Shown in pieces: positions 1-63,134 of a stretch of DNA of 63,134 bases. The translations under genes and the position numbers were made by a program. Under the pieces are notes generated by a model, which was not told the origin of the DNA, searched no databases, and saw nothing but the letters and a program-made list of their open reading frames with translations. The DNA is from Oxalobacteraceae bacterium. GTDB lineage: Bacteria; Pseudomonadota; Gammaproteobacteria; Burkholderiales; Burkholderiaceae_D. Every line of letters starts with the position of its first letter. Position 1 is the first letter of the stretch. The stretch covers positions 1 to 63,134 of the forward strand of contig JAIXQK010000176.1 of NCBI GenBank assembly GCA_027485795.1. Direction: 5' to 3'.

Positions 1-1
1 C

Positions 2-445
2 AAGGCGGTGGCCTTTAAAGAGGCACTGTCGCCGGAGTTCAAGGCGTATCAGCAGCAAGTCTTGAAGAATGCGGATGCGTTGGCGAAGGCTTTGATCGAG
101 CGCGGTTTGCGGATTGTGTCGGGTCGTACCGAGTCGCATGTGATGCTGGTGGATTTGCGCTCGAAGAAGCTGACCGGTAAAGAGGCTGAGGCGGTATTGG
201 GCTCGGCGCACATTACCTGCAACAAGAATGGGATTCCGAATGATCCGGAGAAGCCGTTTGTGACCTCGGGTATTCGTCTGGGCTCACCAGCGATGACAAC
301 GCGTGGCTTCAAGGAAGCGGAAGCCACCAAGGTCGGTCATCTGATTGCCGATGTACTGGACAACCCACATGACGCAGCGACGATTGAACGCGTTAAGGCT
401 GAAGTCAAGAAGCTGACTGATGCACATCCGGTATACGCACGATAA
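2..445 (+). CDS. glyA: Serine hydroxymethyltransferase, C-terminal part (cut by window start)
   Basis: The reading frame is open from the first bases, so the gene begins upstream of the window and only about 147 C-terminal residues are present. The visible part matches the GlyA C-terminal domain: a KAVAFKEAL start, the YQQQV segment, [16 protein letters not shown], and [19 protein letters not shown], which is the PLP-enzyme region carrying the substrate-carboxylate arginine. The family interconverts serine and glycine with tetrahydrofolate. The gene ends about 100 bp before serine-glyoxylate aminotransferase on the same strand, so the three genes probably serve one serine/glyoxylate pathway. 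The PLP lysine lies outside the window. Identity is secure; promoter and start are not visible. Confidence 0.95.
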
Positions 446-546
446 GCAGCGCAAAAAACCCGAGGTAGTGGCGTAATACCACGCTCCCAAAGAGGAGCGC
501 CGAGTGCCCATAACCAATTTTTATATTGAGATGGAAGGAGAGCATC

Positions 547-1809
547 ATGGCTGGACGTAACTTTTTATTTGTACCGGGGCCGACTAATGTCCCGGATCGT
601 GTTCTGCGCGCAATGGTCGTATCGATGGAAGACCACCGCTCGCCCAAGTTTCCTGCCCTCACGAACGAGATGATGCCAGGGCTGAAAAAAGTGTTCCGTA
701 CTGAACACGGCACGCCTTTTATCTTCCCGTCGTCCGGCACTGGTTGCTGGGAAGCTGCAGTCACTAATACCCTGTCGCCTGGCGACCGCGTACTGGCTGC
801 TCGCTTCGGTCAGTTCAGTCATTTGTGGATTGATATGTGCACCCGCCTCGGCCTCGACGTGCAAATCGTTGATTGCGAGTGGGGCACGGGCGTGCCGCTG
901 CAGCAGTACGCCGACATTCTTAAAGCTGATACCGGCCATAAGATCAAAGCGGTTCTGGCCTGCCACAATGAAACCGCCACTGGCGTGACCTCGGATATCG
1001 CAGGTGTTCGCGAGGCGCTCGATGAGGCCAAGCATCCTGCGCTGTTGTTTGTAGATTGCGTGTCTTCGCTCGGCTCGATCGATTTCCGTTTCGATGACTG
1101 GGGCGTTGACATGGCTGTGTCTGGCTCGCAAAAGGGTCTGATGCTGCCAGCTGGCTTGGGCATTCTGTGCGCTAGCCAAAAAGCACTCGCGATGCGTGAG
1201 AGCGCGCAAATGAAACGCGCGTATTTCGACCTCGGCGACATGATGACGTCAAATGCGACCGGTTACTTCCCCTACACCCCGGCACTGTCTCTCATGTACG
1301 GCCTGGTGGAATCGCTCAAGATGATCGAGGAAGAAGGTCTCGACAACATCTTTGCGCGTCACCACTACCTCGCTGAAGGCGTGCGCGCTGCAGTGATCAA
1401 AGGCTGGGGCCTGAAGCTGTGCGCAAAAGAAGCAAAGTGGTACTCGGATACCGTTTCCGCGATTCTGGTCCCAGAGGGCAAGAATGGCGCAGAGGTCATC
1501 GCACGTGCCTACAGCCGTTACAACGTATCGCTGGGCGCTGGTCTGTCAAAGGTTGCCGGCAAGCTGTTCCGCATCGGTCACCTGGGCGACATGAACGAGG
1601 TTCATTTGATGGCTGCGATTGCAGGCGCTGAAATGGCGATGCTCGACTGCGGTATCTCGGTCACTCCGGGTAGCGGCGTTGCAGCTGCGAGCGAATACTG
1701 GCGCACCCATCAGCCACCGTCAGGCTTGCTGATGCGTGGTACCCCGAACGAGCTTAAGGAATCTCATGGAACAAATAGTCTTCCTAGATCGGCAGTCGTT
1801 AAAGGCTGA
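547..1809 (+). CDS. sgaA: Serine-glyoxylate aminotransferase (alanine-glyoxylate class V)
   Basis: A 420-residue class V PLP aminotransferase. The family transfers the amino group of serine to glyoxylate, giving hydroxypyruvate and glycine, a step of the serine cycle. Visible signatures are the N-terminal FVPGPTNVPDRVL, the phosphate-loop region FPSSGTGCWEAA, and the Schiff-base lysine in SGSQKGLMLPAGLG near residue 197. The ATG at 547 is preferred because GGAAGGAGA lies just upstream; the in-frame TTG at 526 has no such site. The 3' end overlaps the hydroxypyruvate reductase gene by 44 bp, so the product hydroxypyruvate goes to the enzyme encoded next. Some members prefer alanine; the location between glyA and hprA favours serine. 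Confidence 0.93.
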   Translation: MAGRNFLFVPGPTNVPDRVLRAMVVSMEDHRSPKFPALTNEMMPGLKKVFRTEHGTPFIFPSSGTGCWEAAVTNTLSPGDRVLAARFGQFSHLWIDMCTRLGLDVQIVDCEWGTGVPLQQYADILKADTGHKIKAVLACHNETATGVTSDIAGVREALDEAKHPALLFVDCVSSLGSIDFRFDDWGVDMAVSGSQKGLMLPAGLGILCASQKALAMRESAQMKRAYFDLGDMMTSNATGYFPYTPALSLMYGLVESLKMIEEEGLDNIFARHHYLAEGVRAAVIKGWGLKLCAKEAKWYSDTVSAILVPEGKNGAEVIARAYSRYNVSLGAGLSKVAGKLFRIGHLGDMNEVHLMAAIAGAEMAMLDCGISVTPGSGVAAASEYWRTHQPPSGLLMRGTPNELKESHGTNSLPRSAVVKG

Positions 1810-2713
1810 GGTCCGTAAGCCGGGCTTCGCGCATCACTGGGAAGAGCATGCACAAACGTTGGAGCAGTCGGTCGTCGACCGACTCTCTAATGCGACGATT
1901 GCGATCACCAACAAGGTGCCGATTCGTCGTGCTTCACTGGAGCAGTTGCCGAACCTGAAAATGATCGCTGTCGCAGCCACTGGCTACGATGTGATCGATG
2001 TGGATGCATGCCGTGAGCGTGGTGTGGCGGTTGCGAATATTCGTAACTACGCCGTGCACACGGTACCGGAGCATAGCTTTGCGCTGATCTTTGCGTTACG
2101 TCGTAATTTGATTGCGTACCGAGAAGACGTGCTGCGCGGGCGCTGGCAGGCACAGGATCAGTTCTGCTTCTTCGATCATCCGATTCGTGATCTGCACGGC
2201 AGCACGATTGGTATTTTCGGTGAAGGTGTACTGGGCCAAGGCACGGCAGCGATCGCCAAGGCACTGGGTATGCGTGTTTTATTTGCAGACCATCCACCGC
2301 CGAAGGCACCGGACGTCGAGTTCACTGACCCAGAAGTAGTATTCGCAGAGTCGGACATTATTTCGCTGCACTGCCCGTTGACACCATCGTCACGCAATTT
2401 CATCGGTCTTGAGCAATTCAAGAAGATGAAACGCAGTGCGATTCTGATCAACACGGCGCGCGGTGGTTTGGTGGACGAGCAAGCACTGAAAACAGCGCTT
2501 GAAACTGGTTTGATCGCAGGTGCAGGTTTTGATGTGCTGACTAAAGAACCACCGAAGGATGGCAATCCTTTACTGGACATAAAAACGCCGAACTTTATTC
2601 TCACACCGCACGTGGCGTGGGCATCGGACGGCGCTATGCAGTTTCTTGCCGATCAGCTTATCGATAACATCGAGTGCTTCATCGCAGGCAAGCCGCAACA
2701 CCTGGTGACTTAA
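1766..2713 (+). CDS. hprA: Hydroxypyruvate reductase / glycerate dehydrogenase
   Basis: A 315-residue member of the D-2-hydroxyacid dehydrogenase family, reducing hydroxypyruvate to D-glycerate with NAD(P)H. The NAD-binding loop reads GIFGEGVLGQGTA (about residue 147), the catalytic Arg is in NTARGGLVDE, the Glu in LTKEPP and the His in TPHVAWAS, which gives the complete R-E-H set. The start at 1766 (MEQIVFLDR) gives the usual family length; the frame stays open further upstream inside sgaA but that part does not look like the family. The overlap with sgaA suggests translational coupling. The other serine-cycle genes (glycerate kinase, malyl-CoA lyase) are not in the window. Confidence 0.93.
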   Translation: MEQIVFLDRQSLKAEVRKPGFAHHWEEHAQTLEQSVVDRLSNATIAITNKVPIRRASLEQLPNLKMIAVAATGYDVIDVDACRERGVAVANIRNYAVHTVPEHSFALIFALRRNLIAYREDVLRGRWQAQDQFCFFDHPIRDLHGSTIGIFGEGVLGQGTAAIAKALGMRVLFADHPPPKAPDVEFTDPEVVFAESDIISLHCPLTPSSRNFIGLEQFKKMKRSAILINTARGGLVDEQALKTALETGLIAGAGFDVLTKEPPKDGNPLLDIKTPNFILTPHVAWASDGAMQFLADQLIDNIECFIAGKPQHLVT

Positions 2714-2771
2714 GGCGTAATTGAAAATCTGAAACTCGAATTTTTTATCATTTAAATTTCAGGATCTTTTT

Positions 2772-3128
2772 ATGAAAAAACTTTCCTTAGCTCTTGTCTT
2801 AGCTCTTTCGGCTAGTACTGTGTTCGCCGCTAGCGTGGCGAAAGCAGACAAGGACAATGACGGTACGCTCGACAAAAATGAAGCGAAAGCCATACCGATG
2901 GTGGCCAAGCATTTTGATCTGATCGACGTCGATAAAGATGGCACTGTTGATCAAGCTGAAATCAACGCCTTCAAAGTAATGAAGGCTGACAAGGACAACG
3001 ACGGTACGCTCGAGAAGAGCGAAGTGAAGCACAAGGGTATCGCTAAGGCCTTCGAACAACTCGATGGCGACAAAGACGGCACACTTGATGCCAAAGAAAT
3101 CATGGCATTTTTCCAGAAGAAAAACTAA
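2772..3128 (+). CDS. Secreted EF-hand calcium-binding protein
   Basis: A 118-residue protein with a cleavable signal peptide (Lys-rich start, hydrophobic core, TVFAAS cleavage region) and then four evenly spaced EF-hand-like loops: DKDNDGTLDKNE, DVDKDGTVDQAE, DKDNDGTLEKSE and DGDKDGTLDAKE. Each loop has Asp at positions 1, 3 and 5, Gly at 6 and Glu at 12, so all four should bind calcium. Loops 1 and 3 are almost identical, which points to internal duplication of a two-hand unit. It is probably periplasmic. It is followed by a strong terminator, so it is likely a single-gene unit. Its target is unknown. Confidence 0.88.
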   Translation: MKKLSLALVLALSASTVFAASVAKADKDNDGTLDKNEAKAIPMVAKHFDLIDVDKDGTVDQAEINAFKVMKADKDNDGTLEKSEVKHKGIAKAFEQLDGDKDGTLDAKEIMAFFQKKN

Positions 3129-3169
3129 CTGATTACGCTGTACCCTCCTCTACTCTCCGTAGCACCTTT

Positions 3170-3193
3170 AAACGCACCTTCGGGTGCGTTTTT
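3170..3193 (+). terminator. Rho-independent terminator after the EF-hand gene
   Basis: Eight-base stem AACGCACC with a TTCG tetraloop and GGTGCGTT, followed by a T run. It lies 43 bp after the stop codon of the EF-hand gene. Confidence 0.88.
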
Positions 3194-3467
3194 CTTTGGC
3201 GCCGAATTTTTAATTCGACAAGCATCGGCCCCATCGCACAAGACGCCAAGGTACCAAAGTACAAAACTCGTTTTCGACTTGTTAAGTGAAATTATGAGTT
3301 TGAAAATCCTATCGCACCGCAGCATCAAAAACTACCAAGATTTATGTTTGGATTAGCCGAAACTCGGTGTATCTTGGAGCAAAAGAAATAAATGCTGCAT
3401 GAGTCGGCCTGACTGACAAGAAAAAACGATCAGGCTCTCTGACCAACCCAACCCTCAAGGTGGCACG
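3194..3467. other. Intergenic stretch before the sigma-54 activator gene
   Basis: AT-rich upstream region of the regulator gene. The only structure seen is a short inverted repeat, GCCTGA (3407-3412) and TCAGGC (3430-3435), about 35 bp before the start codon. No convincing -35/-10 pair was identified and no open frame looks like a gene. Confidence 0.4.
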
Positions 3468-5402
3468 GTGCTAGCAGAAAAAAAGAAGCATATCGAGACA
3501 GTGGTGCAGGTCGCGGAGGCACGCTCGCAGGCCGGTCTATTGCATGATCAGATCATTCGAGAATCATGGATGCGCTGCGTGCATGATCACAAGCTCGATC
3601 CTACCCGGATGCAGGAAGCGATTATCCTGCCTAGTAACCGGGTTCGAGAACACAAAGACCAGCTCGAAGATTTTCTGCACATTGCACGTCACGGTGTTGA
3701 GGCGCTTTACCATCATGTCGCTGGGCTAGGCTACGCAATTCTTCTCACCGATTCACATGGCGTCACTGTTGACTTCATGGGTGATATCCAACTCGATGCC
3801 AGCCTGAGAAAAGCAGGCTTGTACCTGGGTTCGAATTGGCATGAAACGGTAGCGGGAACCTGCGGTGTTGGCACCTGCATCACGACGGGTGAGGCGTTGA
3901 CAGTTCACCTTGAAGATCACTTCGACGCAACCCATATTCCACTGACATGTACTGCAGCACCCGTCTACGACCCCGCTGGTCATCTAAAAGCCGTATTGGA
4001 TATCTCGCTACTCACCTCACCCTCTGACAAGGCGAGCCAACACCTTGCACTGCAATTAGTGCGTATGTATGCGCATAAAATCGAAAATGCCTACTTCCTG
4101 CATCACTACAGAGATCAGTGGGTGTTGCGTATGTCGACGGCGCCGGAGTTCCTTGAAGTCAGCCCGGAGTATCTGCTAGCGATTAATGCCTCTGGAAAAA
4201 TCGTTGGCTATAACCATCTCGCACAAAAGCTATTCAAGCAATACACCAGTCATGAGTTAATGGGGCAGTCAATTTCATCTCTGATCGAGCTGACGGTCGA
4301 CGACTTACCTAATTATCTGGCGGAGCGCCCCGTTGATCGACGTGCACTGAAAATTCATAACGCATTACAACTCGTGTTCTTGTCAGTGAAGTGGCCGGCT
4401 CGTCGCAGTATGACCGGGTCGGACGATAGCGCTACTGTACAAATTCCTGCCGAACTCAAAGCCCTCACCCAAGGCGATGCCCAACTGGAGAAACAAATCG
4501 CTCGCGCTGCCCGCTTGGCGAATTCACCGATCAGTATCTTGATCACTGGTGAGACCGGTAGCGGTAAAGAATATTTTGCCAAGGCGCTACATCAAAGCAG
4601 CGAACGACGTGATGGCCCGTTTATTGCCGTTAATTGCGCTGCCATCCCTGACACGCTGATCGAAAGTGAGTTATTCGGCTATGCCCCGGGCAGTTTCTCG
4701 GGCGCGGCGACCAAGGGACGAAAAGGTTTGATTCAAGAAGCCGATGGCGGCACCCTGTTCCTCGATGAAATTGGTGATATGCCAAAGGCGATGCAAACAC
4801 GCCTGCTGCGGGTACTCTCGGAAAAAGAGGTCGTGCCGGTAGGCGCGCAGCGCCCGGTGCCGGTGAATGTGCGTGTGATTGCGGCGACGCATTGTCATCT
4901 AGAGTCACGCGTGCGCGAGGGCTTGTTCCGCGATGATTTGTTCTATCGTTTGAATGGCGCGCATTTCACCTTGCCCCCAGTACGCGAGCGTCAGGATTTG
5001 AGCTGGGTGATTGATCGCGCAATTGCCAAGCAAACCGAAAAAACACCGCATCAACCACCGCTTGTGATCGAGGCCGAGGCGAAGTCTTTACTCATGCGTC
5101 ACCGCTGGCCAGGCAACCTGCGAGAGCTGACCAATGTGATCGACTTCTCGGTAGCGGTGTGCACGAATCGCTTGATCACGGTGGGCGACTTGCCGGAGTA
5201 CTTGGTAAACCCCGATTTAAATGACCCTGAGAGTCCCTTGGTTGCGCGTGACTTGTCGCGCCATGGCAAGCAAGCAAGAGAACTCCTTGCTGAACTCGAA
5301 TCTTGTCAATGGAATGTGACTGCTGCAGCGCAAAATCTCGGCATCTCACGCATGACCTTGTACCGTCGCATGAAGCAACATGGCATCACTCCACCACGCT
5401 GA
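3468..5402 (+). CDS. AcoR-like sigma-54-dependent transcriptional activator
   Basis: A 644-residue enhancer-binding protein with a GTG start. A GAF-type sensor region spans about residues 85-200 and a PAS-like segment about 225-290. The AAA+ domain has Walker A GETGSGKE (about 361), the sigma-54 contact loop as GSFSGA instead of GAFTGA (about 408) and Walker B TLFLDEIGDM (about 430). A Fis-type helix-turn-helix (NLGISRMTLYRRMKQHG) ends the protein. The architecture is that of AcoR/DhaR-type regulators of alcohol, diol or acetoin use. Immediately downstream are a 17-bp palindrome and a consensus sigma-54 promoter in front of a Tat-exported amidohydrolase, which is the obvious target. The inducer cannot be read from sequence. 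Confidence 0.9.
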   Translation: MLAEKKKHIETVVQVAEARSQAGLLHDQIIRESWMRCVHDHKLDPTRMQEAIILPSNRVREHKDQLEDFLHIARHGVEALYHHVAGLGYAILLTDSHGVTVDFMGDIQLDASLRKAGLYLGSNWHETVAGTCGVGTCITTGEALTVHLEDHFDATHIPLTCTAAPVYDPAGHLKAVLDISLLTSPSDKASQHLALQLVRMYAHKIENAYFLHHYRDQWVLRMSTAPEFLEVSPEYLLAINASGKIVGYNHLAQKLFKQYTSHELMGQSISSLIELTVDDLPNYLAERPVDRRALKIHNALQLVFLSVKWPARRSMTGSDDSATVQIPAELKALTQGDAQLEKQIARAARLANSPISILITGETGSGKEYFAKALHQSSERRDGPFIAVNCAAIPDTLIESELFGYAPGSFSGAATKGRKGLIQEADGGTLFLDEIGDMPKAMQTRLLRVLSEKEVVPVGAQRPVPVNVRVIAATHCHLESRVREGLFRDDLFYRLNGAHFTLPPVRERQDLSWVIDRAIAKQTEKTPHQPPLVIEAEAKSLLMRHRWPGNLRELTNVIDFSVAVCTNRLITVGDLPEYLVNPDLNDPESPLVARDLSRHGKQARELLAELESCQWNVTAAAQNLGISRMTLYRRMKQHGITPPR

Positions 5403-5420
5403 TACACCTTGGTGACACCT

Positions 5421-5437
5421 CTGTGACAGTGTCACAG
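5421..5437. promoter_or_regulatory. Palindromic upstream activator site (putative enhancer)
   Basis: A perfect 17-bp palindrome, CTGTGACAGTGTCACAG, 127 bp upstream of the -24 element of the sigma-54 promoter. It is flanked by related half-sites GGTGACACC (5411-5419) and GTGTTACACC (5442-5451). Distance and symmetry fit an enhancer for a Fis-type HTH dimer; assignment to the adjacent regulator is inference. Confidence 0.75.
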
Positions 5438-5563
5438 CTTAGTGTTACACCGAGACGATGATCAAGTATTGGGTGACATTGAGTCTTCGCTGTTTCTTCA
5501 GTCAATTCGCGGCAAACGAAACAGAATTTCAGCCAAGTCGAACAGGCAAGCGCTGCCCGGCCA

Positions 5564-5580
5564 TTGGCACACAGATTGCT
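5564..5580 (+). promoter_or_regulatory. Sigma-54 (-24/-12) promoter
   Basis: TTGGCAC, five bases (ACAGA), then TTGCT: a full match to the consensus TGGCAC-N5-TTGCW with the invariant GG and GC ten bases apart. The expected start site is about 12 bases further on, leaving a leader of roughly 185 nt before the amidohydrolase ATG at 5776. Confidence 0.85.
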
Positions 5581-5734
5581 CTTAGGTTTTAGGAATCGCT
5601 TCTAACCCCGTCTGTCATGGGTGTGAAGGCGAATATGCTGCACTGAGTCATCACGCAGCGACGATGTTGAGGGTTGGGCTGGTAGCGAGACCTTCTTAAA
5701 GGAAGCTTCTCTGGCAGCGTGGCCTTGCAGCAAA

Positions 5735-5752
5735 CAGGGTGGAGCCACCCTG
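5735..5752 (+). promoter_or_regulatory. Leader hairpin before the amidohydrolase ribosome-binding site
   Basis: CAGGGTGG, two bases, CCACCCTG: an eight-base perfect inverted repeat in the long leader, ending about 10 bases before the GAGGAG ribosome-binding site. The two-base loop means the innermost pair would open. The rest of 5581-5775 shows no gene. Confidence 0.5.
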
Positions 5753-5775
5753 AATAACAACCTGAGGAGACAAAA

Positions 5776-7335
5776 ATGACTGACAAGCAAAGGCCATTTG
5801 GTGTTTCGATGACGGAGCGTGAGTTTGCAGAGTGTCTACATGCAGACGAAGCAGCGTTCCGCTCACCAATCCCGACCCAAATGGTGTCGAATGGTGAGTA
5901 CAACCCCCTGCCCCAAACCGAGAAGCAAAAGAAGGTCGAATTCCTGATTAAGGAAATGGCCGACAAGGAAGCCAAGCGCCACAATATGAGCCGCCGTGAC
6001 TTCCTGGCGACTTCATCAGGTATGGCTACCGCGTTTATGGCGATGAACCAGGTCTATGGCAACGTGTTTGACGTCAGCGATGTCGAGGCGAAGAACCCGG
6101 ATGCGGCTGGCGAACGCAAGGCGAAGTACAAGGGCCAGTTTATTTTTGATGACCAGACCCACTTCATCCGCGATGACTTTAAAGAGGAAGGCCTGCTCGG
6201 TCTGACCAAGTGGGCGGAAGGCGCCAAGGTCAACCCGAACATCGGCAACATTCCGACGAACCTGTCGCGCTACAAGATGGATAACTACCTCAAGGAAATC
6301 TTCCTTGATTCGGACACCTCGGTGGCACTGCTGTCGGGCGCACCATTTGATGATCCGAACTGGTGGCTGTTGTCGAACGACGCGATCCAAAACGCTTGCC
6401 GTTCGGTGAACAAGATGGCAGGTACGGTACGTATGCTCGGCCATGCTGTGATCACACCGAAGTATCCAAACTGGATGGATGAAGTAGATCGTGCGATTGA
6501 GGAACTGAAGCCAGTGTCCTGGAAATCGTACACCATTGGTGATCCGTTCGGTCCGTCGAAGTTTGCATGGCGCCTGGATGATGAGAAGCTGATGTACCCC
6601 TTCTACGAGAAAGCACTGAAGGCAGGTATCAACACCATCTGTATCCACAAGGGTCTGATGCCACGTGACTACGAGAAAGCGTTTGCTGGTACGTGGGAAC
6701 ACGCGACCGTCAACGATCTCGGTAAGGCTGCTAAAGACTGGCCGAAGATGAACTTCGTGATTTATCACGCAGCGCTCCGCCCATGGCTTGCTGATAAGCC
6801 TGACATGGAAATGGCTCAGTTCGAGAAGGATGGCTACATCCAGTGGTCGACCGACTTGGCACGTATCCCGGAGAAGTTCGGCGTTAACAACGTGTACGCT
6901 GAATTGGGCTCGGTGTTCGCATCGACTGCTGTCACCGATCCGCGCTTCTGCTCGGCCTTCGTCGGTCAGCTGGTCAACCTGATGGGTCCGGATCGTGTGG
7001 TCTGGGGTACCGACTCAGTATGGTACGGCTCGCCACAATGGCAGATCGAAGCGATGCGTCGCCTCGAGATTCCAGACGACATCATGAAAAAGCAAGGCTG
7101 GAAGATCAAGCTTGGTGAAGGCCGCGGTACAGTCAAGAACAAGATCTTCGGTCTCAACTCGGCCAAGCTGTACAAGCTTGATGCGCAGAAGATGGCAGCC
7201 GATGCGATGACTACGCCGTTTGACAACGACATGATCGCGAAGATGAAGGCTGAGTACTTGGCAATGGGCGGCCAGCGTAGCAACGCTGCGTATGGCTACA
7301 TCGCTAAGCAAGGCCGGGAGTTTGATCTCGGCTAA
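5776..7335 (+). CDS. Tat-exported amidohydrolase-family protein (amidohydrolase 2 type)
   Basis: A 519-residue protein with a strong GAGGAG site upstream. A twin-arginine motif, MSRRDFLATSSG, followed by a hydrophobic stretch lies at residues 71-90 after a long hydrophilic N-terminal region, so the Tat signal is internal. The rest looks like a metal-dependent TIM-barrel of the amidohydrolase-2 family: DDQTHF (about residue 126, with Gln where HxH usually has His), ICIHKG, VIYHAA and WGTDSVWYGSPQW near the end with the metal-binding Asp. It follows a sigma-54 promoter and an AcoR-like activator and precedes a small Cys-rich secreted protein. Substrate unknown; the family includes hydrolases and decarboxylases. 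Confidence 0.82.
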   Translation: MTDKQRPFGVSMTEREFAECLHADEAAFRSPIPTQMVSNGEYNPLPQTEKQKKVEFLIKEMADKEAKRHNMSRRDFLATSSGMATAFMAMNQVYGNVFDVSDVEAKNPDAAGERKAKYKGQFIFDDQTHFIRDDFKEEGLLGLTKWAEGAKVNPNIGNIPTNLSRYKMDNYLKEIFLDSDTSVALLSGAPFDDPNWWLLSNDAIQNACRSVNKMAGTVRMLGHAVITPKYPNWMDEVDRAIEELKPVSWKSYTIGDPFGPSKFAWRLDDEKLMYPFYEKALKAGINTICIHKGLMPRDYEKAFAGTWEHATVNDLGKAAKDWPKMNFVIYHAALRPWLADKPDMEMAQFEKDGYIQWSTDLARIPEKFGVNNVYAELGSVFASTAVTDPRFCSAFVGQLVNLMGPDRVVWGTDSVWYGSPQWQIEAMRRLEIPDDIMKKQGWKIKLGEGRGTVKNKIFGLNSAKLYKLDAQKMAADAMTTPFDNDMIAKMKAEYLAMGGQRSNAAYGYIAKQGREFDLG

Positions 7336-7348
7336 TGCGGTGAAGTGA

Positions 7349-7374
7349 CCGTATGCCGGTTCGCCGGCATACGG
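7349..7374 (+). promoter_or_regulatory. Intercistronic UUCG hairpin
   Basis: CCGTATGCCGG, the tetraloop TTCG, then CCGGCATACGG: an 11-bp perfect stem with a stabilising loop. No T run follows, so it is not a classical terminator. It sits between the amidohydrolase stop and the ribosome-binding site of the Cys-rich gene and could protect or process the upstream mRNA. Confidence 0.7.
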
Positions 7375-7416
7375 CACACGCACGGTACTGCCGATTGAGA
7401 ACAGGAGGAGTTAATA

Positions 7417-7701
7417 ATGAAATTGACAAAAAGCAGCTTGGTCTTGGGGCTAATGCTGACATTAGTCGGGGGAATCGCCGTAGCAGATCACCACGGCGAG
7501 AAAAAGACGCGCGTCGGCACCTGCGCCGATGCGAAAAAACAGCAGGATTACTTCTGCGACATGAAAAATGCATCAAGCGATTCCATGGTGGCCCTGGGGA
7601 CTGCTTGTCGTAACGCGAAGATCAATGTCAAGGAAGCCTGTGAAGGCGTTGTAGAAAAAGACGAGACTTATAAATCGTGCAAGATGGAACAGAAGTGCTG
7701 A
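7417..7701 (+). CDS. Small secreted cysteine-rich protein
   Basis: A 94-residue protein preceded by ACAGGAGGAG, a very strong ribosome-binding site. The signal peptide is clear (MKLTKSSLVLGLMLTLVGG, cleavage near AVADHH). The mature part of about 70 residues has six cysteines (GTCAD, FCDM, ACRN, ACEG, SCKM, KC at the end), consistent with three disulfides or metal binding. It lies in the sigma-54 unit behind the amidohydrolase and is followed by a terminator, so the two are probably co-transcribed. No family was recognised. Confidence 0.8.
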   Translation: MKLTKSSLVLGLMLTLVGGIAVADHHGEKKTRVGTCADAKKQQDYFCDMKNASSDSMVALGTACRNAKINVKEACEGVVEKDETYKSCKMEQKC

Positions 7702-7786
7702 TGATGATCTCCGAAGGGTGAAACTGGTAAGACATCGGGTCAATCGTGGCTGATGGTGGTTAATCTTCCTGTAGACCTTGATAGTT

Positions 7787-7815
7787 AACCGGCAGCTCAC
7801 GCTGCCGGTTTTTTT
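7787..7815 (+). terminator. Rho-independent terminator of the amidohydrolase unit
   Basis: AACCGGCAGC, loop TCAC, GCTGCCGGTT, then a run of T: a ten-base perfect stem closing the unit that began at the sigma-54 promoter. Confidence 0.9.
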
Positions 7816-7898
7816 ATGCTCATGTTCTGGTAAGCTGAGGCAGAAGTAAAACGAGTCAGGTAAAAACCATAATCGCCAAGATAATCCATCTTAGAGCC

Positions 7899-9335
7899 AT
7901 GAATAATCCTGTCATTTATTCTCCGGTTGCATCCGACCAATCACTACGCCATCGTTCAGCTTTTACTGCGCTAGCCGTCGCAACGCTATGCGCGCTGGCT
8001 GCCCTATTACTGCCGGTGGTATCCCAATCGCAGGTGACGCGTTCAGCACCAAAACCAATCCCCCCGAACGAGGCATATTTGCAACCGGTGCCCGGCCTTT
8101 CGCATGGCGAGTTACGAAAGTTTCGTGCGGGTGAAAAACAGTTCAAAGCCCCGTGGGTAGTGTTCCCGCTACTTGGTGGTGAGTGGGGTCTAGGACCGAC
8201 CTTCCTCGCTAACTCTTGCGTTGGCTGTCATGTGCAAGCTGGACGTGGTCGCACGTTTGATGAACCCGGCGCCATCGCTTTCCAGCAATTACTCAGACTA
8301 TCGGTTCCGGGTGAAGAATCGGATGGTGGACCAATTCCGCATCCGAATTATGGCGATCAGTTACAAGTATTCGGTGTCAATGTCGGCCTGAAAGAAAACC
8401 TAAAGCCGGGCGAAGCAGAGCTATACATTGACTGGATACCCTTCACCGTCAAGCTGGATGATGGCACTGAAGTTGAACTACGCAAACCGTCGGTGCGAAT
8501 TGAAAAACCGAACTTCGGCCCTATCGATTCAACCGTCTTGACCTCGCTACGCAATACCCAAGTGGTATTTGGCGCAGGCTACCTAGAAGCAGTGACTGAA
8601 GAAGATATTCTCGCGCTAGCCAAACTGCAGCAATCACAAGGTTTGAATGGACGACCGAACTATGTGCGAGACGACATCAATAAACGCACCGCGCTCGGAC
8701 GCTTTGGCTGGAAGGCAAACCAACCCTCAGTCAAACAACAGATTGCAGCAGCGTTTCATGGCGATATGGGGGTGACCTCGTCGCTGTATATCGAAGAGAA
8801 CTGCCCGCCGATACAAACACTGTGCCGTGCTATGCCGCCCGGGAATAAACCCGAGTTGCTTGATTACTCTTGGGATGAACTGCATTTCTGGCAGCTCGCA
8901 CTCGATGCGCCTGCACCTCGCAATCAAGAGGATGCTCAGGTGATCCGCGGCGGGCAGCTATTCACCCAAGCGCGTTGCGCGCAATGCCATATCCCTGAAT
9001 TACGCACCGGCGAGTTCCCGGCGTTGCAGCAGATTTCGAAGAAGACTTTCCGCGCCTACACCGATCTGCTGTTGCACGATATGGGCCCGGGTCTGGCGGA
9101 TGGCCGACCGGATTTCAAGGCTGGGCCACGTGACTGGCGCACGGCACCACTATGGGGGATCGGTGTATCTGCGCAGGTCAACGGTAGCACTCACCTACTA
9201 CACGATGGCCGCGCACGAAATGTGCTGGAAGCCATTCTCTGGCATGGTGGTGAAGCGCAAGCATCACGCGATCTGTTTGCCGGATTTTCCAAAAAAGAGC
9301 GCGAGGATTTAATCGCCTTCGTCAACTCGCTATAA
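7899..9335 (+). CDS. Di-heme c-type oxidoreductase (DHOR family)
   Basis: A 478-residue exported cytochrome. An N-terminal hydrophobic segment (about residues 22-45) serves as signal or anchor. Two covalent heme sites are seen: SCVGCH near residue 107 and RCAQCH near 360. The region after the first heme (GRGRTFDEPG) and the C-terminal TAPLWGIGVSAQVNG...LLHDGRA...WHGGEA are typical of the di-heme oxidoreductase family, sometimes called thiol oxidoreductases, related to di-heme peroxidases. It probably works in periplasmic electron transfer. The next gene starts 9 bp later. Confidence 0.88.
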   Translation: MNNPVIYSPVASDQSLRHRSAFTALAVATLCALAALLLPVVSQSQVTRSAPKPIPPNEAYLQPVPGLSHGELRKFRAGEKQFKAPWVVFPLLGGEWGLGPTFLANSCVGCHVQAGRGRTFDEPGAIAFQQLLRLSVPGEESDGGPIPHPNYGDQLQVFGVNVGLKENLKPGEAELYIDWIPFTVKLDDGTEVELRKPSVRIEKPNFGPIDSTVLTSLRNTQVVFGAGYLEAVTEEDILALAKLQQSQGLNGRPNYVRDDINKRTALGRFGWKANQPSVKQQIAAAFHGDMGVTSSLYIEENCPPIQTLCRAMPPGNKPELLDYSWDELHFWQLALDAPAPRNQEDAQVIRGGQLFTQARCAQCHIPELRTGEFPALQQISKKTFRAYTDLLLHDMGPGLADGRPDFKAGPRDWRTAPLWGIGVSAQVNGSTHLLHDGRARNVLEAILWHGGEAQASRDLFAGFSKKEREDLIAFVNSL

Positions 9336-9344
9336 GCATCGCTC

Positions 9345-9560
9345 ATGACACTTAAATCTCGTCAGAAGATTATTTATTTCTCGCTGGCGTTTGTAATGTA
9401 CCTGCTGTTTCGGCATTTGCTTGGCCCAAAATTTGGGCTTGAGGGAATTTGGCTGACGATCGCTGCCTATGTATTTGCACTAATTTTTCCGAGTATCTAT
9501 TTGTACCGCCTTTGGGCGGCGTCTCGACAACCGACCACGATGGAGGAGCCTCACCCATGA
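9345..9560 (+). CDS. Small two-helix membrane protein
   Basis: A 71-residue protein with two predicted membrane segments (IIYFSLAFVMYLLF and IWLTIAAYVFALIFPSIYL) and a hydrophilic tail. It starts 9 bp after the di-heme oxidoreductase and its stop overlaps the start of the next gene (ATGA), so it belongs to a tight operon. No family recognised. Confidence 0.7.
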   Translation: MTLKSRQKIIYFSLAFVMYLLFRHLLGPKFGLEGIWLTIAAYVFALIFPSIYLYRLWAASRQPTTMEEPHP

Positions 9561-9931
9561 AAAAACTGATAATGGGATTACTACTGGCCTCCAATGTGGC
9601 CCACGCCGACTGGGTCATGTACGGTGACAATGGCAAGGCTGAGTTTTACTACGACGACAAGACGATTATTGCCAATGGTGCCACCGTATCTGTCTGGGAA
9701 ATGCTGAGCTACAGCTTTCCATTGAATGGTGTTCAATCCAATCGCTCGCATAAAGAGTACAAATGCGCAGCGAGAGAGTTTCGTAACCTTGAGGGGGAGT
9801 TTTTCTCGGAGCCTTATCTCAAGGGCAATAAGGTTAGTAGTGGTGCTGATCGTGAAGATGAATGGCGGCCGGTCGTCGAAGGTACTCGCAACAACGAGTT
9901 GATGGATATCGTGTGTGGTAAACGGAGCTGA
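9557..9931 (+). CDS. Secreted Adhesin_E-like small protein
   Basis: A 124-residue protein starting at the ATG that overlaps the previous stop; GGAGGAG precedes it. The signal peptide is short (MKKLIMGLLLASNVAHA). The mature part resembles surface-adhesin E domains: a start of the form DWVMYGDNGKAEFYYD, a central VWEMLSY strand, one Cys in KEYKCAAREF and one in the final IVCGK. The frame is open further upstream but that part overlaps the preceding gene. A second member lies at 21144. Function unknown; probably envelope. Confidence 0.75.
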   Translation: MKKLIMGLLLASNVAHADWVMYGDNGKAEFYYDDKTIIANGATVSVWEMLSYSFPLNGVQSNRSHKEYKCAAREFRNLEGEFFSEPYLKGNKVSSGADREDEWRPVVEGTRNNELMDIVCGKRS

Positions 9932-9933
9932 AA

Positions 9934-10455
9934 GTGCTAGATCTCGGCTTGACCAAATTAGCGCTAATTGGCGGGGTTGCCTTGATAGTGATTGGTCCCG
10001 AGCGTTTACCTACTGTCGCGCGGGTGGCAGGACGTCTTTACGGTAAGTTGCAAGGCTATCTGTCTTTGCTCAAAACCGAGGTCAATCAACAGATGCTGGC
10101 AGAGAAGCTCAAGGAGCAGATGCAGCAGCAATCCAAAGACGTTTCCGATACCTTGAACCCACTTGAGGAGCTGCGCTCAGTGGCAGACGATATCGCTGAA
10201 GCCGAGCGCGATTTCAGCCGCGAGATCGCTGCGGCGAATCGTTCATTCGGCACTATTCACGACCCAGATACAGCGCTGTCCGGCGAAACACTACGCAGCA
10301 AGCAACGTTCGTTTCAGCAAAAAAAACGCCGTAGCATGAGCGGTCCACCCGTCTGGTTCCAGCGCAGCCAGCAGCGAAGTGTACGACTTATCTCCATGGC
10401 AGCACGACAAGTACGTCAACATTCCACTCCGGTTTCTCAGGCAAGCAAAGGTTGA
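9934..10455 (+). CDS. tatB: Sec-independent translocase subunit TatB
   Basis: A 173-residue TatA/B-type protein with a GTG start 2 bp after the previous gene. The N-terminal helix (MLDLGLTKLALIGGVALIVIG), the PERLP hinge and the amphipathic helix ARVAGRLYGKLQGYLS are characteristic. The long charged, glutamine-rich C-terminal region favours TatB over TatA. Lys at position 8, where E. coli TatB has Glu, is as remembered for betaproteobacterial TatB. No tatA or tatC adjoins it, although the three are usually clustered. A Tat-dependent amidohydrolase lies 2.6 kb upstream. Confidence 0.85.
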   Translation: MLDLGLTKLALIGGVALIVIGPERLPTVARVAGRLYGKLQGYLSLLKTEVNQQMLAEKLKEQMQQQSKDVSDTLNPLEELRSVADDIAEAERDFSREIAAANRSFGTIHDPDTALSGETLRSKQRSFQQKKRRSMSGPPVWFQRSQQRSVRLISMAARQVRQHSTPVSQASKG

Positions 10456-10458
10456 ACT

Positions 10459-10863
10459 ATGAAGATGCTCCGTAAAATCACTCTTGGGATGATGTTGTCA
10501 CTGATCTCGATTGGTGTCAGCGCGCAATCAGTCGACTTTGTCGAGCCGCGTGATGGCGATACTCTACCGACCACATTTACCCTCAAATTCAAGGTGGATG
10601 GCATGCGCGTTGCGCCTGTCAGCGACAAACGCGAAGGTGTCGGTCATTTCCATGTGCTGATTGATGCTCGAGATATTGAGCCTGGCTACGTGATCCCAAA
10701 TGATAATCAGCACAAGCACTTCGACAAGGGGCAAACCGAAAGCCTGATGTTCCTGCAGCCCGGTAAATACAAACTTACTCTGCAGTTCGCCGATAGCGCG
10801 CACCGATCATTCGGCGAAAAAATGCGTAAGACCATCAATATCACAGTCGAGGGCGAAAAATAG
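10459..10863 (+). CDS. Secreted DUF4399-family protein
   Basis: A 134-residue protein with a signal peptide ending near GVSAQS. The mature part has the features of DUF4399: VDFVEPRDGD, FKVDGMRVAP, GVGHFHVLID, HKHFDKGQTE and LQPGKYKLTLQFADSAH, rich in histidine and probably a small beta sandwich. It begins 3 bp after tatB and ends the run of small envelope genes that starts at the di-heme oxidoreductase. Function not known. Confidence 0.8.
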   Translation: MKMLRKITLGMMLSLISIGVSAQSVDFVEPRDGDTLPTTFTLKFKVDGMRVAPVSDKREGVGHFHVLIDARDIEPGYVIPNDNQHKHFDKGQTESLMFLQPGKYKLTLQFADSAHRSFGEKMRKTINITVEGEK

Positions 10864-10871
10864 ATGGACAG

Positions 10872-10918
10872 AGGTACCGCAGATATCCCCTAAAGTCCGC
10901 CAAAGCACCTCCAGTAAC
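10872..10918. repeat. Diverged copy of the dispersed palindromic element
   Basis: The stretch from GGTACCGCAGA through TAAAGTCCGCCAA to CACCTCCAGTAAC aligns over about 46 bases with the element at 38.9 kb (GGTGTCGCAGA, TAAAGTACGGCAA, CACCTCCAACAAC), with scattered mismatches. It lies just after the DUF4399 stop. The inner GTAC arms are mutated, so the hairpin is weaker here. Confidence 0.5.
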
Positions 10919-11055
10919 ATCGAAGGACCGCATACCAGCACTCATCCCCCGGCAGCATCGTTGCGTAGTACAGCTTTTGTTGATTTTTCGTGGTCTAGCA
11001 TGAACGCCTTTACACTAACCTCCGTATCTGACTAACCAGGTGAAGGCGTTAGCAA

Positions 11056-11916
11056 ATGAGTGTGTATAGCTACCAGGAAGATCAACTGTTCGAGCTAACA
11101 GCGCCTGACGGCACTCGCAAAGTGCGTATTTGGCAGGCAGACACTACCGAGGTTGTGATCCTTGGCATTCATGGCGGCATGTCGCACTCGGGCGATTACG
11201 AGACGGTCGGGAGCTATTTCAAACAGCACGGTATGACCACCATCAGCTTTGATCTTTATGGTCATGGCCGCAACAAGCTCATCGACATTCCCCGCTTTAA
11301 CGTGTTCATCGATGATGTGGTTCGGATGCTGGACTGGGTACGCGCAAAATATCCGCAAACGCCTTTGTTTATCGTGGGACATTCGATGGGCGCGCTGATT
11401 GCAAGCCATCTCGTGCTCTCCAACAAACTATTGCCGTATGCCGCGTCCGGTGTAGCGCTATCGTCGCCCTACTACGCTAACGCCATCCCGGTACCGCCTT
11501 GGATGATTCCTTTATCGCGCTGGCTGGCGAAGTTGTTCCCGACTGCGAAAGTGCCTATGGAAGATCTGACGCGTTGGCTGACCCATGACCGCGAGATCAC
11601 CGAGCGACATATTGCGGATTCATTGTTACAGCGGCGCGGCACTGACGCCAGTATGCGTTTCGGGCGTAGCCTGCTAGATGCGCAGGCGGCGCTGCAAGGT
11701 GATTTGAGCGGGTGGAATTTGCCGGTATTCGCGGTCGTCGCGGGTGATGATCGTCTGGCGAACGCATCGGTGAGTAAGGCCATGCTGCGTACCATCCCAG
11801 CTGCACTGCTCGAATTGCAGGTATTCGCGCAGAATTATCACGAGAACTTCAACGAAGTGAACCGCGAGGTAATTTTTTCAGGGATGTTGCGCTGGATGCG
11901 CTCGGTCCAGCGTTGA
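11056..11916 (+). CDS. Alpha/beta hydrolase, monoacylglycerol lipase type
   Basis: A 286-residue serine hydrolase. The HGG motif (LGIHGGMSHSGDY) forms the oxyanion region, the nucleophile elbow is VGHSMGAL (about residue 115), the acid is probably Asp in VAGDDRLA and the base His in NYHENFNE. The overall pattern (FDLYGHGRN, lid with PPWMIPLSRWLAKLF) matches lysophospholipase/monoacylglycerol lipases. No signal peptide, so cytoplasmic. It stands alone, convergent with mltD and separated from it by 28 bp. Confidence 0.85.
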   Translation: MSVYSYQEDQLFELTAPDGTRKVRIWQADTTEVVILGIHGGMSHSGDYETVGSYFKQHGMTTISFDLYGHGRNKLIDIPRFNVFIDDVVRMLDWVRAKYPQTPLFIVGHSMGALIASHLVLSNKLLPYAASGVALSSPYYANAIPVPPWMIPLSRWLAKLFPTAKVPMEDLTRWLTHDREITERHIADSLLQRRGTDASMRFGRSLLDAQAALQGDLSGWNLPVFAVVAGDDRLANASVSKAMLRTIPAALLELQVFAQNYHENFNEVNREVIFSGMLRWMRSVQR

Positions 11917-11944
11917 GCCCGAAGCGCTAAGCTTGTTGGGCGGC

Positions 11945-13276
11945 TCAGCGCGCAGCGGTGCGGCGGGCGCGGGTTGACGGCTTGCTGCGGGACTCGCGGC
12001 TGCCGGCTCGGGCGCCACGACGAGCGCCACCTTCGGACACCAGACCAAGTACCGCGTTGTCGGCAATATCAGCACCGATCTCTGCAGCCTCGATGCTGGT
12101 TTTCGGCACGATTAGCGTCGAGCCTGCAGTCGGTTGCATGTTGGGTGGAATCGCATTAGCGTCACGAATGATCTGCGGGGTGGTTTTGAATCGTGTCGCG
12201 ATGGTCTCGATACGCTCACGTGCTGCGGAGATTTTGAGCGAGGTCCAGCTGGAAAGCGTACGCGTCCAGTTGCCGAGGTTTTCTTTAAAGCGCTCCGCAT
12301 TGATATGCGGCAGCAGAATCTGGGTGTCAGCACTACCGGTGATCACCGGGCGATTGAACTGCGGGTTCAGTGCTTTGAACTCTTCAAGTGGCATCTCGGC
12401 CAACTCTGCCGCCAGCTTGATATCAATGTCGCGGGTTTTTTTGACCGACGTAAAGTACGGCTGGTCATCAATCTCCGGCAAGCGAATCTGGTGTTGCGAT
12501 GGTAGCGCAACGATATTTTTTACTGCCTGCAGCTTGGGGTAGTAATTGCGGGTTTCCGCCGGCATGTAAGCCGACAGGCTGATGTAATCCGTGCCCTTGC
12601 CCGCTGCGCGTGCGCGGTTGATTGCCTTGCGGACAGAACCCTCACCCCAGTTGTAGGCGGCAAGCGCCAGCTGCCAGTCGCCAAACATGTCGTGCAACTG
12701 CTGCAGATAACTGAGCGCAGCATTGGTGGAGGCCACCACATCACGGCGCTCATCACGGAATGCGTTCTGCTTCAGGTTGTAGCGTAAACCGGTACTCGGT
12801 ATGAACTGCCACATGCCCGCCGCTTTCGCATGTGAATAAGCGTTCGGGTTAAAACCAGACTCGATCACCGGCAACAGCGCCAGCTCGGTCGGCATGCCAC
12901 GCTTTTCCAGCTCTTGCACAACATAAAACAAATAGCGTGAAGCGCGCAGACCCAGGCGCTCGAAAGCCTCAGGACGAGCAGCGTAGGTGGCGGTGTGCTT
13001 GGACACCAGCGGACTACTCATCTCTTGAATGCTGAACCCTTTGCGGATGCGCTCCCACAGATCACCCTGGCCAGCTGCCAGCGGCTCAAGTGGAAAATCT
13101 TCGTCATTGATGCCAAGCACCGGCATGACCGCAACCCGCGCTTCAGTGCGGGTGTAGCTGCTGCTATCTGCGCCAAGTACAGTATCGAGGGGCGCAGCAG
13201 CAGGCGTCGCCGCATACGAAGCGGACGAGGCGAACAGAGCGGCACACAGCCAAGCGATAGGTGTTTTGCGGAACAT
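11945..13276 (-). CDS. mltD: Membrane-bound lytic murein transglycosylase D
   Basis: A 443-residue exported enzyme that cleaves the MurNAc-GlcNAc bond of peptidoglycan, forming 1,6-anhydro ends. Signal peptide at residues 1-22 (ending SASYAA), without an obvious lipobox. The SLT domain carries the catalytic Glu in LLPVIESGFNPNAYSHAKAAG, followed by GMWQFIPSTG and LALAAYNWGEG. One clear LysM unit follows (IETIATRFKTTPQIIRDAN). The C-terminus is a basic Ala/Arg/Ser-rich tail. It has fewer LysM units than E. coli MltD. Confidence 0.9.
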   Translation of the reverse strand: MFRKTPIAWLCAALFASSASYAATPAAAPLDTVLGADSSSYTRTEARVAVMPVLGINDEDFPLEPLAAGQGDLWERIRKGFSIQEMSSPLVSKHTATYAARPEAFERLGLRASRYLFYVVQELEKRGMPTELALLPVIESGFNPNAYSHAKAAGMWQFIPSTGLRYNLKQNAFRDERRDVVASTNAALSYLQQLHDMFGDWQLALAAYNWGEGSVRKAINRARAAGKGTDYISLSAYMPAETRNYYPKLQAVKNIVALPSQHQIRLPEIDDQPYFTSVKKTRDIDIKLAAELAEMPLEEFKALNPQFNRPVITGSADTQILLPHINAERFKENLGNWTRTLSSWTSLKISAARERIETIATRFKTTPQIIRDANAIPPNMQPTAGSTLIVPKTSIEAAEIGADIADNAVLGLVSEGGARRGARAGSRESRSKPSTRARRTAAR

Positions 13277-13442
13277 GGTTTGAAGCTAACGGCCTGTTTT
13301 CAAATAACTATTTTTGCCGAAGCAGGGTCGGAGAGTTTATTGGATATTAATAACCAGCGTCAAGAACTGATCGTCAGCAGGCACCGATTCCTGAATAGTC
13401 AATCCGGCAATTGTTTGCCGCACTACCCGAATTAGTGAGGTT

Positions 13443-14882
13443 TTACGGGCGATCTGAGGGGTTTTGCCGGAGATCAGGCACCCCGGAATTGGACGGCCCA
13501 GGCAGGCCGGACTTCCAGCCGAGCGCCTCGGCCAGCTCCTGCGCCAGCCGCTGGTAGCCTGGCGGGGTGAAATGAGTAAGGTCCCGCGCCATCAGCGGCG
13601 GGTTGCCCAGCATCCAGCGATAAGCCGACCCAGCGCCACCCATGGCGCTCTGCATGCTCCAGGCGCTGCAGCCATAGCGGTTGCCGATCCGCTGCTGCAT
13701 CTGGAATATCTTCTCGTGGATGTGAGAAAAGCGCAGCAGGCTACCGGACAAGTTACTGTCCCGTTCACCGCTCGCCGATCGCCTGCCGGTCTTTTTGCGG
13801 GATTTTGGCAGCAACACGCCACGGTCGCCTGGTGCGATCAACACACAGCGCGCCGCCGGGAAAACCGCTCGCATATTCTGCAAAGCAGCGTCGAGCATTT
13901 GCGCATAGCCTGCCGCATCGAACGGACGCGAATTGCCTTCGTTGGTGCCAAACTCCAGCATCACCATCTCATAAGCGGTGGTGTCGAAGTATCGACTGAA
14001 ATAAGCGGGGTCGAGTTGCTGCCAGGCGCGCATGGTGGCGCCCGGAATACCAAAAGCATCCAGTACCGCCGCCGGTGGCTCGCGGTAATTGAGCTTCAGG
14101 CCGTGCAGGATCAGCGGCGATTGCGCACGCAACTTCAAGACCGAGATTGGCCCATCAGTTGCGCTGATACTGACACGACCGAATGCGTCATCGGCTTCGA
14201 GTGCGATTCGGGCCTCGGGGCCGCCATCGACACTGATCACTGCGCTTGCGGCGCTCTGGCTCGCATTGAAAAACAACTCCACGCTCTCGACCTCAGCCTC
14301 ACCTGCTTGATTGCGCAGATCTAGCCATAGGTAAGCGCCCTGCTCGGCTTGTAGCGCGTTCAAACCGATTCCTGTCGCTACGTTCTGGGTGCGGCTGTTA
14401 TAGGCCAGCTCGGATTTCCAGCCATCCATGCAGAAGCGGCGTAAAGGCAGGATCACGCCAGCCCGACCCATCGTCATCGGCAGGAATGCGATACGCGGAC
14501 GCACACCTTGCGCGCCTAGTATTCGCCGCATCTCGGCGGCGAAGGAACCCGCTGCTAGATGGCTGTCGCCCCAAATCGCGATACGCTTCGGAATGGTGCC
14601 GGAGGTATCAAGACGTTCTGCGGTTCGGCTGGTTGAATTCAACAGCGCGCCGATCTGATCTAACTCCTCAGCATCAGGCGGCTCCAACTCTTCGAGTGGC
14701 GGGGTATGGCGTTGTCCTACACTGGGCTTCAGCGGGCAGCGCAACTCGCCAGTTTGCTGACCACTTTGCAGGTTGAAGTGCCGTGCGCTTGGCTCAGCGA
14801 GCGCACCGTCCGTCACGAACAGTTGCAAAGTCACAGCCGAGAGCAGCGCCAGCGTCAGGCGCCGGTGGAAGATTCCAGGCAT
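13443..14882 (-). CDS. SGNH-type hydrolase of an envelope O-acylation pair
   Basis: A 479-residue exported protein. The start at 14882 (MPGIFHRRL) begins a good signal peptide (LTLALLSAVTLQLF) and lies 1 base after the stop of the acyltransferase gene, so translation is probably coupled. SGNH motifs are AIWGDSHLAAG (nucleophile Ser), MLEFGTNEGN, and DLTHFTPPGY near the C-terminus with the Asp-x-x-His pair. A beta-rich domain lies between blocks I and III, as in enzymes acting on O-acetylated polysaccharide or peptidoglycan. Substrate unknown. The frame is open 78 bases further upstream but inside the previous gene. Confidence 0.78.
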   Translation of the reverse strand: MPGIFHRRLTLALLSAVTLQLFVTDGALAEPSARHFNLQSGQQTGELRCPLKPSVGQRHTPPLEELEPPDAEELDQIGALLNSTSRTAERLDTSGTIPKRIAIWGDSHLAAGSFAAEMRRILGAQGVRPRIAFLPMTMGRAGVILPLRRFCMDGWKSELAYNSRTQNVATGIGLNALQAEQGAYLWLDLRNQAGEAEVESVELFFNASQSAASAVISVDGGPEARIALEADDAFGRVSISATDGPISVLKLRAQSPLILHGLKLNYREPPAAVLDAFGIPGATMRAWQQLDPAYFSRYFDTTAYEMVMLEFGTNEGNSRPFDAAGYAQMLDAALQNMRAVFPAARCVLIAPGDRGVLLPKSRKKTGRRSASGERDSNLSGSLLRFSHIHEKIFQMQQRIGNRYGCSAWSMQSAMGGAGSAYRWMLGNPPLMARDLTHFTPPGYQRLAQELAEALGWKSGLPGPSNSGVPDLRQNPSDRP

Positions 14883-14883
14883 C

Positions 14884-16791
14884 TTAGTAACGACAGGGGA
14901 CCACGTGCAAAGCATTTGCGGCCTTGCCGCTGACATGACGAACCCCTGCAGCGCGCACAATTTCAGCGCTCAGGGTTTGTATACCTTTACGCGACAAATG
15001 GACACGGTCTGCAGCGAAGTAGTCATTGCGTCGGCGACTGATGGCGTTCCAGTCGATCACTTTGACGTTAGCGTACTCATTACTTATTTGCGCCAACATC
15101 GCATTGTTCGGGCCTTCCCAACGGCGTGGTGCCTTGACATTGATCAGGATGACTTTGCGGTCGCGCAAGTGCGTCAGCACATCTCGTATTGCTCGCTCAC
15201 CCATGAAGCCATTGGTGCCTAGGTGAATGACGACGGTATTGGCGAGCATCTGGCGCGATTTCAAATCTAGCACCCGCACCAAGCCGCCGCGAATCTGGCG
15301 CCCGACAGCGGCGTCAATCTCCACGCCGTCAATCCGTCGCAGCAGATGCTCGGAAGCGCCGAGCAAGACGGAGTCGCCGATCACTGTCAGTTGTGGCGGT
15401 GGCAGCTGGTCGCTCACGGTTGATACCGAACGGCCGCAGGCGGCTCGTATCGTGCGGTAAGGGCGAACCACCACGGGTTGGTCCATCGAACGCTCACTAG
15501 TATGCTCATGCTCGATCGCAACCGCTTCGATGCCGATCACCGGAGGCGGCGCGGGACGCACTAACACCACGACCAACACCGCAGCCGCCATCGCCGAGCC
15601 GGTCGAAATATAGCCGAGGTAAGCACCGCGCCGCTGCTTCGCCCATTCGAAAAGTGCGCCGCTACGAATTGGCTGCTCGACATAGCGATACGACAGTTCT
15701 GCCGCAATACCTGTCAGCACTAAGCGCACTACCGATTGCAGCAGCGGATGATCGGGTAGTTCAAACTCGGGGCGCAACAAAACATAAATCGGCCAGTGCC
15801 ACAGGTAGAGCGCATAGGAGCGTTTACCCAGCCAAACGAGCGGTGGTTGGCTTAACCAACGCGGCAGCGAGCCTGTCGGCTGCGTCGCGGCGAACAAGAA
15901 CACCACGGTCACCAACGCGAACACAATGAAACCACCGCGGTACAGCCACAAACTGCCATCTCCACTCAGCAGCATTGCCCCGAGCAGCAGTGCTAGGGCA
16001 GCCATACCGAGCCAGTCGATACGGGTGGCCGGTGCCTGGCCCCATGGTGAGCTAGCGACTACTGTGGGCTCCGGCTGCGAAATGCGGCGCGCGCGCGGAT
16101 CCCACAGCGCTGCCAAGGCTGCGCCTGCAAATAATCCAAACGCATGGGTATCGGTACCGAGGTAGGCTCGACTGGGGTCAACTGCCTCAGGGAATCCGCG
16201 CTGTATCGACAGCAAGATCATCCATCCACCCGAGAGCAGCATGAGTCCGAGCGCAAACCAATGCAGCTTTAGACGTTGCCCCAAGCGTAGGATTGCGATC
16301 AGCGCCAGCGGCCAGAAGATGTAGAACTGCTCCTCAATCGCGAGTGACCACAAGTGCTGAAACAAAGGTGGGCGACCGCTGATCTCGAAATAAGACTGCT
16401 CGGAGAAAATTTGCCACCAGTTGGAGGCGTAGAAGAATGCCGGCAGCGCATCAATGCGCGTACGGTGGATGGCATCCGGCGCAAAGTACTCGACCAGCAG
16501 CACGCAAAGCAGAAGCAGCGCCACCACCGCCGGGAACAAACGGCGCGCGCGTCGGATGTAAAACTCTCGCAGCGAGATGGTCTGGTCGCGCTCATACTCG
16601 CGCAGCAGCTGCGAGGTAATCAGAAAGCCCGACAGAACGAAGAAAAGATCAACGCCCAGGAAACCAGCGCTGAAAAAGCCCTGCAGGTCGAGGTGATAGA
16701 AGAGAACGGCGAGCACCGCGATGGCGCGCACGCCATCGAGTCCAGGCAAGTAATCGGCTCTGCTGGTTGCTCGATACACCATTGAATTCAC
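14884..16791 (-). CDS. OafA/OatA-like acyltransferase with C-terminal SGNH domain
   Basis: A 635-residue integral membrane protein. Residues 1-380 form an acyltransferase-3 domain: YLPGLDGVRAIAVLAVLFYH at the start, FLGVDLFFVLSGFLIT, FYIRRARRLFP and LWSLAIEEQFYIFWP, with about ten membrane segments. The periplasmic C-terminal part carries SGNH motifs VIGDSVLLGA, VIHLGTNG and DRVHLSRKG. This is the two-domain layout of bacterial O-acetyltransferases acting on cell-wall or LPS sugars. The GTG start at 16791 is favoured by an upstream GAGGA; an ATG follows at 16782. It forms a unit with the downstream SGNH gene. Confidence 0.85.
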   Translation of the reverse strand: MNSMVYRATSRADYLPGLDGVRAIAVLAVLFYHLDLQGFFSAGFLGVDLFFVLSGFLITSQLLREYERDQTISLREFYIRRARRLFPAVVALLLLCVLLVEYFAPDAIHRTRIDALPAFFYASNWWQIFSEQSYFEISGRPPLFQHLWSLAIEEQFYIFWPLALIAILRLGQRLKLHWFALGLMLLSGGWMILLSIQRGFPEAVDPSRAYLGTDTHAFGLFAGAALAALWDPRARRISQPEPTVVASSPWGQAPATRIDWLGMAALALLLGAMLLSGDGSLWLYRGGFIVFALVTVVFLFAATQPTGSLPRWLSQPPLVWLGKRSYALYLWHWPIYVLLRPEFELPDHPLLQSVVRLVLTGIAAELSYRYVEQPIRSGALFEWAKQRRGAYLGYISTGSAMAAAVLVVVLVRPAPPPVIGIEAVAIEHEHTSERSMDQPVVVRPYRTIRAACGRSVSTVSDQLPPPQLTVIGDSVLLGASEHLLRRIDGVEIDAAVGRQIRGGLVRVLDLKSRQMLANTVVIHLGTNGFMGERAIRDVLTHLRDRKVILINVKAPRRWEGPNNAMLAQISNEYANVKVIDWNAISRRRNDYFAADRVHLSRKGIQTLSAEIVRAAGVRHVSGKAANALHVVPCRY

Positions 16792-16835
16792 AAGAAAATA
16801 TCCTCGGGATTATAGAAACAATTTCCCCAGAGGAA

Positions 16836-17024
16836 TTACTTTTTGGAAAATTTTTTTGCGATCGACCCAGGTTTGGCCAGCCAAACCGGCCGCTCGGGTG
16901 CCAGCAGGATCGCAAGCACCACATCCATGCCCACCGCCAGCACCAGATCGGCGACCACCGGCGACAGCAATGCCTCGATGGCACGCAGCATCGCAATGGT
17001 GAACGCCGGTCCCAGCAAGGTCAT
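16836..17024 (-). CDS. Possible small hydrophobic membrane protein
   Basis: A 62-residue frame with codon use like its neighbours (many CTG, GTG, GCG), a GGTGAG site before the ATG, a long hydrophobic stretch (LLSPVVADLVLAVGMDVVLA, then ILLAP) and a basic tail ending SIAKKFSKK. It lies 44 bp upstream of the acyltransferase on the same strand and could be its leader gene. No family recognised; chance cannot be excluded. Confidence 0.45.
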   Translation of the reverse strand: MTLLGPAFTIAMLRAIEALLSPVVADLVLAVGMDVVLAILLAPERPVWLAKPGSIAKKFSKK

Positions 17025-17168
17025 GAGCTCACCAAGCCTAGCACGTGCTGAGCGAGTCTTTCGTCAGCAGCTCTTGCAGGTGTCGATTGCGCCGAGGTGT
17101 GCTATACATCATTACCCCGCCCGCCTTCTCTGGCCGAACTGCATCGGCGGCGGAACGCATGGAGCAGG

Positions 17169-17837
17169 ATGTCCTACGCTGTGAAAAAAAATATCGCCAT
17201 CTTTCTGCACCATCCGATCTGTTCGATCGAGTCCGTGAACGGGATTATTCAGGCCTTGTCACCGGTCTACAACCTGCGCATCTTTACCCGGCACTCGGTG
17301 CAAGAGGGATTTTTTGATGACGTAGAAATGGTCGTATTCCCTGGCGGCTATGGCGACGCCAGCACCTTCAGCGGCTTGCTGAAATCCAATCTGCGTGAGG
17401 TACGCAAATTCCTGCGCCGCGGCGGCAAGTACCTCGGCATTTGCATGGGGGCTTACTGGGCCGATGCGTATTACTTCGATATCCTCGCCGACACCCGCGT
17501 CAAGCAGTACATCAAACGTCGGAATGCCGAGATCAAATCCTCGTACGGAACGACAGCGCAAGTCAGCTGGATGGGCGAGCCTGAACGTATGTATTTTTAT
17601 GACGGCCCTACCTTCATCGGCGGCGAGTTCGAGGAAGTCGCTACCTATGCCAACGGTGATCCGATGGCGATCGTGCAAGGCCAGATCGGATTGATCGGCT
17701 GCCACCCGGAGAGCGAGCAGAGCTGGTACTGGAAGAAGTACATGCAGCCGCAGTGGCATAACGGCACGCATCATCAGCTACTGCTGAGATTTGTCACCGA
17801 GCATCTACTGCAAGAGTCGCAGCTACCGCTGTTCTAA
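17169..17837 (+). CDS. BPL_N / glutamine-amidotransferase-like protein
   Basis: A 222-residue protein of the class I glutamine-amidotransferase fold, resembling the N-terminal domain found on some biotin-protein ligases. Features are VVFPGGYGDAS, a nucleophile elbow LGICMGAYWADAYY (Cys about residue 95) and IGCHPESEQSWYW with His and Glu for a catalytic triad. The start at 17169 is chosen for GGAGCAGG just upstream. No biotin-ligase catalytic domain is attached. It stands between two minus-strand units and ends at a bidirectional terminator shared with the phasin gene. Substrate unknown. Confidence 0.75.
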   Translation: MSYAVKKNIAIFLHHPICSIESVNGIIQALSPVYNLRIFTRHSVQEGFFDDVEMVVFPGGYGDASTFSGLLKSNLREVRKFLRRGGKYLGICMGAYWADAYYFDILADTRVKQYIKRRNAEIKSSYGTTAQVSWMGEPERMYFYDGPTFIGGEFEEVATYANGDPMAIVQGQIGLIGCHPESEQSWYWKKYMQPQWHNGTHHQLLLRFVTEHLLQESQLPLF

Positions 17838-17898
17838 TCGGCTCATCACTTGCGTCGCTATAAACATCAACGTGCTTTGTGCCCTTCGAGCTGAAATA

Positions 17899-17923
17899 AA
17901 AAAGGCTGCCAAGGCAGCCTTTT
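17899..17923. terminator. Bidirectional terminator between BPL_N and phasin genes
   Basis: AAAAAAGGCTGCC, two bases, GGCAGCCTTTTC: a symmetrical GC stem flanked by A and T runs, so it can stop transcription from both convergent genes. Confidence 0.85.
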
Positions 17924-17944
17924 CTAATCATGCGGACAGACGAT

Positions 17945-18517
17945 TCAGGCAGCAGCAGCGGCTTTCTTCGACTTGGCAGGCTTGGCAGAAACGCCGAAGT
18001 GGCTGCCCATGTCGCCGAGTTGCGACTGGAAATGATCGTACGCAGTTTGACCCGCCTTGGCGAATTGCTCGTACATCGCATTGGCGTTCGCCATATTCGA
18101 CTTGAACATATCAACGAACGGCTCGGTACCCGCAGGTGCGGTCTTGCTCATGTCGTTCACCAGCGAGTGGAAATGAGCAGTCGTCTCGGCCATACGCTCT
18201 TGCGCAACCTTGCCCAGCTCAGCTTGTGCCTTGGTGGCGATAGCGGTCAGATGACGCGCATACGAAGCGGCCTTCTCTGCAGACGGCTGCGCCTGCGACT
18301 GCACGATCACGAGTGCCGACTGCGGGTCTTTGGCAGCGAGAATCTCTTGAGCGATAGCGGAAGAATCTTCGAGCGAGGCCTTCATAGTCGCAGCGTTCAA
18401 CTCAGCCAGTTCCGCGACCGCATGCATGGTCTTCTCGGCGATGGCTGAAATCGTTTGGATCTGAGCTTCGGCTTGCGTTTTGCTGGCTTTCGACAGCTGG
18501 TCGATGGCGATGTTCAT
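17945..18517 (-). CDS. Phasin family protein (polyhydroxyalkanoate granule protein)
   Basis: A 190-residue, almost entirely helical, Ala-rich protein without signal peptide, ending in a Lys/Ala tail (KPAKSKKAAAAA) typical of phasins. The central amphipathic helices and the C-terminal PFVDMFKSNMANANAMYEQF match phasin family proteins that coat PHA granules. It has its own promoter with a good -35 and a strong GGAGAG ribosome-binding site, consistent with high expression. No other PHA gene is in the window. Confidence 0.88.
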   Translation of the reverse strand: MNIAIDQLSKASKTQAEAQIQTISAIAEKTMHAVAELAELNAATMKASLEDSSAIAQEILAAKDPQSALVIVQSQAQPSAEKAASYARHLTAIATKAQAELGKVAQERMAETTAHFHSLVNDMSKTAPAGTEPFVDMFKSNMANANAMYEQFAKAGQTAYDHFQSQLGDMGSHFGVSAKPAKSKKAAAAA

Positions 18518-18571
18518 GGTTCTGCTCTCCGGGGTTGAATTATGGTGGCACGGCTATTGTGCAACGCACCA

Positions 18572-18606
18572 AGGCAAATTTTGCCTGTGCGAAATTACGC
18601 TGTCAA
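18572..18606 (-). promoter_or_regulatory. Sigma-70 promoter of the phasin gene with overlapping palindrome
   Basis: On the minus strand: TTGACA (18606-18601), 17 bases, CAAAAT (18583-18578). The odd palindrome AGGCAAA-T-TTTGCCT (18572-18586) covers the -10 box and is well placed for a repressor. PhaR-type control of phasins is known in general; this exact operator is inference. Confidence 0.65.
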
Positions 18607-18740
18607 GCGATAATTCTTGCGCCGCACCAAAACATTTATTATTACTGGTTTGACAAGCAGAAAGACGGCTTAAATCCCCGGAAATAGCTGACAAAGCGCA
18701 AACCTTCATGCATTGGTGGATCGGCGAGCCGCCCACCGTC

Positions 18741-18874
18741 TAGCCAGCGACATTTTGTTTCGAGGCGTGTAGAGCGTGTCTCGTTAGATCGATAGCAAGA
18801 CGGCGGCACCGCAGACAGTACAAGACGTACGGCAAGGGCTGCCAACGCCGCTAGCGGCCAAACGAGACACGCTC
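18741..18874. repeat. Dispersed palindromic element, copy near 18.8 kb
   Basis: Contains the core GCAGACAGTAC-AAGAC-GTACGGCAAG (18811-18836), identical outside the five-base loop to the copy at 38888-38913. It is enclosed by a 14-bp perfect inverted repeat, GAGCGTGTCTCGTT (18772-18785) and AACGAGACACGCTC (18861-18874), which abuts the SDR stop codon. The flank TAGCCAGCGACATTTT (18741-18756) repeats the arm seen at 38.9 kb. The remainder of the 357-bp gap holds the phasin promoter. Confidence 0.8.
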
Positions 18875-19636
18875 CTAGCCGCGGCCGACGTAGGGCATGC
18901 CAGTCGCCATGATTGTCATAAAGAGCACATTACTCTCCAGCGGGAGCTCGGCTATTTGCAGCACAGCATCGGCCACGTGGTTGACGTCCATTCGCGGCTC
19001 CACCTTAGTGGTGCCATCCGCCTGCAGAATACCTGCCGCCATACGCTCAGTCATTTCGGTAGCCGCATTGCCGATGTCAATCTGGCTGCAGGCGATACGA
19101 TGGGCGCGGCCATCGAGTGCAATCGACTTGGTAAGTCCGGTGATGGCGTGCTTAGTTGCGGTATACGGCGCCGACATCGGGCGCGGTGCATGCGCCGAGA
19201 TGGAGCCGTTGTTGATGATGCGTCCACCCTGCGGATTTTGCGCCTTCATCATGCGAATCGCCTCTTGCGAGCACAAAAATGCGCCAGTAAGGTTAGCGTC
19301 CACCACCGCTTTCCACTGCTCGTAGCTTAATGATTCAATCGGCACCGCAGGCGCACTGACACCCGCGTTATTAAACAGCACATCGAGCCGACCGAATTTG
19401 CTTTGGGTTGCTGCGAATAACTGCTTAACGCTTTCCGGGTCGCCCACATCACAGCGCTGCGCGAGTGTGTTCTCGTAGGTACCGCCGATATCAGCAATCG
19501 CCTGCTCGAGCTTATCGAGCTGCCGACCAGCCATCACGACGCGGTAACCCGCACGTAAAAACGCTTTCGCCGTCGCCTTGCCAATACCTGCGCCCGCGCC
19601 GGTAACTAGCGCTACTTTCAATCCATGCTCAGACAT
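18875..19636 (-). CDS. SDR-family oxidoreductase
   Basis: A 253-residue short-chain dehydrogenase. The NAD(P)-binding glycine motif is [13 protein letters not shown] (residues 11-23), the structural motif is LFNNAGVS, the catalytic Ser is in NNGSISAH and the active-site pair in YTATKHAI. The ATG at 19636 overlaps the stop of the upstream aminotransferase (TGATG), so the two are translationally coupled. The coupling suggests that the keto acid or aldehyde made by the transaminase is reduced, or its precursor oxidised, by this enzyme. Substrate not predictable. Confidence 0.88.
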
Positions 19637-20838
19637 CAAGAATTTCCCTTCGCTACAAATGCTTTAATCCGCCCTACACCCTCACGAATCGCTTGATCTG
19701 ATGCGGCGTAACTCAAACGAATATGTTGCCCCTCGTCCTCAGCGCGCGGACCAAAGTGAATATCCGCCAACACAGCAACGCCCGCCTCAGTTAATAGGCG
19801 CTGACGAAATTCCTCGGAATCACGACAACCGGTGACGCGGCAAGCCTCGGTCACATTCGGCCAAGCGTAAAAAGCGCCTCCCGGTGACTGACACGTGACG
19901 CCAGGGATATCGTTTAACAGATTGACCACCAGATCACGTCGCTGCTGAAAAATTTCGCGCATGCGATCAGCATCATCTTGCGGGCCGAGTAATGCCTCGA
20001 CGCCAGCCCACTGCGTGATTTGCGAAGCACATGACTCGGTATTCGTGATCCAGGTGGTGAAGAAAGGTGCCAACTGCCGATTCGCCATATAGCCCAGACG
20101 CCAACCTGTCATGGCGTAGGTTTTAGATAAACCATCAGCAATGATGGTGCGTTCCTGCATGCCCGGCTCCGAAGCGATCGAATGAAACTCACCGTCATAA
20201 ATTAGGCGACCATAAATTTCGTCTGCGTAAACCCATACCTGCGGATGCGCACGTAGTACCTCCGCGATTGCTTGCATATCCTGCTTGGGAATCACGCCAC
20301 CGGTGGGATTTTGCGGCGAATTCAAAATCAATAATCGTGTCTTTGGCGTGATGAGTGCTGCAAGTTCTTGTGGATCAAGACTGAAATTACGCGCCTCGCG
20401 CAGAAAAATCGGTACACCGACCGCACCGCTCGCCTTGATCTGAGATTCATAGATCGGAAATCCCGGCACCGGGTAAATCACTTCGTCACCCGCACCATAA
20501 TCGGTCACCGAGAGAATGGTGTAACCAATAAATGGCTTGGCACCCGCCCCCACGACCACATCGTCCGGACTTACCGCAATGCCACGCGTACGCGAAATTT
20601 CATCAGCCACTGCCTGTCGCAACTCGGCAATCCCAGCGGATGGTGTATAGCCGTGTTTACCCTCGCGAATTGCTTTGACCGCTGCATCCTGCACATGGAC
20701 CGGCGTATGAAAATCCGGTTGCCCAATACAGAACGATACGATATCGCGCCCTTCTCGCAATAACTTGTTGACCTCAGCCAGTACGATGAATGCATTTTCG
20801 GTCCCAAGACTTTGGGCGCGTTGACTTACCTTGGGCAT
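19636..20838 (-). CDS. Class I PLP aminotransferase (aspartate-aminotransferase-like)
   Basis: A 400-residue fold-type I aminotransferase. Visible are [11 protein letters not shown] near the N-terminus, the NSPQNPTGG motif, [13 protein letters not shown], the Schiff-base lysine in [16 protein letters not shown] and the C-terminal substrate Arg in HIRLSYA. It belongs to the broad Asp/aromatic/methionine aminotransferase group. It is the first gene of a two-gene operon with the SDR. A 20-bp palindrome lies about 120 bp upstream. Amino-acid specificity cannot be read. Confidence 0.88.
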
Positions 20839-20959
20839 TGTTTCTCCGTGGTGATTCGCAGGACAGGATGCGCATAAAGTTCATTTTGCCGCTCTCAATG
20901 AGCTACCTCTTCCAGAATTGAGCGACAAAATCCGCGCGATATTGTGACTGATCTGTTTA

Positions 20960-20979
20960 TTTTTGACCCGGGTCAAAAA
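20960..20979. promoter_or_regulatory. Perfect 20-bp palindrome in divergent promoter region
   Basis: TTTTTGACCC followed by its exact reverse complement. It lies in the 305-bp gap between the divergent aminotransferase operon and the Adhesin_E-like gene, ideally placed as an operator. The gap contains no gene-like frame; a TATAAC box near 21076 is a possible -10 for the rightward gene. Confidence 0.6.
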
Positions 20980-21143
20980 AATTCGGCCCTCAAACACCTA
21001 GGCTCGTGGAAAGCATTCGTGACATTGCTCGGTAAAAGCACAGCCAGTTCGGCTAGCGTTTGATGTAATTTGCGGTATAACATTGGCAATAACTTTTTAG
21101 TTTCTGCATTAAACAATTGACAACCAAAACCGGCGAACATCCC

Positions 21144-21527
21144 ATGACACCCAAGAATCTGCTTCCCGCGTTGCTCTTGCTCGGCCTGTGCGCCTCGGCT
21201 CAGGCCGAGCTGGTGAAGGTGTTTGAAAACATTCGCGGCACCGTGGTCTACGCCGACAGTTCTACCCTGTCCGAGAATGGTGATTTACGGCGCGTGGTGG
21301 AGATTCAGTCGTATCGTGATCCCGGCCCACGCGGCATGCTATCAATGAAACTTCTGAAGGAATACAACTGCAAAACAGAAACTGCGCAGATTATTTCTTA
21401 CTCGATGTATACCGAGCGCATGGCCAAGGGTAGTCTGATCGGGCAAGTCAATACGTCGGGCCCCGTCGATAAGTTAACGAAAAACCCGGGCGGTGCTGGC
21501 GGCTGGCGCTACGCTTGCGGTAAGTAA
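21144..21527 (+). CDS. Secreted Adhesin_E-like small protein (second member)
   Basis: A 127-residue protein starting at the ATG at 21144 (MTPKNLLPALLLLGLCASAQ), which begins a proper signal peptide ending SAQAEL. The mature part has the same plan as the protein at 9557: strand VKVFENIRGTVVYADSST, then RRVVEIQSY, a KEYNCKTETAQI motif with a conserved Cys, and a C-terminal WRYACGK. The two Cys probably form a disulfide. Function unknown; likely envelope-located. Confidence 0.75.
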   Translation: MTPKNLLPALLLLGLCASAQAELVKVFENIRGTVVYADSSTLSENGDLRRVVEIQSYRDPGPRGMLSMKLLKEYNCKTETAQIISYSMYTERMAKGSLIGQVNTSGPVDKLTKNPGGAGGWRYACGK

Positions 21528-21605
21528 TTCAGGAAAAATCTAGTGCGTGCGCGAGAGCAGTTCCAACAAGAGTGTCGCCAATGAGTGTGTTGAGCTTGGG
21601 TCTTC

Positions 21606-22001
21606 ATGAGCCAAAATAAAAGCAATGACAAGCATGATCCCGAGCCACACGAATCCGAATTTGATGTGTTCAGGCCGGATGGCGCCACCCGTTTGCCCAA
21701 CCAGCAGTTTCTAGAATCGGCCTTTGAAGCGACCGAGCGCACCGGGCCAATCGAAGCGCGCGTACTGAACGATATCCACAATGCACCGCCGGCGATCGTC
21801 AAACCGCTGCATGAAACCCATTTGCAGGACACGCCTGCAGCACCTGAAACTAGCGCAACCGGTGAACCGCTGACGATTCGTCTGGAGACCTATAGTGTCG
21901 ATCTCGCTGCGCGTATCGCCCGTGTAAAAGCGGAACAAAAAGATGCGCTAGATGGTTTACAGCATCTGCAAGAAGAGAGCAAAGACGAGAGCAAAGATTA
22001 A
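21606..22001 (+). CDS. Hypothetical acidic protein
   Basis: A 131-residue hydrophilic, acidic protein without signal peptide or membrane segment. Its middle part is Pro/Ala/Thr-rich and probably disordered, and the C-terminal 40 residues (SVDLAARIARVKAEQKDALD) look helical. It ends with a small direct repeat, EESKDESKD. A GAGCTTGGG stretch before the ATG is only a weak ribosome-binding site. It faces the small membrane protein gene, 2 bp away. No family recognised. Confidence 0.6.
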   Translation: MSQNKSNDKHDPEPHESEFDVFRPDGATRLPNQQFLESAFEATERTGPIEARVLNDIHNAPPAIVKPLHETHLQDTPAAPETSATGEPLTIRLETYSVDLAARIARVKAEQKDALDGLQHLQEESKDESKD

Positions 22002-22003
22002 AC

Positions 22004-22201
22004 TCAGAAATAACACCAGAGCCCAAGACAACGTCCCGTAGCCCATTGAATCAGCACATCCAGCACCAAGCCCAGCACCGCCACCGGCAAGCCGACATAT
22101 ACCAAGGCCCAAAACGCTGCCCACAAGGTCAGACGCGGTTCTTCAAGGCGATGCCCCATCACGGTTTGTTCGCGGCGTTTACGTTTCAGTTGCTCGAGCA
22201 T
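22004..22201 (-). CDS. Small membrane protein paired with FemAB-like gene (copy 1)
   Basis: A 65-residue protein. A basic N-terminus (LEQLKRKRREQ) precedes EPRLTLWAAFWALVYVGLP, a second hydrophobic segment and the C-terminal signature DVLIQWATGRCLGLWCYF. The protein at 40006 has the same layout (DLVIQWASGDCVGLWC), so this is a paralogous family with two conserved Cys. Both copies are transcribed divergently from a FemAB-like transferase gene. The start at 22201 is chosen by analogy with the second copy; the ribosome-binding site is poor and the frame overlaps the start region of the divergent gene if extended. Confidence 0.68.
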   Translation of the reverse strand: MLEQLKRKRREQTVMGHRLEEPRLTLWAAFWALVYVGLPVAVLGLVLDVLIQWATGRCLGLWCYF

Positions 22202-22234
22202 GCTGGAATTAAATTGAATTTTTGAAGTGAAATA

Positions 22235-23179
22235 ATGACGGTTGATTTTAATCGATGGCAGGTGCATTGGGGCGGTCACCAGCTCGCTGAGTGGGATGCT
22301 GCGCATACGGCAGCACTCGGCGCGCTTCAACAAGACTGGTCATACGGTAGCGCGATGCTATCGCTCGGCGTTCCGGTACTACGTGCGCGTATCGATCAAG
22401 ACGGTGAGACGATCGCGCAAGCACAGTTCATCGTGCGCCGCTTCGGTCGTTTTGCATCTGTCGCGCTCTGCTCGCGCGGACCGATTTGGCGAACATCGCT
22501 CTCCTCAATCGAGCAGGCTCAGGTCTATCAAGCACTCAAGCGCACATTGCCACTCTCTGGTTTGCGCGTGATGCTGGTCACGCCAGAGCAGCCCGCCGGC
22601 GAAGCGAATGGATTACCTGCGATGCGGCGTGTCGTGACCGGCATGTCGACTGTGCTACTCGACATCAGCCCGAGTATGGAACAGTTACGCGCCAATCTGG
22701 AGCATCGTTGGCGGCACCAACTAGCGAGCAGTGAATCATCAGCTTTAAGAGTGGAACGTGTCGGAACACAGCTGAATCAGTTTCAATGGTTGCTGGAGGC
22801 CGAGATCGCGCAACGTCAAGATCGTGGCCTAGATGGTTTACCGCCTGCGTTTGTCCAGCGCTACACCCTGACCCGCACACCCACAGCGAGCACCATCCTC
22901 ACACTGCGCGCTGATGCGGGACGCGAACGCGTCGCTGCAATGATGTTTCTGATACATGGTGCGTCTGCCACATACCACATCGGCTGGACCAGCGAAGCAG
23001 GTCGCGATGCGCATGCTCACAATCTAATTCTTTGGAAAGCCATCGAAGAACTAAAAGCGCGTGGCATACAGCAGCTTGATCTTGGTGGCGTTAATACAAT
23101 CCGCAGCGCAGGGGTTGCACGCTTCAAGCTAAGAACGGGTGGCAAGCTGGTCACACTCGCGGGCAGTTATTTGTTGTAA
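22235..23179 (+). CDS. FemAB/GNAT-like transferase (copy 1)
   Basis: A 314-residue cytoplasmic protein with the C-terminal signature of the FemAB/GNAT superfamily: GASATYHIGWTS, HNLILWKAIEELKARG, QQLDLGGVNT and RFKLRTGGKLVTLAGSY, comparable to the GGI...RFKxxFGG pattern of peptidyl transferases such as FemX. Family members transfer an aminoacyl or acyl group, often to a cell-wall precursor. A paralogue at 40432 shares the whole length. The divergent small membrane protein gene starts 33 bp away, which suggests joint function at the membrane. Substrate unknown. Confidence 0.75.
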   Translation: MTVDFNRWQVHWGGHQLAEWDAAHTAALGALQQDWSYGSAMLSLGVPVLRARIDQDGETIAQAQFIVRRFGRFASVALCSRGPIWRTSLSSIEQAQVYQALKRTLPLSGLRVMLVTPEQPAGEANGLPAMRRVVTGMSTVLLDISPSMEQLRANLEHRWRHQLASSESSALRVERVGTQLNQFQWLLEAEIAQRQDRGLDGLPPAFVQRYTLTRTPTASTILTLRADAGRERVAAMMFLIHGASATYHIGWTSEAGRDAHAHNLILWKAIEELKARGIQQLDLGGVNTIRSAGVARFKLRTGGKLVTLAGSYLL

Positions 23180-23257
23180 GTGACCATGCATAGCTAAGTG
23201 TGCAGGTCAGCATCAATTAACATCAGGCTGTCACTGAACTTCATGAGGGAGACTTGA

Positions 23258-23752
23258 ATGCTTCGCGCCGCACGCACACCGAGCCACATCATCCGCCCCT
23301 CGCTGATCTTTACGCTCTGCCTCGGGCTGCTCTCGCCCACTCACGCCACGGCCGAGTCACGACTCGCACAACAAGCGCTGCACTGCTCAGCGATATTTAG
23401 TGTGTTTGCCGAGAGTCTGGCGGATGACAGCAAGCGGGCAAAAGAATTCAAACGCGGGGTCGAAATATTCACCGAGCTGTATGTGAAAGAGAGTGAAGGC
23501 GACCCGGCGGCAGCCAAGCGCGATGCCGAGCAACGCCGCACGGCGCTACTAACGCAATTCCAGCAGCAGATGGCGCAGCGTGAGCCTTACCTACGCGAGG
23601 ATGGGGTCGTGTGCGGTGCCTGGGCCGAGGCGTTTTTTGCGCAGGGCGAGAGCTGGACTTTCGTACCGGTGTACCCCAAGGTGATCTCGATCAGCGCGCG
23701 TCAGAAGTACACCCCGCTCGGCGCCGAAGCCTTCCCGCGCTGGCGTCGCTAA
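23258..23752 (+). CDS. Hypothetical secreted protein
   Basis: A 164-residue protein with a signal peptide of the form IIRPSLIFTLCLGLLSPTHA (cleavage about residue 33). The mature protein is helical and charged, with Cys at QALHCSA and GVVCGAW that could form a disulfide. The layout resembles small periplasmic proteins of unknown function found in betaproteobacteria. A GAGGGAGAC site precedes the ATG. No family assigned. Confidence 0.65.
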   Translation: MLRAARTPSHIIRPSLIFTLCLGLLSPTHATAESRLAQQALHCSAIFSVFAESLADDSKRAKEFKRGVEIFTELYVKESEGDPAAAKRDAEQRRTALLTQFQQQMAQREPYLREDGVVCGAWAEAFFAQGESWTFVPVYPKVISISARQKYTPLGAEAFPRWRR

Positions 23753-23951
23753 GCCGAACACCGCGTCATCAAAACGCCGCCGCTCCAACCACCGCGGCAC
23801 CCCTTTTCTCTGCATCAGAGGACGCTTCGAAGGCCCTTGGCGAGGGTCTCGCAGTGAAATTCATAGCAAATTGAAAATTAGTTGGTTGGGCGGCTAAAGT
23901 TTGCCGCTTTTCTTCCGATTCTTCGCGCATGAGGATGAGAGGAGAAACGCC

Positions 23952-24173
23952 ATGTTCGTGATCGAAAAGGCATCGGAAGAGCGCCAGCCGGCTGCGCGGG
24001 TGTTCTATCCTTTTCGCGAGATGTTCGTCGGCGACAGCATCCTGATCCAGGATTTCCGTCGCGCTGAGAGCGCACGTGTCGCCGCAATTCAATTCGCAAA
24101 ACGCCGCGGTGGCGAGTGGAAATTCTCGCTCCGCAAAACCCGCGAGGGCTGGCGCATTTTCAGGATTGGCTAG
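23952..24173 (+). CDS. Small basic hypothetical protein
   Basis: A 73-residue protein with a strong GAGAGGAGAA site before the ATG. It is rich in Arg, Lys and aromatic residues, with a repeated pattern FRRAESARVAA and FAKRRGGEWKFSLRKTREGW, suggesting a small alpha/beta fold that may bind nucleic acid. No signal peptide. No family recognised. Confidence 0.6.
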   Translation: MFVIEKASEERQPAARVFYPFREMFVGDSILIQDFRRAESARVAAIQFAKRRGGEWKFSLRKTREGWRIFRIG

Positions 24174-24230
24174 GAAGTTTTTATCACTTCATCACACATC
24201 TAGGATCCACAACCCTTTTGTGTAGAATGC

Positions 24231-24279
24231 GGGCTGTCGCACAGGTCTGAGATTATCTCAATCACGTTCACGACAGCCC
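24231..24279 (+). promoter_or_regulatory. Leader hairpin touching the start codon of the small membrane protein
   Basis: GGGCTGTCG (24231-24239) and its exact complement CGACAGCCC (24271-24279) enclose a second palindrome, TGAGATTATCTCA. The right arm ends directly at the ATG at 24280 and no Shine-Dalgarno sequence is seen. A possible -10 box TAGAAT lies at 24223-24228, so the transcript would begin near the left arm. Confidence 0.55.
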
Positions 24280-24495
24280 ATGGACAACGACTTCCTAATT
24301 CCCCTGCTAGTCACACTGGTCACTGCAATGGCGATCGGTGCCGTCTATTTGCTGACGCTGCTCATGAACGACGGCCAGCCCGAGCAGGATAGCGAGGAAA
24401 CGCTGGCTGATTATGTGGCCGATACAGCGGCAGCCCCCGCAGCCCAATCCGAAGCCGACGGCGCCGCCGCCTCGGCCGAGGCGCAACAACATTAA
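24280..24495 (+). CDS. Small single-span membrane protein
   Basis: A 71-residue protein with one strong membrane segment (IPLLVTLVTAMAIGAVYLL) near the N-terminus and a cytoplasmic or periplasmic acidic Ala/Glu-rich tail. It starts right after a leader hairpin and is followed 8 bp later by a TauE-type permease gene, so it may be a small partner of that transporter. No family recognised. Confidence 0.62.
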   Translation: MDNDFLIPLLVTLVTAMAIGAVYLLTLLMNDGQPEQDSEETLADYVADTAAAPAAQSEADGAAASAEAQQH

Positions 24496-24503
24496 TTCCC
24501 CTG

Positions 24504-25280
24504 ATGTCTCCCGCTGATGCGGCGTTAGTCGCCGCTGGCGCTTTTATGGCTGGCGCGATGAATGCCATCGCGGGTGGCGGTACGTTTTTCTCCTTTCCAG
24601 CGATGCTCATGGCGGGCGTGCCGCCGATCACTGCCAACGCAAGCAACTCCGTCGCGTTGTGGCCCGCCAGTCTCTCGAGTGCCTGGGCTTATCGCCACGA
24701 GGCGATGCGACATGGTCGCTGGGCGGTGCTACTGGCCATACTCTCGGTGATCGGTGGCTTGGTCGGTGGTTTGCTGCTGCTGGCAATTTCTAACCAAACC
24801 TTCATGCGATTGGTTCCCTGGCTCCTGCTGGTGGCCACCACCTTGTTTGCACTCAGCACGCAAGTCAGTCGCATCATTCGCTGGTTGAAACAGCGCCTGA
24901 ATATCGCGGTGTCGGAGCGACCCGGCAGTATTGGCGGCGCCCTGTTTCAATTAATGGTGGCGATCTACGGTGGCTTCTTCGGCGCCGGTATGGGCATTTT
25001 GACGTTGGCCGCGCTCTCGATTCAGGGTTTCGAGGACATGCAAGAGATCAATGCGCTGAAGAATCTGACTTCCGCCATGAACTACACCGTGGCGGCCCTC
25101 ACCTTCATCATCGCCGGCGCCATCAGCTGGCCGCATACCTTGGTGGCCTTGCTCACTGCAGCGATTGGTGGTTATGTGGGCGCAGCGTTTGCACGCAAGC
25201 TGCCGGGGCAATGGTTGAAGCGCTTGGTCATCGCCGTTGGTGCAACGTTGACGGTGGTGTATTTCATCAAAACCGCCTGA
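24504..25280 (+). CDS. TauE/SafE-family anion transporter
   Basis: A 258-residue permease with about eight membrane segments in two related halves, as in the TauE/SafE family of sulfite/sulfonate/organosulfur exporters. Repeat signatures are AGAMNAIAGGGTFFSFPAML in the first half and YGGFFGAGMGILTLAAL in the second, each with a Gly-rich re-entrant loop. There is no periplasmic partner nearby apart from the preceding one-helix protein. Substrate cannot be told from sequence. Confidence 0.85.
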   Translation: MSPADAALVAAGAFMAGAMNAIAGGGTFFSFPAMLMAGVPPITANASNSVALWPASLSSAWAYRHEAMRHGRWAVLLAILSVIGGLVGGLLLLAISNQTFMRLVPWLLLVATTLFALSTQVSRIIRWLKQRLNIAVSERPGSIGGALFQLMVAIYGGFFGAGMGILTLAALSIQGFEDMQEINALKNLTSAMNYTVAALTFIIAGAISWPHTLVALLTAAIGGYVGAAFARKLPGQWLKRLVIAVGATLTVVYFIKTA

Positions 25281-25514
25281 CCCTCGCGGGCGACGCAACC
25301 CGCCCGCATCCGCAACACCTCGGTTTCAAGTCCCCAAGCTGATGACGTGTCGGTTTTTCGACTTCGACCCAAGCAGCCCCGCTCCCACCCCCCAGCTGTA
25401 GCACACTATTTCTCCGTAACCCCATGTTTTTCATAAGTTTTTTACCTATGGCACAGACTTTGCAAAGACGGCGCCAACTATTGGCTTTATGGACCCGATT
25501 GACGGACTTTGCAC

Positions 25515-27353
25515 ATGCTGCTCGCGGAACACTCAGTAACCGACGCAATGCCGCTCACACCCCACAGCGAGGGTGGGGAGACGCTCACACTCGGGCAGTT
25601 GTTCGCCACAGCAGAGCAATTGTGCAAGGCTGGCCAGAGCACTGTCGCTGTCGCGCTGTACCAAGACTGGTTGACCGACGACATGCAGCCACTGCGGCAT
25701 CTCGCATTCTTTAATCTAGGTTCGCTGCTACAAAGTATTAGCGACACCACGGGAGCACTGAACGCCTACCAAAACTGTTTGGCGATACAACCCGGGTTTC
25801 CGCAAGCGGTGATCAACTTGGGTTTAGTACAGGAGAGCTTAGGTCAAACTGACGAGGCACTTCAGACATGGTCTACCCTGCCGGGGCAACGCCTGCTACA
25901 AGATCAGGCTACCGATCAGATGGTGACTTTAGCGCTGAACCATATCGGTCGCGTTCACGAGAATCACAAGCGCTACGATTTGGCCGAGCGTGCTTTACAT
26001 CAAAGCTTACTGATCAACCCAAAACAAGCGGCTGCGATTCAGCACTGGGTTCATATTCGACAAAAAGCCTGTATGTGGCCGGTATACCGAACACTGCCCG
26101 GGCTCAGTATGAATGACTTGCTGATGGCGACTTCACCGCTGGCCATGTTGGCGCTGAGTGACGACCCGGTACAACAACTACTGACATCCCATGCCTTTGT
26201 TGGCCGCACCTACAGTTTCAATGAGGAATATCTCGGACCGCGACAACCGTGGCCACACGCCAAGCTTAGGATTGGCTATGTCTCAGGCGACTTATGTGTG
26301 CATGCCGTTGGCTTGCTGCTGGCCGAGACATTAGAGGCCCATGATCGCGAGCGTTTCGAGATTTATGGCTATGACTTCAGCCCGGAGGATGGTAGCTCGC
26401 ATCGAATGCGACTCCTACGAGGCTTTGATCAAGTAAGACCTATTCATGGACTGACAGATCGCGAAGCAGCGCAACTGATAGTCAGCGATGAGATTGATGT
26501 ACTGATTGATCTGCATGGGCTATCCAACGGTGCCCGCCCCGGTATCTTCGCGCTACACCCGGCACCGCTGCAAGGGACATGGCTCGGCTTCATCGGTACG
26601 ACTGCAATGCCGTGGCTGGACTTTGTCATCACTGACCGGCAAGTTCACCCTGATTCAGACAGCCCGTATTTTTCAGAGAAACCCCTGTACGTCGACGGTA
26701 GTTTTCTGCCCTTATGCGCTCCCAGCGCGCCACCAAGACACGCAAGCCGTGAGGAATTCGGATTGCCCGCAGATGCCTTCGTGATGGCGTCTTTCGGTAA
26801 TGTCTACAAGCTGCATCGTGAGTTGTTTGATCGCTGGCTGTCGATTTTACGCAGAGCACCGCATGCGCTGCTCTGGTTGATCGACGATAACCCAAATGCG
26901 CGCAATCAGTTAATGGACTATGCGCAACGTGCGGGCGCAGATGTTTCTCGCATTCGCTTTAGCCCTCGCGTGCATCACGCCGAGTACCGGGCGTATTTGT
27001 CAGTCGCCGATCTGTTCCTCGATACCTGGCCCTATAACTGCGGCTCGACCACCAATGATGTGATCGGTGTCGGTACGCCGCTGCTGACCGTCACCGGCCA
27101 TAGCATGGTCTCGCGTATGGGGTCTAGCGTACTGCACGCACTGAACGCTGGCGCTATGGTGGCGCACGATTTGGATCACTACGAAGAAATCGCCGTCGCA
27201 CTCGCCCATGGCGAGATGAAGGCCCCAGAGATACAACTTACGCCGGCACTGGCCGAGCAACTGAATTATCGGCGCGTCCGATCACTTGAGAACGAATTGA
27301 TTCATCGATTAAGCACACTCGCTGCTAACAACACCAACCTAGTAGAGGTTTGA
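25515..27353 (+). CDS. O-GlcNAc-transferase-like glycosyltransferase (GT41) with TPRs
   Basis: A 612-residue protein. About three TPR units (AFFNLGSLLQS, AVINLGLVQES, ALNHIGRVHEN) are followed by a GT41/SPINDLY-type catalytic region: IGYVSGDLCVHAVG with the active-site His, DVLIDLHGLSNGARPGIFAL, FGNVYKLHRELFDRW with the UDP-binding Lys, and DTWPYNCGSTTNDVIGVGTP with the nucleotide-binding Thr/Asp set. Such enzymes attach a sugar to Ser or Thr of proteins in the cytoplasm. Its stop is one base before the start of a giant Ser/Thr-rich repeat protein, the natural candidate substrate. The ATG at 25515 is used; 25548 is possible. Confidence 0.85.
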   Translation: MLLAEHSVTDAMPLTPHSEGGETLTLGQLFATAEQLCKAGQSTVAVALYQDWLTDDMQPLRHLAFFNLGSLLQSISDTTGALNAYQNCLAIQPGFPQAVINLGLVQESLGQTDEALQTWSTLPGQRLLQDQATDQMVTLALNHIGRVHENHKRYDLAERALHQSLLINPKQAAAIQHWVHIRQKACMWPVYRTLPGLSMNDLLMATSPLAMLALSDDPVQQLLTSHAFVGRTYSFNEEYLGPRQPWPHAKLRIGYVSGDLCVHAVGLLLAETLEAHDRERFEIYGYDFSPEDGSSHRMRLLRGFDQVRPIHGLTDREAAQLIVSDEIDVLIDLHGLSNGARPGIFALHPAPLQGTWLGFIGTTAMPWLDFVITDRQVHPDSDSPYFSEKPLYVDGSFLPLCAPSAPPRHASREEFGLPADAFVMASFGNVYKLHRELFDRWLSILRRAPHALLWLIDDNPNARNQLMDYAQRAGADVSRIRFSPRVHHAEYRAYLSVADLFLDTWPYNCGSTTNDVIGVGTPLLTVTGHSMVSRMGSSVLHALNAGAMVAHDLDHYEEIAVALAHGEMKAPEIQLTPALAEQLNYRRVRSLENELIHRLSTLAANNTNLVEV

Positions 27354-27354
27354 T

Positions 27355-30300
27355 ATGGCAACTTCATCCGTCAACTCCAGCACAGCGGCAACGGTCTACG
27401 TACCGGTCACCACTGCGGAATTCGCAGCACTTGACTCTACGGCCGTCAGCAAGCTGACCACAACATCCATCAGCACGATGACGGCTGATCAGCTCTCCAA
27501 AATCTCGCCGGATGCACTGACTGGACTAAGCTCCAGCCAGCTCGCCGCACTTCCGACCGGATTGATCAGCTCGATCAGCACCGATCAGTTGGTGGCACTT
27601 GGCTCGAAACAGCTCGCAGGGCTGACGACCGGCGCTTCAGGCCAGATCAGACAGCTGAGTGCCAATCAGCTTAAAGCACTCAATACGGAACAAGTCAGTG
27701 GCCTCAGCTCGACGCAAATCGCCAGCCTCACGGCGAATCAGACCTCAGCATTACTACCAGAGCAGATCCCTTTCCTAAGTCTGACGGCTATCCCGGCACT
27801 CAGCACTGGGCAAATCGAGGCAATGACGAGTCAGCAATTCAGTGCTCTTAGCACAGCGCAGTTACGCAACCTGACGCCGGTACAACTTGCAGCGATTGAG
27901 AGTTCTGATCTTCTTTCCTTGAGTGAAGAACAAGTCGCCTCACTATCCGACACACAAGTTGCTGCACTCACCAGTGCGCAAGTTGCAAGTCTGCTGACCC
28001 CCACTGCTAAATTTTTTACGGTAACGCAGATGGGGAACCTGAATAATGACGCGGTTAAAGCGTTGACAACAGCGCAATTGCGAGAGCTGACTGAGGATCA
28101 AATTCGAGGCCTGAGTTCAACCCAAGTACAGAGCCTCACTTCTGAGCAACTGAATGGGCTACTTGATTACCAATTACAAGCCATCGAGACTGGCGACCTC
28201 GCTGCCATCGACACTTCCGTCTTTGCAGCACTGACGCCATCACAGATTGCCAACTTATCGACCGCACAAATCGCCGCAATTACCTCCGCTCAGATGCGGG
28301 CAATGAGTAATGACCAGATCAATGGCTTATCTGAGGATCAGATTGCGAGTGTACAGACCGGCGATATCGCGGCACTGTCGACGAGTCAGGTGAGAGCACT
28401 CACCGATCGCGTCATCTCTACATTGGGAAGTAATCAGATTCAGGCACTCAGCACCGCTGCAGTAGCAGCCCTGGATACATCACAGCTGGATGCCCTCAGT
28501 GAGGACCAAATACGTGCCATGACATCAGTTCAGGTGCGCTCACTCAGCGCAGCGCAACTGAATGGATTGGCACAATATCAGATGCAGGCGATCGAGACGG
28601 CTGACTTGGCTGCAATCTCGAACGCAACCATCGCCCAAATATCCAACAATGCTTTTGCTCGACTGTCGACTGGCCAAATTGTGGCGCTCACATCGGCACA
28701 GGTACGTTCACTCTCTCCAGCACAGATCAATACGCTATCAGCTGATCAAATCGCAGCATTTGAGACCGCTGATATTGCAGCCTTGACGCCAGCACAGGTA
28801 GGTGGCTTGAATAACACCGCCATAGCAGGTCTGACGGGCGCACAAGTCGCAGCAATTAGCCCACTGGCGGTGAAAGGCCTCAGTGCGCCTCAGATGCAGA
28901 CCCTTTCAGAGGATCAGCTGCGTGCTATGGGGTCGGCACAAATTCGTAATCTCAGTGCCGGACAAATTGGTGCCCTCAGCTTGGAACAATTGCAGGCGGT
29001 CGATCCTTCTGATCTAGCTACCGTGCCGCCTGCAACGATTGCCCAGATTCATCCCAATAGTTTCGCGTTCCTGACAACAGGTCAATTAGCTGGGCTAACC
29101 TCAGCGCAAGTGCGCGTACTGCGCGGAGATCAAATCAATGCACTTAGCGTTGATCAGCTTGGCAGTTTGGAGACGGTGGATGTCAACGCCTTGACCGCCT
29201 CACAAATCAAGAGCCTAAGTGGTAACACGATTGCCGCACTATCGACACAGCAGGTACAGGCATTTAGCACCAATGCGATCAGAGGTCTCGGCAATTCCCA
29301 ACTCAATGGACTATCGGATGAGCAATTACGTGCCTTAACGTCTTCTCAGATCCGAGTCATGACGCCGGCTCAGTTGAATCAATTGACGGAGGCGCAGTTA
29401 CAAGCGATTGATGTGGGTGATATTGCGGCACTACCGCCTTCAACCATTGGCTCGCTAAATGCAGCTAAGTTCGCCCAATTGACGACCACACAGCTTGCAG
29501 GCTTGAATGCCGACCAAGCAAGGGCGCTTTCACCCAGCCAACTCGCCAATCTGGGTACGGCACAATTCTCTAGCTTGAACACCGCCACCATTGCTGCGTT
29601 AAATCCGACTGCATTGACGCCGTTGACCTCAACGCTGCTACGGTCGCTGACTAGCTCGCAAGTGGCAGCGTTAAGCCCTTCGCAAATTCGGGCGTTTACC
29701 GTTTCGGCTGATATAAACAAATTATCCGGCACCCAATTCGGCCAACTTTCTTCTACGGCGATCTCAGCACTGACATCGACACAGGTAGGCTTTCTGGATG
29801 CCAGTGCAATCGGTCAAATCGCTACAACAAATAAACTTACTTCGTTGACGCCGACAGCTATTGGCAGTGTGCGACCGACGGCGCTGAGCGCACTTACCTC
29901 GGATCAAATTGGTAATCTGACTACTGCTCAGCTGCGAGGGCTGACGGCAGCACAGCTCGATGCAGTGACATCTCAGTTACCTGGACTGGACAGCACCGAT
30001 ATCGCGGCGCTTAACCCTTCGGCTCTGAGACTGACTGCGGCAGTTATCGGTCAGTTGAGCTCCGTCCAAGCGGCAGCGCTCACCAATGATCAGCTCCGTG
30101 GGTTGTCCCCAATACAGTTGAACAGCCTGACCAATGCCGCCATTTTAGGGTTACGGTCCACTCAAATACAAGCACTAACGACAACCCAGGTTTCAGAGCT
30201 GAGCAGTACCCAACTGAACCGTCTGAGCTCGGCACAAGTACGCGCGTTGCGTCCCACGCAGCTATTAGCGCTGATGGCAAGCGCTTCGGATTCGAAACCC

Positions 30301-30594
30301 GCTCAGATTCCAGATTTGAGTAGCTCCGTGATATCACAACTGACGACATCGCAAGTCCGGAGCCTATCGAATGCACAGATTCAAGTATTAACTTCAAGTC
30401 AGCTACCGAGACTAAACACCGCTCAAGTGGCGGCATTCACGGGCAGTCAAATCAGCGCGTTAAGTGACTCACAACTAGCCAGCTTTATCAACGCTCAGCT
30501 GAGTGCTTTGACCGCCGCTCAAAAATCGGTATTAACGAGCACTCAAACGGCGGCACTTTCTCCCGCACAGAGAACCCTACTGGGGATTGCCTGA
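27355..30594 (+). CDS. Giant octapeptide-repeat protein
   Basis: A 1079-residue protein built, after about 20 Ser/Thr-rich residues, of roughly 130 tandem octapeptides with the consensus (S/T)-x-x-Q-(I/V/L/M)-x-x-(L/I/M), for example STAQIAAI, TSAQVRSL, SEDQIRAM. There is no Cys, Trp is absent and no classical signal peptide is present. Regular spacing of Gln and aliphatic residues suggests a solenoid. Almost every octad offers Ser or Thr, fitting glycosylation by the GT41 enzyme whose gene ends one base upstream; GAGG precedes the ATG. A strong terminator follows. Similar repeat proteins occur in other proteobacteria as I recall, without known function. Secretion route not evident. Confidence 0.88.
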   Translation: MATSSVNSSTAATVYVPVTTAEFAALDSTAVSKLTTTSISTMTADQLSKISPDALTGLSSSQLAALPTGLISSISTDQLVALGSKQLAGLTTGASGQIRQLSANQLKALNTEQVSGLSSTQIASLTANQTSALLPEQIPFLSLTAIPALSTGQIEAMTSQQFSALSTAQLRNLTPVQLAAIESSDLLSLSEEQVASLSDTQVAALTSAQVASLLTPTAKFFTVTQMGNLNNDAVKALTTAQLRELTEDQIRGLSSTQVQSLTSEQLNGLLDYQLQAIETGDLAAIDTSVFAALTPSQIANLSTAQIAAITSAQMRAMSNDQINGLSEDQIASVQTGDIAALSTSQVRALTDRVISTLGSNQIQALSTAAVAALDTSQLDALSEDQIRAMTSVQVRSLSAAQLNGLAQYQMQAIETADLAAISNATIAQISNNAFARLSTGQIVALTSAQVRSLSPAQINTLSADQIAAFETADIAALTPAQVGGLNNTAIAGLTGAQVAAISPLAVKGLSAPQMQTLSEDQLRAMGSAQIRNLSAGQIGALSLEQLQAVDPSDLATVPPATIAQIHPNSFAFLTTGQLAGLTSAQVRVLRGDQINALSVDQLGSLETVDVNALTASQIKSLSGNTIAALSTQQVQAFSTNAIRGLGNSQLNGLSDEQLRALTSSQIRVMTPAQLNQLTEAQLQAIDVGDIAALPPSTIGSLNAAKFAQLTTTQLAGLNADQARALSPSQLANLGTAQFSSLNTATIAALNPTALTPLTSTLLRSLTSSQVAALSPSQIRAFTVSADINKLSGTQFGQLSSTAISALTSTQVGFLDASAIGQIATTNKLTSLTPTAIGSVRPTALSALTSDQIGNLTTAQLRGLTAAQLDAVTSQLPGLDSTDIAALNPSALRLTAAVIGQLSSVQAAALTNDQLRGLSPIQLNSLTNAAILGLRSTQIQALTTTQVSELSSTQLNRLSSAQVRALRPTQLLALMASASDSKPAQIPDLSSSVISQLTTSQVRSLSNAQIQVLTSSQLPRLNTAQVAAFTGSQISALSDSQLASFINAQLSALTAAQKSVLTSTQTAALSPAQRTLLGIA
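28177..29808 (+). repeat. 408-bp higher-order repeat inside the octapeptide gene
   Basis: A landmark coding Q-A-(I/V) followed by an acidic octad (QAIETGDL, QAIETADL, QAVDPSDL, QAIDVGDI) begins at 28177, 28585, 28993 and 29401, exactly 408 bp (136 residues, 17 octads) apart. Within each unit the order of atypical octads is kept: a TIAQI-like octad, an F-containing octad, then TSAQVR and DQI octads. A shorter related unit begins at 27889, 288 bp earlier. Confidence 0.8.
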
Positions 30595-30611
30595 TCTCAG
30601 GCTAGCAGGAA

Positions 30612-30640
30612 TCCCCAGCGAATACTCGTTGGGGGGTTTT
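30612..30640 (+). terminator. Terminator of the GT41/octapeptide operon
   Basis: TCCCCAGCGA, loop ATAC, TCGTTGGGGGG then TTTT, with one G-T wobble pair in a nine-pair stem; 18 bp after the stop codon. Confidence 0.8.
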
Positions 30641-30705
30641 ACCCGTTAGATGAATTCACCACATCCACAAGTGCGTTAACACCCACTCGCTAAGGTAACG
30701 CGACG

Positions 30706-30738
30706 CAAAAAAATTGCCCGCGCACTGCGCGGGCAAAA
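30706..30738 (-). terminator. Terminator of the small minus-strand gene
   Basis: On the minus strand GCCCGCGC, loop AGT, GCGCGGGC, then AATTTTTTT: an eight-pair GC stem with a U tract, 38 bp after the stop of the gene at 30776. Confidence 0.88.
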
Positions 30739-30775
30739 CCCAAAACTCCGTTTCCGAAGAGCAGGGAGGAGACAA

Positions 30776-30979
30776 TCAGTTCACGAACGCGACGCGGTCT
30801 GCAGTGTTACGCAGCGTGGCGCGGAAATCTTTACCTTGCTCGGTGGGTGGTACCCAGCCATGACGGCGCCAGATGGACTGCACGTTGTCAAAGGCGCCAC
30901 GACCCTGATGCGACACCGGAGTATTCGCAGCCATTGCCTTGGCTGTTGTTTCGATAATCATTCTTGCTTGATCGTACAT
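30776..30979 (-). CDS. Small hypothetical protein
   Basis: A 67-residue soluble protein starting with MYDQARMIIETTAKAM, chosen because AAGGGAG lies just upstream. The rest is basic and polar (GRGAFDNVQSIWRRHGWVPP). It has its own terminator, so it is a separate short transcription unit convergent with the octapeptide operon. No signal peptide or known family. Confidence 0.7.
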   Translation of the reverse strand: MYDQARMIIETTAKAMAANTPVSHQGRGAFDNVQSIWRRHGWVPPTEQGKDFRATLRNTADRVAFVN

Positions 30980-31393
30980 TGGGGCTCCCTTCCTAAATGG
31001 TGTCGGATCGATTCCGAATGCGAGAAAAGGCAGCAATTTATATGCCAATTAAAACGTCGAGATCCCGACAGTTGCTCGAAACCTGCGCAATCATTCTCTT
31101 AATCAGTACGTTTTGAATGGGCACGCCACAAAAGACGGTATGACCATCATGATTGCAATTTTTGCAAGTTCGAGATGGTGTCAATCACTCGTCCCGCCCC
31201 TACTCATCATTGATAGCCAAGGCTAGCCAACCATGGCATGTTATTTAGATAGCAATTAAACGAAGAAAAGTTGCTTTCTCATACGCAAAGTTTCTATCCA
31301 TGCAAAGATAAACAGAACTCGCTTGGTCGAGAGCATCCATCTTTACTCATAAAAATAATAATCAGCGCCGCCCTTATGCGGAGAACAAATACG
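30980..31393. other. Intergenic region before the outer-membrane-protein-like gene
   Basis: A 414-bp AT-rich stretch with no gene-like frame. It holds an interrupted palindrome, TTGCAA-TTT-TTGCAA (31153-31167), a possible operator between the divergent genes. No promoter could be called with confidence. Confidence 0.4.
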
Positions 31394-32299
31394 ATGCCAA
31401 GACCTATCCTGCGCCGTCTATGCGCCTTTCTGCTCGCCAGCGCAGCCGGCCCAGTGCTCGCCGCGCAAAATGATCAGCAGCCGACCGATTTCATTTCACT
31501 GCCAAATGGAACTGCCAATGTCGCACTGTATGCCGCTCGGCAGTCCTTCGACGGGCTTTGGAAAAACGGGATCAAGACCCCACGAGTAGAAGGCTCAACG
31601 AATCTAACGGTGCTTCGTGCAAACTGGCACTTCTCACTAGGCGAAGAAGGTAAATACACGATTGCGCCATTAGTAGCGCTATCCGCGATCGAGACAAACG
31701 CTAATGCGCCATCGGCGCCCCTGCTGAGGGGCACAGCATCGGGCGTCGGTGACCTCCGCTTGGGTACAGCTTTCTGGTTTTACAGTGATCACGCCAATCG
31801 CGAATATCTGATGGCAACTGTGATCGTGTCCTTGCCTACCGGCGCCTATACGCCGACGCAATCCGTCAATATCGGTGAGAACCGAACGAAGACCGTGCTC
31901 TCTTTAGGATGGATGCAACCGCTGGGGTCACGCTGGGTTCTCGACCTCGTACCGGAGGTCGCATTTTTTGGTGACAATAAAGAATACATCGGCATTAATC
32001 GGCTCGGGAATAGCCGACTTAGTCAGGATATGGCATATGCAATGAGCGGGACGTTGCGCTACAAAGCAACCCAAGCTATCCATTGGTATGGCACTGCTCA
32101 AGTGAACCGTGGCGGGGCGACACAGCTAAATGGCGCTGTATTGACCGGCGCACCCGACAATACTCGTTTAGCACTAGGTGCTCTGATTTTCAGCTCAGAT
32201 AAAAGTCAGATTCAGCTACGTTACGCCAGAGATGTACAGATTGAAAATGGCTTTCGAAATACTGGCGAAATCCTGTTGCGATGGTCGACTGTTTTCTGA
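31394..32299 (+). CDS. Outer-membrane transporter-like protein (phenol MetA-type)
   Basis: A 301-residue exported protein. The ATG at 31394 follows GCGGAGA and starts a signal peptide (ILRRLCAFLLASAAGPVLA). The mature part alternates polar and hydrophobic residues in beta strands and has the features of the MetA-pathway phenol degradation-like family: TNLTVLRANWHF, GVGDLRLGTAFWFY, VSLPTGAYTP, GWMQPLGSRWVLDL, and a terminal strand ILLRWSTVF ending in Phe, as for outer-membrane barrels. Probably a small-molecule channel. Its neighbours do not reveal the substrate. Confidence 0.75.
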   Translation: MPRPILRRLCAFLLASAAGPVLAAQNDQQPTDFISLPNGTANVALYAARQSFDGLWKNGIKTPRVEGSTNLTVLRANWHFSLGEEGKYTIAPLVALSAIETNANAPSAPLLRGTASGVGDLRLGTAFWFYSDHANREYLMATVIVSLPTGAYTPTQSVNIGENRTKTVLSLGWMQPLGSRWVLDLVPEVAFFGDNKEYIGINRLGNSRLSQDMAYAMSGTLRYKATQAIHWYGTAQVNRGGATQLNGAVLTGAPDNTRLALGALIFSSDKSQIQLRYARDVQIENGFRNTGEILLRWSTVF

Positions 32300-32324
32300 T
32301 GAATGCTACTTCAGTAGTATTAGA

Positions 32325-32633
32325 TCAAGTCCTGACATCCAGCTTCTGACCCATCGTCGATTTTGATGATGTAGGTGCCACGCCACCGCGGTCGTACGTA
32401 AGTTTCCGCAACAACTCACCTGTGGCACCATCAGAAACAGTCACCGTCATGGAATGATTGCGGTGATCAACAGTAAACGCCATCTTTGATGTCAGCGTCG
32501 ACGCATTTGCGCTAGTACTCTCCTGTCTTTGTTGCCGCTCAACGGTCTGTTTCATCAAGTTGCGACTGTTGGTCGGAACCTGCCGTGACGGCAGTGCCGA
32601 GGTCGGGAGTTTAGAGGCTGTCGCATTCATCAT
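32325..32633 (-). CDS. FlaG-like protein
   Basis: A 102-residue protein. The N-terminal half is polar and probably disordered; the C-terminal half (MAFTVDHRNHSMTVTVSDGA, TGELLRKL) resembles FlaG domains, which read like F-x-V-D...V-x-V-x-D-x-x-T-G-E-x-I-R. FlaG proteins affect filament length in flagellated bacteria. It starts 12 bp after the TerB-domain gene ends on the same strand, so it is probably part of that unit rather than a flagellin operon; no flagellin is in the window. Similarity is moderate. Confidence 0.6.
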   Translation of the reverse strand: MMNATASKLPTSALPSRQVPTNSRNLMKQTVERQQRQESTSANASTLTSKMAFTVDHRNHSMTVTVSDGATGELLRKLTYDRGGVAPTSSKSTMGQKLDVRT

Positions 32634-32645
32634 GATTCACCCACA

Positions 32646-35555
32646 TCACAACTGCAAAAACAGCCAATAACCATTGGCAGTGAGTAGCAGGCTTAATACG
32701 CCGATAGCAGTCGACACATGGAGCATCCGCATTGATCGGAACAGCACGCCCCAAAATGCCATACCAAGGCCAAGCAATACGATCGATTTTGCATAGATGA
32801 ACCACTGCTGACGCTCGGCGGCGACGGCACTCGCTCCCTGGTGACTCTGAGCGACTGCCATCAATTCCTGCTTACGTTGTTCAAGAAAGTTATCCGCCTT
32901 GGCGCGATCTGAAAGTTCTTTATCATCGCCGCCCGAGGTCGATCCACTTGAAGCGGTCCCGGTTGACGCTACTGCAACCGTACCCGCAGACCCGACTGCA
33001 CCAGCGGCCTGAACAACGCCTTGCTGTAGCTTTTCGACCGTCAAAATGACTGACTCTGGTGCGATCCGGTAGACCGTTTGCTGTACGCTCGCCATCTGAT
33101 GCACGATACGCGCATCAGTTGCGATATTTTCATTCACAACAAAACCGTGCTGGGTAACAGACTCACCCACCATCGTTACACCATAGGTGAGAAAGAGTGC
33201 AGGAAGTAGTACCGCACTTGAATATCGCAACCTCTTATTCAAGTTTGCTTCTTCGCTACTCGCTGGTGCCTTGCCTTGGCTTTCGCTCATGATGGGTCCT
33301 CCTTCGTCTGATGCCAACAGTGTGCGTTTGCCGTCATCCCAGGTATTGGGCGCTGTTAGGGTTGCAGTATTGCCGACGATAAGTGCTGGCATTGGTACCG
33401 GCTGGTGCACGAACGGCAATATCGGTAGCAATGGCAACCTGCTGGCTGATGTGATTGATTTTGCAGACCGTATCGCCTCGACGTAGCCAAAAATCTTAAA
33501 GGTTCGATCGCGCGTTGCTTCCATGCGCTTGTCGATGCCGCCAATCTGAATCGGACCGTCGGATGATTCATTCGCTGTCGGATCGAAAGCGTACCTAGCA
33601 TCCGACAACCGTCGGTTTGCAGGTAGCCCATCCGCGTCCGTGAGCTCTCGTCGTTCAGCAGGCTTTTTTGCATCGCGAAGACGTTGGCTCAAGCCCGCAG
33701 AGATTCCCGGCGGCAGCGAACTACCCGTGCCACCCGACGTATCTTGAAGCGCACGAATCTCGCCTGGACCTTCAGTAGCTGCAAGTGCGGTGTTGGTATT
33801 AGTAGCACCTTCCTTATCACGAAGCGCGCGCGGGTCTGCCGGACCATCGTTTTTTGTTTTGGCTTTGTCCGAACGGTTATCGGTATCGGTATCGGCTACT
33901 GCTCGTTGGTCTGCCGGGCCATCACTTTTACCTACAGCCTTACCAGAGATGGCTTCAGCATCAGCATCGCGTGCTGCACGTTGGTCTACGGGACCATCGC
34001 TTTTACCAGTAGTCTTCTTAGAACTGTTATCGGCGTCAGCATCGCGTGCTGAACGCTGGTCTGCCGGACCATCGCTTTTACCAGTGGTCTTCTTGGAACT
34101 GCTATCGGCGTCAGCATCGCGTGCTGAACGCTGGTCAGCCGGACCATCGCTTTTACCAGTGGTCTTCTGGGAACTGCTATCAGCATCGGCATCACGTACT
34201 GCGCGTTGGTCTGCTGCTCCGTCATTTTTATCTAAGGATTTTTTCGCACTGATGTCAGCATCGGTATCGCGTACCGCACGTTGATCTGCCGGCCCATTAT
34301 TTTTAGCTGAGGCTTTGGTCGAATTGATATCGGCATCGGTATCGCGCAAGGTGCGAATGTCCGACTTGCCTTCAACTTTTAATGCTTCGTCGCTAGCAAG
34401 TTCTTTCGTGCGTGCGTTATTCTGAAGCGATTCCAGCGAGGTATCGGCATCGAGCTCTTTTGACAGCCGATCAGTGTTCTGCCGCATCGTGTTCGAGATA
34501 CGGGTTTCCATTTCCGATGGCTGCTCTGCTCCCTTTCTAGTGCCACTCTGGGTCTGACGTGCCTGATCCTCACCTTTACCGGCCTCACCTGTCTCCTCTT
34601 CCCACTCTTTCTTGCGTTGGAATACCACCCCTTCTTCCTGCTTGCTAGTTCGAAGGGCTGGTATATCGGATTTCTTGGCAACGACGGATACACGCGTCGC
34701 CTCTTCTGGCACATCATTTTTGAGAAAAATAATGTTCAGATAGCGCTCAAATTCCTTCTCGCTGACTTCGAATGAGACGAGCATGCGGCGAAACAAATCG
34801 CTTTCAACCTTCACCACCTTGTGGTCGGACATCATGGTGTCACACGCATTCAAAAGAATGCACAAGCGCTGGCGCTCATCAAGCATTGGCGCTGCCAAAG
34901 CAAAGAACTGCGGCGCGCGCACCTTGCTCACATAGCGTAGTCCCGCCTTCAGCAGTGCGGACGACCCACCCACAGCCGCATTCAGCCTTCCGACTTCTTC
35001 CTCCGCCATCGAGCCGTCCGCTGCCATCATGTAAATCAGGGACACAACTAATGCCAATGGTGGGGTGAGCGTAGCTGTATTCGCGGCAATATCGAAGTCG
35101 CCGAAAATAGACGTCTTATCCTTGATCGTAATTGCGTCGAAGTAGGGCTGAAAGCTTGCCTTAGCAAAGCCCATGGCAGCCAGCATTCGGTTAAAAAGCT
35201 GCTCCTCAGCTGCTACCATCACACCGTCTGCCATCAGCGAATCGCAGACGTTCATCAGCAAGCAAAGCCGAACCCTTTGATCCAGCAAAGCCGGAGCATC
35301 CTTCAGAAACTGATCGACGCTGTTTTTTTCTGAATACGCAATTGCTCGCTTCAGCGTATCAGCATCAGTACCGACGACCGCTTGTAGTTGGCTGGCTTCA
35401 TATTCGGAGATATCAGTATCGACTGCCATCATGTACAAAATGGCCGCCACAACACAGAGCCGAGGCGTCAGCGCGGGAGATTCAGATATCTCTACTGACG
35501 CGCCGCCCTCTTCGAGCGATTGAACTAACTGTGGGAAACGGTCAGGTGATCCCAT
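32646..35555 (-). CDS. Large double-TerB protein with 25-residue repeats and C-terminal membrane segments
   Basis: A 969-residue protein with no signal peptide. Two TerB-like helical domains (about residues 30-140 and 165-270) share the pattern LYMMAVDTDISEYEASQL and IYMMAADGSMAEEEVGRL with conserved acidic residues. A long charged, probably disordered linker follows, holding about nine 25-residue repeats (GPADQRSARDADADSSSKK type, residues about 395-600). The C-terminal third has a membrane segment LLPALFLTYGVTMVG, a loop with coiled-coil character, and two more segments (SIVLLGLGMAFWGVL; IGVLSLLLTANGYWLFL). TerB-like domains are linked to tellurite and stress systems and membrane sensing. 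This architecture was not recognised. Confidence 0.75.
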   Translation of the reverse strand: MGSPDRFPQLVQSLEEGGASVEISESPALTPRLCVVAAILYMMAVDTDISEYEASQLQAVVGTDADTLKRAIAYSEKNSVDQFLKDAPALLDQRVRLCLLMNVCDSLMADGVMVAAEEQLFNRMLAAMGFAKASFQPYFDAITIKDKTSIFGDFDIAANTATLTPPLALVVSLIYMMAADGSMAEEEVGRLNAAVGGSSALLKAGLRYVSKVRAPQFFALAAPMLDERQRLCILLNACDTMMSDHKVVKVESDLFRRMLVSFEVSEKEFERYLNIIFLKNDVPEEATRVSVVAKKSDIPALRTSKQEEGVVFQRKKEWEEETGEAGKGEDQARQTQSGTRKGAEQPSEMETRISNTMRQNTDRLSKELDADTSLESLQNNARTKELASDEALKVEGKSDIRTLRDTDADINSTKASAKNNGPADQRAVRDTDADISAKKSLDKNDGAADQRAVRDADADSSSQKTTGKSDGPADQRSARDADADSSSKKTTGKSDGPADQRSARDADADNSSKKTTGKSDGPVDQRAARDADAEAISGKAVGKSDGPADQRAVADTDTDNRSDKAKTKNDGPADPRALRDKEGATNTNTALAATEGPGEIRALQDTSGGTGSSLPPGISAGLSQRLRDAKKPAERRELTDADGLPANRRLSDARYAFDPTANESSDGPIQIGGIDKRMEATRDRTFKIFGYVEAIRSAKSITSASRLPLLPILPFVHQPVPMPALIVGNTATLTAPNTWDDGKRTLLASDEGGPIMSESQGKAPASSEEANLNKRLRYSSAVLLPALFLTYGVTMVGESVTQHGFVVNENIATDARIVHQMASVQQTVYRIAPESVILTVEKLQQGVVQAAGAVGSAGTVAVASTGTASSGSTSGGDDKELSDRAKADNFLEQRKQELMAVAQSHQGASAVAAERQQWFIYAKSIVLLGLGMAFWGVLFRSMRMLHVSTAIGVLSLLLTANGYWLFLQL
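33745..34366 (-). repeat. 75-bp coding tandem repeat
   Basis: About nine in-frame units of 75 bp in the TerB-protein gene. The central ones are nearly identical (GPADQRSARDADAD, then SSKKTTGKSD); the outer ones have diverged, as expected for ongoing expansion and contraction in the middle. Confidence 0.85.
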
Positions 35556-35733
35556 GGGCTAGCCTATTCGGTTGATGGCGCCGCAGGAAATCGGATAAAT
35601 CGGTGAGGTCTTTATTCAGGATAGCGGCAAGCTCGAACCTATTCATGGCATGCTTCGCCGATCGCTGCGGCGCAGGCAAAAAGCCTGGTGCTGCGATCAT
35701 TTGAATATTGCTTGAAGCTGAGCGGAAGGCCAT
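35542..35733 (-). CDS. Possible small protein upstream of the TerB-domain gene
   Basis: A 63-residue frame whose 3' end overlaps the start of the TerB gene by 14 bp, an arrangement typical of translational coupling. Its C-terminal half (MNRFELAAILNKDLTDLSDF) could form an amphipathic helix. No good ribosome-binding site is visible before 35733, and the internal Met at about residue 30 is another candidate start. No family recognised; could be chance. Confidence 0.42.
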   Translation of the reverse strand: MAFRSASSNIQMIAAPGFLPAPQRSAKHAMNRFELAAILNKDLTDLSDFLRRHQPNRLAHGIT

Positions 35734-36021
35734 GATGCGAGTTGATTAAACGTATAGGCAGCTTGAGCCCCATACTACGTTTGGCCTAACTAGCGATATA
35801 CATTCGCCCTCATACAAGCTCTCAAACACTCTCAATTCGATACGATCAACGAGTGAAGTTACTATCAAATTACGATTTGTTTACCTACACCATGCGCCGC
35901 TTGGCGTACGGCTGTGACGGTAGTAGTCTTGAGTCCGTGAATACATCGATAGCGACAACTGAATGCTCACAAAAACTCATAATTTCCAACGTTCTTGCAA
36001 GATGCGTCGGCAATAAGACTC

Positions 36022-38013
36022 ATGATGACTAGCCAAGCGAGATGTAGCCGTATTTCTTCGAAAATTGATTGTCTGGCAACCGTCTGCCGCCTTCTTTTCT
36101 TGTCTCTATGGCTTGTTAGTACTGCGAGTTGGGGTGCGATCGTCGACCCCCTGAATGAGCGCGCCTATTTCGTCGATAAAGATGCTGCGTTTGATATCGG
36201 CACGATTGAACAAGCACCGTTCAAGCCGTTCGCAAAAAGATTGAATATCGGCTACCAGACGGCTCCGATTTGGCTACGGCTACTCGTTGTGCCCGAAGCA
36301 AAGCCAATGGAATCTAACGACAACCCAAGCTCAGGGCATTTGGTGTTACGGGTTGGCCCGCACGACACCAATCAAATTGAGGTGTATGAGTTCAACGACG
36401 GTCAATGGCTACAACAGACCGCTGGAGATTTTTTTCCTACGCGCGATACAAGGTGTGCCGACGATTACTTCTGCTTCAGATTACGTGATCACTCGAGCGA
36501 ACCAAAAATAATTTATCTGAAGATTCAGACGTATAACTTCCTGATGTTCGACTCAGAAGTATTGGCACTGGAGAATCTGGCAGAAGCTAGCGGCAGCCGG
36601 ATGAGGCGTATTGCGGCTTCGCTGACGATGGCAGTGTTCATGCTGATTATTGGTTTGTACTGGCTGATAACGCATCGGTCCAAGCTTACTGTTGTGTACT
36701 TCATTTTCCAGATTTTTGTTTTGAGCTATCTAATCAGTATCTATGGATTTCCAAACCGATGGTTTCCTGATCTACCAGTAGCTGTTGTCGATGGCCTACC
36801 TCACGTGCTGTTTATCTTGCGGACTTTTTTGTTGTCACTGGCGATCTATGTCGTGATACGGCCATACTGTGCTGCACCTTTATACCCGAAACTGATTTTC
36901 AGCCTACTGGCTATTTGCATAATCAATCTCATCGCCTTCTCTGCCGGCTTCAAGACACTTGCTATCCAATTGAATCTGATCGTGTTTTCTATACAACCCA
37001 CGGTTCATTTGTATGGCTTGATCAAGTCGAGAGGCATGGTTAAGAACGTCAAGATTTTACTTTATGCCGGTTATTCCGTTTATTGTGTACTGCTATCTGG
37101 CTCCATCATCCCGGCGCTGCTGGTCAATGATGTTGGCGTATTCGAAGGCTCGATCCAGCACATCACCGATTGGCGTCTTAATGGCACCATTGTTGGCGTA
37201 TTCGTACTTCTCCTGATCAAATTTGAAGAAGATTATCGTGAAAAATTAAAGTCTGAAAAATATAACCAACTTCAAATCGATGCACTTGAGGCGAAATCCT
37301 CAGCGGCGCTACTAGCAGATAGAAATACCTTGATTGACCTGCTAACGCATGATCTCAAGAACCCCTTGGGGACGATCACTTTTGCATCAAGCGCGCTTAG
37401 AGAGCAGGTGAAGAACAACCCATCTGCAGCAAAGCGTCTGACGAATATCGATTTGAGCGTAACCCGCATGAATAACTTGATCGAGCATGTCGCACTATCG
37501 ACTCGCGTTGATCGCTATCATGCTCCATTGAGTCATCTGCCGTCACCTGCAAACGAGCTGATTGACGAATTGATCGAAATCTATCCCGATCGTGAAAGAT
37601 TTGATATCTCTGTGGATGATGAGATAAGTTTCAAGGCAGATCGGGATATGCTGAGTGTGGTTTTCGGCAACCTGATCGATAACGCCTATAAGTACGGGCA
37701 CGCTGCCGGAAAGATCAAAATTTCTGTGACCAGCGAGAGCCACCTCCCCAGTAAACAAGAGACGACAACCGGCGCGTCAGTAAGTCCACACGCGTCATTG
37801 CATTTCAAGGTCAGCAATCCCATCGGCACCTATGGCGCACCGGACGAAGACCGTGTATTCGAGCGTTACTACCGCCCTGCTAGTTCAATGAGTTTGCCCG
37901 GCATGGGGCTGGGCTTGAGTCTGGTCAAGGCGGCTGCCGCCAAAATTGGGGCGACGGTCGATTACCTGCATGATGAAGAAACGGTCACTTTTTCCGTCAA
38001 GGTTCCGAATTGA
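36022..38013 (+). CDS. 7TMR-DISM sensor histidine kinase
   Basis: A 663-residue membrane kinase. After a signal/anchor segment (LLFLSLWLVSTASWG), a periplasmic beta domain of the 7TMR-DISMED2 type spans about residues 45-190, then seven membrane segments (about 200-400). The kinase part has the H box LLTHDLKNPLGTITF, the N box VFGNLIDNAYKYG and the G box GMGLGLSLV, so it is complete. 7TMR-DISM proteins sense ligands such as carbohydrates through the outer domain. Its stop overlaps the response-regulator frame. By eye the coding sequence is AT-richer than the flanking genes. The ATG at 36022 or 36025 is preferred to an upstream TTG. Confidence 0.85.
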   Translation: MMTSQARCSRISSKIDCLATVCRLLFLSLWLVSTASWGAIVDPLNERAYFVDKDAAFDIGTIEQAPFKPFAKRLNIGYQTAPIWLRLLVVPEAKPMESNDNPSSGHLVLRVGPHDTNQIEVYEFNDGQWLQQTAGDFFPTRDTRCADDYFCFRLRDHSSEPKIIYLKIQTYNFLMFDSEVLALENLAEASGSRMRRIAASLTMAVFMLIIGLYWLITHRSKLTVVYFIFQIFVLSYLISIYGFPNRWFPDLPVAVVDGLPHVLFILRTFLLSLAIYVVIRPYCAAPLYPKLIFSLLAICIINLIAFSAGFKTLAIQLNLIVFSIQPTVHLYGLIKSRGMVKNVKILLYAGYSVYCVLLSGSIIPALLVNDVGVFEGSIQHITDWRLNGTIVGVFVLLLIKFEEDYREKLKSEKYNQLQIDALEAKSSAALLADRNTLIDLLTHDLKNPLGTITFASSALREQVKNNPSAAKRLTNIDLSVTRMNNLIEHVALSTRVDRYHAPLSHLPSPANELIDELIEIYPDRERFDISVDDEISFKADRDMLSVVFGNLIDNAYKYGHAAGKIKISVTSESHLPSKQETTTGASVSPHASLHFKVSNPIGTYGAPDEDRVFERYYRPASSMSLPGMGLGLSLVKAAAAKIGATVDYLHDEETVTFSVKVPN

Positions 38014-38753
38014 AAACTCAACAGCTAGCCAACATGGTGCAACCATTGCTTCTGATATCGGTCGCACTGGTTGAGGACGACGAGTTATTGCGTGCCGAGG
38101 TCGGTGATCATCTGCGTGGTCATGGATTTTTAGTCAATGCGGTTAATTCCGCACGCGCGCTTGACGATCTGATCACCCAAACACCGGTAGATATCTTCGT
38201 CGTTGATCTCAACCTACCCGGTGAAGATGGCTTAAGCCTGTCCAACCGCTTGCGTCGAACGCTACCCGATGCGGGCATTGTGATCATGACAGCCAAAGTG
38301 ACCCTGAGTGATCGAATCGCTGGCTACGATGTCGGTGGTGCCGATGTCTATCTGACCAAGCCGGTGGCGCCAGATGAATTGGTGATGATTCTTCGCAGCC
38401 TTGGCAGACGGGTGAAGCCGGTCCGCGATGATCAAGCCTTGTCGTTGAGTCTAAGACAGCGAACCCTTCAAGGCGCTAGCTTGGCTACTGTCTTGCGGCT
38501 CACGATGCGAGAAAAAATGCTACTCGTCGCTCTGGCTCAAGCACAAGACAACACATTGGATTCAGCTATCTTGTGCGATGTGTGCAGCGGCCATACCGAG
38601 GAAGAGACCATTAGCAAACACGCGCTGGAGGAAATCGTTGCGCGATTGAGAAAGAAGATCCGCAATGCGCAATCCGAAGGTTCTGAACCCGCTCTTAAGT
38701 CGGTGTGGGGTGTGGGCTACCAGCTTTGCGTTCAGATCAACCTAGTTCCCTGA
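38010..38753 (+). CDS. OmpR-type response regulator
   Basis: A 247-residue (or 239 if the ATG at 38034 is used) two-component regulator. The receiver has the acidic pair VEDDE, phospho-acceptor Asp in VVDLNLPGEDG, the Thr in IVIMTAK and the Lys in VYLTKPV. The C-terminal winged helix is a diverged OmpR/PhoB type (VARLRKKIRNAQ, KSVWGVGYQL). The TTG start at 38010 overlaps the kinase stop (TTGA). It is the partner of the 7TM kinase. Targets are unknown; the TerB unit divergent from the kinase is a reasonable candidate. Confidence 0.85.
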   Translation: MKTQQLANMVQPLLLISVALVEDDELLRAEVGDHLRGHGFLVNAVNSARALDDLITQTPVDIFVVDLNLPGEDGLSLSNRLRRTLPDAGIVIMTAKVTLSDRIAGYDVGGADVYLTKPVAPDELVMILRSLGRRVKPVRDDQALSLSLRQRTLQGASLATVLRLTMREKMLLVALAQAQDNTLDSAILCDVCSGHTEEETISKHALEEIVARLRKKIRNAQSEGSEPALKSVWGVGYQLCVQINLVP

Positions 38754-38763
38754 GCCGACAACT

Positions 38764-38940
38764 GCCGCTGGCTAGGCGGAGGTGTCGCAGACAGTACATT
38801 AAGTACCGCAAGGGATTTGACCAATACAGCGAGATTTGAAAAATGTCGCTGGCTAGGCGGAGGTGTCGCTGGCTAGGCGGAGGTGTCGCAGACAGTACAT
38901 AAAGTACGGCAAGACACCTCCAACAACGCCAGCGACATTT
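38764..38940. repeat. Dispersed palindromic element, double copy near 38.8 kb, with bidirectional terminator layout
   Basis: Two cores are present: GCAGACAGTAC-ATTAA-GTACCGCAAG (38787-38812) and GCAGACAGTAC-ATAAA-GTACGGCAAG (38888-38913). The second sits in a long nested hairpin with arms TGTCGCTGGC and GGAGGTGTC pairing with GACACCTCC and GCCAGCGACA (to 38937). A 23-base unit starting CGCTGGCTAGGCGG occurs at 38766, 38847 and 38867, the last two overlapping with a 20-base period. T runs follow on both strands (ATTTTTT at 38937, and on the minus strand at about 38842), so it could stop both the response-regulator and motA transcripts. Confidence 0.85.
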
Positions 38941-38941
38941 T

Positions 38942-39805
38942 TTACTTGCCGCGGAGCCCGTCAAAGACTTCGGCGAACCCAGGCTGATTCTGGTGCGAGA
39001 TAACGCTCCGCGCCGCCTCAATCACCAACGGCACTGGGTGACCACGCAAGGTCTGCACAATCATTTCATTGATGACTTTGTAGATCTGGCCGTCTTCGTC
39101 AATGATTTGCCCGAGACGCGCGGCGAGCGGGTCAAACACGCCATACGCCACGAACACCCCAAGGAAGGTACCGACCAGCGCCGAACCAATCAGCGCACCT
39201 AGTACGGGTGGCGGCTGGTCAATCGCACCCATGGTTTTCACCACACCCAACACGCAGGCCACGATACCTAGCGCGGGGAGCGCACCGGCCACGTTAGAAA
39301 GCATGCCCTGGAATTTCAATTCATCGTGATGGTGGGTTTTAATGTAGTTCTTCATCACGTCATCGACTGCATCAGCGTCGAGGTTGCCCTGAGCGATCAC
39401 GACCAGTCGCAGCGTGTCGCAAATCATGTGAACGATGGAATGGTCTGCGGCGAGCTTGGGGTATTCACCAAAAATAGCGGATGAATCCGGATTCTCGACG
39501 TGCGCTTCAAGGGCAACGGCGCCCTCCTTTTTCATCACGTTGAGCAGCTTGCCGACCATGAGAATCAGATCGAGATAATCTTGCGGTTTCCATTTGGGCC
39601 CCGCAATACAGCGCCCGATGCCACCAAAACCGCCTTTGAAGATCAGCATACTGTTGGCGATCAGCTGCGCACCGATACCCGAGCCCACAATAATGAAGCC
39701 CTCAATCGGCGCCGCCTTAATAATCGGCGCCATCTTCCCGCCGGCCATGATGTAGCCGCCGAATACGCAGCCAAACACGACACCTAGTCCCACGAAAAAA
39801 AACAT
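38942..39805 (-). CDS. motA: Flagellar motor stator protein MotA
   Basis: A 287-residue protein of normal length, with four membrane segments: FFFVGLGVVFGCVFGGYIMA at the start, a second at about 34-50, and the pair after residue 170 (ALPALGIVACVLGVVKTMGA; GALIGSALVGTFLGVFVAYG). The conserved stator features (PPPVLGALIGSALVG, FDPLAARL, HPVPLVIEAAR) are intact. The ATG at 39805 follows AAGGAGAGG. MotA forms the proton channel with MotB, but no motB lies on either side: downstream is the palindromic element and upstream another unit. motB must be elsewhere or lost. Confidence 0.92.
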   Translation of the reverse strand: MFFFVGLGVVFGCVFGGYIMAGGKMAPIIKAAPIEGFIIVGSGIGAQLIANSMLIFKGGFGGIGRCIAGPKWKPQDYLDLILMVGKLLNVMKKEGAVALEAHVENPDSSAIFGEYPKLAADHSIVHMICDTLRLVVIAQGNLDADAVDDVMKNYIKTHHHDELKFQGMLSNVAGALPALGIVACVLGVVKTMGAIDQPPPVLGALIGSALVGTFLGVFVAYGVFDPLAARLGQIIDEDGQIYKVINEMIVQTLRGHPVPLVIEAARSVISHQNQPGFAEVFDGLRGK

Positions 39806-39873
39806 CTGCCTCTCCTTGTGCAAGCGGATTAGGGGCCTAATGACCCAGGCCGCACGCTATCGTCTGTTAAATC

Positions 39874-39904
39874 GGCACGAGATCGGAGAATTCAAGCTCG
39901 TGCC
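39874..39904 (-). promoter_or_regulatory. Inverted repeat upstream of motA
   Basis: GGCACGAG (39874-39881) and CTCGTGCC (39897-39904), an eight-base perfect inverted repeat with 15 bases between, about 70-100 bp before the motA start. On the minus strand GCCGATTT overlaps the left arm and resembles a flagellar sigma-28 -10 box, but its -35 partner is poor. Confidence 0.4.
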
Positions 39905-40005
39905 AGACAGTACCATGGCAATTGTGAAACAAACTCCCGAATAACGCTACCCTTGCGGGCCAAAGTAAGTATTCGAGACCATGGAATTATCTTTTTGAGA
40001 ATAGA

Positions 40006-40221
40006 TTAACCAATCACCCAACACCACAGCCCAACACAATCGCCGCTCGCCCATTGAATAACGAGATCAATCAAAGCGCCAATTAGCATTGCGGGCACAC
40101 CAAAATAAAGCATGATCAGCACCCAAGCGGCCGCTGTCGGCCGTGGCTTGTCCAGATCTAGGCCGCGAATCCGATTCGTGTGATGGGATGCTTGGTTGCT
40201 GAGTTTTGCGGGTTTGCGCAT
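40006..40221 (-). CDS. Small membrane protein paired with FemAB-like gene (copy 2)
   Basis: A 71-residue protein, paralogue of the one at 22004. It shares the basic N-terminus, the D/E-x-P-R-x-T stretch, the two hydrophobic segments and the C-terminal signature DLVIQWASGDCVGLWC with two Cys. The ATG at 40221 is taken; a TTG lies one codon upstream. It is divergent from the FemAB-like gene at 40432 with about 210 bp between. Function unknown; probably inner membrane. Confidence 0.68.
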   Translation of the reverse strand: MRKPAKLSNQASHHTNRIRGLDLDKPRPTAAAWVLIMLYFGVPAMLIGALIDLVIQWASGDCVGLWCWVIG

Positions 40222-40431
40222 CAATTAGATCGCTTGGTGGGTCATTGCGGATTATATCGACCGGGAATACGCTCGGAACAAGACAGCAAGCTTGCAATCA
40301 TTCCAAGGCATAAAGCGTGAACGAACTGGTACCTAACGAAATAAACTGTTGAACTGAGCTGTGGACGTAAGCTGTGAAATTAAGCTTTGTCTTGGCCTTC
40401 GCCGGGGCGACCATGTTGAGACCTGAAGTCA

Positions 40432-41346
40432 ATGAATGTCATTTGGAACCAAACACCGCGTGAGCAATGGGATGCTGCACACGCGGCTAACAGCGCAGCC
40501 ATGCAGCAGCACTGGATGTATGGCGCCAGTATGCGCCTGCCGGGCATGCAAATCCATCGTGCTGAAGTTCGGCTTGACGGCAAAACCGTCGCCTTAGCGC
40601 AGTTTGTTTGCCGACGTTATGCCTACCTGTTCGGCGTGGCACTCTGCACGCGCGGCCCGATCTGGCTCAGCGAGGTGTCCGATACCGACAAGGCGCGTAT
40701 TCACAGCGCACTCAAACGATCGCTACCCATGTCTTGGCCACGCATTATTTTGTTTTCACCGGACCTCACCGATCCCAAGCATCCCAGCATGGCACCGTTA
40801 ACACGGGTGCTCACCGGTTACTCAACCGTGATGCTCGATTTGTCGCAACCATTGACAGCGCTTCGCGCTGGACTGCACCCGTACTGGCGCAACCGGTTGT
40901 CTGCTGCCGACCGCTCAGGCCTGAAGATCACCGAGTTGGCACATGATTCGGCCGAGTTACCGCGAGTTCTAGCTGAAGAAAACACACAACGCGAGCGCAA
41001 GCGTTTCTATGCATTACCGCTGGGCTTTATTGAGCATTACCTTGAAGAGGGTGGTGCAGAGTCTGCACTCATTCTTCAAGCAAGCTGGCAATCGCGTCCT
41101 GTTGCAGCGATGTTATTTCTGATTCATGGCAGTAGCGCCACTTACCAACTGGGCTGGACCAACCCGCAAGGCCGCGCACTGAATGCGCACAATCTGGTTC
41201 TGTGGGGCGCCATAGAGCGACTCCAGCAGCGTGGCATCGTGAAACTCGATCTTGGAGGCGTGAATACGCACGACCTGCCCGGCATTTCGCGCTTCAAGAT
41301 CAACACCGGTGGTGAGGTCATTACCTATGCCGGTGGCTATGTTTAA
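40432..41346 (+). CDS. FemAB/GNAT-like transferase (copy 2)
   Basis: A 304-residue paralogue of the protein at 22235, alignable over its full length: EQWDAAHAANSAAMQQHWMYG, CTRGPIWLSEVS, LTRVLTGYSTVMLDLS, MLFLIHGSSATYQLGWT, AHNLVLWGAIERLQQRG, KLDLGGVNT and RFKINTGGEVITYAGGY. The C-terminal half carries the FemAB/GNAT signature. It is again divergent from a small IQWA...GLWC membrane protein. Predicted to transfer an acyl or aminoacyl group; substrate unknown. Convergent with the methyltransferase gene. Confidence 0.75.
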   Translation: MNVIWNQTPREQWDAAHAANSAAMQQHWMYGASMRLPGMQIHRAEVRLDGKTVALAQFVCRRYAYLFGVALCTRGPIWLSEVSDTDKARIHSALKRSLPMSWPRIILFSPDLTDPKHPSMAPLTRVLTGYSTVMLDLSQPLTALRAGLHPYWRNRLSAADRSGLKITELAHDSAELPRVLAEENTQRERKRFYALPLGFIEHYLEEGGAESALILQASWQSRPVAAMLFLIHGSSATYQLGWTNPQGRALNAHNLVLWGAIERLQQRGIVKLDLGGVNTHDLPGISRFKINTGGEVITYAGGYV

Positions 41347-41435
41347 AGTCGCGAGGTGCTATCAACGACACCATTTCGGTTTTGCAGAGACTGCCGAAGT
41401 CCCCAGCAACACCAACGGCATTTGGTTAGAGGCGT

Positions 41436-42176
41436 TTATTTGAAAGGTGCGCGATAGAGCCACACCGGCTTCCCATCGACATTGTTCAACTGCGCCGTTG
41501 GCTTCAATTCTTCCGCTAAAAACTCAAGACTGACCAACCAACATCCGGAACGTAGCTCTGCTCTAGCTTTCTCGACCGCGCGTGGCATGGTCTCGGGTCG
41601 TTGAAACAGGTACACCATGTCGTACTGCGACCAATCGGTTTTCCACATATCGCCCTGTGTAATGCGGGCCCACGGACAGCGCAATGCGGTGAGCCCACGC
41701 AGCGGCCAACTCCATTCCACACCATGCAAAATTGCTTTTGGGTAGGCCGCACGCAAAGCGATCAAGCCATCGCCTAGCCCACATCCTGAATCCAGAATAC
41801 GTGCACCATCGGCCAGCGGCGCACGCTCAGCCAAGCCAATCAGCGCGGACGAAGGCGTGGGGAACAACGGTGCATCGCGCCATGCGTTCATGGGATAAAC
41901 AATCGCCACCAGCAGTAACGGCAATAGCCACGCCCATGCCGGCAGCGCAACGCTTCCTGAGATCAGTAAAGACAGTGGGAACCCGGCCGCGATGGCAAGG
42001 CGACGCCAGAACGTTGCTGCAAATACCGACAGCATGGCGCCCGCAAGCGTGGCAAGTGACAAGGACAGCCACGCTGCAACATCCAGCCGCAATAACACGC
42101 CGTAAAGCACCCAGCTACCGGTCCATGCCAGCAGGGCCGGGGTCGGCCATCGAAAAAAGGATAAGGTGGAACTCAC
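41436..42176 (-). CDS. Membrane-anchored class I SAM-dependent methyltransferase
   Basis: A 246-residue protein if started at the GTG at 42176 (VSSTLSFFRW). The N-terminal 100 residues contain about four membrane segments (ALLAWTGSWVLYGVLL; SLSLATLAGAMLSVFAA; AIAAGFPLSLLISGSVALP; WAWLLPLLLVAIVYP). The rest is a Rossmann methyltransferase with the SAM motif ILDSGCGLGDGLIAL, the acidic end of strand 2 in HGVEWSWPL, and ITQGDMW. The methyl acceptor is unknown, perhaps a lipid or quinone because of the membrane part. The start is uncertain: the frame is open far upstream but there overlaps the divergent gene region. Confidence 0.7.
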   Translation of the reverse strand: MSSTLSFFRWPTPALLAWTGSWVLYGVLLRLDVAAWLSLSLATLAGAMLSVFAATFWRRLAIAAGFPLSLLISGSVALPAWAWLLPLLLVAIVYPMNAWRDAPLFPTPSSALIGLAERAPLADGARILDSGCGLGDGLIALRAAYPKAILHGVEWSWPLRGLTALRCPWARITQGDMWKTDWSQYDMVYLFQRPETMPRAVEKARAELRSGCWLVSLEFLAEELKPTAQLNNVDGKPVWLYRAPFK

Positions 42177-42309
42177 GCGCGAATTATAGGCTGCCGTTAG
42201 AATGCGGACTTTTAGCGCTTGTCTGGCTTGATTGGTGACGATATTCGCCGTTCGAAGCAGACAGGGATGTCTGCTTATTCCGTAGCTAATCAGTTGAAAG
42301 GAGAGATCC

Positions 42310-42522
42310 ATGAAAGTGAAACAAATCCTCACCCATGTCGAACTAGTGATTGCTGACCTAGAAGTTGAACTGAATGGTGAGCTGCGGGCATCCCATACCC
42401 TGTGCGCGCTGCTGAAAGATGATAATGGCAAGGAAGTCATCATTCCACTCAACACACCCGATGGTCGTCCGATTTTCATGAATCCGGAGAATGCCATTGC
42501 CGAAGGCTCAGTGAACCATTAA
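42310..42522 (+). CDS. Small conserved-looking hypothetical protein
   Basis: A 70-residue soluble acidic protein with a strong ribosome-binding site (GAAAGGAGAGATCC before the ATG). The sequence alternates short strands and turns (VKQILTHVELVIADLEVEL; KEVIIPLNTPDGRPIFMNPE). It lies 14 bp before nhaA and is probably co-transcribed with it. No family recognised. Confidence 0.7.
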   Translation: MKVKQILTHVELVIADLEVELNGELRASHTLCALLKDDNGKEVIIPLNTPDGRPIFMNPENAIAEGSVNH

Positions 42523-42536
42523 GCAGCCATCGATAC

Positions 42537-43697
42537 ATGTACGTACTTACCGAAACATTCAAACGCTTCTTTGATTCGGAGAAAACCAGTGGCCTGATAT
42601 TGATCGCTTGCACTGCGCTCAGCCTGGCGCTGGCAAACTCGACGCTTGGACCAACTTGGCTGGCGATCTGGAATACTGATATCGGCAGCCTCAGCCTGAG
42701 TCACTGGATCAATGACGGGCTGATGGCGATTTTTTTCTTGCTGATCGGACTCGAACTCGAGCGCGAGTTGTATGTCGGTGAGTTATCCAGTTTTCGTAAT
42801 GCGCTACTGCCGGTGATTGCTGCCATTGGCGGCATGGCGGCGCCTGCGCTGATTCATTTCGTCTTCAATACTGGCCTGCCAACGCAAGCCGGCATCGGTA
42901 TTCCGATGGCAACAGATATTGCTTTCGCCCTCGGCGCATTGGCCTTGCTAGGGACTCGCGTGCCGCCAGTGCTGAAGGTGTTTGTGGTGGCATTCGCGGT
43001 TATTGATGATCTGGGTGCAATTGTTTTGATTGCGCTGTTCTATAGCGGTGATTTGTCGATGTCGCATTTAGCGGGCGGCCTTGCGGCTTGGGTCACGCTA
43101 TTACTACTCAACCGCTACGGACGGGTGCAATCACTGCCGGTGTATCTGCTGGGTGGCGTTGTGATGTGGGTACTGATGCTGAAATCCGGTGTGCACGCGA
43201 CTATCGCTGGCGTGATGCTGGCGTTTGCGATTCCGTTTTGGTCACGCGGCGAGGGGCGGCCCTCGCCTTCTCATCGACTAGAAAACGCGCTGCACAAGCC
43301 GGTGGCATTCCTGATACTGCCTTTGTTTGCATTGGCAAATACCGGTGTCGTGCTGGATGGTTCGCTACTTGGTTCCATGCTAGACCCTAACAGTCTAGGC
43401 ATTGTTGGCGGTCTCGTTATTGGCAAACCGGTCGGCATACTGCTGTGCGCATTGCCCGCCTTGTGGCTGGGCTGGTGCATGTTGCCGGAAGATTTGAACT
43501 GGCGTCATCTGCTTGGCGCCGGCATGTTGGGCGGCATCGGATTCACTATGTCGATTTTCATCACCAACCTCGCGTTCAGTACGCAACCCGAGATGATTGA
43601 TGCTTCCAAGCTGGCAGTATTTAGCGGGTCGCTATTAGCTGCCGTGTTGGGTTCGATCTGGTTGGCTTGGGTTGGTAGGCGCAGCAGCGCCGAGTGA
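42537..43697 (+). CDS. nhaA: Na+/H+ antiporter NhaA
   Basis: A 386-residue antiporter with about twelve membrane segments, exporting sodium in exchange for protons. The two ion-binding aspartates are in VIDDLGAIVLIALFY (about residue 156), and the family motifs GLELERELYVGEL, GIGIPMATDIAFALG, KSGVHATIAGV, PLFALANTGV and GGIGFTMSIFITNLAF are all present. Length is as usual. No nhaR-type regulator adjoins it. The gene is convergent with the DUF1854 gene and ends at a strong hairpin. Confidence 0.95.
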   Translation: MYVLTETFKRFFDSEKTSGLILIACTALSLALANSTLGPTWLAIWNTDIGSLSLSHWINDGLMAIFFLLIGLELERELYVGELSSFRNALLPVIAAIGGMAAPALIHFVFNTGLPTQAGIGIPMATDIAFALGALALLGTRVPPVLKVFVVAFAVIDDLGAIVLIALFYSGDLSMSHLAGGLAAWVTLLLLNRYGRVQSLPVYLLGGVVMWVLMLKSGVHATIAGVMLAFAIPFWSRGEGRPSPSHRLENALHKPVAFLILPLFALANTGVVLDGSLLGSMLDPNSLGIVGGLVIGKPVGILLCALPALWLGWCMLPEDLNWRHLLGAGMLGGIGFTMSIFITNLAFSTQPEMIDASKLAVFSGSLLAAVLGSIWLAWVGRRSSAE

Positions 43698-43698
43698 G

Positions 43699-43725
43699 CG
43701 ACGAATCACTGACGATGATTCGTCG
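43699..43725. terminator. Hairpin between convergent nhaA and DUF1854 genes
   Basis: CGACGAATCA, loop CTGACGA, TGATTCGTCG: a ten-base perfect stem just after the nhaA stop. No T run on either side, so termination here would need another factor; mRNA 3'-end protection is an alternative. Confidence 0.5.
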
Positions 43726-43735
43726 ATAAGCCGGG

Positions 43736-44233
43736 TCACAGAAAACGATCCAGCAGCTTTCTTGATGCGCGATCGAGCGCACGGATGTCATGCACACGGT
43801 AGGTAACGCCATGGCTATCTGTGATGATGAGTCCGCCGTCGCGCAGCCGACGAATATCTTCTTCGCCCTTTAGCACAAAGCTGTTTAAGCCACGATCGGT
43901 CGTCACCGTCCAGGTACTGGGTGTCGCAAACGTACTAACGTCGACTAGCCGATTAATGACAGGCAAAAACTCCCGCTGCGCAATCTCTTGTTCGATCATG
44001 GCGCGAGTTTCAGCATCCAGCATACTGAGCTGATTAATAAAGACCAGCTCATGCCCATCGGTGCTGAGCAGTGAGACTTGCTCACCCGGCGCGTCGATGG
44101 GAAAAGCCTGCGCCGGTACGACACCAACATGCACCTCACCTGCCTCATCGGTAAAGTTGAGTCGGCCATAGCTATCACGACGCAGCCGGTGCGCTACCGG
44201 CATCCAGGCCTTGCCACTGGATTCATCGATCAT
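43736..44233 (-). CDS. Cyanophycin metabolism-associated DUF1854 protein
   Basis: A 165-residue soluble protein of the DUF1854 family, known to accompany cyanophycin genes: GRLNFTDEAGEVHVGVVPAQ and APGEQVSLLSTDGHELVFIN at the start, then LVDVSTFATPSTWTVTTDRG, EEDIRRLRDGGLIITD and the terminal DIRALDRASRKLLDRFL. Its ATG overlaps the stop of the ABC transporter gene (ATGA), so the two proteins are likely made in step and work together. The role in cyanophycin handling is known only by association. Confidence 0.85.
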   Translation of the reverse strand: MIDESSGKAWMPVAHRLRRDSYGRLNFTDEAGEVHVGVVPAQAFPIDAPGEQVSLLSTDGHELVFINQLSMLDAETRAMIEQEIAQREFLPVINRLVDVSTFATPSTWTVTTDRGLNSFVLKGEEDIRRLRDGGLIITDSHGVTYRVHDIRALDRASRKLLDRFL

Positions 44234-46605
44234 GCGGCCCCCGCTTTTGCCAAAGGAATTCGCAGCGGGTCCGGTGTTTCATCTTCAGTGTCGACGTTGC
44301 GTGCCTGCGCCTCGTACAAGCGCCAGTAAGCACCTTGCTGGGCTATCAACTCATCATGTGAGCCGATCTCGACCACCTCGCCACGCTCAAGCACAATCAA
44401 TCGATCGGCTCGGCGCAATGTCGATAAGCGGTGCGCAATCGCAATCGTGGTTCGGCCTTGAACCAGGTTATCGAGTGCTTTTTGAATTTCTTTTTCAGTC
44501 GCGGTATCGACTGACGAGGTGGCTTCATCCAACATAAGAATATGCGGATTAATCAGTAGCGCACGCGCAATTGAAATACGCTGACGCTCACCACCGGAAA
44601 GCCCCTGCCCGCGCTCACCCACAATCGAATCGTAGCCATGACGTAGACGCAGGATGAACTCGTGGGCATGCGCCGCTCGCGCGGCAGCGATGACCTCGGC
44701 GCGCGTTGCATCTGGCTTGCCGTAGGCAATGTTCTCGGCAATCGTGCCGTGAAACAGGAAAGGCTCTTGCAGTACCAAGCCTATGTGACGTCGATAATCA
44801 GCCACCGAGAAGCGACGCAAATCAACGCCGTCAACAGTAATCGCGCCGTCGGTGACATCGTAGAAACGGCAGATCAGGTTAACCAGCGTGCTCTTACCGG
44901 AGCCGCTATGGCCCACCAGACCGATCATTTCGCCCTGCCGGATCTCGAGGTTGATACCCTTCAGGATTCGACGACTACCGTAGCGGAAACCGACATCTCG
45001 CAGCGTGATGGTGCCGGGCGCGTTTGCTACTGGCACCGGGTTCGCAGGCTCAGGCACGCTTGAACTGTGGTCAAGAATATCGAAAATCCGCTTCGCACCT
45101 GCCGCTGCTTTTTGGGTATGCGACACGATGCGACTCATGGTGTCGAGACGACCGTAGAAACGACCAATGTATGCAATGAACGCCACCAGCACGCCTACCG
45201 TCACACCGTGGTGAATCACTAGCCAAATACCAAAACCCCACACAATCAGCAGCCCGACTTCAGTCAGCATAGTGACAGTCGGCGCAAACAAGCTCCAGGT
45301 ACGGTTCAGCTTGTCATTGACCGCGAGGTTATGCATGTTCGCTTCGCGAAAGCGTTGCGACTCACGGCCCTCTTGTGCAAAGGCTTTCACCACGCGAATA
45401 CCGGGGATGGTGTCCGCGAGTACGTTGGTCACATCACCCCAGATACGGTCGATTTTTTCAAAGCCGGTACGCAAACGGTCACGTACGGAATGAATCAACC
45501 ACATGATCAATGGCAGCGGTAGTAGCGTGACCACGGTCAGCCACGGATTGATCGTAAACAGAACCACAGTGGTCATCGCCAGCAGCAGCACATCGGTTGC
45601 AAAATCGAGTGCGTGCAGCGACAAGAATATGCAAATTCGGTCGGATTCATTACCAATCCGCGCAATCAAATCGCCCGTACGTTTGGCGCCGAAATAATCG
45701 AGCGACAGCGTCATCAGGTGATTAAACGTCGCCGTGCGCAAATGCGCGCCGATTCGCTCAGATACCAGTGCAAGGAGATAGGTTCGCCACCAACCAAGCC
45801 CCCATGCCAACATCGCCGCCACCAACAAGCCCGAGAGGTATAAAACCACGTCTTGGGTATCGATCTGCGCACCAGTTTGCTGCGGGATCAGAATTTCATC
45901 CATCAGCGGCATCGACAGATAGGGCGGCACCATCAATGCTGCGGTCGAGGCGAGCGTGAGGAAGAAGCCGAGTAGCAGCTGCATTTTGTACGGCTTGGCA
46001 AAACGCCACAGCCGTAGCAGCACCCAGGTCGACACCGGCTCGAGTAATTCACGGTGGCATACCGGGCACTCCTCGCTTTGATCTGGCAGCAAGGCCTGAC
46101 AGCTCGGACAACGCGCCCCCGACTCTTCGGGCGCCAGGGATTGACCGCTGCGCGCAGCCTGTACTTTTTCGAAATTCTGAATGAAACGCAGCGCACTCAC
46201 CTCTTCTGCCAGCGTGAAACGCCAGCGCGCGACAGCGCCTTGCTGGTCATGCAGCGCGAGCGTAGCGACGCCCCCATGATCGGTGTGGTGCAGCGTGAGT
46301 GCGGGTTGGAGCGCCCACTCAGACCACCCCTCGCCATCTGAATGGCTTATCATTCGCTCGGTCGTCAGCAGCAAGCGGCTGGACGCAAATTGCAGTGCCG
46401 GGTTCAGATCCGGTTCCAGCGTGGCGAGTACATGTTCATGCGCGCGCAGTGGCGGGCTATCCCGATGGTCGTGCGGCGCGGCGTGCGCAGCAGGTGCTAC
46501 ATGAGATGGGGCGCTAGGCGGCATGAATGCGGAACGAAGTGTCGCGAGCTGATAATCAAATGAATTGAACCGAAGCGTTTTGCTGCTGTCGCAGACTGCG
46601 CGCAT
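44230..46605 (-). CDS. Cyanophycin metabolism-associated ABC transporter with zinc ribbon
   Basis: A half-transporter of up to 791 residues. The N-terminal 190 residues are soluble and include a zinc-ribbon pair, CPSC and CPVC (about residues 164-182), unusual for exporters. Then come six membrane segments of the type I exporter fold, with intracellular loops (TGDLIARIGNESDRI). The nucleotide-binding domain has Walker A GLVGHSGSGKSTLV, Q loop GLVLQEPFLF, signature LSGGERQRISIARAL and Walker B ILMLDEATSSVD. It probably forms a homodimer. It is divergent from cphA' with 68 bp between. The start is uncertain: the ATG at 46605 or an internal one at 46524. Substrate unknown, perhaps a cyanophycin precursor or product. 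Confidence 0.85.
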   Translation of the reverse strand: MRAVCDSSKTLRFNSFDYQLATLRSAFMPPSAPSHVAPAAHAAPHDHRDSPPLRAHEHVLATLEPDLNPALQFASSRLLLTTERMISHSDGEGWSEWALQPALTLHHTDHGGVATLALHDQQGAVARWRFTLAEEVSALRFIQNFEKVQAARSGQSLAPEESGARCPSCQALLPDQSEECPVCHRELLEPVSTWVLLRLWRFAKPYKMQLLLGFFLTLASTAALMVPPYLSMPLMDEILIPQQTGAQIDTQDVVLYLSGLLVAAMLAWGLGWWRTYLLALVSERIGAHLRTATFNHLMTLSLDYFGAKRTGDLIARIGNESDRICIFLSLHALDFATDVLLLAMTTVVLFTINPWLTVVTLLPLPLIMWLIHSVRDRLRTGFEKIDRIWGDVTNVLADTIPGIRVVKAFAQEGRESQRFREANMHNLAVNDKLNRTWSLFAPTVTMLTEVGLLIVWGFGIWLVIHHGVTVGVLVAFIAYIGRFYGRLDTMSRIVSHTQKAAAGAKRIFDILDHSSSVPEPANPVPVANAPGTITLRDVGFRYGSRRILKGINLEIRQGEMIGLVGHSGSGKSTLVNLICRFYDVTDGAITVDGVDLRRFSVADYRRHIGLVLQEPFLFHGTIAENIAYGKPDATRAEVIAAARAAHAHEFILRLRHGYDSIVGERGQGLSGGERQRISIARALLINPHILMLDEATSSVDTATEKEIQKALDNLVQGRTTIAIAHRLSTLRRADRLIVLERGEVVEIGSHDELIAQQGAYWRLYEAQARNVDTEDETPDPLRIPLAKAGAA

Positions 46606-46673
46606 TGTCGCCGAAGTCGGCCGCTTAGTCCTAACATTCCGACATCTTACCTTTTTGCCCGAATCCCGATCCG

Positions 46674-48884
46674 ATGAGCACTGCTAACCCCGCTGTCATG
46701 CCGCCCGGCCCGTTTGAGATTAAGGTCCCGCGCATTACCTTCCTGCGTGGTCCGAATATGTGGACCTATACCCCGGTACTCGAGGCCTGGCTGGATCTGG
46801 GGGTACTGGAGGAGTGGCCAAGTAATCGCCAGCCGGGCTTTATCGATCGTTTGTTGTCGGTTTTGCCACAAGTCGCTGCGCATCACTGCAGCCCGGGCGT
46901 GCCCTACGGCTTTGAGCAGCGCCTGCGCGACGGCACCTGGATGGGCCATGTGCTGGAGCACGTGATTATTGAGCTGCTAGAACTATCTGGACTTGAGGCC
47001 GGTTTTGGTCAAACCCGCGAAACCACGCGCCCTGGCACTTATCGCATGGTGTTCCGTGTGCCCGACGAGACTGTGGGCAGAACAGCGTTCGACGCTGGCC
47101 TGAAGCTGATGCACGCTGTCATTAATCAGCAGCCATTCGAGGTGGAGCCAGAGCTGGCAAAAATCCGCAAAGCGATTGACGAGTATTACCTCGGGCCCTC
47201 CACCGCACATATTGTGGCCAGTGCCAAGAAACGCAAAATCCCGCATATCCGTCTTAACCAAGGCAATCTGGTACAGCTCGGTTACGGCGCACTTCAAAAC
47301 CGTATCTGGACTGCCGAGACTGACCTCACCAGCGCAATCGCTGAAGGCATCGCTGGCAACAAAGATCTGACCAAAGCGCTGCTCAAGAGCTGCGGCGTAC
47401 CCGTACCCAACGGTGAAGTCGTGCATAGCGTAGAAGCGGCGTGGGAAATCGCGCAAGAGATTGGCTTGCCGGTGGTGGTCAAGCCACGTGATGGCAACCG
47501 CGGGCGTGGCGTGATGCTCAACCTGCATACGCGCGAAGAAGTTGAATCCGCTTATGCGATTGCGCGTGCTGAAGATCCAGATGTGATTGTCGAGCGCTAC
47601 ATCGAAGGCGAAGAGCATCGTGTACTGGTGGTCGGTGGCAAAGTGATCGCCGTTGCGCGCGGTGAAAGTGCATGGGTGACCGGCGACGGCCAATCGACCG
47701 TGGCAGAGCTCATCGAACAGCAAATCAATAGCGATCCGCGCCGTGGCAGTGCCGATATTCATCCACTTGAAAAGCTGAACCCAAACACCAATAGCGTCAT
47801 CCAAGGCAATCTGCAGCGGCAACGCCTGACCACCGATTCAGTGCCAGCAGCGGAGCAACGAGTCCTGATTACCGCCAATGGCAATCATGCGGTCGAATGC
47901 AGCGATCTAATCCATCCGGACAATGCCTTCACTTGTGCGCTTGCCGCGCAAATCATCGGGCTGGATATTGCCGGTATCGACATCGTCTGCAAAGACATCG
48001 CGCAGCCACTCGAATCACAACGCGGTGCGGTGGTTGAAGTTAACGCCGGTCCCGGTCTGCTTATGCACCTGAAGCCGGCACAAGGTGAAGTGCGACCAGT
48101 CGGTGACGCCATCGTCAGCCATCTGTTCCCGGAGGGCCAGCGTGGCCGTATTCCCATCATCGGTGTTGCTGGCAGCGAAGGCACTACACCGATCGCGCGC
48201 TTGGTCGCCTGGTTAATGCAGCTATCCGGTGCGCGCGTTGGTGTTGCCTGCCGTGAGGGTTTGTTTGTCGGCGCGCGTCAATTAGAACGTGGTGATTGCG
48301 CGCACTGGGAGCCCGGCCAACGTCTGCTGATTAATCGAAATGTCGAAGCTGCAGTATTTGAAAATGATCCGATATCGCTGCTGACCGAGGGTCTTGCCTA
48401 TGATCGATGCTGGGTTGGCATTGTCACCGATAGCAAACCCGTAGCTGGGCTTGATGAAGAGCTGATGACTGAGCCCGAGCATCGCTACAAAATCCTTCGC
48501 ACCCAAATCGACGTCATCCTGGAAACCGGTGCCGCTGTACTGAATGCCGATGACGAAACTGTGCTCGACATGGCCAAGCTCTCGGACGGCGATGTGCTGC
48601 TTTACGCACATGATGGCAAGCACCCTGCATTACTTGCGCACCGCGAATCAGGCCGACGCGTTCTGTATGTCGAAGATGGCTTCCTGGTGCGCGCGCATGG
48701 CAATTCAGTGGCCGACAAAGTTAACCTGAGTCGCGACCTTAGCCCTGCCGCTGCCGCCTTGTCACACGAAGTGCTAATGGCTGCGCTGGGTGCCGCATGG
48801 GCACTTGGACTCGAAGCACAACTGATTCGGACCGGGCTCGATACCTACGGCACCGTTCAACCTCAAACGCTAGTGATTGCATAA
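46674..48884 (+). CDS. cphA': CphA' (cyanophycin synthetase-like protein, degenerate Mur-ligase site)
   Basis: A 736-residue cyanophycin-synthetase homologue. The N-terminal domain (LRGPNMWTYTPVLEAWLDLG) and the ATP-grasp domain (about residues 220-480: KPRDGNRGRGV, VERYIEGEEHRVLVV, VEVNAGPGLLMH) are intact. The Mur-ligase-like part follows, but the P-loop reads GVAGSEGTTPIA, with Glu-Gly where CphA has Gly-Lys, so the nucleotide-binding Lys is missing, and the C-terminal Mur lobe is absent. CphA' proteins of this kind lie beside true cphA in other betaproteobacteria. It may act as a partner of CphA or as a ligase using only its ATP-grasp site. Gap to cphA is 3 bp. Confidence 0.88.
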   Translation: MSTANPAVMPPGPFEIKVPRITFLRGPNMWTYTPVLEAWLDLGVLEEWPSNRQPGFIDRLLSVLPQVAAHHCSPGVPYGFEQRLRDGTWMGHVLEHVIIELLELSGLEAGFGQTRETTRPGTYRMVFRVPDETVGRTAFDAGLKLMHAVINQQPFEVEPELAKIRKAIDEYYLGPSTAHIVASAKKRKIPHIRLNQGNLVQLGYGALQNRIWTAETDLTSAIAEGIAGNKDLTKALLKSCGVPVPNGEVVHSVEAAWEIAQEIGLPVVVKPRDGNRGRGVMLNLHTREEVESAYAIARAEDPDVIVERYIEGEEHRVLVVGGKVIAVARGESAWVTGDGQSTVAELIEQQINSDPRRGSADIHPLEKLNPNTNSVIQGNLQRQRLTTDSVPAAEQRVLITANGNHAVECSDLIHPDNAFTCALAAQIIGLDIAGIDIVCKDIAQPLESQRGAVVEVNAGPGLLMHLKPAQGEVRPVGDAIVSHLFPEGQRGRIPIIGVAGSEGTTPIARLVAWLMQLSGARVGVACREGLFVGARQLERGDCAHWEPGQRLLINRNVEAAVFENDPISLLTEGLAYDRCWVGIVTDSKPVAGLDEELMTEPEHRYKILRTQIDVILETGAAVLNADDETVLDMAKLSDGDVLLYAHDGKHPALLAHRESGRRVLYVEDGFLVRAHGNSVADKVNLSRDLSPAAAALSHEVLMAALGAAWALGLEAQLIRTGLDTYGTVQPQTLVIA

Positions 48885-48887
48885 AGC

Positions 48888-51503
48888 ATGGAACTGAAAC
48901 AAACGCGTGCCCTTCGCGGGCCTAACCTTTGGAGCCGCTACACCGCGCTCGAAATCGAAGTCGCATGCAGTCATGAGGAATGTGAAATCGACCGCCTGCC
49001 AGGCTTTGTCGACAAACTGCGGGCGATCTGCCCAGGCGTCGCTGATTTGCGCGCGCCCGGCTACCACGGCCCACTCACCATGGCGCATGTGCTGGAAGTA
49101 ACCCTACTGGCGCTTCAAGCTAATGCCGGTTGTCCCTTGTCGTTCTCGCTGACCAATGCCACACCAGTCGCACAGCTATATCAGGTGGTGGTGGAATACA
49201 GCGAAGAAGACGTCGGCCGGCTGGCACTGAAATACGCCATGCAGGTATCTCATTACGTGTTCGATCTGTGTCGCGGTCGGCTCGCCGAGAACTCGCCGCC
49301 GCCCGATGTGGCAGCCATGGTGGCCGAGTTACGCGAGATGGATGAAGACAATCGACTTGGCCCATCGACCGGTTCGATCGTTAACGCGGCTGTCGCGCGC
49401 GGTGTTCCGTTTCGCCGTTTGACCAGTGGCAGCTTGGTGCAGCTGGGTTGGGGTTGTAAACAAAGACGTATTCAAGCAGCCGAGGTAGATTCCACCAGTG
49501 CAGTGGCAGAGACGATTGCACAAGATAAAAATCTGACTAAGCACCTGCTAAACGCAGCCGGTGTTCCGGTACCGCAGGGTGCGCCAGTAAAGAATGCCGA
49601 ACACGCTTGGGAAGTGGCGCAACGCATTGGTATGCCGGTGGTGTGCAAGCCGCAAAACGGCAGCCAAGGCAAAGGCGTCACCGTCAATATTCAGAGCCGT
49701 GAACAGCTGGATATGGCATTTGAGGCGGCGACGGTTGCGGCGCGTGGCAAAGGCCCCGTACTCGTTGAAAAGTTTTTCCCGGGCAGTGATTACCGCTTGC
49801 TCGTCGTAGGCAATAAGTTAGTGGCAGCGGCCCGGCGCGATCCGCCGCAAGTGATTGGTGATGGAAAGCACAGTGTGCGAGAGCTGGTCAACATCCTGAA
49901 CGCTGATCCACGTCGTAGTGATGGTCACGCCACCTCACTGACCAAGATCAGTTTCGATGATATTGCGGTGGCCTGTCTGGCTGAACAACAACTGACACCG
50001 GAATCAATCGCTGAGGTGGGTCGTCGTGTAGTGTTGCGCAATAACGCGAATCTTTCTACCGGCGGTAGCGCTACTGATGTAACCGATGATGTACACCCCG
50101 AAGTCGCAGCGCGCGCCATTGATGCCGCTGCAATGGTGGGTTTGCATGTGTGCGGCGTGGATGTCGTCGTTGAGAACATCATGCGCCCACTCGAAGAACA
50201 AAACGGTGGTGTTGTTGAGGTCAACGCCGCACCGGGCTTGCGTATGCACCTGACGCCGTCCTACGGCAAAGGTCGCAATATTGGCGAAGCAGTGATCCAG
50301 CAGATGTTTCGCCAAGGAGATGATGCAAGGATCCCCGTGGTCGCAGTCACCGGTGTTAATGGCAAAACTACCACCACCCGACTGATTGCTCATGTACTCG
50401 CCAACAAAGGTCTTTGTGTCGGCATGACGAATACCGATGGTGTGTACGTCGGTGGTCGGCAAACTGATAGTGGCGATTGCAGCGGACCCAAGAGCGCACG
50501 TAGTGTGCTAGCGCATCCGCATGTCGAGGCCGCAGTGTTAGAGACTGCGCGCGGCGGCATGTTGCGTGAAGGTCTGGGTTATGACAAGTGTTCAGTCGCT
50601 GTGGTGACCAATGTCGGCGAAGGTGATCATCTTGGATTGAACCACATGCACACCGCCGAGGATGTTTCACGCATCAAGCAAATCGCGGTGCAAAACGTTG
50701 CGCCGAATGGCTATGCAGTGTTGAATGCTGCTGATCCGCTAGTCGCACCCATGGCGCCGCACTGTCCAGGCAAAGTCATCTTTTTCGCACAAAGTCCTAC
50801 CCATCCAGTCATGGTGACGCACCGTGCACGGGGTCACCGCGTGGTGTATGTCGAGAATGCGGACATCGTACTGGCGGAAGGTGCGCAGCATCATCGTATG
50901 AAGCTCGCTGATGTACCGCTCACCTGCGGTGGTGCTCTCGGATTTCAGGTCGAGAACACCCTGGCCGCAGTAGGTGCCTGCTGGGCGCTCGGCCTGCCAT
51001 GGCTGGAGATCGTCGCTGGCCTAAAAAGCTTCAACAACGATGTTAAAGGTGCGCCTGCACGTTTCAACCAAATGGCTTACCGAGGTGCGACCGTCGTCGC
51101 CGACTACGGGCATAACCCACACGCCATGCGCGCACTGGTCGCAGCCTTTGATGCCATGCCAGCCGCAGAAGGTATGCGTCGCACCGTTGTCATCAGTGGT
51201 GCTGGTGACCGGCGTGATGAGGATCTGCGCGAACTGACGCGCGTACTCGGCGCGGCGTTCGACAACGTGATTCTTTACGAAGATGCTTGCCAGCGCGGCC
51301 GTGCTGATGGCGAGGTGATCGGGCTCCTGCGTGAGGGGCTTGAAGGTGCGCGACGCGCGTCCCATATCGAAGAAATTCGCGGTGAGTTTATCGCGATCGA
51401 TCGCGGACTCTCACTACTGAAACCGGGCGATCAGTGCCTAGTATTGGTGGACCAGGTGCATGAGGCGCTGGAGCACCTGTCGCAACGCGTTGCTGAAGGA
51501 TGA
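48888..51503 (+). CDS. cphA: Cyanophycin synthetase CphA
   Basis: An 871-residue enzyme of the usual CphA length, making multi-L-arginyl-poly-L-aspartate from Asp and Arg with two ATP per pair. The N-terminal domain begins LRGPNLWSRYTALEIEV. The ATP-grasp domain (about 215-475) adds Asp: KPQNGSQGKGV, VEKFFPGSDYRLLVV, VEVNAAPGLRMH. The Mur-ligase domain adds Arg and has an intact P-loop GVNGKTTTTRLI (about residue 488), ETARGGMLREGLGYD and VVADYGHNPHAM. All catalytic motifs are present. It is coupled to cphA'. No cyanophycinase gene is in the window. Confidence 0.95.
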   Translation: MELKQTRALRGPNLWSRYTALEIEVACSHEECEIDRLPGFVDKLRAICPGVADLRAPGYHGPLTMAHVLEVTLLALQANAGCPLSFSLTNATPVAQLYQVVVEYSEEDVGRLALKYAMQVSHYVFDLCRGRLAENSPPPDVAAMVAELREMDEDNRLGPSTGSIVNAAVARGVPFRRLTSGSLVQLGWGCKQRRIQAAEVDSTSAVAETIAQDKNLTKHLLNAAGVPVPQGAPVKNAEHAWEVAQRIGMPVVCKPQNGSQGKGVTVNIQSREQLDMAFEAATVAARGKGPVLVEKFFPGSDYRLLVVGNKLVAAARRDPPQVIGDGKHSVRELVNILNADPRRSDGHATSLTKISFDDIAVACLAEQQLTPESIAEVGRRVVLRNNANLSTGGSATDVTDDVHPEVAARAIDAAAMVGLHVCGVDVVVENIMRPLEEQNGGVVEVNAAPGLRMHLTPSYGKGRNIGEAVIQQMFRQGDDARIPVVAVTGVNGKTTTTRLIAHVLANKGLCVGMTNTDGVYVGGRQTDSGDCSGPKSARSVLAHPHVEAAVLETARGGMLREGLGYDKCSVAVVTNVGEGDHLGLNHMHTAEDVSRIKQIAVQNVAPNGYAVLNAADPLVAPMAPHCPGKVIFFAQSPTHPVMVTHRARGHRVVYVENADIVLAEGAQHHRMKLADVPLTCGGALGFQVENTLAAVGACWALGLPWLEIVAGLKSFNNDVKGAPARFNQMAYRGATVVADYGHNPHAMRALVAAFDAMPAAEGMRRTVVISGAGDRRDEDLRELTRVLGAAFDNVILYEDACQRGRADGEVIGLLREGLEGARRASHIEEIRGEFIAIDRGLSLLKPGDQCLVLVDQVHEALEHLSQRVAEG

Positions 51504-51781
51504 ATTCTGTTGTGATCCCTCAACGCACCATGCAAAGCCATCTGAAAAAAACTCGTCCAGCTTGTCTGATAGCGGAAGTGCGAATACCACTGGCCGCCTG
51601 CAATTGAACGGTGTTTCAATATCTCTAGACCTATCCGGATTTGCCTAACCCCAAGCGGAAATTCTTCTCCGCCAGCGGCAAGTATTTGCCGCTCACTGCG
51701 CGATTTCGGGCGTCGGCAGCGCGTCACACCGACTGGAACGAAAGTTGCGTAAAGCCAGCCATTCGCACAGGCACAAGGCCT

Positions 51782-53023
51782 ATGGCAACCTCGATTACAA
51801 CGACAACAAATAGCACGGCTTCGCTGACAGCGCCGTCGCCGACCCCTAGTTTGCTGCAAATGAAAACGCAGCTGACGGCGGGTCTGTTGGAGCTCGCCAA
51901 TAAAACCACGAACACCGAGCTTAAAGAGCTAATCAAAGACGCAAAGATCACCGACCCGACACCTAAGGGCTTTCCCGCGGGTGTGAGCTGGGCCGATGCT
52001 TTTCGTATGGTCGGTCGGCGCGTTGAAGATAACGTGCCCGCCACACCGGGTAACTTGGTGCTGTCGGAAGACCTGCTCAACAGGAATCTGACAGCAGGCA
52101 TCAAGCTCAAGTCGCTTGGCGTCACCAGTCTGGCGCGCTTCCCGCGTGGCACATCAGTCAGCGGCGCGATTGATGCGCTTTATCGAGACTCCAGAAATGG
52201 GGTGCTGGTCAGAGAAATGTCCAAGTCCGGCATCTACGACCTGACTGCTTTCCCGAATGACACATCGCTATTCTCCGCTTTCAAAATGATTGAGGATCCG
52301 GAGAAACCCGGCGAAATCTCCACCGATGTCTACCGCAACTACAAGGCAGCGACTGGTGCACTGAAGGCACTCGGCATCACGACGCTAGTCAACTTCCCTC
52401 GCGGTACCACGGTAATCGAGGCGCAGAGCATGCTCCAGCCCAAGGCCGAGAGCATGATGGATATGCTCGGCATTCCCAAAGCCAATTACGGTAATTACTT
52501 CAGCGAGCCGAATATCGACCCGCTCAGCGCATTGTCGGTCTTGGTACAGCTACCGAATTCAATCGCCAAACTCAAGCCACTCGACCGTACCCGACTGGCT
52601 GCACTACCTTCCAGCGTTGCAGCTGCCCCAGAGCTTGAGCGCGCGCGCGAACTGGCACGGCAGGCAACAGCAGCTAAGAATCTGGTGGGAATGGGCTACA
52701 GCAGCGTCGCACCTTTCGCTGGCATGGAACGCTTTGCCGGCAAAACCATTACCCCACTCGATGCGTTCACCACGGCCAGGCTGAAGCCTTCGCCGATTGA
52801 TTTACCGAAGCCCACAGGGCCCAACACCGAACGGCTGTTCCAGGCAACCCCGCCAACCGTTAAGCGTAGTTATGGGCAGCCGAACCCGGTCACCAATACC
52901 GTTCTCACACCGCCCGCCAACCTACGGGTCAAGCCGAATCCACCCGCCACTAACGTCACCGTGGTCACCGCCGCCCAAGTGATTGCATTCAATCAACAGT
53001 TCTGGGGCGGCGGGACTGGCTAA
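51782..53023 (+). CDS. Unknown protein with imperfect internal repeats
   Basis: A 413-residue protein from the ATG at 51782, which follows CACAAGG and starts MATSITTTTNS, much like the octapeptide protein (MATSSVNSS). No classical signal peptide. At least four imperfect repeats share L-x-x-x-G-(I/V)-(T/S)-x-L-x-x-F-P-x-G-T-(S/T)-(V/L)-x-x-A, e.g. LGVTSLARFPRGTSVSGAI, SGIYDLTAFPNDTSLFSAF and LGITTLVNFPRGTTVIEAQ, with a weaker unit at GFPAGVSWADAF. The C-terminal 80 residues are Pro/Thr/Asn-rich. It lies between cphA and the RND operon, related to neither. The frame is open upstream to 51641 but that part looks non-coding. No family recognised. Confidence 0.7.
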   Translation: MATSITTTTNSTASLTAPSPTPSLLQMKTQLTAGLLELANKTTNTELKELIKDAKITDPTPKGFPAGVSWADAFRMVGRRVEDNVPATPGNLVLSEDLLNRNLTAGIKLKSLGVTSLARFPRGTSVSGAIDALYRDSRNGVLVREMSKSGIYDLTAFPNDTSLFSAFKMIEDPEKPGEISTDVYRNYKAATGALKALGITTLVNFPRGTTVIEAQSMLQPKAESMMDMLGIPKANYGNYFSEPNIDPLSALSVLVQLPNSIAKLKPLDRTRLAALPSSVAAAPELERARELARQATAAKNLVGMGYSSVAPFAGMERFAGKTITPLDAFTTARLKPSPIDLPKPTGPNTERLFQATPPTVKRSYGQPNPVTNTVLTPPANLRVKPNPPATNVTVVTAAQVIAFNQQFWGGGTG

Positions 53024-53284
53024 GGCAGGCCGCTCGCCGCGAGCTAGCGCCCTGAGCTAGCCCCAAGACCTAACCGGCAGTAATAATCGGCTGGACTACC
53101 CAGCTGGACTACCTCGTTCTTCATGGCCTGCCAATTCGCCAAACCCGCACTAGTCGCCAGTTAGGTATCATTTGATTAATGTTTAATTTACTTCGTATTT
53201 TCCGAATCTGGACTACGTTTCCATAACGGAAAACTGCGACATTTACTGACATAATCACCCGCTGTTTCTGATAAATCACTGACA

Positions 53285-54649
53285 ATGAAAAACCCTTGGC
53301 CGGTGGCATTGCCACCTATTCACTCACGATTGGTTGACCCAAAGTTGATACCGTTTCCCCCTGCATCACCGACCCATTCAAGATGGCTCGACGGAGTTAC
53401 CGGTGCCGTGCTGCTAGGTGCTTGGCTTAGTTTCGCCACCCCAGTCGCCGTAGCAGAGAACCCAGCCACCCCTGAAGTGCGGGTCGTGACAGTCGACGAT
53501 CTGATCAATACCGTGCTGCAAAACAACACGGGATTGAACGCCGCTCGCCGCGCCATCGACATCGCAACCGCGGGTGTTACCACCGCAAGTGCTTACCCTA
53601 ACCCCAGGTTCGAGCTGAACGGTGGTCGTGGCTCTGCGATCACCCCTGGTACCACCAGCGGCAATATTGTCGGCGTTGGCGTCTCTCAGTTGATCGAGAA
53701 CCCCGCACTTCGTAGTGCACGCATCAACAGCGCGCTATTCACCGAGCAAGGCTCGCAGCAAGTCTTTGCCACGACCCGCAATGAACTGGTCGGTTTGGTC
53801 CGCCTGCGCACCAATGAATACTTGCTGCGCAAGCTACAAGCGCGTGAAGCGGCCGAATCGCTGTCGCTGCTGGAACAAATCCGTGAGCGGATCAAGGTGC
53901 GCGTGGAAACCGGCGAGACAGGCAAGCTCGATCTGATCCGCGCTGATGCAGAAATCATTAATGCACGGCAGCGCGAAGAAACTGCGCGACTGCAAATTGC
54001 GCAGTCCGCCATCACGCTCAACCGTTTGGCGGCGGGCATGTTGCCAGCGCGCTGGGAGCTGGACGGTAATCTGGAAGAAACCCGCGTCTTACCCGCGCTG
54101 GATCAATTGAAAGCAGAAGCCGTTCAATTCAACCCCGAGGTACGACAACTCGAAGCCGAGCTCGATCGCACCAAGTCCCGCGTTGAAGAAGCCGCGGCCA
54201 GCGTGATCCCCGGTGTTGAGCTACGCGCATCACAGCTGCGTGAACCTGATCTTCGTAACGACATGATTGGCCTGTCGGTGCAGATTCCAATTCTCGACCA
54301 GCGGCGCGGTCCCAAGGCCGAAGCTGCTGCCGATCGCGAGCGTACCCGCGGTAGGCTCGAGGGTCGCCGAGCAGAGTTGATACAGCAACTTGAACTGTCG
54401 CGTCGCGCTGTAGATATCGCCACCGTCCGTGTCAAAGCCTTATCCGAAGGTGCAGTACGTTCGTCGGAAGCCGCGCTGCGTGTGGCCGAAGCAGCTTACC
54501 GTTTTGGTGAACGTGGCATCCTCGAAGTGCTTGATGCGCAGCGTGTATTGCGCGCCATCCGACAAGACTTGCTGCTGGCGCGTTATGAATTGCAATCAGC
54601 CTTAATCGAGCTTGACGTACTCACCGGCCGCTATGCCGCAGAAAAATAA
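53285..54649 (+). CDS. CzcC-like outer-membrane factor of an RND efflux system
   Basis: A 454-residue TolC/CzcC-family protein. A long polar n-region precedes a signal-like segment (GVTGAVLLGAWLSFATPVAV). The mature part holds two copies of the OEP repeat, with long helices (LVGLVRLRTNEYLLRKLQAR; REETARLQIAQSAITLNRLAAG) and LGERG-like ends (AYRFGERGILEVLDAQRVL). It would form the outer-membrane exit duct for the adaptor and pump encoded next. First gene of the three-gene operon; the adaptor starts 28 bp later. Confidence 0.9.
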   Translation: MKNPWPVALPPIHSRLVDPKLIPFPPASPTHSRWLDGVTGAVLLGAWLSFATPVAVAENPATPEVRVVTVDDLINTVLQNNTGLNAARRAIDIATAGVTTASAYPNPRFELNGGRGSAITPGTTSGNIVGVGVSQLIENPALRSARINSALFTEQGSQQVFATTRNELVGLVRLRTNEYLLRKLQAREAAESLSLLEQIRERIKVRVETGETGKLDLIRADAEIINARQREETARLQIAQSAITLNRLAAGMLPARWELDGNLEETRVLPALDQLKAEAVQFNPEVRQLEAELDRTKSRVEEAAASVIPGVELRASQLREPDLRNDMIGLSVQIPILDQRRGPKAEAAADRERTRGRLEGRRAELIQQLELSRRAVDIATVRVKALSEGAVRSSEAALRVAEAAYRFGERGILEVLDAQRVLRAIRQDLLLARYELQSALIELDVLTGRYAAEK

Positions 54650-54677
54650 TTCTCCCCTGACTAAAAAGCGAAGCGCA

Positions 54678-55865
54678 ATGAAACCTTTGCCCTCACTCAC
54701 TCTACCTTCTTTGCTTGCAGCGATGCTGCTACTGACCGCTTGCGACAAGAAAGAGCCGCCGCCAGCAGCGGGCGCAGCCGGCCCTGCCAGCCCCGCCGCG
54801 AAAGCCGCAGCCAAGTCTGCTGATCCGATGATTGTCGAGCTCTCGCCGGAAATGACCAAGGCCTTCCGTGTCGAGCCCGCCACCATGGCCGATATCGCGG
54901 TCGAGCAAAAAGTCGCTGGACGAATCGAGGCTAACGAACGCATGACCATGCGTATCGGTTCCGCCGTAACAGGCCGCGTCGTACAAGTATTTGCTGAAGT
55001 GGGTGACCGCGTCAAAGCGGGGCAATCACTGGCCACGCTGTCGAGTCCCGAGCTGACCAATGCGCAGTTGTCCTACCTGCGCGCGTTGTCGATGTCGAGC
55101 CTGGCGGAACGTGCAGTTGAGCGTGCCAAGGCATTGGTTGCGGCAGACGTGATTGGTACCGCAGAACTGCAGCGGCGCGAGGTTGAGTTATCGGTGGCAC
55201 GTGCGGAAATGCGCGCAGCGCACGACCAACTGCGCTTGATCGGTCTGCGTGAAGAAACGATTGAAAAGCTTCGCCAGACGGGTGCCATTGCCAGCGAGGT
55301 CAATATTCGTGCAACACGTAGTGGCGTGGTGATCGAACGTAAAGTCAGCCAAGGTCAGGTAGCGCAGCCGGGTGATCCGCTGTTCACTGTGGCCGACTTG
55401 TCTAACGTCTGGGTGATTGGTGCGCTGCCAGAGCAAGACGCCAACTCGGTACACATTAACCAAAAGGTGGATGTTCAGGTATCCGCACTCGGTGCACAGA
55501 AGCTCAGCGGCAAGATCGTATTCGTGAGTGACACCGTACAACCGGATACGCGTACTGTACCGATTCGTACCGAGGTGAATAACCCGAAATTCGAACTCAA
55601 GCCACAAATGCTGGCCACGCTGACACTCAGCGGCCTTCGGGTCAAGCAACTCGCGGTACCCGCCACAGCGGTAGTACGTGAGAACGACAAAGACTATGTG
55701 TTCGTCAAACTTGCTGAAAACCGCTTCCGCCTGACTGAGGTCATGCTTGATCCCGCCGCAGGTGAGCTACGTCCTGTGCGCAAAGGGATTGATGAAGGCA
55801 CACCGGTGGTGGTTGATGGCAGCTTCCACTTGAACAGCCAGCGCAAGCGCGCCGAGCTGGAGTAA
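54678..55865 (+). CDS. RND periplasmic adaptor lipoprotein (CzcB/CusB type)
   Basis: A 395-residue membrane-fusion protein. The ATG at 54678 begins a lipoprotein signal with lipobox LLTAC (Cys about residue 20). It is followed by an Ala/Pro-rich linker, a barrel-sandwich/lipoyl region (VAGRIEANERMTMRIG, VTGRVVQVFAEVGDRVKAGQ), a helical hairpin (residues about 140-200) and the beta-barrel domain (VADLSNVWVIGALPEQDA). No His- or Met-rich metal-binding N-terminus is seen, so the metal cannot be inferred. It links the CzcC-like duct to the pump. Confidence 0.9.
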   Translation: MKPLPSLTLPSLLAAMLLLTACDKKEPPPAAGAAGPASPAAKAAAKSADPMIVELSPEMTKAFRVEPATMADIAVEQKVAGRIEANERMTMRIGSAVTGRVVQVFAEVGDRVKAGQSLATLSSPELTNAQLSYLRALSMSSLAERAVERAKALVAADVIGTAELQRREVELSVARAEMRAAHDQLRLIGLREETIEKLRQTGAIASEVNIRATRSGVVIERKVSQGQVAQPGDPLFTVADLSNVWVIGALPEQDANSVHINQKVDVQVSALGAQKLSGKIVFVSDTVQPDTRTVPIRTEVNNPKFELKPQMLATLTLSGLRVKQLAVPATAVVRENDKDYVFVKLAENRFRLTEVMLDPAAGELRPVRKGIDEGTPVVVDGSFHLNSQRKRAELE

Positions 55866-55869
55866 GCCC

Positions 55870-58800
55870 ATGAATGCACTGATCAAGGCAGCGCTGTCAC
55901 AGCGCCTGTTGATGGTAGTGGTCGCCTTCGCGCTGGTCGGTTTTGGTCTGCGCGCCTCGATGAAACTGTCGGTGGATGCCTTCCCCGACGTCACTAACGT
56001 GCAAGTTCAGGTAGCGACTGAAGCACCCGGCCGAACCCCGGAAGAAGTCGAGCGCTTCGTCACCGTGCCAGTCGAGATCGGCATGACCGGCCTGCCCGGC
56101 CTGACCGAGATGCGTTCGCTGAACCGAAACGGCCTGTCGATCGTGACCCTAGTGTTCACCGACAGCACCGATGTTTACTTCGCGCGCCAGTTAGTGATGG
56201 AGCGCCTGATGGAAGTGCGCTCGCGCTTGCCGGCTGATGTCACACCGATTCTCGGCCCGGTATCGACCGGTCTGGGCGAAGTGTTTCAATACACACTCGA
56301 ACTTCCCAGTGACGGCAACAGCAAGTTAAGCGAAGCCGAGCTGATGGAGCGTCGCTCGATCCAAGATTGGGTCGTGCGCCCCATGTTGCGCTCGATTGCG
56401 GGCGTGGCTGAAATCAACTCGTTTGGTGGCTACGAAAAACAATATCAAGTCCTGGTTAACCCAGATCGACTGCGGCACTACCAGCTGAGTATGGACGAGG
56501 TACGTGCCGCGATCGCCGCCAACAATGCCAACTCCGGTGGTGGGATTTTGCCGCAAGGCGCAGAGCAGTTTCTGGTGCGGGGTGTTGGCCTCGCGCGCTC
56601 AGTTGAAGATATTGGCAACATCGTTCTGAAAGAGGAACGCGGTGTTGCCGTCTTTGTGCGTGATGTCGCTCAAGTCAAAATCGGTTCTGCTGTACGAATG
56701 GGTGCGCTGGTCAAAGATGGCGTAACCGAGGCAACCGGTGGCATCGTGATGATGCTTAAAGGTGGCAACGCAAAAGAAATTGTTACCCGCATCAAGCAGC
56801 GCGTTGCTGAGATCAACAGCAAGCAAATGCTGCCAGGCGGCTTACAGATCGTGCCCTTCTACGACCGTACCGAATTGGTCGATGCCTCGCTTTGGATGGT
56901 GGGCAAGGTCTTGATTGAAGGTGTGATTCTGGTGGTGGTGGTGCTGTTCATCTTCTTGGGTGACCTGCGCTCATCGTTGGTAGTGATTGCCACGCTGGTG
57001 ATTACGCCCCTCGTCACCTTCATGATCATGAACAAGATCGGCTTGTCGGCCAACTTGATGTCGCTGGGCGGATTAGCGATTGCGATCGGCTTGATGGTCG
57101 ATGGTACGGTCGTGGTGGTTGAAAACGTGTTCCATAAGCTGGGGCATGCCAAACCTGAAGAGCGCTTGAAGATCGTGCTGGAGGCAACACTCGATGTTGC
57201 TAAGCCCACGATCTACGGTATCTCGATCATCATTCTGGTGTTCCTGCCGCTGATGACCCTGACCGGCATGGAAGGCAAAATGTTTGGCCCACTGGCGCTA
57301 ACCATAGCGATTGCGTTGGCGGTCTCACTGGCGATATCGTTGTTTCTCTCGCCAGCGCTGTGCGCCTACATCTTGAAAGGCGGTGCCGATCACGACACCA
57401 AGCCCATCGCTTTCATGAAGCGCTACTACCTCAAGATGCTGAATGCAGCGATGGCTTCACAAAAGCAGACGGTCACCGCTGCTGTTGCCTTACTGCTTGC
57501 CTCGTTCGCGCTTTTCCCCTTCCTGGGCAAGAGCTTCATTCCGATCATGAAAGAAGGCTCGATTACGCCAACCATCATTCGTATGCCGAGCATTGCGATT
57601 GATGAGGCGGTCAAGATTGACATGGAAGTCATGAAAATCGTCAGTCAGGTGCCGGGCGTAAAAAAAGCGATGTCGGTACTGGGTCGTGGCGAATCACCTG
57701 CTGACCCATCAGGACCGAATGAATCCAACCCAGTGGTTTCCATGGACCCGGAATCTGGTCGCCGTCAGGCTGAGATCGAGGACGATATCCGCAAGGCGCT
57801 GACCCATATCCCTGGCGTTCAGATTGTGATGAACCAGCCGATCGCGCAACGGGTAGATGAAATGCTCACCGGCGTCCGTTCGCAGTTGGCGATCAAAATC
57901 TTTGGCGATGACCTAAACGAGTTGAAGCGCTTGTCGGAGCAGGTAGCGCAGATCGTCAAGACAGTTCCTGGCGCGCGTGATATCCGGGTGGATCGTTTAT
58001 CCGGACAGCAAACGCTGACCATCGACATCGATCGTCGAGCAATCGCACGACACGGCATTAACGTAGCGGACATTCATACCATCATTGAAACCGCGATTGG
58101 TGGCAGCGAAGTCAGCCAGCTGTACGAAGGCGAACGACGCTATGCGATCCAGCTGCGTTATCCGGAGAGTTTCCGTAACTCGGTCGACATCATCCGCGAG
58201 ACCACACTGCGTACTGCAGACAACGCACTGATTCCGCTGGAGAGTGTCGCCACCATCAAGCTGGTGGATAGCCCACCCATGATCAACCGCGAAACTGGCA
58301 AGCGCCGCGTGGTGGTCGGTAGTAATGTGGTCGACCGCGACTTGGGTGGTTTCGTGGCCGAGGTGCAGCAACGCGTTGAAGCCGAGGTCAAACTACCTGA
58401 GGGTTACTACTTCTCTTGGGGTGGTCAGTTCGAGAACATGCAGCGCGCTATGGGCACCTTAATGGTGATCGTGCCGCTGACCATTGTCGCGATCTACTTC
58501 CTGCTATTCATGATGTTCAACTCGGTGCGACTGGCGGGACTGATTATCACCGTGCTGCCGTTTGCGTCGATTGGTGGCGTGTTCGGGCTTGCAATCACGG
58601 GTGAATACTTGTCCGTGCCGGCCTCAGTCGGTTTCATCGCGCTATGGGGTATCGCGGTATTGAATGGCGTGGTGTTGATTACCTATGTGCGCAGCCTGCG
58701 CGAGGAGGGTGTGCCACTCGACCAAGCCTTACGCGATGGTTGCTCGCAGCGCTTTAGGCCAGTGATGATGACTGCAACCGTGGCCCTGCTCGGTCTGGTG

Positions 58801-58971
58801 CCCTTCCTTTTTGCCACCGGCCCCGGCTCGGAGGTACAGCGTCCACTAGCAGTGGTGGTGATCGGTGGACTGATTACCTCCACCCTACTCACCTTGGTCG
58901 TACTGCCAGTCCTGTACCGCTGGTTCGAGCCGCCCGTCATTCCCAAAAAGATAGGCGACGAATTCAGCTAA
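55870..58971 (+). CDS. Heavy-metal-type RND efflux pump (CzcA/CusA family)
   Basis: A 1033-residue inner-membrane pump with twelve membrane segments and two large periplasmic loops: FPDVTNVQVQVATEAPGRTP near the start, GLPGLTEMRSLNRNGLSIVT, and the two halves each ending in a helical bundle (FIFLGDLRSSLVVIATLVI; LLGLVPFLFATGPGSEVQRP). In TM4 the proton-relay motif reads AIAIGLMVDGTVVVVENVFH: the Asp of the DFG found in Zn/Co/Cd pumps is absent while the second Asp and Glu-Asn remain. This places it outside classical CzcA, so the substrate is left open. Starts 4 bp after the adaptor gene. Confidence 0.9.
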   Translation: MNALIKAALSQRLLMVVVAFALVGFGLRASMKLSVDAFPDVTNVQVQVATEAPGRTPEEVERFVTVPVEIGMTGLPGLTEMRSLNRNGLSIVTLVFTDSTDVYFARQLVMERLMEVRSRLPADVTPILGPVSTGLGEVFQYTLELPSDGNSKLSEAELMERRSIQDWVVRPMLRSIAGVAEINSFGGYEKQYQVLVNPDRLRHYQLSMDEVRAAIAANNANSGGGILPQGAEQFLVRGVGLARSVEDIGNIVLKEERGVAVFVRDVAQVKIGSAVRMGALVKDGVTEATGGIVMMLKGGNAKEIVTRIKQRVAEINSKQMLPGGLQIVPFYDRTELVDASLWMVGKVLIEGVILVVVVLFIFLGDLRSSLVVIATLVITPLVTFMIMNKIGLSANLMSLGGLAIAIGLMVDGTVVVVENVFHKLGHAKPEERLKIVLEATLDVAKPTIYGISIIILVFLPLMTLTGMEGKMFGPLALTIAIALAVSLAISLFLSPALCAYILKGGADHDTKPIAFMKRYYLKMLNAAMASQKQTVTAAVALLLASFALFPFLGKSFIPIMKEGSITPTIIRMPSIAIDEAVKIDMEVMKIVSQVPGVKKAMSVLGRGESPADPSGPNESNPVVSMDPESGRRQAEIEDDIRKALTHIPGVQIVMNQPIAQRVDEMLTGVRSQLAIKIFGDDLNELKRLSEQVAQIVKTVPGARDIRVDRLSGQQTLTIDIDRRAIARHGINVADIHTIIETAIGGSEVSQLYEGERRYAIQLRYPESFRNSVDIIRETTLRTADNALIPLESVATIKLVDSPPMINRETGKRRVVVGSNVVDRDLGGFVAEVQQRVEAEVKLPEGYYFSWGGQFENMQRAMGTLMVIVPLTIVAIYFLLFMMFNSVRLAGLIITVLPFASIGGVFGLAITGEYLSVPASVGFIALWGIAVLNGVVLITYVRSLREEGVPLDQALRDGCSQRFRPVMMTATVALLGLVPFLFATGPGSEVQRPLAVVVIGGLITSTLLTLVVLPVLYRWFEPPVIPKKIGDEFS

Positions 58972-59058
58972 GCCAATCGACGCTGGGCCGAGGGCTAGAT
59001 CCTCTACCCAGCACGATTTGGACCAAAGTTTTCATCGCGGCAGGTTAAACTGCGCGCG

Positions 59059-60039
59059 ATGAAAACCTCCCACCTGCCCGATCAAATACCCGACGCGCCG
59101 GAGACACGGAGCGAGCGAGAACCGAAAACCGTCTTGCTGCTGAATGCCAATGCAGCCGGCGGCCGCGCTGCGGGTTACAGACGACAAATCGAAGAACACA
59201 CGGCGAAGCTGCCACGACGCCCCATGCTGTTTGTCAGCCGCGAGGCGCAAACCGCGATTCGTTTGGTCGATGCACTACCTGCGGGTAGCCGTGTGATTGT
59301 GTTCGGTGGCGATGGCACTGTGAATCAACTCCTGCCCTCGCTATTGGCCGGTAGCCATACGCTCGGCCTAGTGGCAGTCGGTAGCGGTAACGATACTGCG
59401 CGCGCATTTGGCGTCGACCGCATGAAATGGCATGTCGCGCTTGATCATGCGCTCGAATCTGCACCAGAAAAAATTGATCTCGGTGAGCTCACTTATACCA
59501 ACGCGCGCGGCTTCACTCAAACCAAACTGTTTGTGTCGAGTTTCTGCACAGGCTTCGACGCGGCGACTGTTCAGCAGGCACAATCGCTGCCCAGTTGGCT
59601 GGGCGGCATGCCGCGCTATACGCTGGCAACGCTGATCATGCTATCGGAGCTGAATAGCTTCGATCTGCACATCTCGGTAGATGGGAAGGCGATTCACGCT
59701 GGCCCCGTTCTGCTGGCCAGTGCACTCAACTCAGCCACCTATGGCGGTGGCATGCAAATCGCTCCCAGTGCATTGATTGATGATGGTGCGCTAGATCTGA
59801 TGATCGCTGAGCGTATGGGTTTAATGCGGGTACTTTCACTGCTACCGCGCATGCTGTTAGGCCGTCACCTTGGCGACCCCGGCGTTATCCATCAATGCTT
59901 TGGTGAGCTGCACATCAAAGCACAGCAACCCGTACCGATGGCTGCCGATGGTGAATACCTCGGCGAAGCCATCGAGGCAAGCCTTCGTATCAAGCCGGCA
60001 CAGTTGCTTGTGCTACGCGCGCAAAGCTCTCAGGGCTAG
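59059..60039 (+). CDS. Diacylglycerol/lipid kinase-family protein
   Basis: A 326-residue protein of the DAGK catalytic family, which phosphorylates diacylglycerol or related lipids with ATP. The N-terminal 20 residues are polar; then LLNANAAGG, the nucleotide motif VFGGDGTVNQLLP, and AVGSGNDTARAFG. The C-terminal domain has NSATYGGGMQIAPSALIDDG and MAADGEY, as in YegS/BmrU-type lipid kinases. No membrane segment. Its 3' end overlaps the convergent FMN glutamate-synthase gene by 50 bp. Confidence 0.88.
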   Translation: MKTSHLPDQIPDAPETRSEREPKTVLLLNANAAGGRAAGYRRQIEEHTAKLPRRPMLFVSREAQTAIRLVDALPAGSRVIVFGGDGTVNQLLPSLLAGSHTLGLVAVGSGNDTARAFGVDRMKWHVALDHALESAPEKIDLGELTYTNARGFTQTKLFVSSFCTGFDAATVQQAQSLPSWLGGMPRYTLATLIMLSELNSFDLHISVDGKAIHAGPVLLASALNSATYGGGMQIAPSALIDDGALDLMIAERMGLMRVLSLLPRMLLGRHLGDPGVIHQCFGELHIKAQQPVPMAADGEYLGEAIEASLRIKPAQLLVLRAQSSQG

Positions 60040-61600
60040 AAGCCTGCCAATCACTGCGGAATGGCTCCGGCAAATTCGGTAGCTGTGTTTCATCCAGCAG
60101 TACACCCGGTGCGAGCGTAGGAATCTGTGATGCCAGTGATACAGCGCGACCATCGGCATCACGCACCATGATGTAGTGCGGCGTAATTTGCTCTGGATGC
60201 TCCAAACCAGCAGCACCAATCAGCTCTGCAAATGCCTCCACGGTCAGATCATGGAAATTTTTGACGCGAGTCGCTTTATCCGGCACCACCAGTGCACGTT
60301 GACGATCTGGGTCTTGGGTGGCTACACCCGTCGGGCAATGATCGGTATGACAGGAACGCGACTGAATACAACCCAACGCAAACATGAAGCCACGCGCCGA
60401 ATTACACCAGTTAGCACCGAGCGCCATGGCCCGTGCGACATCAAAGGCGGAAATGATTTTTCCGGAGACACCGATCTTGAGTAGATCACGCTTGCCGACA
60501 CCGACCAAAGTGTTATGCACCAGACGCAAGCCTTCACGCATCGGCATACCCATGTGATCGCTAAACTCCACCGGTGCTGCACCCGTGCCGCCTTCGCTAC
60601 CATCGACCACAATGAAATCCGGCCAGGTATCTTCTTTCAGCATTGCCTTCACAATGCCGAACCACTCCCACGGCTGACCAACACATAGCTTGAAACCCAC
60701 TGGCTTACCACCCGACAGCTCGCGCAACCGACGAATGAAATCCACCAAGCCCTGTGGCGTCGAGAACTCGCTGTGTCCAGCGGGTGAAACACAATCCTGC
60801 CCCATCGGCACACCACGGGTGCTGGCGATCTCAGCGGTAACTTTCGCAGCGGGCAACACCCCGCCATGACCTGGCTTGGCGCCCTGCGAGAGTTTTATCT
60901 CGATCATTTTGACTTGTGGTGATTGCGCCTGCTGCGCAAACTTCTCGGGGTCGAAGTGGCCTGCAGAGTTGCGGCAGCCGAAATAGCCCGAGCCAATTTC
61001 CCAGATCAAATCGCCGCCATGCTCACGGTGATATGACGAGATCGAACCCTCACCGGTGTCATGTGCGAAGCCACCCATTTGCGCTCCGCGATTCAATGCG
61101 CGAATTGCATTCGGCGAGAGTGAGCCAAAGCTCATCGCCGAGATATTGAACACCGATGAAGAATACGGTTGCTTGCAATTGGGGCCACCGATCTGCACGC
61201 GGCAAGTCACTGCATCGGCATGCTTGGGTGCGGCCGAATGAATAAACCATTCGCTATCGCTGGCATACATTGAACGAACGGTACCAAAACCACGCTTATC
61301 ATTTTGGCGCTTGGCGCGCGAGTACACCATGGCGCGTTGATTGCGCGAGAACGGAAGATCTTCCTCATCACTCTCAATAAAGTACTGACGAATCTCTGGC
61401 CGAATATATTCGAGCATGAAGCGCAAATGGCCAGAGACGGGATAATTCCGCAAGACTGCATGACGCGTTTGCCGGTAGTCATGCAGACCCACGATAAACA
61501 GCGCGAGCGATAGTAGCGATAACCAGATCGATATTGGCAGCAATAAAAAAACGCCAAAACCGGTTAAGACCCATGGCAGAAAACGTGTGTATTGCATCAT
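59990..61600 (-). CDS. Membrane-anchored FMN-binding glutamate-synthase-domain protein
   Basis: A 536-residue protein. Two N-terminal membrane segments (WVLTGFGVFLLLPISIWLSL, then LALFIVGLH) precede a glutamate-synthase central-type (FMN) domain: FNISAMSFGSLSPNAIRAL, GGFAHDTGEGSISSYH, EIKLSQGAKPGHGGVLPAAK, DFIVVDGSEGGTGAAPVEF and a Cys cluster, ALGCIQSRSCHTDHCPTG, for a 3Fe-4S centre. It lacks the glutaminase domain, so it is not a full glutamate synthase; family members occur widely with unknown substrate, some acting in methylamine metabolism. Same strand as and 53 bp behind the hydratase-like gene. Confidence 0.88.
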   Translation of the reverse strand: MMQYTRFLPWVLTGFGVFLLLPISIWLSLLSLALFIVGLHDYRQTRHAVLRNYPVSGHLRFMLEYIRPEIRQYFIESDEEDLPFSRNQRAMVYSRAKRQNDKRGFGTVRSMYASDSEWFIHSAAPKHADAVTCRVQIGGPNCKQPYSSSVFNISAMSFGSLSPNAIRALNRGAQMGGFAHDTGEGSISSYHREHGGDLIWEIGSGYFGCRNSAGHFDPEKFAQQAQSPQVKMIEIKLSQGAKPGHGGVLPAAKVTAEIASTRGVPMGQDCVSPAGHSEFSTPQGLVDFIRRLRELSGGKPVGFKLCVGQPWEWFGIVKAMLKEDTWPDFIVVDGSEGGTGAAPVEFSDHMGMPMREGLRLVHNTLVGVGKRDLLKIGVSGKIISAFDVARAMALGANWCNSARGFMFALGCIQSRSCHTDHCPTGVATQDPDRQRALVVPDKATRVKNFHDLTVEAFAELIGAAGLEHPEQITPHYIMVRDADGRAVSLASQIPTLAPGVLLDETQLPNLPEPFRSDWQASSPESFARVAQATVPA

Positions 61601-61617
61601 TGATTGTCCCCTTGCTT

Positions 61618-61642
61618 CATCCCGATCAAGGCCGGGATCCAG
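61618..61642. repeat. REP-like inverted repeat
   Basis: CATCCCGATCAAGGCCGGGATCCAG: CCCGATC/AAGGCCGGGAT forms a small hairpin with the ending ATCCAG. The pattern resembles dispersed CTGGATCCCG...CGGGATGA repeats of betaproteobacteria. It sits in the 53-bp gap between two co-oriented genes. Only one copy is in the window. Confidence 0.5.
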
Positions 61643-61653
61643 AAAATTTTTGA

Positions 61654-62517
61654 CTAGTTAAACGCCACCGACACCGACGGATCACCCGGCAGCCCGATGT
61701 ACTGAATACGCACCCGCATACCCGGCTTGGTTGGTTGCGCCGGAATCAAGCTACCCAAACTCAAGAGATCACCCTTTTGTAAAGTGATGCCAGACTGCTT
61801 CAATGTTTTTGCTAACCAGATCGCTGCATTCAGCGGATTACCCATGATCGCGCTACCCTTGCCACGACCAAGCTCTTTATTTCCGTCCGCTTCATCGATC
61901 ATGACAATCGTCATCGTCGCCAGTGCATCGACAAACGCCTGCGTCACTTCGACTGGAATCTCCTGACCGGTAACGCCACCGCGAAACCCAACATTCACGG
62001 CAGCAAAGCGATTACCCGAGAACTGCCCCTCCAGCATCAGATCGGGCAGTTCGATAAAGGGCACTACGGATTCCAGATGCGCCAGCGCTTCCAGCGGGGT
62101 CTTGGCATCCGCTAAACCAGCGTCTTTCACTTCAACGAGGAAGTCCGCTTCGTATTGCGAACGCGCGCCGAAGTCATGCGGTAATACGGCGATGATGTCG
62201 ACCATATTGCGGTCGAACATATAACCCCAGCGCGGACCATCCACACCAAAACGCTGCTGCACCGCTGGGTTAGTGAATGCCGCCTTGTAGCCGATTGGGC
62301 TACCGAGCACCGTAGGTAGTTTTTTAGCGAGCTTCTGCTTGGTACATTCTGCATCCGCCACACTCATGTCGTTGCTGAATGCCTTGCTCGCACGACGCTG
62401 CTTGAAATCTTCCATGTAAGCGTCGATCTCTGCATCACTTGGGCAAGCGGCATTAGCGAGCGGTGTCATGCACACAAACCAAGCAGCGAATAGCGCGGGA
62501 ATCGTCCAGCCTCTCAT
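61654..62517 (-). CDS. Secreted hydratase-like protein (2-keto-4-pentenoate hydratase / FAH superfamily)
   Basis: A 287-residue protein with a signal peptide (TIPALFAAWFVCMTPLANAA, cleavage near residue 24) and an AGAGGAGACC site before the ATG. The body resembles MhpD-type hydratases: PIGYKAAFTNPAVQQRFGV, YEADFLVEVKD with the acidic metal-ligand region, FIELPDLM, and GSAIMGNPLNAAIWLAKTL near the end, then GDLLSLGSLI. Enzymes of this superfamily act on 2-keto acids in the cytoplasm, so an exported one is unusual. It heads a unit with the FMN protein. Activity unproved. Confidence 0.8.
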   Translation of the reverse strand: MRGWTIPALFAAWFVCMTPLANAACPSDAEIDAYMEDFKQRRASKAFSNDMSVADAECTKQKLAKKLPTVLGSPIGYKAAFTNPAVQQRFGVDGPRWGYMFDRNMVDIIAVLPHDFGARSQYEADFLVEVKDAGLADAKTPLEALAHLESVVPFIELPDLMLEGQFSGNRFAAVNVGFRGGVTGQEIPVEVTQAFVDALATMTIVMIDEADGNKELGRGKGSAIMGNPLNAAIWLAKTLKQSGITLQKGDLLSLGSLIPAQPTKPGMRVRIQYIGLPGDPSVSVAFN

Positions 62518-62982
62518 GGGTCGGTCTCCTCTATTAGTGGCGCCGAGAATAGCATGCGCGAACTATGAAAATTCCCTATTCCCGTACGTAGCGATGCAGT
62601 CGCGGTTACGAGTTCACAGCGCTGCCAAAGGGACTGCCTTTATCAAGCCGAATCATCCGTTGTGGGTTCGTCATCGATGTAGGTACGGATGCACGAGCAC
62701 TTTGCTGCATAGCAGTATGACGCGCACATGACTGCATCGAGTAAGAGTCAATAAATGGTTCTAAAAATTTTCAAGATGAAAATAATTCGACGCTCACGGC
62801 ATTCTCGATTAATTAACCTCGCGCGTAACTAATCCAGTGTTTTTGCGCACCTTCAGACTTTGTTATCAAAATACTCTTTAATGTTAGTAAGTTAATCACC
62901 TTCGGAATTTTATTGATTGTCAATCTCACCAAGCATCAAGTATTCTTGCCGCGCAGTAATTTTTCATTTCCGGAGGGGAGAT
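62518..62982. other. 465-bp AT-rich intergenic region
   Basis: Divergent promoter region between the hydratase-like gene and the gene at the right edge. The right half is clearly AT-rich (runs of A and T around 62760-62930), consistent with a strong promoter for the rightward gene. No gene-like frame, no clear hairpin or palindrome longer than about 6 bases was found. Confidence 0.5.
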
Positions 62983-63134
62983 ATGGCGAAGAACATTCGC
63001 TTCGGTGAGTATGTGCAGGCAGTGACAGTCGATTCCGACTCGATCAGCTACTCAAAGCTCATTCCAAAACCGAAGCTAGACAAGAACGGGAAAGAAATCC
63101 CGATGAAGCCCGAGAAGATGCAGCTCGCGGGCTC
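62983..63134 (+). CDS. Unknown protein, N-terminal part (cut by window end)
   Basis: About 50 codons from the ATG at 62983, preceded by the strong site CGGAGGGGAG. The peptide starts MAKNIRFGEYVQAVTVDSDS and is polar and Lys-rich (LIPKPKLDKNGKEIPMKPEK), with no signal peptide visible. Family cannot be determined from this part; the strong ribosome-binding site and AT-rich upstream region suggest high expression. Confidence 0.65.
   Translation, partial: MAKNIRFGEYVQAVTVDSDSISYSKLIPKPKLDKNGKEIPMKPEKMQLAG

Follow-up and report, generated by a model that had tools for sequence, protein, structure and literature searches.

A TPR-type GT41 glycosyltransferase gene and its ALTTAQ octapeptide-repeat neighbor: a candidate enzyme-substrate pair

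What does a GT41 glycosyltransferase modify when its gene is followed, a single base later, by a gene for a giant octapeptide-repeat protein? This question is raised by two adjacent genes within a 63,134 bp stretch of Oxalobacteraceae DNA (the window), which a preliminary description had read as a candidate self-contained glycoprotein system. We favor the interpretation that the two genes encode an enzyme and its substrate, dedicated to cytoplasmic O-glycosylation of the repeat protein, and we give this a probability of about 0.6. The gene identities, their adjacency, the predicted fold, the conserved linkage and a mostly linked GT41 clade were all observed here; from these we infer the glycosylation, its sites and donor sugar, and the secretion and surface location of the product.

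Organization of the locus

The features of the locus are as follows.

25515..27353, + strand: GT41 (OGT/SPINDLY-like) glycosyltransferase gene (ORF list; PF13844, 4e-61; PDB relatives OGT, XcOGT and SPINDLY)
25689..26048, + strand: TPR region of the GT41 protein, approximately residues 61-180 (TPR_1, TPR_2, TPR_19 and TPR_7 matches)
26253..27209, + strand: GT41 catalytic region, approximately residues 249-567 (human OGT alignment; whole-genome matches)
27354..27354, no strand: single base separating the GT41 gene and the repeat gene (one base also in the close relative L009)
27355..30594, + strand: gene for an ALTTAQ octapeptide-repeat solenoid protein of 1079 aa, repeat-only type (PF20080, 6e-156; AF2 model of residues 340-660)
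30613..30640, + strand: weak terminator-like hairpin and T-run 3' of the repeat gene (folding versus shuffles, z -1.18)

The GT41 frame is open from 25509 to 27353, with either a TTG at 25509 or an in-frame ATG at 25515 as its start, and the TGA at 27351-27353 is followed by the ATG of the repeat gene at 27355, in agreement with the one-base gap described previously. The terminator that both genes were thought to share is represented by a hairpin at about 30613-30634 and a short T-run, but it is weak; 26 of 200 shuffled sequences fold as well or better, and the hairpin is not among the calls of a terminator scan. An Rfam search over 25000-31500 gave no match.

The product of the first gene matches PF13844 (Glyco_transf_41) with 207 bits against a cut-off of 25. 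TPR_1 and TPR_2 (both at residues 142-172) and TPR_19 (79-127) score above their Pfam cut-offs, TPR_7 also matches at residues 66-93, and the TPRs precede the catalytic region in the manner of OGT and SPINDLY. Human OGT aligns over residues 251-399 and 413-566, covering both catalytic lobes, and whole-genome GT41 matches lie at 26253-26705 and 26742-27212. The earlier assignment of TPRs plus an intact OGT/SPINDLY catalytic region is thus well founded. At the column of human Cys917 the window enzyme has a tyrosine, as does SPY at Y744, the equivalence of these two positions being given in PMC9715652.

The octapeptide-repeat protein

The second gene product matches PF20080 (ALTTAQ_rpt) in 31 stretches with a total of 506 bits against a cut-off of 26.4, and its hydrophobic residues have a lag-8 autocorrelation of 0.74, far above chance. 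The octad repeat is therefore real, although the well-formed octads that can be counted number 110-111 rather than the approximately 130 reported initially (1079/8 would permit about 135). Inspection by eye reveals no signal peptide, as noted before, and only 28 aa remain after the last repeat run, such that there is no long non-repeat C-terminal tail. In this respect the protein differs from most of its relatives, since a tail of 100-370 aa follows the repeats in 33 of the 45 mapped rows that include a C-terminus (one row repeats L009). Literature searches on the ALTTAQ name found no paper and no function, and none found a description of a GT41-ALTTAQ pair.

An AF2 model of residues 340-660 (321 residues, 24-row alignment) has a pLDDT of 92.4, and nearly every octad forms one short helix of a solenoid, the architecture for which the preliminary description had sought a structure prediction. 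A full-length fold computed without an alignment was poor (pLDDT 62.7) and was set aside in favor of this model. Foldseek comparison with the PDB gave weak matches only, the best being mesothelin (TM 0.33), and a word search of a mesothelin paper (PMC2628672) found nothing on bacteria.

Ser or Thr occupies octad position 2 in 70% of octads, position 3 in 46%, and one or the other in 85%, so the claim that nearly all octads carry a hydroxyl residue at one position was too strong. All 39 helices in the model begin at octad position 3 and position 2 is therefore the helix N-cap, where capping alone can favor Ser/Thr. The same octad is found by sequence (phmmer 3e-14) in HeliScrew4 (PDB 9zem), a 120 aa protein of solved structure that is presumably a designed one, judging from its name and regularity. 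With position 2 acting as the N-cap in the model, HeliScrew4 sharing the octad, and the hydroxyl far from invariant, we reject the regular Ser/Thr ladder as evidence of acceptor sites.

These observations invite the view that the hydroxyls are structural helix caps only, with the protein unglycosylated and the TPR domain of the GT41 protein binding the solenoid as a partner or chaperone. Of the 33 non-Ser/Thr residues at position 2 of the window protein, 16 are N, D or G (N 6, D 5, G 5, with E 5 and R 4 also represented), and Ser/Thr at position 3 does not differ with GT41 linkage, with medians of 85% in 22 linked ORFs and 81.5% in 28 unlinked ones (p = 0.35). However, when GT41-near ORFs are considered more widely, position 2 is most often substituted by E, K and A, and N, D and G account for only 32%, a pattern that capping alone does not predict; capping may thus be only part of the story. 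Moreover, both GT41 catalytic lobes align with OGT, which would be needless in a mere binding partner, and position 3 (helix N1) is mostly Pro in HeliScrew4 but mostly Ser/Thr in the natural proteins, rounding to 100% in eight of 43 counted ORF rows. We consider the caps-only view very improbable. Position 3 has a median of 38% Ser/Thr in seven ORFs from the two GT41-less genomes G011 and G016 and 84% in the other 43 (p = 0.0016), a contrast on which we do not lean because both genomes belong to one genus.

Linkage of GT41 and ALTTAQ genes in related genomes

GT41 genes (E <= 1e-30) are present in 83 of 84 ALTTAQ-positive genomes (E <= 1e-9) of the family as opposed to 53 of 308 others. Genus g334 weighs heavily in the 83 of 84, and a genus-level comparison (12 of 12 ALTTAQ-positive genera versus 15 of 32 others) offsets part of that. 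No GT41 was found in the ALTTAQ genomes G016 and G011, the latter 75% complete. In the window genome (95% complete) a single GT41 and a single ALTTAQ ORF were found, and these are the two neighbors.

Proximity was assessed in 53 genomes, comprising 42 ALTTAQ genomes and 11 more, with G011 and G016 left out as lacking GT41. The 42 include 32 of the 73 detected when the window's genus and G021 are set apart (18 of 25 from other genera and 14 of 48 from genus g334), plus three and seven from other searches. A GT41-ALTTAQ pair no more than 10 kb apart occurs in 24 of the 53, among the matches listed and the locus maps, and because ALTTAQ positions were taken from these, some distances are over-estimated. 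The expected number is 0.9 if each genome is given one ALTTAQ ORF and 4.3 if it is given five, and the maximum in 200,000 random draws was 15, GT41 gene numbers in this null being about half of the match rows. Among 50 mapped ALTTAQ ORFs, 21 have a GT41 gene within 10 kb, which is not an unbiased rate since the loci were chosen partly for looking close; the remaining 29 have no tagged GT41, and many are cut by contig ends. Conversely, 20 GT41 loci chosen from beyond the linked set have no ALTTAQ ORF (the GT41 ORF being tagged in 19).

A tree of 43 GT41 proteins contains a clade of 21 with 100/100 support that holds 16 of the 20 ALTTAQ-linked rows, where linked denotes an ALTTAQ ORF within approximately 17 kb on the same contig (16 kb at L062, about 7 kb at L044 and 7.5 kb at L031). 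The other members of the clade are one unlinked row (L092, with ALTTAQ elsewhere in its genome) and four rows in no group. The tree requires five changes of label compared to 13.3 when labels are shuffled, and none of 500 shuffles was as low. The GT41 of L079, hidden on the map by an overlapping antisense ORF, was left out. Taken together with the co-occurrence and proximity counts, this mostly linked clade answers affirmatively the question of whether GT41 genes lie beside homologues of the repeat protein more often than chance.

Neighboring genes and alternative targets

The closest tree neighbors of the window GT41 are L009 and then L013 and L010, both of which adjoin flagellin at contig ends, and in the genome of L013 a flagellin cluster is accompanied by an ALTTAQ fragment (L101). 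Of the 50 mapped ALTTAQ ORFs, 10 also have flagellar filament genes no more than 10 kb away (checked for L023, and by Pfam for L026, L033, L095, L098 and L104), and SPINDLY-type GT41 enzymes are described from Enterobacteriaceae flagellin islands in PMC4875605. The GT41 could therefore be a flagellin glycosyltransferase of the type found in such islands, with ALTTAQ genes residing in or near the same late-flagellar or surface-glycan islands without being its substrate. We think this unlikely, as all four Flagellin_N matches in the window genome are on contigs C115 and C44 whereas its single GT41 is with ALTTAQ; around 17 of the 21 GT41-near ALTTAQ ORFs no flagellar gene is tagged over 10 kb, albeit with limited flanks; and flagellin is present at only one of the 20 unlinked GT41 loci. 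Within the window no flagellin gene was found, just a weak FlaG-like ORF at 32325-32633.

Both genes could instead be cargo of variable surface-glycan islands, their adjacency reflecting co-inheritance and the GT41 acting on several secreted proteins or glycans. Genes resembling nucleotide-sugar, aminotransferase and other glycosyltransferase genes are seen by eye at L044, L052, L055 and L061-L062, gene order and orientation vary among loci, and some ALTTAQ-linked GT41s (L050, L053 and L030/L031) fall outside the main clade. Yet that clade retains its ALTTAQ link across three families (f1, f141 and f185), and GT41 is the sole glycosyltransferase family among the 28 window ORFs scanned, so that hitch-hiking of this kind seems quite unlikely.

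Nine of the 50 mapped ALTTAQ ORFs (at L024, L041, L048, L049, L051, L055, L056 and L098) have type I ABC and HlyD genes no more than 10 kb away, and all nine have C-terminal tails, of 126-303 residues. No such genes are beside the window pair, and an OEP-HlyD-ABC set is found on contig C71. The similarity rule for ABC genes wrongly tagged a window ORF at about 44230-46605 (181 bits), which we reject as an exporter since its neighbors are a DUF1854 gene and cyanophycin-synthetase-like genes; every other ABC gene tagged near ALTTAQ has HlyD next to it. Neither an exporter nor flagellin adjoins the window pair. The term self-contained does not generalize, as several relatives' loci share type I genes and some have further glycan genes or flagellin.

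A putative glycosylation system

Across many related bacteria GT41 and ALTTAQ genes tend to occur together, which suggests a sugar coating of the repeat protein by the enzyme. In the enzyme-substrate model, the TPR-GT41 protein would act as a cytoplasmic O-glycosyltransferase whose TPR region brings freshly synthesized ALTTAQ chains to the catalytic site. Sugar from a presumed donor would be attached to Ser/Thr residues that lie exposed, the likeliest sites being those where helices begin (octad positions 2-4), either ahead of or during folding of the chain into its extended screw of short helices. Several relatives may then export the product, a presumed giant protein of the cell surface, through a type I secretion system encoded in the locus. 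The repeat protein of the window lineage has neither a C-terminal tail nor a neighboring exporter, and any export may take another route. A more specific version, in which the sugar is set at a fixed octad hydroxyl (position 3, the first helical residue) to give a fold-spaced stripe on a giant glycoprotein rod, type I-exported in some relatives, is tentative and on the whole rather doubtful.

A close parallel in arrangement is HMW1C/TpsA (HMW1), in which the gene for a GT41-family enzyme adjoins that of its large secreted substrate, and in which an AAD fold takes the place of TPRs in the enzyme (PMC3983070). HMW1C makes N-linkages and serves two-partner secretion. The window enzyme differs in its TPRs, its OGT/SPINDLY-type catalytic region and its partner, a helical solenoid. 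The first category of HMW1C-like enzymes has tpsA/tpsB neighbors, whereas the GT41 neighbor here is the ALTTAQ gene and none of the 28 window ORFs scanned matches a two-partner secretion family; type I genes accompany some of the ALTTAQ relatives. OGT, XcOGT and SPINDLY share the TPR and GT41 catalytic architecture, XcOGT and SPINDLY being among the matches, but the window GT41 is distinguished by being encoded beside a repeat protein. Flagellin glycosylation islands (PMC4875605) are similar in that a SPINDLY-type GT41 shares its locus with a secreted protein, but no flagellin gene was found in the window.

The conserved tie to one GT41 clade provides a first testable function for ALTTAQ proteins, and the pair would be the O-linked equivalent of HMW1C/TpsA, in which a TPR-type GT41 is encoded together with its large substrate. 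Site choice by OGT/SPINDLY enzymes could also be studied on the octad repeat, which would serve as a clean and countable substrate. The window protein belongs to the ALTTAQ family by its Pfam score, and ORFs of this family reach 5,692 aa as open frames.

The GT41 and ALTTAQ genes

The genome containing the window comprises 3.24 Mb in 183 contigs, the window being contig C108, and two adjoining ORFs within it are considered here:

25509-27353: GT41 glycosyltransferase ORF, with an ATG at 25515
27355-30594: ALTTAQ octapeptide-repeat ORF

The one-base gap reported in the preliminary description is confirmed by these coordinates and recurs at locus L009 of the nearest relative found, an Oxalobacteraceae MAG whose GT41 is 96% identical. 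Pfam searches identify TPRs and a GT41 catalytic region in the first product, and PF20080 (ALTTAQ) in the second (6e-156). Alignment of the window GT41 with human OGT spans both catalytic lobes, and the columns around SGDLCVH and NVYKLH together with the C-lobe D, which we take to be catalytic or donor-binding residues in OGT, are retained. The corresponding SPINDLY columns are catalytic or donor-binding residues according to PMC9715652, and the human Cys917 column is occupied by Tyr in the window GT41, like Y744 of SPINDLY in the same source. Because of this Tyr, the sequence suggests that the donor sugar need not be UDP-GlcNAc.

We consider it fairly probable, at roughly 60%, that the two products form a dedicated enzyme-substrate pair, a reading underpinned by gene identity, fold prediction, and conserved linkage. 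GT41 would O-glycosylate the ALTTAQ protein in the cytoplasm, with sites predicted at the helix starts. Both families are known, and a literature search did not find their linkage described; the pair would be a variant of the enzyme-beside-its-large-substrate arrangement known from HMW1C (PMC3983070).

Linkage of GT41 and ALTTAQ genes

The idea raised earlier, that GT41 genes lie beside homologues of the repeat gene more often than chance, is borne out by both proximity and co-occurrence. A pair is found within 10 kb in 24 of the 53 genomes having both (11 genera by the search tool's labels), whereas random placement predicts 0.9 genomes at one ALTTAQ ORF each and 4.3 at five. Counting the window's own genome throughout, PF20080 is present in 13/56 relatives (E ≤ 1e-3), 84/392 family genomes (E ≤ 1e-9), 4/369 class genomes (E ≤ 1e-7), and 8/398 phylum genomes (E ≤ 1e-9). 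GT41 is present in 31 of these 56 relatives, in 136/392 family genomes (E ≤ 1e-30), and in all 42 ALTTAQ genomes tested; within the family it occurs in 83/84 ALTTAQ-positive genomes versus 53/308 others (p about 4e-47), and at genus level in 12/12 versus 15/32 (p = 0.001). The sole ALTTAQ-positive family genome in which no GT41 was found at these thresholds is G016, and none was found in G011, which is ALTTAQ-positive at a weaker threshold. Caulobacter vibrioides, which likewise carries GT41 and flagellin, gave the only ALTTAQ match among 14 control genomes. In G836, G859, G872 (L053), G883, and G895, two to four GT41 catalytic regions stand in tandem within one open frame of 2300-3800 aa.

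GT41 adjoins ALTTAQ with no type I genes between in the window and at L009, L023, L029, L039, L046, L050, L052, L053, L054, and L105, and with one intervening ORF, again without type I genes, at L011 and L012. GT41, ALTTAQ, and type I genes share one stretch at L024, L030, L048, L051, and L056, and lie further apart at L031 and L047; at a third kind of locus ALTTAQ has no GT41 in view.

A tree of 43 GT41 sequences places the window in a clade of 21 (support 100/100) holding 16 of the 20 rows linked to an ALTTAQ ORF (within about 17 kb on the same contig), four ungrouped rows (L010, L013, L014, and L035) whose contigs end near the GT41 gene, and one unlinked row, L092 of G021, a genome with ALTTAQ genes elsewhere. 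The linked sequences outside this clade are L050, L053, L030, and L031. The link label requires 5 changes on the tree versus 13.3 when shuffled, with 0/500 shuffles as low.

After L009, the rows closest to the window GT41 are L013 and L010, both adjoining flagellin; ALTTAQ is present in the genomes of L013 and L014, and none was seen in that of L010. GT41 lies within 10 kb of 21 of 50 mapped ALTTAQ ORFs, flagellar filament genes of 10, and type I ABC genes of 9, values that are not unbiased rates because some loci were chosen for mapping for their closeness. The main rival to a dedicated pair is that flagellin is the GT41 target. The rechecked frequency of flagellin genes near ALTTAQ lowered our confidence in the pair slightly, and flagellin is described as a GT41 context in Enterobacteriaceae (PMC4875605); however, in the window genome flagellin lies apart from its only GT41.

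The flagellar filament genes constitute a second ALTTAQ association (L023, L026, L029, L033, L041, L051, L056, L095, L098, and L104), with tags confirmed by Pfam in L023, L026, L033, L095, L098, and L104. A protein of ~270 aa also recurs beside GT41 or ALTTAQ (L023:4775-5605, L024:18154-18978, L029:11125-11955, L051:6309-7106, L092:10615, and L098:12188); the L024 and L029 members were matched by eye, and that of L024 has no Pfam match.

The octad repeat and its predicted fold

With octads numbered L1-S/T2-x3-x4-Q5-I/L/V6-x7-A8, Ser or Thr occupies position 2 in 70% of the 110 window units counted, position 3 in 46%, and position 4 in 34%. The earlier proposal of Ser/Thr at one fixed position in nearly all octads thus survives as an enrichment at position 2, but not as a near-universal feature. 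An AlphaFold2 model of residues 340-660, from 24 aligned segments, contains 39 helices over 321 residues (pLDDT 92.4), all 39 beginning at octad position 3 with position 2 as N-cap. Q5 with the N-cap forms a capping-box-like pattern, and the L1/I6 pair a hydrophobic-staple-like one. The octad is common to HeliScrew4 (3e-14), a solved protein of 120 residues (PDB 9zem); since position 2 is the modelled N-cap and this solved structure has the same octad, the regular placement of Ser/Thr may primarily have a structural basis.

Helix capping does not demand Ser/Thr at position 3, where HeliScrew4 carries mostly Pro; its share there is 100% after rounding in 8 of the 43 ORF rows counted, which hints at glycosylation. 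Against this hint, the share is only 46% in the window, and GT41 linkage does not predict the position 3 value. Among the several ALTTAQ ORFs of each genome, it is 11-67% in G016 (L036-L038) and 15, 38, and 86% in G011 (L095-L097).

A Foldseek search of the model against the PDB gave human mesothelin as the best, weak matches (E 3e-5, TM 0.33), perhaps reflecting only a common short-helix solenoid style. In the ALTTAQ ORF of L046 (G1127), octads that combine E or D in position 2 with D in position 5 mostly return at intervals of 5 or 7 octads (40 or 56 residues), which may mark superhelical pitch.

C-terminal forms and export

Tailed ALTTAQ proteins, with 100-370 residues past the repeats, account for 33 of the 45 rows with a C-terminus, and many tails contain a D-x-N-G-D-G calcium-site-like motif. 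A tail is present in each of the nine ALTTAQ ORFs that have a type I ABC gene no more than 10 kb away, and the tailed relatives would secrete their product. Repeat-only forms are found in the window and at L009, L011, L023, L029, and L050, these six having GT41 within 1 kb; at L036 and in one ORF of L038, both in G016; and at L059 and L060, related at phylum level only, where GT41 is elsewhere in the genome and none is in view. L012 is intermediate. No exporter genes were seen beside the window pair; an OEP-HlyD-ABC set on contig C71 of the same genome lies next to the beginning of an ORF that has no Pfam match and is cut by the contig end.

Other features of the window

32325-32633, minus strand: weak FlaG-like ORF (PF03646 at 9e-4, under the cut-off); the flagellins of this genome lie elsewhere
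32646-35555, minus strand: TerB-domain protein of 969 aa with a 25-residue (75-bp) tandem repeat
43736-51503: ABC transporter and DUF1854 gene adjoining two cyanophycin-synthetase-like genes
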